Of a stretch of DNA of 22,886 nt, positions 1-22,886 are shown piece after piece (the stretch's first letter is position 1; each line of letters starts with the position of its first letter). A model generated the notes under the pieces. The model did no database searches. It was given only the letters and a program-made list of their open reading frames with translations, and had not been told where the DNA came from. The stretch comes from a virus. A program made the translations under genes and the position numbers. The stretch spans positions 1 through 22,886 of the IMG/VR virus record IMGVR_UViG_3300043772_002592; one strand, written 5' to 3'.

Positions 1-614
1 GTAGTCTTGATGAAAGTCAAATTACAGAAGATTGGAAAAAGACGTTAGCAACAACTGCATTAGCCGCAGCAACTGCATTTGGTGGTAGTTCATCTTTACA
101 AGCTAAAACAAAGGCACCAACTTCTCCTACTACAATTACTAGAACAGTATCAGTTAAAGAACCATCAAGCAATAGTTCATTTGCAGATTATTTAAAATAT
201 GTAGAAAATGGCAATAAAGTTGGGTATGATCCAAAAAGGAAATTATGGTTTCCACATAAAAGTGTTGAAGGTGGTAGTGATACCATAGCTTATGGTCACA
301 AAATACAATCAGGTGAAGATTTTAGTGCTGGTATAACTGATGCTCAAGCTGAAGATCTTTTTAAAAAAGATATTGAAAAGGCAAAAAGTCAAATTAACAA
401 AGAGTTAAAAGGTACAAAATTAACACCAAAACAAGAAGAAATGTTTATTGATTTTGTGTTTAATATGGGTACTTTAAAGAAGTTTCCTAAATTTACTGAA
501 TTTGCATTGAAAAATGATTTGGAAGGCATGAAAGATCAATATAAAAGATATGCTGGTGGTAAAGAACTTAAAGGTAGAAACACAGCATTTGCCAGAAGAT
601 ATTTAGACGTTTAA
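1..614 (+). CDS. Lysozyme-domain (GH24-like) protein, 5' end outside window
   Basis: Open from the left edge (first full codon at 3) to TAA at 612-614, giving 203 residues without the true start. Residues about 60-203 read as a phage lysozyme (muramidase) domain: YVENG with probable catalytic Glu68, YDP with Asp76, then EGGSDTIAYGHK with Thr94 and the conserved Gly-His. Compared with T4 lysozyme there is an insert of about a dozen residues between the Asp and Thr positions. Upstream lie an Ala-rich hydrophobic stretch (about 15-27, LATTALAAATAFGG) preceded by Lys-Lys, then a Pro/Ser/Thr linker. The hydrophobic stretch could be an export or membrane segment if it is near the true N terminus, or an internal segment of a larger virion protein. 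The expected role is cleavage of host peptidoglycan, at entry or at lysis; the sequence does not say which. The next gene starts one base after the stop, so the two are probably cotranscribed. Confidence 0.8.
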   Translation, partial: SLDESQITEDWKKTLATTALAAATAFGGSSSLQAKTKAPTSPTTITRTVSVKEPSSNSSFADYLKYVENGNKVGYDPKRKLWFPHKSVEGGSDTIAYGHKIQSGEDFSAGITDAQAEDLFKKDIEKAKSQINKELKGTKLTPKQEEMFIDFVFNMGTLKKFPKFTEFALKNDLEGMKDQYKRYAGGKELKGRNTAFARRYLDV

Positions 615-615
615 T

Positions 616-942
616 ATGGATGAGTGGAGATCAATAGGAAGTGGAATGTTTGGCGGTATGTCTATGCAAAGACCTACCGCAACTACTGTACCAGATTTTG
701 ATCCAGTTGCTTTAATGATGAAGAAAAAGCAACAACAAGACAATCCTCAATTGCCACCTACATTAGACTATAATGTTGATGATGTGTATGAATTAGAGGA
801 ATTTTGCAGAAAACATAATATAATAGGTTTTAATTGCGGCAGAATGAGTCCTAAATCTGCATTAAGAATGTTAAAGTCAAGAATAGGTGTTCCTATTGAA
901 GAAGCTACACCAACCAAGATAAAGAGTTTATTGAAAGGTTAA
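616..942 (+). CDS. Conserved-looking phage protein of unknown function, 108 aa
   Basis: ATG at 616 follows the lysozyme stop by one base, so translation is probably coupled. The N-terminal third is Gly/Met-rich and probably disordered (GSGMFGGMSMQRP), followed by a charged KKKQQQ segment. Residues about 55-105 form a compact part, ELEEFCRKHNIIGFNCGRMS then SALRMLKSRIG, predicted here as helix-turn-helix-like packing. I have an impression of similar CRKHGIIGFNCGRM segments in other aquatic T4-like phage proteins, but I cannot assign a function. No signal peptide or membrane segment is visible. Its stop codon overlaps the stop of the convergent fibre-like gene through a shared TTAA (939-942). 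Confidence 0.75.
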   Translation: MDEWRSIGSGMFGGMSMQRPTATTVPDFDPVALMMKKKQQQDNPQLPPTLDYNVDDVYELEEFCRKHNIIGFNCGRMSPKSALRMLKSRIGVPIEEATPTKIKSLLKG

Positions 943-1397
943 GGGTTCCAAAGACTTATAGGTGATCTGATCCACTTTTGGTTGGTGTATATATAAATAA
1001 AGTTGTTATCAAATCTTATCTCTCCTATAGTTCCTGAGGCAGTTGGATTTGTTGGTGCAGATCCAGTATTATTTATTGACAAATAATTAAATGATCCTGT
1101 GTTAATAATAGAAGATGTGGCTCTAATACTACTAGCAGTTAAATATGTAAAATTACCTATTGTAGATGTTACACTACTACCACTTAAACTTCCTGTGATT
1201 CCCGCATAAGCATATACAGAATCAAATACTTTTGCTACTCCATTTATAACAAGAGACAATCCCCAAATTTTTGATCCGGAGATATAATTTGATGCGGATA
1301 TATTACTGCTTGTAACACTGAAAACTTCTAATGATGATCCAGTAAAACTTCCAGTAAAACTTCCACTTTTAATTAATTCTGTTGATAATGTTCTCAA
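939..1397 (-). CDS. Small tail-fibre-like protein, 152 aa, TTG start
   Basis: The protein is Ser/Thr/Gly-rich with alternating hydrophobic residues (KSGSFTGSFTGSS, VTSSNISASNYISGS, YLTASSIRATSS), matching the fibre style of the large genes at 16.7-22.2 kb. The C terminus, GTIGEIRFDNNFIYIYTNQKW, is a fibre-tip-like segment of a type often seen at the ends of phage fibre proteins. The start is TTG at 1397-1395: an in-frame TAA lies two codons upstream (plus-strand 1401-1403), there is no internal Met, and an AGGA sits six bases before the TTG. It is separated from the main fibre block by the methyltransferase and glycosyltransferase genes. It may be a short accessory fibre or a displaced fibre tip. 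No enzyme motif is visible. Confidence 0.72.
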   Translation of the reverse strand: MRTLSTELIKSGSFTGSFTGSSLEVFSVTSSNISASNYISGSKIWGLSLVINGVAKVFDSVYAYAGITGSLSGSSVTSTIGNFTYLTASSIRATSSIINTGSFNYLSINNTGSAPTNPTASGTIGEIRFDNNFIYIYTNQKWIRSPISLWNP

Positions 1398-1403
1398 TTT
1401 TTA

Positions 1404-1407
1404 TCCT
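1404..1407 (-). promoter_or_regulatory. Ribosome binding site deciding a TTG start
   Basis: The minus strand reads AGGA, six bases upstream of TTG (1397-1395). An in-frame TAA at plus-strand 1401-1403 rules out any earlier start, and the protein has no internal Met. Most leftward genes here have weak or no Shine-Dalgarno sequence, so this one is relatively clear. Confidence 0.55.
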
Positions 1408-1445
1408 ATGTGTACATTAAATAAATAGTATATATTAAATACAAT

Positions 1446-1474
1446 TTGACAATCTTATTTTACGTGGTTAATAT
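1446..1474 (+). promoter_or_regulatory. Candidate sigma70-type promoter for the methyltransferase
   Basis: A perfect -35 hexamer TTGACA (1446-1451) is followed by a 17-base spacer and TAATAT (1469-1474, four of six matches to TATAAT). The expected start of transcription is at about 1481, practically at the ATG of the methyltransferase (1482). This would give a leaderless or nearly leaderless message. It is a sequence match only. In such A+T-rich DNA the weak -10 carries little weight; the exact -35 and the ideal spacing are the support. Confidence 0.4.
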
Positions 1475-1481
1475 ATTAAAT

Positions 1482-2135
1482 ATGCATACAAACGTACTCA
1501 ATCAATATTCTTACAATTTTTATGAAGACACGTGCAAATTACTAAAAAATAGTGGATTTTATCCAAATAGAATATTAGACATAGGTGCCAATGCATGTGA
1601 AACAGCAGATGTAATGAGGCAATTCTGGCCTACCTCTGATATGCTTCTAATAGAAGGTAACTGTGATTGTGAACCACTATTTAAACTCAAAAACTACAAT
1701 TATCAAATAAAACTACTGGGTAAAGAAAATGGTGTTACTACATTTTATAAAACTAAATGGAGTCCCATTTGTAGCGGTAACAGTATCTATAAAGAAAAAA
1801 GTAATGTATATGACGGTGATATGCTTGTTACAGAAACATTACCTATCTATAAATTAGATGATGTTGTTCTAGGTATATATGATCTAATCAAGATAGATAC
1901 ACAAGGTAGTGAATTTGATATTATACAAGGTGGTATAAACACATTCAGTAAAGCTAAAGTTGTAATTTGTGAAGTTGCTTTGATTGAAAATAATGTTGGT
2001 GGATGCAAAAAAGAGGATGTAATGAATGTTCTAACTAAAGAACTTAAATTCAATTACATCCGTGTTATTGAAAATGTTTTGGGTGAAGATAATAAACAGA
2101 TTAATTATGAAAATCTACTGTTTATTAAACCTTAA
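1482..2135 (+). CDS. FkbM-family methyltransferase, 217 aa
   Basis: This is a class I SAM-dependent methyltransferase of the FkbM type. ILDIGANACE (31-40) is motif I, binding SAM; LLIEGN (55-60) ends in the acidic ribose-contact residue. DLIKIDTQGSEFDIIQGG (about 134-151) is the signature that separates FkbM enzymes from other methyltransferases, and the length is normal for the family. FkbM members are generally O-methyltransferases acting on sugars or polyketide hydroxyls, so glycan O-methylation is the likely role. I chose ATG 1482 over the in-frame TTG at 1446, because that TTG belongs to a TTGACA promoter-like box and the intervening residues do not look like part of the fold. There is no Shine-Dalgarno sequence. 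The gene is divergent from the small fibre-like gene and ends on a TTAA shared with the convergent glycosyltransferase. Confidence 0.85.
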   Translation: MHTNVLNQYSYNFYEDTCKLLKNSGFYPNRILDIGANACETADVMRQFWPTSDMLLIEGNCDCEPLFKLKNYNYQIKLLGKENGVTTFYKTKWSPICSGNSIYKEKSNVYDGDMLVTETLPIYKLDDVVLGIYDLIKIDTQGSEFDIIQGGINTFSKAKVVICEVALIENNVGGCKKEDVMNVLTKELKFNYIRVIENVLGEDNKQINYENLLFIKP

Positions 2136-3094
2136 ATATCCAATACCTTTTTCCATTTTTTCATAACCATCTCACTTTTGAATGTCCTAGCCTTAACTGG
2201 TTGGTACTTTTCATTTTTGAAATAATTAATGAACGTTCTCATATCAGTTGTTAATGTCTTGGAATTAAGTAATTCTGGTAATGCTCCTAATCCATTCAAC
2301 CCTAATACGTAAGGGGTAGTTTGAAGAATTTCAGTTAAAACTACACTAATACCAAACGTTTCTGGCATGATATTAACATAAAACATACCTTCACAATTAG
2401 CTATAGTATCAACTACTTGTTTAAACGGTAACGTATTCAAATAATTTATATCATATATAGGCATACTAATATCAGATGAGGGATTGTCATAGCCTGGTAA
2501 ACAAACATTTAACTGTTTATTATTAAATACACCGTTAGTCTTTAGAAACTTCCAATATTCAAGTGTACCACTATAACCTTTCATCAAACTACTAGCATAT
2601 ACATACCCTGATTTTTCTTTTGGTAATTCATATTCATATACCCAATCTGGAATCATGAAATAAACCACATGTTTTTTCCAATTATTAGGAAATTGATTTG
2701 ACTGAAATTCACTTAAACAAATCAATTCCAACTTGTTTTGTTCAAACAATGTATAAAACTTTAGATTGTGTGGACCATTTAGATCAGTAGCCCATACAAA
2801 TGCTTTTTTATGAGCAATTTTTGGTATTTCACTATAACGATGTATGATTAAATTGTTACATTGAACTTTATAATTGTTAACGGTAGTATTTGGTAGATAC
2901 ATTACTCCGTTAACTTTGATCTGTTCTTTGACGTTATTTAAACAAATAACACTCCTACCCAATTTAGCAAGTTCTTCAAGCAACAATATAGATTGAAACT
3001 CACTACCACCCATACCTTGAGTATGTAGTGTATTACCGTCATAACTCATACCAATACTGTCAAACAGTATTACGTCAGCATAAATTGTGTTCAT
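2132..3094 (-). CDS. GT-B fold glycosyltransferase (GT4-like), 320 aa
   Basis: A two-domain GT-B enzyme is suggested. The N-terminal acceptor side has the Gly-rich GMGGSEFQSILLLEELAKLG (27-46), typical of GT4-type enzymes. The C-terminal donor side has NIMPETFGISVVLTE (241-255) followed by LGLNGLGALPELL, like the nucleotide-sugar-binding PExFG..E loop. The second Glu (255) is ten residues after the first (245), longer than the usual E-x7-E spacing, so the donor site may be unusual. It is probably a cytosolic enzyme transferring a sugar from a nucleotide donor to a glycan or protein. Its ATG overlaps the stop of the upstream glycosyltransferase in an ATGA (3091-3094), so the two are translationally coupled and likely act together. 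Confidence 0.78.
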   Translation of the reverse strand: MNTIYADVILFDSIGMSYDGNTLHTQGMGGSEFQSILLLEELAKLGRSVICLNNVKEQIKVNGVMYLPNTTVNNYKVQCNNLIIHRYSEIPKIAHKKAFVWATDLNGPHNLKFYTLFEQNKLELICLSEFQSNQFPNNWKKHVVYFMIPDWVYEYELPKEKSGYVYASSLMKGYSGTLEYWKFLKTNGVFNNKQLNVCLPGYDNPSSDISMPIYDINYLNTLPFKQVVDTIANCEGMFYVNIMPETFGISVVLTEILQTTPYVLGLNGLGALPELLNSKTLTTDMRTFINYFKNEKYQPVKARTFKSEMVMKKWKKVLDI

Positions 3095-3867
3095 ACAAGT
3101 ACTTTAAAATCATCATCACCACTAGCAGTAGGTGTATTCTTAAAATAACTGCTTAGATCACCTTGTATACTAGGGCTACCACTAGATTGTTTGTCTATAA
3201 AACGTTGTAACCAAGCATATACATCACCTGTGAATGTTTTGGTGCCTGTATGAGTACAAGTAACATGTGTATCAAGATATACTTTATTTCCTAGATCTCT
3301 CCACTTCTTACACATATAGATGTCTTCACTGATCAAATCACCATCTTCACATACTACTTCAAATACCATTCTACTATCACCTTTTTCACTGGTATATTTC
3401 TTGCTACTATTCCAAAGTGATTCAATAGCTTTTTTTGAAATCTTCATGAATCCACAACCCAATCCAGCTACTTCCAATAAACCTTCTCTGTCAATACTTA
3501 GATTGAGATTTTTATCAGATTGATCTAATGCTTTAACAACGTATAGTTCTTCATTATCACTCTTTTTACGGTAACTACCACCAATCAAATCTTTTTCATT
3601 TTTGACAAGCTTGAAGAAGTTTTTCGGATCCCATCCAACGTCACCATCAATAAAGAATAGTACGTCCATTTGTGCGTCAAATGCGGCTTTAAATAGATCA
3701 TTACGAGCACGTTGTACAAGACTGTCATAACACATGAACAGTGGATATACTTCCATTCCATTTTGTTCACTTTGAGCTAAGGTGTTTAGTAGACTATCAA
3801 TGTAGTAGATATCTAACTTACCATCATATGATGGTGTACCAATTAAAACTTTCAATTTCTTTTTCAT
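3091..3867 (-). CDS. GT-A fold glycosyltransferase, 258 aa
   Basis: The N terminus KKLKVLIGTPSYDGKL (3-18) and the run MDVLFFIDGDVGWDP (67-81) give a GT-A core with a DxD-type metal site at Asp74-Gly-Asp76. LISEDIYMCKKWRDLG (178-193) is the acidic acceptor/catalytic region typical of GT2-like enzymes, and HTG at 206-208 follows a final strand. The C-terminal 30 residues are Ser/Gly/Asp-rich and probably flexible. No membrane segment is visible, so it is likely cytosolic. An AAAGG lies just before the ATG at 3867. It overlaps the GT-B gene by four bases. The donor and acceptor cannot be read from the sequence. Confidence 0.82.
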   Translation of the reverse strand: MKKKLKVLIGTPSYDGKLDIYYIDSLLNTLAQSEQNGMEVYPLFMCYDSLVQRARNDLFKAAFDAQMDVLFFIDGDVGWDPKNFFKLVKNEKDLIGGSYRKKSDNEELYVVKALDQSDKNLNLSIDREGLLEVAGLGCGFMKISKKAIESLWNSSKKYTSEKGDSRMVFEVVCEDGDLISEDIYMCKKWRDLGNKVYLDTHVTCTHTGTKTFTGDVYAWLQRFIDKQSSGSPSIQGDLSSYFKNTPTASGDDDFKVLV

Positions 3868-3897
3868 ATAACCTTTCTAATTTAGAACAATAAAAAT

Positions 3898-3922
3898 TCC
3901 CAAGAGTATAATGCTCTTGGGA
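3898..3922 (-). terminator. Rho-independent terminator after the 91-aa gene
   Basis: There is a perfect nine-base stem (plus-strand 3898-3906 and 3914-3922) around a seven-base loop. On the minus strand it is followed by AATTTTTATT. It lies 38 bases beyond the stop of the leftward gene at 3960-4235 and 31 bases before the start of the GT-A gene. It should therefore end transcripts from upstream and isolate the glycosyltransferase pair. It is the clearest hairpin terminator I see in the window. Confidence 0.75.
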
Positions 3923-3959
3923 TTAAGTTTATAACGTATTTAACATTTTGTCAAATATA

Positions 3960-4235
3960 TTAACTACGTAGTAAAGCTGGTGGATATTCCGCAACTACAA
4001 TTGCAGTGACTGCTTGTGCTAATTCATCATCTGTCCATTGACCTGCGGCATCATATGCATCACCTTGCCAAACAGTATACCAATTATGGGCATATGGATT
4101 GGTACTAATTTTGACCAATGTTTTTACTGTTTTGGCTACAGGATCATCTACTGCTTGTAGAATTTCTAGTTGATTTGTATTTGCAGCTTGTTGAATTTCA
4201 AGACTGCCTGATAAATTAATTATTGGATATGCCAT
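3960..4235 (-). CDS. Small protein of unknown function, 91 aa
   Basis: ATG at 4235, TAA at 3960-3962. The sequence opens with a hydrophobic/Ser stretch (MAYPIINLSGSLEIQQAANTN). The second half is Trp/Tyr-rich (NWYTVWQGDAYDAAGQW) and then helical (DDELAQAVTAIVV). There is no signal peptide, membrane segment or catalytic motif that I can name. It follows the sulfotransferase in the same direction with a 58-base gap and is closed by the terminator at 3898-3922. Length, good codon structure and clean boundaries support a real gene. Its position suggests a virion or modification accessory role, which is inference only. Confidence 0.62.
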   Translation of the reverse strand: MAYPIINLSGSLEIQQAANTNQLEILQAVDDPVAKTVKTLVKISTNPYAHNWYTVWQGDAYDAAGQWTDDELAQAVTAIVVAEYPPALLRS

Positions 4236-4293
4236 ATATTTTTAAATCTTAAATGTTACACAAATAAATATTGTTAAATTTTAAAAAAGTAAC

Positions 4294-5118
4294 TTAATAT
4301 TCATAATTAAATACTTTGTAAAACCAACTAAATTTATTATAAATATTATCGCAGTTATGTTTACCTAGTATATCAAGATAATCATTAGGTACTGGTTTGA
4401 TGACTTTTTGTATACTATGATCACCAAATGGAATATGCATTCTATCATCTTCAACAGTTTTTTGTTCTACATTATTAAAATCATGTTGATAAAATGGCAA
4501 TTCTAGATATTCATATACTCTTTGCATTTCACGTTGAGGATTACTGGTGAAATTTTCAAACTTAATAAACAAACACTTTTTGCTTAACTTTCTCATAATA
4601 GTGTCATACAACACATCCATACTTACAGCAAGTGGTGGTGCTTGTAATAAGAAGTAATCTATACGTTTATCTACAGTAGTATTACGTAATTCATTCCAAT
4701 TTTGTAGACCCGCATCAATATTTTGATGTTGTCTCCATTTCTTTTCCATACTTGCAACTACTGCTCTTAAATCTCTGACCATCACAATAACTTTTGGTTC
4801 TGGATAATACCAATTCAAAAAGTCATATGTAACACTCCAACCTCTGCTTTTATCAATTACATACTTTTTATCTGTAATAGCGTTAAAATATGCAAACATA
4901 CCTTCTTTACATAATGCTTTAAATGCGGGTTCTACTACTTTAATATCTTGAGCTTTAAACTCAATATTAGTGGAATAGATATTTCTAGCATTTAGAAAAA
5001 TTTCAATCAATCCACTTGTAGGCGTAGCATAAAAATCAGGATTTTGTGCCACCACATTTTGTAAAAGTGTTGAACCGGCTCTTGGAAGACTGCATTGAAA
5101 GAATATTTTTTCTACCAT
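4294..5118 (-). CDS. PAPS-dependent sulfotransferase family protein, 274 aa
   Basis: The N terminus CSLPRAGSTLLQN (9-21) is the 5'-phosphosulfate-binding loop of P-loop sulfotransferases. KYVIDKSRGW (85-94) follows, and KVIVMVRDLRAVVASM (109-124) supplies the Arg115 and Ser123 expected for 3'-phosphate binding. Length is normal for the family. It would transfer sulfate from PAPS to a hydroxyl or amine, most likely on a carbohydrate. No membrane segment is visible. It begins 39 bases after the chaperone-like gene ends, with a TATAAACA box 44 bases upstream of the ATG that may be a variant late promoter. Its neighbours (glycosyltransferases and FkbM) suggest joint glycan tailoring. Confidence 0.85.
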   Translation of the reverse strand: MVEKIFFQCSLPRAGSTLLQNVVAQNPDFYATPTSGLIEIFLNARNIYSTNIEFKAQDIKVVEPAFKALCKEGMFAYFNAITDKKYVIDKSRGWSVTYDFLNWYYPEPKVIVMVRDLRAVVASMEKKWRQHQNIDAGLQNWNELRNTTVDKRIDYFLLQAPPLAVSMDVLYDTIMRKLSKKCLFIKFENFTSNPQREMQRVYEYLELPFYQHDFNNVEQKTVEDDRMHIPFGDHSIQKVIKPVPNDYLDILGKHNCDNIYNKFSWFYKVFNYEY

Positions 5119-5157
5119 ATGTAATTAACTATTAAAATGTATCTTTACAATTTTATT

Positions 5158-5721
5158 TTATTGTTTATAAGTTGGTACTGAAGGAAATGGTGGTAAGTTT
5201 ATATTAACTGAAGTTGGTATTGTTGGCCAAACAATTGTGGTTGGATCATCTGCATTTGGTAAATCACGTAGTTGTTGTCTAAAAGTTGCAAATTCAGCTT
5301 TTACTTGTGATGAAAATGGTACATCCAATAATTGTGTAAAGTCTGTTAATGATAAATACCTATCACGAATCATTCTTATTTGACTTTTTAAAATGTTTTT
5401 TCTTTGTGTTAATTCTACATCTGATAAAGATTGTAAAGTGTAACTTACACTGCAAGTTTTGTCTGTGATGTTTAATTTATTTGTTGGAACTAAACTTTGA
5501 CTGATGTTATAATCTGGTTCCGCATCAAAAATAGCTTTCCAGAATCCCAAATTAGGATTTTGTTGCCAAGTCAAATCTGGTAATAATTCAGGTGAACTTT
5601 CTTCTAGAATATTAAATCCACTGGTTGGTCCAAAGGTATCAGGCAATTGCATTGGTCCTTGAATTATAAAATAATTCTGACTATCTACCTTATTAACTAA
5701 AAAATATTGATTTGTACTCAT
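5158..5721 (-). CDS. Tail fibre/tail assembly chaperone-like protein, 187 aa
   Basis: Residues about 101-168 carry the pattern of phage tail assembly chaperone domains (Phage_tail_APC/XkdW-like). A helix with Arg, IRDRYLSLTDFTQLLDVP (118-135), is followed by FATFRQQLRDLPN (144-156) and VWPTIP (164-169), the usual TD-x-(n)-D-x-P ... YR-x-x-LRDLP ... WP arrangement. The first 100 residues are a beta-rich part with many aromatics (YFLVNK, FIIQGP). Such proteins often sit next to fibre genes and are thought to help fibre folding or assembly without always entering the virion. Here it is the last gene of the leftward fibre block and starts four bases after the jelly-roll gene ends. No Shine-Dalgarno sequence is visible. 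Confidence 0.62.
   Translation of the reverse strand: MSTNQYFLVNKVDSQNYFIIQGPMQLPDTFGPTSGFNILEESSPELLPDLTWQQNPNLGFWKAIFDAEPDYNISQSLVPTNKLNITDKTCSVSYTLQSLSDVELTQRKNILKSQIRMIRDRYLSLTDFTQLLDVPFSSQVKAEFATFRQQLRDLPNADDPTTIVWPTIPTSVNINLPPFPSVPTYKQ
5162..5169 (-). promoter_or_regulatory. Possible variant late promoter for the sulfotransferase
   Basis: The minus strand reads TATAAACA, one mismatch from the T4 late box TATAAATA, ending 44 bases upstream of the sulfotransferase ATG. That matches the distance of the two exact boxes at 12046 and 22518. It lies inside the last codons of the chaperone-like gene. A+T-only 8-mers are common here, so spacing is the only real support. Confidence 0.3.
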
Positions 5722-5724
5722 AAA

Positions 5725-6489
5725 TTAAACGCTTATACCATATCTGTATTTGATTTTATCTTTTATTGCTAAAGCAGCAGTAGTAGATAAATATGTGTTA
5801 CTATATATCGCATCACCAAAATAACATCTAGGCATATAATTATCATTCCAACCACCATATTTTCCTAAAGCAATTGGACCAGCTGTACTTAATTGTACAC
5901 CACCGATTGAAGTATTACTATAGCTATTACCCGCACTATCAAATAAGTAAAAATAACCCGCGTTTGTTGAAGAACTATTTCCAACAACTGCGATATAACG
6001 TCTACCAACAACAGGTGCAATACCAAGGGTATATCCTGTACCATTTCTGCTAAACCAATAGGGTTGTGATGAACTATAGCCAGTTTGTCCTATCCACCAA
6101 TCATGCGTACTACCAGCATAAGCACCAGCTATAATATCTGCACCATATGTTAAGTTTGATGCAACATATTCCCAAGCAACTATAAATGTAATTTCATTGC
6201 TGGTACTAACAGCTAAATTTACTGTTAATCCATTACCTTGTGTTGGTTGATAACCAGTGGTGTTATTCAAATAAATCATACCACCACATTTCCATGGATA
6301 ATATTCGTTTGATATAGAGTATGCGGTACCAACCACACCATTTCCAGATACATCAAGAAAATTACTGGTTGATTTTTTTGGGTTGTAGCTTCTACCTTGA
6401 CTTAGATTGTATCTGTAAACGCTACCACCGGCGGATGGATTGTAAGGAAACGCACTTCCATTAATATTTGCATTTTGTGCTATGGTCAT
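5725..6489 (-). CDS. Single-domain LamG/concanavalin-like jelly-roll protein, 254 aa
   Basis: After a short N terminus the motif SVYRYNLSQGRSYNP...FLDVSGNGVVGT (about 23-56) matches the first strands of the LamG-type repeats in the genes at 12.0-16.7 kb (GLVxxLDAxxxxSYP...DxSGNxxxG). The middle contains aromatic-rich strands (DWWIGQTGY, YWFSRNGTGY). The end, YFGDAIYSNTYLSTTAALAIKDKIKYRYGI, corresponds to the closing strand and helix of such domains. Unlike three of its paralogues it has no inserted domain. The expected role is sugar binding as a fibre-associated adhesin or decoration protein. It starts three bases after the 1837-residue fibre ends. Confidence 0.68.
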   Translation of the reverse strand: MTIAQNANINGSAFPYNPSAGGSVYRYNLSQGRSYNPKKSTSNFLDVSGNGVVGTAYSISNEYYPWKCGGMIYLNNTTGYQPTQGNGLTVNLAVSTSNEITFIVAWEYVASNLTYGADIIAGAYAGSTHDWWIGQTGYSSSQPYWFSRNGTGYTLGIAPVVGRRYIAVVGNSSSTNAGYFYLFDSAGNSYSNTSIGGVQLSTAGPIALGKYGGWNDNYMPRCYFGDAIYSNTYLSTTAALAIKDKIKYRYGISV

Positions 6490-6492
6490 AGA

Positions 6493-9400
6493 TTATAAGT
6501 TAGTGCTAACCAATGCTTGTGCCACAACAGTTCCTATCCAAACAGGTGTACCAGCACCACCTTGATAACTGGTTAACATAAATACGTCTGCAAAACCATT
6601 TGTAGCAGTTAATGTTGGAGCCACACCATTTGCCCATATTACGCTTGTAAATGTAATTGATGCCGTACCAGCGTATTTTACAACCAACATCAAAGTATTT
6701 ACAGATGGATTATTATCTCTGTTACTGTAACTTATTGTTGTTATAGTTGCACCACTTGTCATTGAAACTATGTGTACTGCTGCAGCTGCAACATTAAGTG
6801 TTAGTGTTTGATTTGTACCAGTAATACTTTGTGTAGTACTATTTTGTACAAATTTACCAGCACACTTTAGTGATCCACTAACATCTAGTAATGCGCTTGG
6901 AACCGTTGTACCTATACCAACATTTAAATTCGGATCAAAAGTCATTATTATAGCTTCACTGTTATTTGGCGCAGGATTTCCTGATCCTCTATAAAAATAA
7001 AATCTATTACTATCTGCTGCTGCTCTTGAACTCAATGACCAATAAATTCCAGTCCAACTAGTTTCATTAGCTACTGCTGTATGGCCAAATAAAACATCTG
7101 ATGGATAAGATGTGCCATTAGAATCCAATCTTACTGTAGCTCTATTTGCAATTGAAAAGTCTCTTCCTATTCTTACTCCTAGAGTATCTACTTTAGCAGT
7201 AGGAAATGTTGTACCTATACCCAAATTACCATCGGCTTTTATTCTAACTAATCCAGTAGTACCTCCTGTAGCTTTTTCTACATGTAAATTTTGACTCAAC
7301 ACTGTAGCTCCACCTGCATAATTTATATATGCTGCACCAGCAGAAGCGCCATTATAAAAATTTAATTGATCTCCACTTTGGACTCTTACAGTATAATTTG
7401 CATCATAAGATCCAAATATTATTTCACCTCCACTGCCTGCTCTTACATCTAATTTACCAACTGGATTTGTTGTACCAATACCAACATTACCGCCCATAAA
7501 TATTGCGGATGGTATTGATGTGGAACTTGTAACTTGTAATTTAGCTACTGGATTATTTGTACCAATACCCACTTTATTATTAACTACAACAAAATCGTTT
7601 TGACCATATTGTCCCGCAACAATTCTATCATCCGCAAATACTTCTAGTACAGGTAATCCAGCACTATTGTTTACACTCATCAAGCTATCACTTAAATCAT
7701 CAACCACACTAAATAATGTACCACTGGTACCATCTGTTCTTAATAATGTAGCACCAGCAGTTGTGGAATTTACATGCAATGAAGCAGATGGAGATGTGGT
7801 ACCAATACCTACATTTCCTCCATTCGTTATGCGCATTCTTTCAGTTTGTGAAGAAATATTTGTTGCACTTGATCTAAATATTATACCATTATAACCAGCA
7901 ATATTTGCTTGTAGAGTATTACTAAAATATATACCAACACTATCATTTGATGATCCATTATAAAGTTTATAACTGTCACTTAAACTTATATTTCCATTAA
8001 CTATTGATAGTTTATCTGTTACACTTGTTGTGCCTATACCTAAGTTTCCATTACTATTAATTAATGCATATACACTGGAACCACCTCTATTTCTAAAAAC
8101 ATGATTTGTATTATCAAAATAATTACTTGGATCACCGGCGTTACCTAAATATATTGCTATATTACCAGCAGGTTCAAATATTCTAAAATAATTAGTTGAT
8201 AAATCTAAAAATCTAAGACCACCCACGCCAATTGCACCATTTACATCCAATTTAAAAGCAGGACTTGTTGTACCTATACCAACATTACCACCACCATCTG
8301 CTTTGATAGTCATGCGGGTAGTCATTGTTCCCGCTACATTTTGTCTAAAATAGATATCACCAAATACTTGACCTGAACTTGTAGGATATGTATTATCAAT
8401 ATATGAAGTTGCTATATTTGCATTATAAAATAAATGTAATCCGTGAGTATCAGAATTATTATAACTTATTTTAATTCCATGGTCACTTGTACTTGTATTG
8501 TTAATTCTAACAAATGGATTAGCACCATGTACATTTAACAATGAAGAAGGACCAGCAGTACCTATACCAACGTTTCCTTTGAAATAAGAAGTACCTGTGC
8601 TAGCTTCTACGCTAAACAATAAGTCTGCACCTGTACTATAAATTCCAAATTTTGGTTGTACGCCACTTCCATAGTCAGCGGCGTTTGGAATATGAACACT
8701 CAATACTCTATCTGTATAAGCTCCACCTCTACCAATAAAATAATAATTATTAGCAGATGAAGTAGTACTTTGTACATCAGGAAATCCTATACCAGCCCAT
8801 TTTCCTATAGTAGAAGTGTCTGAAACTCTCAATACGGAAGAGAAAGTATTTTGTGAACCATCACCTACTATTGTTAATCTTCCATTTGGTGATGTTGTGC
8901 CTATACCAACATTACCATTAAATTTAATTCTAACTTTTTCTGATCTGACGGTGCCAGCATCTGATGTGTAGAATACAAGATCACCGGATTCAGCCCCATT
9001 CGTATTTGTTATAACATGTGCGCCTAGTCCGCCATATTCATGTTCATTACCAGCACTATCATTTAATGTAAAATATAAGTTGGAACCATTTCCAACTGTA
9101 CCATCATTCATATGCAAATATAAAAGCCCATAATTCGCAGCCGTACCAGAATATCCAGATTTTCTCAGTCTAAATGGTACAGGTGTGGTAGTTCCTGTAT
9201 GTTCAAATAGAGTTGTTACATCATTTCTATTACCCACATCAACATAAAATGCATTACCTGTACCACCATTGTTGTTAACCACAAATTTAGCACCAGGACT
9301 AGTTGTGCCTATACCCACGTTACCATTGCCTTTGATACGCATGGTTTCTGTTTTACCATTAATGGTTTCACTTGAACCATTTTGGAATATATGGTCTTGA

Positions 9401-12006
9401 TATGTACCATATATCATACTATCAGATCCAGCTACAACATCACCTGTATAATTTCTGAATACTATGTAACCTCCAGTATTGTTATCCAAGAATGTTAGAC
9501 CAGCATAAGTTCCATTGTCAGCGGTATTTCTAAAAGTTATATAATTGCTTGTATTAGAATCAATTAGCAAATTTGTGCCAGTTGTAACTGTTCCAGTGCC
9601 AGTTGGTGCAGAAGCACGAATATTTAATAATGCACCTGGTGCAGTTGTACCAATACCTATGTTTGCTGATGCTTGTAAACTTGCAAGTCTAAATATGCCA
9701 TCCGCAGCTGGTATACCAGATGCACTATAGTCACCCCAATTTAATATACCATTTAAATTCATCCAGAGACTGTTAGAAACTCTGTTTGCCCAGTGGAAAT
9801 TAATATTAGGACCATACTTATCAGCTGATTGAGCATTTCCTACCAAGTCTCTTTCTCTTATGCTTATTGGACTATTTGACCAATCTTCATTATCTGTTAA
9901 ATTTGTATAAGACACCAACATTCTGGTGCTTGTACCGCCACTAAATCCTATATCTCCAACCACTTGTAACTTATTAGCCGGAGCAGTTGAACCTATACCA
10001 ACATTACCACCACTTAATATTGTAAATAACGGCGTGCCGTTATGAATGTGTTGAAAAGCTTTGTTACTATCAGTATAAGTGTACAATGCGCCAGCTAGAG
10101 CGCCATTAGTGGTATCAGATGTTGTATTTTTAAGCAAATATGCATTACTCGTACCATCATCAAATCGAATATATGAAAAGGAACCACCACCATTTAAGTG
10201 TATCCATGGATTGCTAGCTTTATATATGGTAAGAGGCGCACCAGGAGTTGTAGTACCAATACCAACGTTGCCTGTACTTATGATACGCACTCTTTCAACA
10301 CCATTAGTATAAAATCTTGTATTACCATGTGTGAAATTAGCATTATTTTTTGTTAATTGTCCTATTTCTAGAGATCCACCAGCTGCACCATATGTTCCAG
10401 GTGTATAATAAATTCCAGCTTGAGCATCCCAATCCCAATTTGAACCTAAAATCAAACCATTTGTAGCATTGTTACCAATCATCCACAAATTACCATCATT
10501 GTATCCCAATAAATCAAATCCGTAATATCTGACACGTTCATAACCTTGTGTCAATTTAGCTACAACAACATTGCTTGATCCAGCTCCAATTTCAAATTTA
10601 AAATTAGGAACGGTTGTGCCTATGCCAACGTTACCATTATCAAGATTAACTATTGACCCAGTAGTTATTGTTGTTGTACTGTTAAATTTAGCAACATAGT
10701 TTGTTAAACCTGTCACAGTTACACTTGTTCCACTTGATCCAGATGTGCCTGAACTGCCACTGGTTCCGCTTGATCCACTTGATCCACTTGTACCACTACT
10801 TCCACTTGTGCCTGAACTACCACTGGTTCCGCTTGATCCGCTTGTTCCGCTTGATCCACTTGTTCCGCTTGATCCGCTTGATCCAGATGTGCCTGAACTA
10901 CCACTGGTTCCGCTTGATCCGCTTGATCCGCTTGTTCCGCTTGATCCACTGGTTCCACTTGATCCGCTTGATCCACTTGTTCCACTTGATCCACTGGTTC
11001 CACTTGATCCGCTTGATCCAGATGTGCCTGAACTACCACTAGTTCCGCTTGATCCACTTGTTCCACTTGATCCACTGGTTCCACTTGATCCGCTTGATCC
11101 AGATGTGCCTGAACTACCACTAGTTCCGCTTGATCCACTTGTTCCACTTGATCCAGATGTGCCTGCTGCGGTTGCGGTGGATTTATAAACAACACCTGTT
11201 GTATTATCTACTGTTAGATAGTATCCGGTTGCATTAGTAGTTAGACCGTCAATTTCAACTGAACCACTAACATGTAATTTAGCTGTTGGATTATTTGTGC
11301 CAATACCTACTCTATTGTTTCTTAAAACAAAGTCATTTGTACCATATTGACCCATTACAACTCTATCATCCGCAAATACTTCCAATACAGGTAAACCTGC
11401 ACTGTTGTTTACACTCATCAAACTGTCACTTAAATCATCAACTACACTAAATAATGTTCCATTTGTACCATCTGTTCTCAATACAGTAGCACCTGAAGTG
11501 GTTGAGTTTACATGCAATCTAGCAGCAGTAGTAGTTGTTCCAATACCAATGTTTCCACTACTAGAAATAAACAATCTAGTAGCACTACCAGCAGTAAAAG
11601 ACAATCCAACATCATTAGTTCCTAAAATAGACTGTGTACTATTTCCCCATGTAAGACTATTTCCAGAATCTATATATAAAGTACCATTATTAACATAAGC
11701 AGATCCAACTACTTGAAATTTGAATATTGGACTTGTAGTGCCTATACCAACGTTTGTACCATTATCATACACTAAACTATTAGCTATAGTGGAATTTCCT
11801 GTAAATTTACTTAAATAGTTACTAGTAGGTTGTACAGATGTAACAAATGCACCTCCACCACCTGTTGATATTGCACTTGCTGATAGTGGACCTGTAAATA
11901 ATATGGTTGATGCATCAATCAACCTCATTGAATTAGTTACTTGTTCACCTTTAACTGTGAAAAAATCAATTTTACCAACTGATGGATTTATTATGATATC
12001 TGGCAT
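6493..12006 (-). CDS. Giant tail fibre with NVGIGT repeats and collagen-like segment, 1837 aa
   Basis: This is an extended fibre protein. The N terminus (1-80) is unique. Seventeen copies of a G-N-[VIL]-G-I-G-T-x-x-P-x-x-K-L motif follow, starting near residues 85, 152 and 232 and then fourteen more after the array. Each begins a beta-rich segment of about 50-120 residues. Residues 282-428 are 49 uninterrupted Gly-X-Y triplets, all GTS or GSS. An 83-codon segment is duplicated (residues 164-246 and about 1410-1492). The C-terminal cap (about 1735-1837) has VHIVSMTSGATITTI, WANGVAP and WIGTVV, resembling beta-structured fibre tips. The endosialidase-type S74 chaperone that usually closes such repeats is not visible. 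Fibres of this kind are normally homotrimers; receptor contact at the tip is inferred. An exact TATAAATA lies 40 bases upstream of the ATG (12004-12006). Confidence 0.88.
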   Translation of the reverse strand: MPDIIINPSVGKIDFFTVKGEQVTNSMRLIDASTILFTGPLSASAISTGGGGAFVTSVQPTSNYLSKFTGNSTIANSLVYDNGTNVGIGTTSPIFKFQVVGSAYVNNGTLYIDSGNSLTWGNSTQSILGTNDVGLSFTAGSATRLFISSSGNIGIGTTTTAARLHVNSTTSGATVLRTDGTNGTLFSVVDDLSDSLMSVNNSAGLPVLEVFADDRVVMGQYGTNDFVLRNNRVGIGTNNPTAKLHVSGSVEIDGLTTNATGYYLTVDNTTGVVYKSTATAAGTSGSSGTSGSSGTSGSSGTSGSSGSSGTSGSSGTSGSSGTSGSSGTSGSSGSSGTSGSSGTSGSSGSSGTSGSSGTSGSSGSSGTSGSSGTSGSSGSSGTSGSSGTSGSSGTSGSSGTSGSSGTSGSSGSSGTSGSSGTSGSSGTSVTVTGLTNYVAKFNSTTTITTGSIVNLDNGNVGIGTTVPNFKFEIGAGSSNVVVAKLTQGYERVRYYGFDLLGYNDGNLWMIGNNATNGLILGSNWDWDAQAGIYYTPGTYGAAGGSLEIGQLTKNNANFTHGNTRFYTNGVERVRIISTGNVGIGTTTPGAPLTIYKASNPWIHLNGGGSFSYIRFDDGTSNAYLLKNTTSDTTNGALAGALYTYTDSNKAFQHIHNGTPLFTILSGGNVGIGSTAPANKLQVVGDIGFSGGTSTRMLVSYTNLTDNEDWSNSPISIRERDLVGNAQSADKYGPNINFHWANRVSNSLWMNLNGILNWGDYSASGIPAADGIFRLASLQASANIGIGTTAPGALLNIRASAPTGTGTVTTGTNLLIDSNTSNYITFRNTADNGTYAGLTFLDNNTGGYIVFRNYTGDVVAGSDSMIYGTYQDHIFQNGSSETINGKTETMRIKGNGNVGIGTTSPGAKFVVNNNGGTGNAFYVDVGNRNDVTTLFEHTGTTTPVPFRLRKSGYSGTAANYGLLYLHMNDGTVGNGSNLYFTLNDSAGNEHEYGGLGAHVITNTNGAESGDLVFYTSDAGTVRSEKVRIKFNGNVGIGTTSPNGRLTIVGDGSQNTFSSVLRVSDTSTIGKWAGIGFPDVQSTTSSANNYYFIGRGGAYTDRVLSVHIPNAADYGSGVQPKFGIYSTGADLLFSVEASTGTSYFKGNVGIGTAGPSSLLNVHGANPFVRINNTSTSDHGIKISYNNSDTHGLHLFYNANIATSYIDNTYPTSSGQVFGDIYFRQNVAGTMTTRMTIKADGGGNVGIGTTSPAFKLDVNGAIGVGGLRFLDLSTNYFRIFEPAGNIAIYLGNAGDPSNYFDNTNHVFRNRGGSSVYALINSNGNLGIGTTSVTDKLSIVNGNISLSDSYKLYNGSSNDSVGIYFSNTLQANIAGYNGIIFRSSATNISSQTERMRITNGGNVGIGTTSPSASLHVNSTTAGATLLRTDGTSGTLFSVVDDLSDSLMSVNNSAGLPVLEVFADDRIVAGQYGQNDFVVVNNKVGIGTNNPVAKLQVTSSTSIPSAIFMGGNVGIGTTNPVGKLDVRAGSGGEIIFGSYDANYTVRVQSGDQLNFYNGASAGAAYINYAGGATVLSQNLHVEKATGGTTGLVRIKADGNLGIGTTFPTAKVDTLGVRIGRDFSIANRATVRLDSNGTSYPSDVLFGHTAVANETSWTGIYWSLSSRAAADSNRFYFYRGSGNPAPNNSEAIIMTFDPNLNVGIGTTVPSALLDVSGSLKCAGKFVQNSTTQSITGTNQTLTLNVAAAAVHIVSMTSGATITTISYSNRDNNPSVNTLMLVVKYAGTASITFTSVIWANGVAPTLTATNGFADVFMLTSYQGGAGTPVWIGTVVAQALVSTNL
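7531..7779 (-). repeat. 249-bp internal duplication, promoter-distal copy
   Basis: It encodes LHVNSTTAGATLLRTDG through to KVGIGTNNPVAKLQV and pairs with 11269-11517 in the same gene. The 83 codons align without gaps and most residues are identical, including the block VVDDLSDSLMSVNNSAGLP. Confidence 0.85.
10723..11163 (-). repeat. Collagen-like Gly-X-Y array, 49 triplets
   Basis: These 441 bases encode only GTS and GSS triplets (residues 282-428 of the 1837-residue fibre). Codon use is uniform, with units spaced in multiples of 9 and often 27 bases. A perfect 54-base direct repeat lies at 11021-11074 and 11102-11155. This uniformity points to recent expansion by slippage or recombination. 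Long open frames on the opposite strand here (Pro/Leu/Asp-rich) are a by-product of the repeat. Confidence 0.9.
11269..11517 (-). repeat. 249-bp internal duplication, promoter-proximal copy
   Basis: It encodes LHVNSTTSGATVLRTDG through to RVGIGTNNPTAKLHV (residues 164-246) and pairs with 7531-7779. The copies lie on either side of the collagen-like array and most of the repeat region, so recombination between them would delete about 3.7 kb in frame. Confidence 0.85.
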
Positions 12007-12045
12007 ATACTGTATAAATAGAACCTAAATTATATAATCAAACAG

Positions 12046-12053
12046 TATTTATA
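12046..12053 (-). promoter_or_regulatory. T4-type late promoter candidate for the 1837-aa fibre
   Basis: The minus strand reads exactly TATAAATA, 40 bases upstream of the ATG at 12006. It overlaps the stop codon of the upstream jelly-roll gene. The 42-base gap between genes (12007-12048) is one of the few in the leftward block, consistent with a new transcript start. Exact matches also occur by chance inside coding regions, so position and spacing carry the argument. Confidence 0.5.
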
Positions 12054-14091
12054 GACCAAATCTACCTTTTGTAGCATTGTAATTTTGTAAAACTTGAGCG
12101 GCAGATAATGCAATATTGTAGCATCTAGCTGATGCTATTCTACAACTTTGATATCTACCCAAGTGATTTCCACCAATTACTAAATTTTGACCTGACGTTG
12201 TTGTGCCTGTAATTTTTGTTTTTGATGCTCTTACTATTCCATCAACATAAATATGCATATTGGACCCGTCAACGACTCCAACCAAATGATGCCATACACT
12301 ATCGCAAATACTTGATCCATAAACTGCATCGTCTGCCGTTCCTAAACTATTTCTTTGGCCGAAAAATACATTTCCAGTATCAAGAATATGTAAACTTGTG
12401 TATGGAGTAGTACCCACTGCGCCATAATTAGAAATTATAGCAGTATTGCTATTAAATCCGCCGGGAGAATTATCCCAAAACCAAGCTTCCCACGTTATTT
12501 GTGCGTTGTCTGTGTTTTGATTAAGATCAGTCTGAATATATCCATTTACACCATCAAGAATAAAATCTCCACCGTAAAGCGATGAATATGTTACTCCTCC
12601 AGTTAATGTTCCAATTTTACCATTTCCACTTACATCATAAAATGTTGTTCCAGCGCCGCCATAACTATATATATTACCAGCATCAAGATTTAATACTAAT
12701 CCTTGTTGTACAATTGTATTTGCAAATCTAGATTTTTGAGCTTCATAATTTTGAAGTATTTCTGTAGCGGATAAATTTCTATTATATATTTTAACAGAAC
12801 CTATTTTTCCATTCCATATAGACGTTGGAGTTGTAAACCTAGACCCAATAGTTACATTATCAGTATTATCATTAACAGCATTAGTAGGATTTACAACTGT
12901 TCCAGATACTTGAGATCCATTTATGTAAATTTTTATATCTGAAGATCCTGATGCTCTTAAATGTGTCGCGCTAATGTGATACCAAGTATTTAAAGCGAAA
13001 GTATAACTAGCATCTACATATGGACCGCCTCCAGAACCTACGTCAAAATAAACTTTGTTATTTACATAATGAACCAATAAACAATACTCTTCATTTGTAT
13101 CAGAAACGCCTTTGCCAACTATTGCTCCATAATAATTCATCGATGAAGAAATCAAAACCCACGCCTCAACAGTTAATGCTGAAGTGCTTTTTAATGAAGA
13201 TGAATTAGGAATAACTATATAATCATTAGAACCATCAAATAAAAAAGCTCCTTTATTGTAGTAATCAAAAAGAGGCATATTTGATCCGGTTCCATTACCA
13301 AACAGTCCATTATCATCATTTCCTGATAAATCAATTATACTTCTATCAGTATTAGATATACCCCATTTTTGTCCAAGATATGTGTGGACTAATCTTCTTT
13401 CTGTGGTTGTTAGAAGCCTATTAAATACAATAATTTCTGCTGCTTCGCAAGTAGAAACTTCGCTACTGATATTGACGCCTAGCCCAAGCGGCCCTGCGTT
13501 TGCGCCATTAGAATTTGTAGTTATTGCAGTTCCATTACTATATAAATTTGCCAAATCAGTTGAGCTACCACTCCAATCTCCCATATACATTCTCCAAGTA
13601 TTATCTGCTGGATAACCTTGATATTGGACCCATCCTTCTGCATAATATTGATTATAATGACCTCCCCAATGCCCTAATAGCCAATTTGTTCCAGTCGCTC
13701 CTGTATATAGAGTACTTAAAACCCTGTTAGGATTTATTCCTGATAATCTAGTCACACAAAATATTGTATAAGCAGAAGTAACTAAATTAATTGAAGAATT
13801 CCATATTTGTTGACTTGTAGTGCATGCTATTACTTTTCTTGAATTTAAAAAAGCATTTCTAGTTGGTCCAGCAGAAACAGGAACCATATGATAATTAAAT
13901 CCGCTTTTATCACGCCATTGACTCACTGTGGTTCCTGAACTATAACTAAATGTAGTATCATCAGCAGCATCCATCCACATAAGCAAGCCGCCTTTCACTG
14001 GCAAATCAGTTGGATATGATTTATTTTGTGATGCATCTAAACACATCACTAAACCATCTTGCACTATTTTTGGTGAATATTGTAAAGCCAT
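12049..14091 (-). CDS. Triple LamG-type jelly-roll adhesin, 680 aa
   Basis: Three concanavalin/LamG-like domains are visible. The sequence opens with IVQDGLVMCLDASQNKSYP (9-27), the normal first strand of such a domain. A complete jelly-roll (about 34-246) then interrupts: LLMWMDAADDTTF, VSQWRDKSG, closing with EIIVFNRLLTTTERRLVHTY. The first domain resumes at IIDLSGNDDNGLFGNG (about 251) and closes with GKIGSVKIYNRNLSATEILQ (about 430-450). A third, uninterrupted domain runs from IVQQGLVLNLDAGN (about 459) to the end, with IYVDGIV and the closing ALSAAQVLQNYNATKG. These folds bind carbohydrates in many proteins, so host-surface binding is likely. It starts three bases after the previous gene, without a Shine-Dalgarno sequence. 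I see no catalytic motif. Confidence 0.8.
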   Translation of the reverse strand: MALQYSPKIVQDGLVMCLDASQNKSYPTDLPVKGGLLMWMDAADDTTFSYSSGTTVSQWRDKSGFNYHMVPVSAGPTRNAFLNSRKVIACTTSQQIWNSSINLVTSAYTIFCVTRLSGINPNRVLSTLYTGATGTNWLLGHWGGHYNQYYAEGWVQYQGYPADNTWRMYMGDWSGSSTDLANLYSNGTAITTNSNGANAGPLGLGVNISSEVSTCEAAEIIVFNRLLTTTERRLVHTYLGQKWGISNTDRSIIDLSGNDDNGLFGNGTGSNMPLFDYYNKGAFLFDGSNDYIVIPNSSSLKSTSALTVEAWVLISSSMNYYGAIVGKGVSDTNEEYCLLVHYVNNKVYFDVGSGGGPYVDASYTFALNTWYHISATHLRASGSSDIKIYINGSQVSGTVVNPTNAVNDNTDNVTIGSRFTTPTSIWNGKIGSVKIYNRNLSATEILQNYEAQKSRFANTIVQQGLVLNLDAGNIYSYGGAGTTFYDVSGNGKIGTLTGGVTYSSLYGGDFILDGVNGYIQTDLNQNTDNAQITWEAWFWDNSPGGFNSNTAIISNYGAVGTTPYTSLHILDTGNVFFGQRNSLGTADDAVYGSSICDSVWHHLVGVVDGSNMHIYVDGIVRASKTKITGTTTSGQNLVIGGNHLGRYQSCRIASARCYNIALSAAQVLQNYNATKGRFGL

Positions 14092-14094
14092 ATA

Positions 14095-15399
14095 TTATAT
14101 ATATTGTGTTTTTGCTGATTGATAATTAGCAGAGACTTCTGATGCAGAGATCTCTCTATTATACATTCTTATTTCACCCATTTCTCCATTCCAATGCGCT
14201 GTACCAGACCCACGATAACCAAGTCCTCTAGGAGTTGTACCAGATCCAATGCTAGTTACATTTTGACGACCATTTGCAGCTTGTAATGTTGATGTGGTTG
14301 ATTCTAAATTTCCGTTCAAATAGACTTTTATGGTACTTCCACTCCATGCGTATACTACATGATACCATACGTTTGCGGAAATGGTTGATGTAGATCTAGC
14401 ACCAGTATTAAATCCACCATTATTATCAAACCAGCCACTACCATTTCCCAAATCGCTTCCAAAAGCAACTGTACCGCTGCTAGCATATAAAGAAAACCAT
14501 ACAACATTTTCTTGAATATAAATTTGCTGATAGTTACCTGACGTAGGTAAACTATAACACTTTAACCAAAATTCCCATGTACCGGCTGTTTGTCCCGAAT
14601 TGATATTTGATGCAAAATTGATATAAGAACTCGACGCACTATCAAAAACAATTGGGCCTCCTTTAATTCTCGGAAGACCGAAATTTATATGAGCTACTTG
14701 AGAAGGATTTGTTGTATAGTTTTCATATGCCCATCCAAAAGCATTTCCTTGTCCCAATCCCGGCTGTCCAATTAATATCCACTCAGGAGCAGCTATATAA
14801 TCAGATTCTAAAAATCCAGCAGGTTTTCCTAAATCAGTTAAGATATCTCTTACTGTGGAATTGTAAGTATCTGCTCTATGACTGCCCATTACTATGAAAG
14901 TAGCTTTTGGATAATAAGATTTTATTGTATTATAATTAGATACAAATAACGCCAATTCAGTAGTAGTTATTCCGCTACCTGAATAATTATCATAACAATG
15001 ACCATTTAATCTTAATCCTCCAAAAAAACTATCAACAACCCAAGCTCCACCACTTTCGTCCCACACCCACAAATGTAATGCTCTACTTGCATCATAAGTT
15101 TTAGTTCCTGACCTAACATTTAATCCCGGTGTTATACCCTGTCTATTCGCTGCGTCTCCACCATAAGAGCCTTCTGGATAATCAATAGCAAATGCAGTAT
15201 AATAAGTTTTATTTTTATTATATATTTTATTTGTAAATGGATAATTCACGCCTGAAATTAAATCAACAACCCCATCAGTGCTTCCGTTATATAATCCACA
15301 TCCTAACTGTGTCATTTTTCTGCGACTAGTAGCAAACGGATCAAAGCTTAAAATAAGTCCTGATTTAACTATTAACGGCCCATTATTTACTGTACTCAT
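14095..15399 (-). CDS. Adhesin with ILEI/FAM3-like domain and LamG jelly-roll, 434 aa
   Basis: The start IVKSGLILSFDPF (10-22) is the first strand of a LamG-type domain. Residues about 105-228 resemble the ILEI (FAM3/POMGNT1-stem) domain in order: RALHLWVWDESGGAWVVDSF, then ELALFVSNYNTIKSYYP, FIVMGSHRAD, VRDILTDLGKPAG and EWILIGQPGLGQGN. The C-terminal part (about 247-434) is a jelly-roll: TWEFWLK, NVWYHVVYAWSG, IKVYLNGNLES and closing GEMGEIRMYNREISASEVSA. The ILEI fold in POMGNT1 binds sugar, so a glycan-binding role in host recognition is plausible. The ILEI assignment rests on pattern matching by eye. It starts four bases before the next upstream gene's stop codon, and a GGA lies 11 bases before the ATG. 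Confidence 0.75.
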   Translation of the reverse strand: MSTVNNGPLIVKSGLILSFDPFATSRRKMTQLGCGLYNGSTDGVVDLISGVNYPFTNKIYNKNKTYYTAFAIDYPEGSYGGDAANRQGITPGLNVRSGTKTYDASRALHLWVWDESGGAWVVDSFFGGLRLNGHCYDNYSGSGITTTELALFVSNYNTIKSYYPKATFIVMGSHRADTYNSTVRDILTDLGKPAGFLESDYIAAPEWILIGQPGLGQGNAFGWAYENYTTNPSQVAHINFGLPRIKGGPIVFDSASSSYINFASNINSGQTAGTWEFWLKCYSLPTSGNYQQIYIQENVVWFSLYASSGTVAFGSDLGNGSGWFDNNGGFNTGARSTSTISANVWYHVVYAWSGSTIKVYLNGNLESTTSTLQAANGRQNVTSIGSGTTPRGLGYRGSGTAHWNGEMGEIRMYNREISASEVSANYQSAKTQYI

Positions 15400-15402
15400 A
15401 TT

Positions 15403-16725
15403 TTATATTCCATAAGTTTTACGGGTTGCATTGAAATTTTGCAATACTTCTGCGGCAGTTAATAGCCTTCCATAAACCAGTACTTGACCTATTTCTCCTG
15501 TAAAATATTCCCCTCCAGCACCATAAGTTCTTCTTCCTATATTAAAATAAGAAGTACTGGTTGAAACATTCAAAAATGGCGCTCCGGAAGAACTACCATT
15601 ATTTGAAGTGGTTTCTAGAACTCCATTTATATAAATCTTTAAATTCAAATAATTATCATCAAAAACAGCGGTGATATTAGTCCAAACTCCATTTGCATAG
15701 TAATTACTACCTTTTCTTATTACTGCCCTTTGACTTGCTGAAGCGGTATAAGATTCTGCAATTAAAGATTCATCTGCGTAACCACCTGTCCAATCTGCTG
15801 TTATTTCTATACTACCAAAATTTGTATTTCCATCATCTCCCCAACCAACCAGAACTCCATTTTGATTTGTTGAAGTTTTAAACCAAATTGAAATAGATCC
15901 TAAATTAAGCCAAAACGGATCTGTCGCAGTATAAGTTTTTGCTATAATTCTATTACTAGAAGCACCATTAAAAAAATATCCAGTATTATTAAAAGATACA
16001 TTTGTCAAATCTGCATTAACATTATTTCCACTTATATCTAATAAACCACCACCTGCAGCAACAGTATTAGCAGATCTATTAGAGCCAACAACAAATGGCG
16101 TACAATATGTTTTAGATTCATACTGCATACCTGTAACATACATTGATTTATAAGGTAAAGATGGAGTATAAGATGTTTGCACATCCAAACCAACTGCTCC
16201 AACCCAACCGCCTGTTCTGCCGCCTATATTAGCCCCAACACGATACCATCCTAGCCAACCAGATACTTTTGTTATAAACGCATTTGATACTCTTGCTCCT
16301 GTAGACACAACCGTGCCAGTTACTAAGTTAAATATAGCTGTGCTACCGCCATCTCCTAACATTCCAATCGCAAAATTAGTAATGCTTCCATTAACTGAAT
16401 ATACATAACAAGAAATACTATTCCCTCCTTCACCACTTCCACCAAAACGACTTAAATGATGATATCCATCAGTTCCAGATTCTGTTAATAATGTCGCTCC
16501 AGTTCCTATTGGAGTTTGTAATGTAGAATTATATGATTTAGTAAATCTGGTAGGATTGCTTGTCCATTCATTTTCATAGCCAGCGTATGAAAGTCCAGAA
16601 AAATCAGTAGTATTTGAAACTATATTTGTAGTAGCTTCTCCTCTAAAGCTTTTTGAAAATTCACGGTTATAATATAACTGTAAATCTTTTTTTACTATAC
16701 CTCTATTTGCGTGTTGAATTGACAT
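15403..16725 (-). CDS. Adhesin with inserted beta-sandwich and LamG jelly-roll, 440 aa
   Basis: After MSIQHANRGIVKKDLQLYYN (first LamG-type strand, 1-20) comes an inserted segment of about 200 residues. It resembles phage carbohydrate-binding-like sandwiches: GYHHLSRFGGSGEGGNSISC, then AIFNLVTGTVVSTGARV and GWLGWYRVGANI, ending CTPFVVGSNRSA. The LamG-type domain resumes at GGLLDISGNNVNADLT (about 225) with SISIWFKTS, LKIYINGVLETT and closing GEIGQVLVYGRLLTAAEVLQ, ending in ATRKTYGI. The opening and closing match its two leftward neighbours, so the three are paralogues. The likely function is host-surface binding as part of, or attached to, a tail fibre. No catalytic residues are recognisable. 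Confidence 0.78.
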   Translation of the reverse strand: MSIQHANRGIVKKDLQLYYNREFSKSFRGEATTNIVSNTTDFSGLSYAGYENEWTSNPTRFTKSYNSTLQTPIGTGATLLTESGTDGYHHLSRFGGSGEGGNSISCYVYSVNGSITNFAIGMLGDGGSTAIFNLVTGTVVSTGARVSNAFITKVSGWLGWYRVGANIGGRTGGWVGAVGLDVQTSYTPSLPYKSMYVTGMQYESKTYCTPFVVGSNRSANTVAAGGGLLDISGNNVNADLTNVSFNNTGYFFNGASSNRIIAKTYTATDPFWLNLGSISIWFKTSTNQNGVLVGWGDDGNTNFGSIEITADWTGGYADESLIAESYTASASQRAVIRKGSNYYANGVWTNITAVFDDNYLNLKIYINGVLETTSNNGSSSGAPFLNVSTSTSYFNIGRRTYGAGGEYFTGEIGQVLVYGRLLTAAEVLQNFNATRKTYGI

Positions 16726-16729
16726 ATTA

Positions 16730-19700
16730 TTATACTTCAGTAATTAATTCTGGTACATCACTTCTGATTGCGGTAAAATCCCAGAAGAATTCATAAGTTT
16801 TATTAGATTCAAGCAGTGATTTATCATAAGCAACAACAAAGTAATTTTCAGCCACATTAATATCATCTATATATAGTGTTTTACCGCACTTTATTCCAGT
16901 CAATTGTACATTTACACTTTCATGTCTTGCCAATTTACAAATATAATCTGGTAATTGTACTATACATCTACCATTAACTAGTTTATCTTTACCAGTTAAT
17001 CTTATACCATGATATGGACTTTCCAAACTACCATATACCAACTTCTTGCCTGTTTTAGTAGGATGATCAATTTTGAAACTCTTGGTTGAAGCAGCAAAAC
17101 TACCATTTACTTCTAATTTATAAGCCGGTGCGGTTGTGCCAATACCAATGTTACCATTATCTTGTATTACCATGTGCCATGTACTACCGGCATTATTTCC
17201 GATGTACATTTTTGTAGCATAATAATCAAATTGGAAACCATCACCTCCTGATTCTGCTGCAAATAACAAATCACCACCACTTATTGTTATGTTATTGTTT
17301 GTAAATCCAGTTGCTAAAATTGTACCATTAACCTCTAATTTTTGACTAGGACTACTTGTGCCTATACCAACATTACCATTAATATCTATACGCATTCTTT
17401 CACTTACAAGCGCAGTAGCTTGTTGACCAACATAAAATGCCATACCATTAGTTCTATCAGTTGCAATAGTACCTACAAAATAGTTAAGATCAGTAAATTG
17501 TAATTGTGTACCTTGTGCATTATTTCCACTATTAGCAATTCTCAATATAGATTTACCCGTACCAGAAGTATCTGTATTCCATGTACGCACCAATTGGTCA
17601 CCGGTATTACTAGATTGTATATCCAATACACCACTGGGCCCTGCTGTACCTATACCAACATTACCAGATTTATTTATGACCATGTTCAAGTCCCAACCAG
17701 AACCATTATAATCATAAAAAGCTATTCTACCAGCGTCAGCAGAAGCATTGTCAGATCTACCAATTATGTGCACCTGACCTGGATAACTAACGTGATCTTT
17801 ACCCCACAAATAAATACTTGGTTGCGTACTATCAGTGACATGAGTGAATGCTGTTACACCAGTTGTGGTACCTTCGCCAAAAACACTATTTAGTTTAATA
17901 TTACCGGCAACATGTAGTAGCTGTGAAGGACTACTTGTGCCTATACCAAGATTGCCATTTGCATCTATAATTACAGACTGAGTTGTTCCTCTATAAAATG
18001 CTATTTTACCAGCGGCCCAAGTGTTTACTTCCATTTGTCCACTTGAAACACTCATTCCTCCAATTGCACCACTAGCTTCATCATAAACTCTTAATTTGAC
18101 ATTTGAACCAGCAGAATTACTATAAGTACCACCCAAACTAATTACTTCAGTAGCTGACGTTTGTACACCTGTTGTGTTACCTAATTGAAGTCTATAAACA
18201 GCATTTGTAGTGCCAATACCAACATTGCCTTCTACAATTAAACCATTGGTTGGTGCTGCGGTTGAACCATATGTACTACCTATACTTGTATTACCAAATA
18301 CACTCAATTTACTACCTGTAGCACTTAGATTTCCTATAGATACAAAGTTTGTAGTTAAATGTGTAGCATTATCATATATCACTCTAAATCTAGCTACTCC
18401 TGAAGCATTTTTTAGATCAAAATAATCACCGTTATTTGAATTTTGAACATAAACACCATTGCTATCTATACCAAAAGAACCTGATCTTCCAAGTGAAGTA
18501 TTATTTACTGATACTATTGCAGTGCCAGCAGATCCAGCAATTTCTAATTTACTATTTGGTGTTGTAGTACCTATACCAATATTACCAGCACTTGTAATAC
18601 GCATTCTTTCATTTGATCCATTTGTATAGAATTTGTATGAACCTCCACCACCTCCTAAATAAAAATTAAAATCCGGCCTTGTTGATGCAGAATTTCTATT
18701 AATATATTCTATATATCCGCCATTCAAACTTGATTCAGCAGGTCCAAATTCAAAATTTTCATTTGATCCATTTGATATGACTAACTTTGTTAATGGACTA
18801 CTTGTTCCTATACCAATGTTACCATTATCAAATATTGATCCAGTAGCCACCGTAGAAGATGATGCAAACTTAACAACATAATTTGTTACACCAGATACAC
18901 TAACGCTAGTACCACTTGATCCTGAAGTGCCTGAACTGCCGCTGGTTCCACTAGATCCGCTTGATCCGCTTGTTCCACTACTACCAGAACTTCCACTAGT
19001 GCCTGAACTTCCTGAGGTACCAGATGATCCGCTACTTCCACTAGTCCCAGATGATCCACTTGAACCGGATGTACCGGAACTTCCGCTTGTACCAGAACTG
19101 CCTGATGATCCACTTGTTCCACTACTACCAGAACTTCCACTAGTTCCGCTTGATCCACTTGAACCGGATGTACCAGAGCTTCCACTTGTACCAGAACTGC
19201 CTGATGATCCACTTGTGCCTGAACTACCACTGGTTCCGCTTGTTCCACTAGAACCGCTTGTACCAGAACTTCCACTGGTTCCTGATGTGCCTGAACTACC
19301 AGATGTACCACTAGATCCAGAACTGCCTGATGTACCAGATGATCCACTTGTTCCACTAGAACCAGATGTTCCTGAACTACCACTTGTTCCTGAACTGCCT
19401 GAAGAGCCACTAGTACCAGATGAACCGCTTGTGCCGGAAGATCCACTTGTTCCTGAAGATCCTGATGTGCCTGAACTTCCAGAAGATCCTGAAGTACCAC
19501 TTGAACCACTACTACCACTAGTGCCTGAACTGCCTGATGAACCGGAAGTACCGCTTGAACCGGATGTTCCTGAACTGCCACTTGTTCCTGAAGATCCAGA
19601 TGATCCGCTTGTTCCACTTGAACCAGATGTACCACTTGAACCACTACTTCCACTGGTTCCTGAAGATCCGGATGACCCACTCGTTCCACTACTACCAGAA

Positions 19701-20710
19701 CTTCCAGACGTACCACTTGAACCGCTTGTTCCAGAACTGCCTGATGTACCTGAACTTCCACTTGAACCGCTTGTTCCACTACTACCAGAACTTCCACTTG
19801 TACCAGAGGTACCTGAACTTCCACTTGTACCAGATGAACCAGAGGTACCTGAACTTCCACTGGTTCCTGAACTACCTGATGATCCGCTTGTGCCGGAAGA
19901 TCCACTTGATCCGGATGTTCCAGAACTACCTGAACTTCCACTGGTTCCTGAACTACCTGATGATCCACTAGTACCAGATGAACCGCTTGTGCCTGAACTA
20001 CCACTTGTTCCTGAACTGCCTGAAGTGCCTGACGAACCGGAACTTCCAGATGTACCGCTACTTCCACTAGTACCAGAGGAACCAGATGTACCACTTGGTG
20101 TTATTGCATAACTTGCTGATAATGCTTGAACAGCGTAACTAGATGTACCTTCAAATCCAATTCCATTTGTTATATTAGATGTATATTGACTTGCACTGAC
20201 ATTGCCATATACTACAAATGTAGATCCACTTTGAAATGCTATACTTGAAGTAATACTGTTGCTGCTACTTATTAAAGGTATAAATCCTGCGGTTAATGAT
20301 TGTTCTAAATCAGGACCTAATATTACTTGTCTTGAATATCCTGAATCACTGCTACTAACAAAGAAATAATTATTTTGACTGTCCCATAGTAGTGAGCTTA
20401 ATGTATTTGAACCACTATCATACATTTCAATACCAGCATATCTTACATGTGGACTTAATGCATTTAATGTAATAATGTTATCAGTTACAATAAAATGACT
20501 GGAAGTGATATAAATGTTACTTGCACTATAATTTGTAGCATATAAAGTATCTGTTACTAGTAAGTTACTAGCAGTAAGTCTAGTTAAATTATAAATGCCA
20601 CTTGGATTTAGATAACTACTAGTTAATGCATTACTTGAAGTTAAATCGGAAACTTGAGTAGCAATTAAACTACCTTCCAAAAGTAAAGATCCTGATAATA
20701 ATAATGGCAT
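16730..20710 (-). CDS. Giant tail fibre with 132-triplet collagen-like shaft, 1326 aa
   Basis: The N terminus (1-206) is Ser/Thr-rich, beta-type fibre sequence (LTSSNALTSSYL, ASNIYITSSHF). Residues 207-602 are 132 continuous Gly-X-Y triplets, all GTS or GSS. The array runs into VSVSGVTNYVVKFASSS and then seven G-N-[VIL]-G-I-G-T repeats. The C-terminal cap (about 1203-1326) begins STKSFKIDHPTKTGKKLVYG and continues IQLP-like VQLPDYICKL and VNVQLTGIKCG. It matches a cap found on many phage fibres, often after an S74 chaperone, but no S74 motif precedes it here. The cap and NVGIGT style suggest a trimer with a long flexible shaft. It starts three bases after the 480-residue gene and is probably in one late operon with it. 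Confidence 0.88.
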   Translation of the reverse strand: MPLLLSGSLLLEGSLIATQVSDLTSSNALTSSYLNPSGIYNLTRLTASNLLVTDTLYATNYSASNIYITSSHFIVTDNIITLNALSPHVRYAGIEMYDSGSNTLSSLLWDSQNNYFFVSSSDSGYSRQVILGPDLEQSLTAGFIPLISSSNSITSSIAFQSGSTFVVYGNVSASQYTSNITNGIGFEGTSSYAVQALSASYAITPSGTSGSSGTSGSSGTSGSSGSSGTSGSSGTSGSSGTSGSSGTSGSSGSSGTSGSSGSSGTSGSSGSSGTSGSSGSSGTSGSSGTSGSSGTSGSSGTSGTSGSSGSSGTSGSSGSSGTSGSSGTSGSSGTSGSSGSSGTSGSSGSSGTSGSSGSSGTSGSSGTSGSSGSSGTSGSSGTSGSSGTSGSSGSSGTSGSSGSSGTSGSSGSSGTSGSSGTSGSSGTSGSSGTSGSSGSSGTSGSSGTSGSSGTSGSSGTSGSSGSSGTSGSSGTSGTSGSSGTSGSSGTSGTSGSSGTSGSSGSSGTSGSSGTSGSSGSSGTSGSSGSSGTSGSSGSSGTSGSSGTSGSSGSSGTSGSSGSSGTSGSSGTSGSSGSSGTSGSSGSSGTSGSSGTSGSSGTSVSVSGVTNYVVKFASSSTVATGSIFDNGNIGIGTSSPLTKLVISNGSNENFEFGPAESSLNGGYIEYINRNSASTRPDFNFYLGGGGGSYKFYTNGSNERMRITSAGNIGIGTTTPNSKLEIAGSAGTAIVSVNNTSLGRSGSFGIDSNGVYVQNSNNGDYFDLKNASGVARFRVIYDNATHLTTNFVSIGNLSATGSKLSVFGNTSIGSTYGSTAAPTNGLIVEGNVGIGTTNAVYRLQLGNTTGVQTSATEVISLGGTYSNSAGSNVKLRVYDEASGAIGGMSVSSGQMEVNTWAAGKIAFYRGTTQSVIIDANGNLGIGTSSPSQLLHVAGNIKLNSVFGEGTTTGVTAFTHVTDSTQPSIYLWGKDHVSYPGQVHIIGRSDNASADAGRIAFYDYNGSGWDLNMVINKSGNVGIGTAGPSGVLDIQSSNTGDQLVRTWNTDTSGTGKSILRIANSGNNAQGTQLQFTDLNYFVGTIATDRTNGMAFYVGQQATALVSERMRIDINGNVGIGTSSPSQKLEVNGTILATGFTNNNITISGGDLLFAAESGGDGFQFDYYATKMYIGNNAGSTWHMVIQDNGNIGIGTTAPAYKLEVNGSFAASTKSFKIDHPTKTGKKLVYGSLESPYHGIRLTGKDKLVNGRCIVQLPDYICKLARHESVNVQLTGIKCGKTLYIDDINVAENYFVVAYDKSLLESNKTYEFFWDFTAIRSDVPELITEV
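18905..20092 (-). repeat. Collagen-like Gly-X-Y array, 132 triplets
   Basis: These 1188 bases encode only GTS and GSS triplets (residues 207-602 of the 1326-residue fibre), without proline or charged residues. Synonymous codons vary much more than in the 10723-11163 array, so the DNA is less repetitive than the protein. That fits an older array held by selection on the protein. Confidence 0.9.
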
Positions 20711-20713
20711 AAG

Positions 20714-22156
20714 TTATGTTATTCTTATAAGTATAAAGTTTCCGTTTCTATATAACCCGCCAAGTGGTACTCCACCAAGAGCTGCTGCAGCATCATCAAT
20801 AAATTCAAGAGAAGATGATACTTGTGTTAATATAACTATTTGATTTAATGGATTAACATAACTAGAAGTATCAGCATTTAATGCCCAACTGCTTGTTATT
20901 GGATATGTACTACCTGTTATTAAATCATTATTAACTGATGAACTTATTACTTGTAATCCGCTTCTGGATGCAATTGCATATCCACTCGCAGAAATAGGAA
21001 AATTAATTCTAGTTACGTTAGGATTTACAAGTGAAATGTTCTGTGGAATTATTTGATTAAAATTTATGTCATATGTTTGTATTAATATTGGTTTTATATT
21101 AAGGCTATGAGTAAATTCCCAAATTGAACTACTATAAAAAGATGAACTAACCGCATTAGTAATATTTATACCAACTGCATTTAAACTGTAACTGGCAGTT
21201 ATTGCCCAACTGCTTGTTATTGGATATGTACTTCCAGTCGTTAAATTTGCACCTCCAGTTGTTACTAATCCTGTTGTAGATGACAACAAATATCTAAATT
21301 GACCCTCAGATCCTGACGGCGGAGCTGATGTAAAGTTTAAAATTGATCCTGTAGTGGTGTAATCAGTTGATGGTTTTTTTACTAAACCATTAATTGTTAC
21401 TAAAATATCATAATCTTGTAATACACTTTGAGTTAATGCATATTGAGTAGTACTACCATCACCTGTAAAATATTGAGCATTAAGTGAAGATGTTAATATA
21501 CTAATATTAGCAGAGCTATAAAATCTTCTAACTTCTAATTCTAATGCTGCTGGTGGTATTGAGGTGAGTGTCAGTGTGGTACCAAAAACACTATAATCAG
21601 TTGATGGTTCTTGTTCAAGACCATCTAAAAATACCAATAATTGAGTGGGATCATAAGTAGAAAAACTTAGTGTATATGTGTTGGATACGCCATCTGTTAC
21701 AAAATTATCTACTGATGATGAAAAATTGATGTCAATTATACTAGAAGTTGATACAAATATATTACCCCCACCTGCAGAAGCAGCATTTAATGCATATGAA
21801 GCAGTTAATGCATATGATGAACTATTAGAATTAACTGAATAACTACTTGAATATGCAAATGCACTACTTAATGCATATGATGCACTTATAGAATTGAATG
21901 CCCAACTACTAGTAATTGGATATGTAGATCCTGTAATTATAGATGACCCAGCATTTAATGCATATGAAGCAGTTAATGCATATGATGAACTATCAATATA
22001 ACCAATAAATTTACTTGCACTTATTGTAGATGCTGTTATTGCACCAAGGAAATTGCTACTACTAACAACAGTAAATTTGTTGCTAGCAGTCACTTCACCC
22101 CTAAATACATAAGGTTCACATGCTATTTTTTTGCCTATGAAAGTAAAATCAGACAT
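20714..22156 (-). CDS. Tail fibre protein with ASYALNA repeats, 480 aa
   Basis: The N-terminal 140 residues are repeats of SSYALTASYALNA type, and TGSTYPITSSWA occurs three times in the protein. Two consecutive copies of a beta-sandwich-like module follow: YTLSFSTYDPTQLLVFLDGLEQEPSTDY...LTLTSIPP and YALTQSVLQDYDILVTINGLVKKPSTDY...LNFTSAPP. Each has the FLDG/INGL-x-(2)-PSTDY ... F-T-[SA]-x-PP pattern common in phage fibres. The C terminus reads EFTHSLNIKPILIQTYD, then FILIRIT. It is probably the connector or proximal part of the fibre, but this is inference from its place before the giant fibre. It begins two bases after the 104-residue gene ends. Confidence 0.82.
   Translation of the reverse strand: MSDFTFIGKKIACEPYVFRGEVTASNKFTVVSSSNFLGAITASTISASKFIGYIDSSSYALTASYALNAGSSIITGSTYPITSSWAFNSISASYALSSAFAYSSSYSVNSNSSSYALTASYALNAASAGGGNIFVSTSSIIDINFSSSVDNFVTDGVSNTYTLSFSTYDPTQLLVFLDGLEQEPSTDYSVFGTTLTLTSIPPAALELEVRRFYSSANISILTSSLNAQYFTGDGSTTQYALTQSVLQDYDILVTINGLVKKPSTDYTTTGSILNFTSAPPSGSEGQFRYLLSSTTGLVTTGGANLTTGSTYPITSSWAITASYSLNAVGINITNAVSSSFYSSSIWEFTHSLNIKPILIQTYDINFNQIIPQNISLVNPNVTRINFPISASGYAIASRSGLQVISSSVNNDLITGSTYPITSSWALNADTSSYVNPLNQIVILTQVSSSLEFIDDAAAALGGVPLGGLYRNGNFILIRIT
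20883..21231 (-). repeat. 28-bp direct repeats coding TGSTYPITSSWA
   Basis: Positions 20883-20910 and 21204-21231 are identical over 28 bases. A third, diverged copy lies at 21900-21939. All encode the YPITSSWA module of the 480-residue fibre protein. Confidence 0.75.
21781..21993 (-). repeat. 45-bp perfect direct repeat in the 480-aa fibre gene
   Basis: Positions 21781-21825 and 21949-21993 are identical over 45 bases and encode SSYALTASYALNA segments. Identity at the DNA level, 168 bases apart and in frame, suggests recent duplication or gene conversion. Confidence 0.8.
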
Positions 22157-22158
22157 GA

Positions 22159-22473
22159 TTATCTTGTTTCAGTTATGCTTGCAAATACATCAACATTACC
22201 AGAAAGTGTTTTTACTTTTAATATATTTCTTGACAACATATTAACTGGCTTATCAATAATTATTGTACATTGAGCAGGTAAAGTTGAATGTCTTGACAAA
22301 AAAAAGTCTAAATCATTCACTGTAATCACCAAATCAAACTGCAAATCAAAATCTGATTTGTTTGAGAAATAAATAGATTGTACCACTGAAGTGCTATTTA
22401 CAGGACAAGTATAAATTGTTACATAATTGGTACCAATGTCACTTCTGGCTGTATTTATATTTAAAGTTGCCAT
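22159..22473 (-). CDS. Small virion-like protein of unknown function, 104 aa
   Basis: First gene of the leftward block, with GAAAG seven bases before the ATG and an exact TATAAATA 45 bases upstream. The protein is beta-rich: NYVTIYTCPVNSTSVVQSIYFSN, then FDLVITVNDLDFFLSRHSTL, IIIDKPVNML and LSGNVDVFASI. The IYTCP-x-(n)-TSVVQSIYFSN pattern resembles small phage proteins with a single beta-sandwich found next to fibre genes. I cannot name a family. It may be a fibre-attachment or decoration protein. It is two bases from the 480-residue fibre gene and is probably translated from the same message. Confidence 0.7.
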   Translation of the reverse strand: MATLNINTARSDIGTNYVTIYTCPVNSTSVVQSIYFSNKSDFDLQFDLVITVNDLDFFLSRHSTLPAQCTIIIDKPVNMLSRNILKVKTLSGNVDVFASITETR

Positions 22474-22485
22474 AATTTTCTTTCA

Positions 22486-22493
22486 AATAAATA
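22486..22493 (+). promoter_or_regulatory. Possible variant late promoter for the DUF5872-like gene
   Basis: The plus strand reads AATAAATA, one mismatch from TATAAATA, ending 40 bases before the ATG at 22533. This is the same spacing as the leftward exact boxes. It would make the 59-base gap (22474-22532) a divergent late promoter region. Weak evidence in A+T-rich DNA. Confidence 0.3.
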
Positions 22494-22517
22494 TTAAAAT
22501 ATATTATAATTCCATTA

Positions 22518-22525
22518 TATTTATA
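22518..22525 (-). promoter_or_regulatory. T4-type late promoter candidate for the fibre operon
   Basis: The minus strand reads exactly TATAAATA, 45 bases upstream of the ATG of the 104-residue gene. It lies in a divergent intergenic gap, heading a leftward run of five genes with 2-4 base gaps down to 12049. Position, orientation and spacing agree with the exact box at 12046-12053. Confidence 0.5.
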
Positions 22526-22532
22526 TTTGAAT

Positions 22533-22886
22533 ATGAACAGACCACAGGAAATTATAGAAGATCAAATGATACATTTGATTGATGAAGTTTATGCTGACAG
22601 TGGATTGGGTAGATGGTTTGGTAAAGGTGGTGTAGGCAGTTCATCCGGCGGTGGATGGGATAGATACAATAGTAGCGGTAAAAAAGTAGGTAAATGCGGT
22701 GACGCAAAAAAAGGAAGCAGTTACAGTGCTTGTTTGGGTAAAAAATATGTGGCTAGATTAAGATCCAAAGGTGGACGTAAAGCTATTGCCAATTGGGTAA
22801 AAAGAAAAAAATCCGCTCAAAATAAAGCTGGTAGAGGTAAAAAAGGTGATGGTGGTAAAGGTAAAACTCCTGTTAAAGTAAGTTAC
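22533..22886 (+). CDS. DUF5872-like small basic protein, 3' end outside window
   Basis: ATG at 22533 opens a frame that runs to the window edge, 118 codons without a stop. After an acidic helix (PQEIIEDQMIHLIDEVYADS) it reads GRWFGKG, a Gly/Ser linker, GGGWDRYNSSGKKVGKCGD, SYSACLGKKYVARLRSKGG, KAIANWVKRKKSAQNKAG and a Lys/Gly tail. The W-D-R-Y ... K-C-G ... Y-x-A-C-L ... K-R-K-x-A-Q order matches the DUF5872 family, found in many large aquatic phages and of unknown function. The two Cys and the very basic tail suggest nucleic-acid contact or metal binding, as inference. It is transcribed away from the fibre block. Confidence 0.7.
   Translation, partial: MNRPQEIIEDQMIHLIDEVYADSGLGRWFGKGGVGSSSGGGWDRYNSSGKKVGKCGDAKKGSSYSACLGKKYVARLRSKGGRKAIANWVKRKKSAQNKAGRGKKGDGGKGKTPVKVSY

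What the first reader, a model, noticed from the sequence alone, without database searches (positions are those of the whole stretch)
12049..16725. Same insertion point in three LamG paralogues, three different cargo domains
Three adjacent genes start with the same first LamG strand (DLQLYYN, GLILSFD, GLVMCLD) and resume with the later LamG strands after 200-230 residues. The inserted cargo differs: a carbohydrate-binding-like sandwich (15.4-16.7 kb), an ILEI-like domain (14.1-15.4 kb) and another complete jelly-roll (12.0-14.1 kb). A fourth paralogue (5725-6489) and the third domain of the 680-residue protein have no insert. The loop between strands 1 and 2 thus looks like a docking site for exchangeable binding modules, a possible way to diversify host range.
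Basis: partly seen in the sequence, partly recalled or inferred. Interest (0 to 1): 0.72.

Follow-up and report, generated by a model that had tools for sequence, protein, structure and literature searches.

The report
Phage lectins carrying swappable inserted domains
In an environmental phage, three neighbouring surface-type proteins are lectin-like domains interrupted at the same loop by three unrelated extra domains, and related phages carry other domains in that same loop, so phages appear to use it as a standard socket for exchanging parts that probably touch the host.

Summary
Confirmed and extended. P1 (15403-16725), P2 (14095-15399) and P3 (12049-14091) are LamG/ConA-like domains whose first strand is separated from the rest by 190-224 residues. 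AlphaFold models of P1 and P2 align to a single intact lectin domain (206 residues) from model residue 11 to 432/427, so the N-terminal strand belongs to the C-terminal fold (not modelled for P3; there by sequence). In related loci the strand-1-to-body gap is bimodal (none, or 135-325 residues): about 87 inserted LamGs in viral contigs, none convincing in bacterial contigs. Five or more cargo types occupy the loop: CBM-like sandwich, LamG-like jelly-roll, ILEI-like, Gly_rich_2, others. The gene syntenic to P2 carries at least five different inserts; one LamG body (75-78% identical) occurs empty, with a glycine-rich insert and with a sandwich insert. New: the LamG body is swapped too, independently. 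What stays constant in DNA is a thin frame (strand 1, 'DLSGN' hinge, C-terminal helix), 81-98% identical between phages whose intervening modules are unrelated. Closest precedent: 'evolved Dit' CBM insertions of lactococcal phages. Best reading: a two-slot adhesin cassette diversified by recombination at the frames; host binding is inferred. New variant of a known kind.

The parts
16639..16725 (-). P1 frame N: N-terminal peptide and LamG strand 1 (residues 1-29, ..DLQLYYNREFSKSFRG)
   Evidence: model strand 15-20 aligned with the start of single lectin domains; DNA 96% identical to L008/L010 up to residue 35
16048..16638 (-). P1 insert, CBM-like beta-sandwich (residues 30-226)
   Evidence: no Pfam hit; VIA Z 17.7 over 179 residues to phage Pa193 baseplate/tail fibre chain 9b45_1; homologous inserts in L001-L003, L024, L103, L252
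15403..16047 (-). P1 LamG body: hinge LLDISGNN, remaining strands, C-terminal helix
   Evidence: Laminin_G_3 E 8e-13; body HMM E 4e-30
15334..15399 (-). P2 frame N: N-terminal peptide and LamG strand 1 (residues 1-22, ..GLILSFDP)
   Evidence: N HMM E 0.008; model strand 15-19 aligned with lectin start, Z 19.3 to 5hon_A
14662..15333 (-). P2 insert, ILEI-like alpha/beta domain (residues 23-246)
14095..14661 (-). P2 LamG body and C-terminal helix (residues 247-434)
   Evidence: Laminin_G_3 E 1e-17; body 59% identical to L252_+3560, which has a sandwich insert
14008..14091 (-). P3 frame N: N-terminal peptide and strand 1 of the outer LamG (residues 1-28)
   Evidence: N HMM E 7e-12
13348..14007 (-). 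P3 insert: LamG-like jelly-roll with its own strand 1 (residues 29-248)
   Evidence: LamG HMM E 5e-16 over columns 10-216; stand-alone relative in L235 and at the P2-like locus of L110
12724..13347 (-). P3 outer LamG body from IIDLSGN to its C-terminal helix (residues 249-456)
   Evidence: body HMM E 6e-46 from column 33 of the 229-column profile
12049..12723 (-). P3 third domain: complete LamG without insert (residues 457-680)
   Evidence: LamG HMM E 6e-60, full length
5725..6489 (-). probable fourth LamG paralogue without insert
   Evidence: no Pfam hit; hhalign to LamG profile P 7e-5, columns 11-229
15364..15465 (-). constant DNA block: P1 C-terminal helix, intergenic bases, P2 start (P1 421 to P2 12)
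   Evidence: 95% identical to L008/L010, 92% to L021/L022, between unrelated modules

Best explanation
P1-P3 are phage adhesin-type proteins built on one scaffold: a LamG (ConA-like) jelly-roll whose N-terminal strand and C-terminal strand plus helix form a constant frame. The connection between strand 1 and strand 2 leaves the sandwich and accepts whole folded domains without breaking the core. Two slots vary independently: slot A (the loop insert: CBM-like sandwich, second jelly-roll, ILEI-like, glycine-rich, others, or nothing) and slot B (the LamG body with its binding-type loops). Short conserved DNA at the frames (start plus strand 1, the DLSGN hinge, the C-terminal helix) sits at the borders of both slots and is shared between phages and partly between paralogues, so homologous recombination during co-infection can swap modules in frame. 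The constant frame probably docks the protein on the virion and the variable modules probably face the host. Shown: the architecture, the common insertion point, exchange in both slots, the frame blocks. Inferred: recombination as the mechanism, virion location, host binding and host-range effect.
For: AlphaFold models of P1 (pLDDT 80.5, pTM 0.78) and P2 (73.9, 0.76; no uninserted row in its alignment) each align with the one-domain chain 5hon_A (206 residues) over 190 and 187 residues from model residue 11 to 432/427 (Z 17.8, 19.3). Survey: about 87 inserts of 135-325 residues and nothing between 30 and 135; with the strict whole-HMM test 24 of 25 large insertions fall in this connection. Insert clusters of unrelated sequence; Gly_rich_2 E 2.8e-18 in the L008 insert. 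Syntenic P2 position: ILEI-like (window), gly-rich (L008, L021), two sandwich types (L013 and L111; L113), jelly-roll (L110). Same body, different loop state: L001 empty, L012 gly-rich, L124 sandwich, 75-78%; window P2 ILEI-like vs L252 sandwich, 59%. DNA blocks of 80-98% identity at the frames with no detectable similarity between them. Information content: frame N 2.4, hinge 2.3, tail 2.7 against 0.96 bits mid-body. Homologues are annotated structural or virion proteins in Flavobacterium phage immuto and S-PM2.
Against: No binding, host-range or virion data for these proteins; host unknown. The frames are also conserved in bacterial LamGs, so part of their conservation is structural, not a recombination device. 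P3's nesting is by sequence only. Some body pairs come from contigs truncated at their ends (L125/L126, L139/L141 discounted). Coordinates of the models were not available, so strand pairing was judged from structural alignment ranges.
Confidence: 0.75

Rival explanations
1. The N-terminal strand is a short leader or docking peptide, and the proteins are ordinary tandem beads (insert domain followed by an N-terminally trimmed LamG); the shared insertion point is a look-alike.
For: P1's strand 1 is not found by HMM alone; phage receptor-binding proteins are commonly shuffled end to end (PMC10684548).
Against: Both models place residues 11-20 on the first strand of single lectin domains; uninserted relatives have strand 1 contiguous with a closely similar body; the P3 body profile match starts close to where the N-terminal profile match stops.
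Confidence: 0.05
2. The inserts are real but neutral or architectural: spacers, trimerisation or folding elements, with no role in host recognition; diversity reflects drift and tolerance of the loop.
For: No functional data; the loop is permissive, and many LamGs without insert lie in the same arrays.
Against: Inserts are mostly of carbohydrate-binding or adhesin-like type (Gly_rich_2, weak CBM_4_9, Pa193 tail-fibre match); the neighbourhood is a fibre/host-recognition region with collagen-like fibres, a tail-fibre chaperone and sugar-modifying genes; rapid exchange between close relatives suggests selection.
Confidence: 0.15
3. Inserts were gained once per lineage long ago and inherited vertically; apparent swaps reflect gene conversion among paralogues or mis-assigned orthology rather than active exchange between phages.
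For: ILEI-like inserts are 50-65% conserved across loci and always in the same slot; P1 and P3 share a 39-base tail repeat.
Against: Flanks 95-98% identical with unrelated modules between (L008, L010 vs window); L008 and L010 are nearly identical in P1 and P2 but differ in the P3 body.
Confidence: 0.1

Closest known systems
Evolved Dit (evoDit) proteins of lactococcal and other Gram-positive siphophages (PMC10688798, PMC6669499)
   Same: A conserved virion scaffold with internal insertions encoding carbohydrate-binding modules; 16 groups of inserts described; insert shown to widen infection and aid adsorption.
   Different: Scaffold there is the Dit baseplate hub; here a LamG/ConA-like lectin fold in small proteins arranged as multi-gene arrays, in aquatic phages; cargo includes ILEI-like, LamG-like and Gly_rich_2 domains; the scaffold body is itself exchanged.
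Domain mosaicism of phage receptor-binding proteins (Smug et al. 2023, PMC10684548)
   Same: Exchange of unrelated domains with near-identical flanks in phage host-recognition proteins.
   Different: The receptor-binding-protein examples described there are swaps of terminal domains; here the exchanged unit is nested inside a fold, at a fixed loop, with constant sequence on both sides.
T2-type gp38 adhesins (constant glycine-rich motifs framing hypervariable loops; PMC12892980)
   Same: Constant frames around variable receptor-binding segments; a glycine-rich domain is one of the cargo types here.
   Different: gp38 varies short loops on a polyglycine sandwich; here whole domains are exchanged. 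Gly_rich_2 is not shown to be gp38-like.
LamG/ConA-like 'virion structural proteins' of T4-like cyanophages (phrog_8510; S-PM2, Syn1) and host recognition clusters (PMC7029224)
   Same: P1 matches phrog_8510 end to end (E 4.5e-26); the last LamG of Syn1 has a gap of about 200 residues after strand 1; ConA and collagen domains occur in hypervariable host-recognition regions.
   Different: No description of the nested insertion or of its exchange was found in the held literature.

Membership tests
LamG / ConA-like lectin fold (Laminin_G_3, PF13385) | Profile match above the curated cut-off | tested here: met
   P1 49 bits, P2 65, P3 150 against cut-off 27.6
LamG / ConA-like lectin fold (Laminin_G_3, PF13385) | Complete jelly-roll including strand 1 | tested here: met
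   Models of P1 and P2 align with 187-190 of 206 residues of the isolated AbnA domain 4 from residue 11 on; P3 by sequence only
LamG / ConA-like lectin fold (Laminin_G_3, PF13385) | Ligand (sugar or calcium) binding | not testable with these tools
   needs binding assays or crystals
Evolved Dit | Dit baseplate hub core with internal CBM insertion | tested here: not met
   The core matches Laminin_G_3 and ConA-like lectin folds; no Dit family among Pfam and PHROG matches. Works like one; is not one.
ILEI / FAM3 domain (P2 insert) | Pfam ILEI (PF15711) match | tested here: not met
   no match at E 10
ILEI / FAM3 domain (P2 insert) | Collinear core motifs and alternating strand/helix core | tested here: inconclusive
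CBM_4_9-like sandwich (P1 insert) | Pfam CBM_4_9 match | tested here: inconclusive
   none for the P1 insert; below cut-off (E 0.004) for the L113 insert; fold matches a Pa193 phage domain
Gly_rich_2 (PF21722), alternative cargo in relatives | Profile match above the curated cut-off | tested here: met
   L008 insert 67.2 bits against 24.3
Diversity-generating retroelement target | Reverse transcriptase with template/variable repeat pair | not tested
   not searched systematically; changes here are whole-domain swaps, not point variation

The most novel reading that the evidence does not exclude
A widespread phage device: LamG arrays act as a two-slot plug-in system in which short constant frames serve both as the virion-docking face and as recombination anchors, letting phages of different hosts exchange whole binding domains inside a fold; the ILEI-like domain, without a match in 50,697 phage records, would be a new class of phage host-binding (or host-modifying) module found so far only in this socket.
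Probability: 0.4. Interest if true: 0.75.

Novelty: new variant of a known kind. Interest (0 to 1): 0.6.

Why it matters
It gives a concrete, searchable rule (fixed loop, constant frames) for where environmental phages put exchangeable recognition domains, so unknown adhesin domains can be collected from metagenomes by reading what sits between strand 1 and the DLSGN hinge. It extends the evolved-Dit idea from one baseplate protein of dairy phages to a lectin scaffold used in arrays by phages found in many aquatic samples, and shows that nested domain insertion, not only end-to-end shuffling, diversifies phage surfaces.

Tried and rejected
Tandem read-through of P1+P2 and P2+P3 to model three proteins in two jobs: MAFFT placed homologous rows on the wrong copy, so P1 and P2 were modelled alone and P3 was not. 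Single-protein search of viral contigs with P1 found nothing; profile searches were needed. PDB sequence searches gave no relative of P1 and only a pentraxin (E 0.006) for P2; the profile of the ILEI-like insert gave only a chance hit. VIA and Foldseek lists for P2 were filled by the LamG part, so the insert's own fold was not tested separately. Cluster 5 of the inserts (L040, L077, L214, L222) is tandem LamG, not insertion, and was discounted; so were apparent pairs from truncated ORFs (L125, L141). Literature searches for LamG insertions in phages found no description. The clostridial neurotoxin binding domains in the fold lists share the LamG-like fold only; no functional relation is implied.

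Full report
Setting. The window is a 22.9 kb linear virus record. On the minus strand lie two long fibre-type proteins with SGTSGS collagen-like repeats (6493-12006, 16730-20710), a T7-type tail-fibre N-terminal domain (20714-22156), a tail-fibre assembly chaperone (5158-5721), and the LamG genes in question. Nearby are a sulfotransferase and an FkbM methyltransferase, and by eye two glycosyltransferase-like genes, one with a sub-threshold Pfam match. This resembles the host recognition clusters of T4-like pelagi- and cyanomyophages (PMC7029224).

Check of the observation. P1, P2 and P3 have Laminin_G_3 only in the part after the insert. I collected 235 related loci, built an HMM from 267 uninserted LamGs and split it after strand 1. 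The distance from strand 1 to the body is bimodal: under about 30 residues or 135-325, with nothing between. The sample is biased because two queries carried inserts; in the loci fetched with the uninserted profile alone the numbers are 11 inserted and 154 plain, plus 3 nested or multiple. With a stricter test (both halves found by one whole-domain HMM) 24 of 25 large insertions lie in the strand 1-strand 2 connection; the exception, in cyanophage S-SKS1, has a complete LamG inserted around column 126.

Structure. Two models were allowed. P1 (38 rows; pLDDT 80.5, pTM 0.78) and P2 (19 rows, all with the ILEI-like insert, so uninserted homologues could not force the result; pLDDT 73.9, pTM 0.76). 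VIA alignment to the single-domain chain 5hon_A (AbnA domain 4, 206 residues) covers 190 residues, model 11..432, Z 17.8, rmsd 3.1 for P1, and 187 residues, model 11..427, Z 19.3, rmsd 2.8 for P2. Residues 11-20 therefore occupy the first strand of the lectin fold and the insert is skipped. P1's insert (22-226) matches chain 187-397 of the Pa193 baseplate/tail-fibre entry 9b45 (Z 17.7, rmsd 2.6, 179 aligned). For P3 the case is by sequence: the strand-1 profile matches residues 1-28 (E 7e-12), the outer body starts at profile column 33 (E 6e-46), and the insert is itself LamG-like (E 5e-16).

Cargo. Clustering of inserts gives a large CBM-like sandwich group and several smaller sandwich groups, the P3-type jelly-roll, glycine-rich domains (Gly_rich_2, E 2.8e-18), the ILEI-like domain and a few singletons, one with a sub-threshold adhesive-domain match. 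The ILEI-like domain was found in about 20 loci and in each one examined it sits in this loop; it has no match in 50,697 phage records. The name ILEI is a lead only.

Exchange. At the gene syntenic to P2, which keeps a start like MSTVNNGP, the insert is ILEI-like in the window, glycine-rich in L008/L010/L011 and L021, a sandwich in L013 and L111, another sandwich in L113, and the P3-type jelly-roll in L110. One LamG body occurs empty (L001), with a glycine-rich insert (L012) and with a sandwich insert (L124), 75-78% identical over about 198 residues. The body of window P2 recurs at 59% identity in L252 with a sandwich insert. Independently, the body is swapped behind a constant insert (L001 vs L002 for the ILEI-like protein; L008 vs L010 for P3).

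Frames. Window against L008 in DNA: 96% identity up to P1 residue 35; 81% at P1 217-254 (end of insert and hinge); 95% from P1 421 to P2 12; 80% from P2 411 to P3 282 (the P3 insert is shared here); 88% at P3 446-488; 98% from P3 658 on; no detectable similarity between these blocks. Apart from the shared P3 insert, the blocks coincide with the start plus strand 1, the DLSGN hinge and the C-terminal helix, which are also the most conserved parts of the family (2.3-2.7 bits against 0.96 mid-body, and similarly in bacteria). P1 and P3 tails share a 39-base repeat at 82%. This fits homologous recombination at the frames; because the frames are conserved in bacteria too, structural constraint explains part of it.

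Isolates. Flavobacterium phage immuto has two uninserted LamG genes annotated as structural proteins next to a LamG with a gap of about 230 residues after a weakly matched strand 1; in Prochlorococcus phage Syn1 and Synechococcus phage S-H9-2 the last LamG of a large protein has gaps of about 200 and 380 residues. The architecture is thus not an assembly artefact. Arrays of several inserted LamG genes occur in L114, L164, L149, L124, L122 and L131.

Mechanism. Most likely these are virion-attached adhesin-type proteins: the constant frame (N-terminal peptide, strand 1, C-terminal helix) docks, the inserted domain and the LamG body bind host surface glycans or proteins, and recombination at the frames exchanges them. 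Architecture and exchange are shown; docking, binding and host-range effects are inferred from family knowledge and from the evolved-Dit precedent, where such inserts were shown to promote adsorption and widen infection (PMC10688798).

Novelty. Domain shuffling of phage receptor-binding proteins (PMC10684548) and CBM insertion in Dit are known. A LamG scaffold with a fixed nested socket, multiple cargo types and an independently exchanged body was not found described in the held literature, which lacks most subscription journals.

Noticed in passing
L260:6170-9052: In Synechococcus phage S-SKS1 a complete LamG is inserted into another LamG at a different loop (around profile column 126), so other loops can take domains, though rarely.
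   Followed up: partly
window 4294-5118: Sulfotransferase (Sulfotransfer_3, E 8e-17) in the phage fibre region, near an FkbM methyltransferase (1446-2135) and two glycosyltransferase-like genes (2132-3867): possible host or virion glycan modification.
   Followed up: no
window 14662-15333: The ILEI-like domain has no match in 50,697 phage records and no Pfam family; its conserved core (YPEGxYGGD, GHCYDNY, GSHRAD, GKPGLGxGN) suggests a defined active or binding site.
   Followed up: partly
window 6493-12006 and 16730-20710: Long fibre-type proteins with SGTSGS collagen-like repeats and GNVGIGTT repeats flank the LamG genes; their ends next to the LamG genes stay 96-98% identical to L008 while the modules between are swapped.
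   Followed up: partly
L006:6705-8465, L257:6161-8252, L259:4890-6671: Some inserted LamG proteins have an extra C-terminal domain after the usual C-terminal helix, a possible third slot.
   Followed up: no
L114, L164, L149, L124, L122, L131: Tandem arrays of 2-4 LamG genes with inserts, some overlapping by a few bases at stop and start.
   Followed up: partly
window 3-611: Phage_lysozyme domain (E 6e-12) in an ORF cut by the start of the record.
   Followed up: no

Follow-up and report, generated by a model that had tools for sequence, protein, structure and literature searches.

Tail Genes of the Window

The window considered here is a complete stretch of 22,886 bases from a virus record, and the gene of interest encodes a putative tail adhesin of 434 aa (14095..15399, minus strand). 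On the evidence of the open reading frame, a Laminin_G_3 match and a full-length structural model, this protein is built from a LamG jelly roll into which an ILEI-fold domain has been inserted. Pfam recognizes LamG alone in the protein (Laminin_G_3, PF13385; residues 256-423). The score of 65.1 bits, against a curated cut-off of 27.6, places it in the family, and a ConA-like jelly roll is present. Two other LamG-containing genes lie on either side (12049..14091 and 15403..16725, both minus strand). Further along are collagen-like fibre proteins of 1837 aa (6493-12006) and 1326 aa (16730-20710), a tail-fibre N-terminal domain (20714-22156) and a tail assembly chaperone (5158-5721). This setting supports an adhesin role for the 434-aa protein.

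Both long fibre proteins carry collagen-like GTSGSSG arrays, which are followed by many IGIGTTSP repeats. Adjoining the tail genes is a group of enzymes (1446-5118), comprising an FkbM-type methyltransferase (1446-2135), two glycosyltransferase-like ORFs, one without a Pfam match (2132-3094) and one with a weak Glycos_transf_2 match (3091-3867), and a sulfotransferase (4294-5118). Possible substrates of these enzymes are glycans, carried either by the Ser/Thr-rich collagen-like fibres or by the host surface.

Fold and Ancestry of the Inserted Domain

An earlier note on this DNA had proposed an ILEI/FAM3-like domain at residues 105-228. This core stretch maps correctly to 14716..15087 on the minus strand, and the described order of motifs is found in the ORF: SRALHLWV, a helix, FIVMGSH, VRDILTDLG and WILIGQPGLGQG. 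Residues ~106-217, most of the core stretch, align with animal ILEI sequences in the profile alignment. The proposed bounds were nevertheless too narrow. Based on structure, profile comparison and the match of the Pfam ILEI family PF15711 to the relative L032, the domain lies at 14662..15240 on the minus strand (residues about 54-246), and the structural match covers residues about 54-248, which correspond to matched residues 7-201 of a model beginning at residue 48. In addition, the FAM3 "YF-D" element had been set at FF 125-126, while the profile alignment moves it to Y136-D137, past an insertion of ~10 residues. The latter placement is plain from relatives without the insertion (L032: WVKTTVYDTYPYASEV).

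The structure of residues 48-261 (window 14617-15258) was predicted with AlphaFold2 from 9 sequences. The model has a mean pLDDT of 70.7 (80-94 across most of its core) and a pTM of 0.77; confidence is moderate, one of the five models was clearly better than the others, and the training set of the program may include FAM3 structures. When the model was compared with the PDB by Foldseek, ranks 1-16 were all chains of FAM3B, FAM3C or the POMGNT1 stem (best E 9e-4), and nothing else was convincing. Structural alignment with VIA-align gave Z 13.3 for both POMGNT1 (142 residues, 2.9 Å) and FAM3C (155 residues, 3.4 Å), followed by FAM3A (13.2), FAM3B (12.5) and TMEM2 (10.0). For this predicted model, a beta-beta-alpha sandwich of the FAM3 type, Z drops from 8.9 within the FAM3/POMGNT1/TMEM2 group to 3.4 for the first unrelated chain.

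Sequence profiles lead to the same assignment. Aligned by hhalign against FAM3A/B/C and POMGNT1, with the FAM3C and POMGNT1 rows taken from PDB sequences, the phage family scored 39.7-40.2, and the aligned region of 90 columns runs between Arg106 and the Gly-rich strand. The maximum among 300 column shuffles was 20.8, and the reversed alignment scored ~13. Moreover, PF15711 matches L032, which shares 53% identity with the window domain and lacks the ~10-residue insertion, over positions 1-89 of 90 (E 3.8e-5 within the L032 record, 0.02 in the full library). The L032 score of 19.5 or 15.8 bits is under the curated cut-off of 27 bits. Because PF15711 matches below the cut-off occur in 7 of 14 control genomes, a sub-threshold match is not trusted alone; that of L032 was counted because it is in register on the family's domain. 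The window protein itself does not match PF15711 in Pfam, either whole or as the domain alone, and neither form has an ILEI match in Pfam, NCBIfam or PHROGs. Searches of PDB sequences with the protein, a 9-row profile and L032 returned no FAM3, only noise or LamG. The phage domain is consequently treated as a divergent ILEI relative outside PF15711 as that family is defined. Overall, the ILEI/FAM3 fold put forward in the earlier note is borne out by both sequence profile and predicted structure, whose agreement makes homology to the FAM3 proteins and the POMGNT1 stem computationally well supported.

Insertion into the LamG Jelly Roll

The position of the domain was analyzed with a LamG profile built from nine uninserted LamG genes near the relatives' loci. 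Such genes encode ~200-245 aa, and many begin like MALxxxPxIVxxGLVLxLDA. On the 434-aa protein the profile aligns as two pieces. Residues 4-24 (15328..15390, minus strand), the first strand of the jelly roll, match profile positions 3-23, and residues about 246-433 (14101..14664, minus strand), the remainder, match positions 55-226; the latter piece is also covered by the Pfam and structural matches. Taken by itself, the first piece is a weak match (5.7 bits), yet it is in order. Against the profile, a score of 11.1 bits was obtained for the N-terminal 60 residues, compared with a maximum of 5.5 among 354 scored shuffles, and the same segment in relatives of like layout reaches up to 24.5 bits.

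In the full-length model, ConA-like structures mostly align from residue ~8-13 to ~432, with ~190-200 residues aligned, as expected for a single jelly roll that combines the N-terminal strand with the C-terminal part. Together, the two-piece profile match and the full-length model indicate that the ILEI domain interrupts the LamG jelly roll after its first strand, and this conclusion is computationally well supported. The coexistence of ILEI and LamG domains in one tail-type protein had been predicted correctly, although as a fusion rather than an insertion. Neurotoxin binding domains are also among the ConA-like matches of the full-length model; they share the common jelly-roll fold only, and toxicity is not implied.

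Relatives and Module Exchange

Searches of IMG/VR recovered 8 loci at first and 20 in a second round, with several contigs recurring, and three additional contigs were found later. Relatives from the first two rounds were 44-71% identical to the window domain. No relatives of the ILEI-type domain were present in genome_contigs, and accordingly neither a prophage nor a bacterial source emerged. Likewise, tblastn with the ILEI part among 50,697 phage records found no relatives in isolated phages, and the full protein matched isolated phages through its LamG half only, in Synechococcus phages. The relatives' contigs measure about 6 to 311 kb, and three large ones encode the T4-type major capsid protein gp23, which marks part of this phage group as T4-like. 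For the phage of the window itself, the sequence is too short to decide. On one contig (G003, which carries locus L011), the gp23 match at 109554-110927 contains one in-frame TAA, which could stem from an intron, from a break in the frame or from an error in sequencing.

The layout of N-terminus, ILEI-type domain and LamG is common to each of the 18 sequences aligned at full length, the window protein included. The parts have diverged to different extents, with mean identities of 57% for the ILEI part and 26% for LamG. Between L005 and L006, the N-terminal part is 98% and the ILEI part 93% identical, against 34% for LamG, a contrast that suggests exchange at the domain border. Similar breaks in LamG, with other inserts, occur in many neighbouring genes of the relatives. 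Within the window, the 680-aa protein (12049..14091) has a LamG split by an inserted second LamG and followed by a third; its residues 1-27, 32-231, 251-456 and 459-680 match profile positions 1-27, 10-214, 32-226 and 8-228, respectively. The 440-aa protein (15403..16725) combines a C-terminal LamG (residues 225-440, profile positions 30-228) with an unassigned upstream domain of ~200 aa, and its layout, with a presumed N-terminal strand, is apparently that of the 434-aa protein. Modular reshuffling among uncultivated phages is thus shown computationally.

A more far-reaching interpretation, which is somewhat less likely than not, is that the LamG roll serves as a socket for unrelated lectin-like modules, which are plugged into roughly one and the same loop after strand 1 and swapped from phage to phage. 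The modules would be the ILEI domain, another LamG and an unassigned domain, and the ILEI module would carry a new ligand site of invariant Arg, Asp, His, Glu and Asn residues. The phages concerned are uncultivated, apparently mostly from freshwater and in some cases T4-like.

Possible Functions of the Domain

It seems likely that the protein is a tail adhesin in which a divergent ILEI/FAM3-fold domain, carried on a loop of LamG, binds the host surface. The LamG roll would act as a scaffold presenting the ILEI domain outward, and the domain would bind a ligand on the host cell surface, most likely a glycan. Binding would probably involve its own conserved polar residues rather than the Arg-Asp-Arg site of POMGNT1. 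By analogy with its animal counterparts, the fold favors a binding role in general terms only. A candidate for a different ligand site is the set of polar residues that are invariant in the 17 aligned rows, R106, D137, H174, E206, N227 and H237. One observation counts against this reading. LamG is the less conserved of the two parts, and such conservation of the ILEI part would be unusual if it were a rapidly evolving receptor binder.

High conservation across phages would instead fit a fixed internal partner, as expected if the domain were a structural spacer or made protein-protein contacts within the tail rather than binding a receptor. This alternative also draws on the viral fold matches, which include T4-like gp35 hinge connectors. 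Against it, the domain lies within a series of LamG lectin-like proteins with inserts that vary from gene to gene, and close relatives can have near-identical ILEI parts next to differing LamG parts. The domain is rather unlikely to be purely structural, although this alternative retains some weight. The gp35 matches themselves come from BFVD, where the ILEI model matched long-tail-fibre hinge connectors of phages RB16, PS2, Acj9 and Pet-CM3-4 at the fold level only; from the models, an ILEI-like domain in this structural tail part is possible.

Less probable still is binding of beta-linked GlcNAc or similar monosaccharides exactly as in the POMGNT1 stem. The shared fold speaks for it, given that FAM3A, FAM3C, Fam3L2 and the POMGNT1 stem are sugar binders and that GlcNAc is bound by FAM3C, FAM3A and the POMGNT1 stem (PMC9802357). 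In POMGNT1 the sugar is contacted by Arg129, Asp179 and Arg207 (PMC9802357; contact residues also given in PMC9437275). The first of these corresponds to Arg106 of the phage family, which is invariant in 17/17 aligned rows. The Asp179 column, however, holds Arg or Ala, and the Arg207 column holds Ala, Ser or Trp, with Arg in L030 and L012 only. Fam3L1, a worm FAM3-like domain without Asp179 and Arg207, bound neither GlcNAc nor mannose (PMC9802357). Since only one of the three contacts is kept, the aligned residues do not support POMGNT1-style GlcNAc binding by the phage domain, and the sugar-binding part of the earlier proposal is weakened, its Arg129 equivalent standing and the other two falling away.

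That the likeness is convergence or a prediction artefact, with the domain unrelated to ILEI, is hardly credible: despite the failure of direct Pfam searches with the window protein and of PDB searches by single sequence and 9-row profile, profiles built without structure bring both families into register with scores far higher than those of shuffles, and a relative is detected independently by PF15711. The phage ILEI domain is thus most likely a host-surface-binding module, and one that is probably glycan-directed with a different site.

With this domain, a further branch of the FAM3/POMGNT1 fold is known from phage tails, one whose sequence group goes undetected by Pfam and was found in uncultivated viruses only. 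A lectin-like module within a lectin-like scaffold is also a concrete layout that could allow phages to alter their receptor specificity. Should the phage domain bind a glycan, its site could be compared with that of the animal proteins, with implications for the original role of the ILEI fold.

Comparison With Known Systems

The idea of an ILEI domain in phages is not new, as tail proteins of this kind have been reported (PMC6145125; PMC9437275). One close parallel is CBM_1 of the TP-778L/9851 Tal of Streptococcus thermophilus phages, which has the POMGnT1-stem/ILEI fold (PMC9437275). Like the window domain, it is an ILEI fold in a phage adhesion protein, and the Tal protein further contains collagen-like linkers and additional carbohydrate-binding modules (PMC9437275). 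The two domains also share a similar SRxxxxWV strand. In contrast to the window domain, CBM_1 is strung along the Tal chain of a siphophage rather than nested in LamG. It keeps equivalents of both Arg129 and Asp179 (PMC9437275), while the window family keeps that of Arg129 only. PF15711 recognizes the TP-778L CBM_1 above its cut-off (32 bits for the excised stretch), and the hhalign score of CBM_1 against the window family, 17, is within the shuffle range.

In Basilisk-like Bacillus phages, the tail fibre protein (gp51 in Basilisk) was annotated in 2018 with an ILEI domain (PMC6145125). The likeness, drawn from its description, is an ILEI domain in a phage tail fibre protein; there the domain lies near the fibre C-terminus, and the paper mentions no LamG (PMC6145125). 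A protein of Dickeya phage JA13 is named "Putative ILEI domain-containing protein" in UniProt. Among phage-tail Laminin_G_3 proteins (PF13385), the host jelly roll of the window is a clear member (65.1 bits), differing from the neighbouring uninterrupted form of ~200-245 aa. A literature search for ILEI-type nesting in LamG found nothing relevant.

Of the eukaryotic relatives, the POMGNT1 stem (5GGF and related entries) shares the fold, with 17% identity in the VIA-align match, and Arg129, but it belongs to a Golgi enzyme whose Asp179 and Arg207 are not conserved in the phage family. FAM3A/B/C (ILEI/PANDER) share the fold (VIA-align Z 12.5-13.3) and the order of motifs. They are secreted animal proteins without LamG, are 10-13% identical to the phage domain and possess conserved cysteine pairs. 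The paired cysteines are absent from the window domain, where Cys135 is the sole cysteine in residues 54-246. Relative to all of these systems, the new elements are the divergent sequence group and its position inside LamG, together with two lost sugar contacts and the signs that modules have been exchanged.
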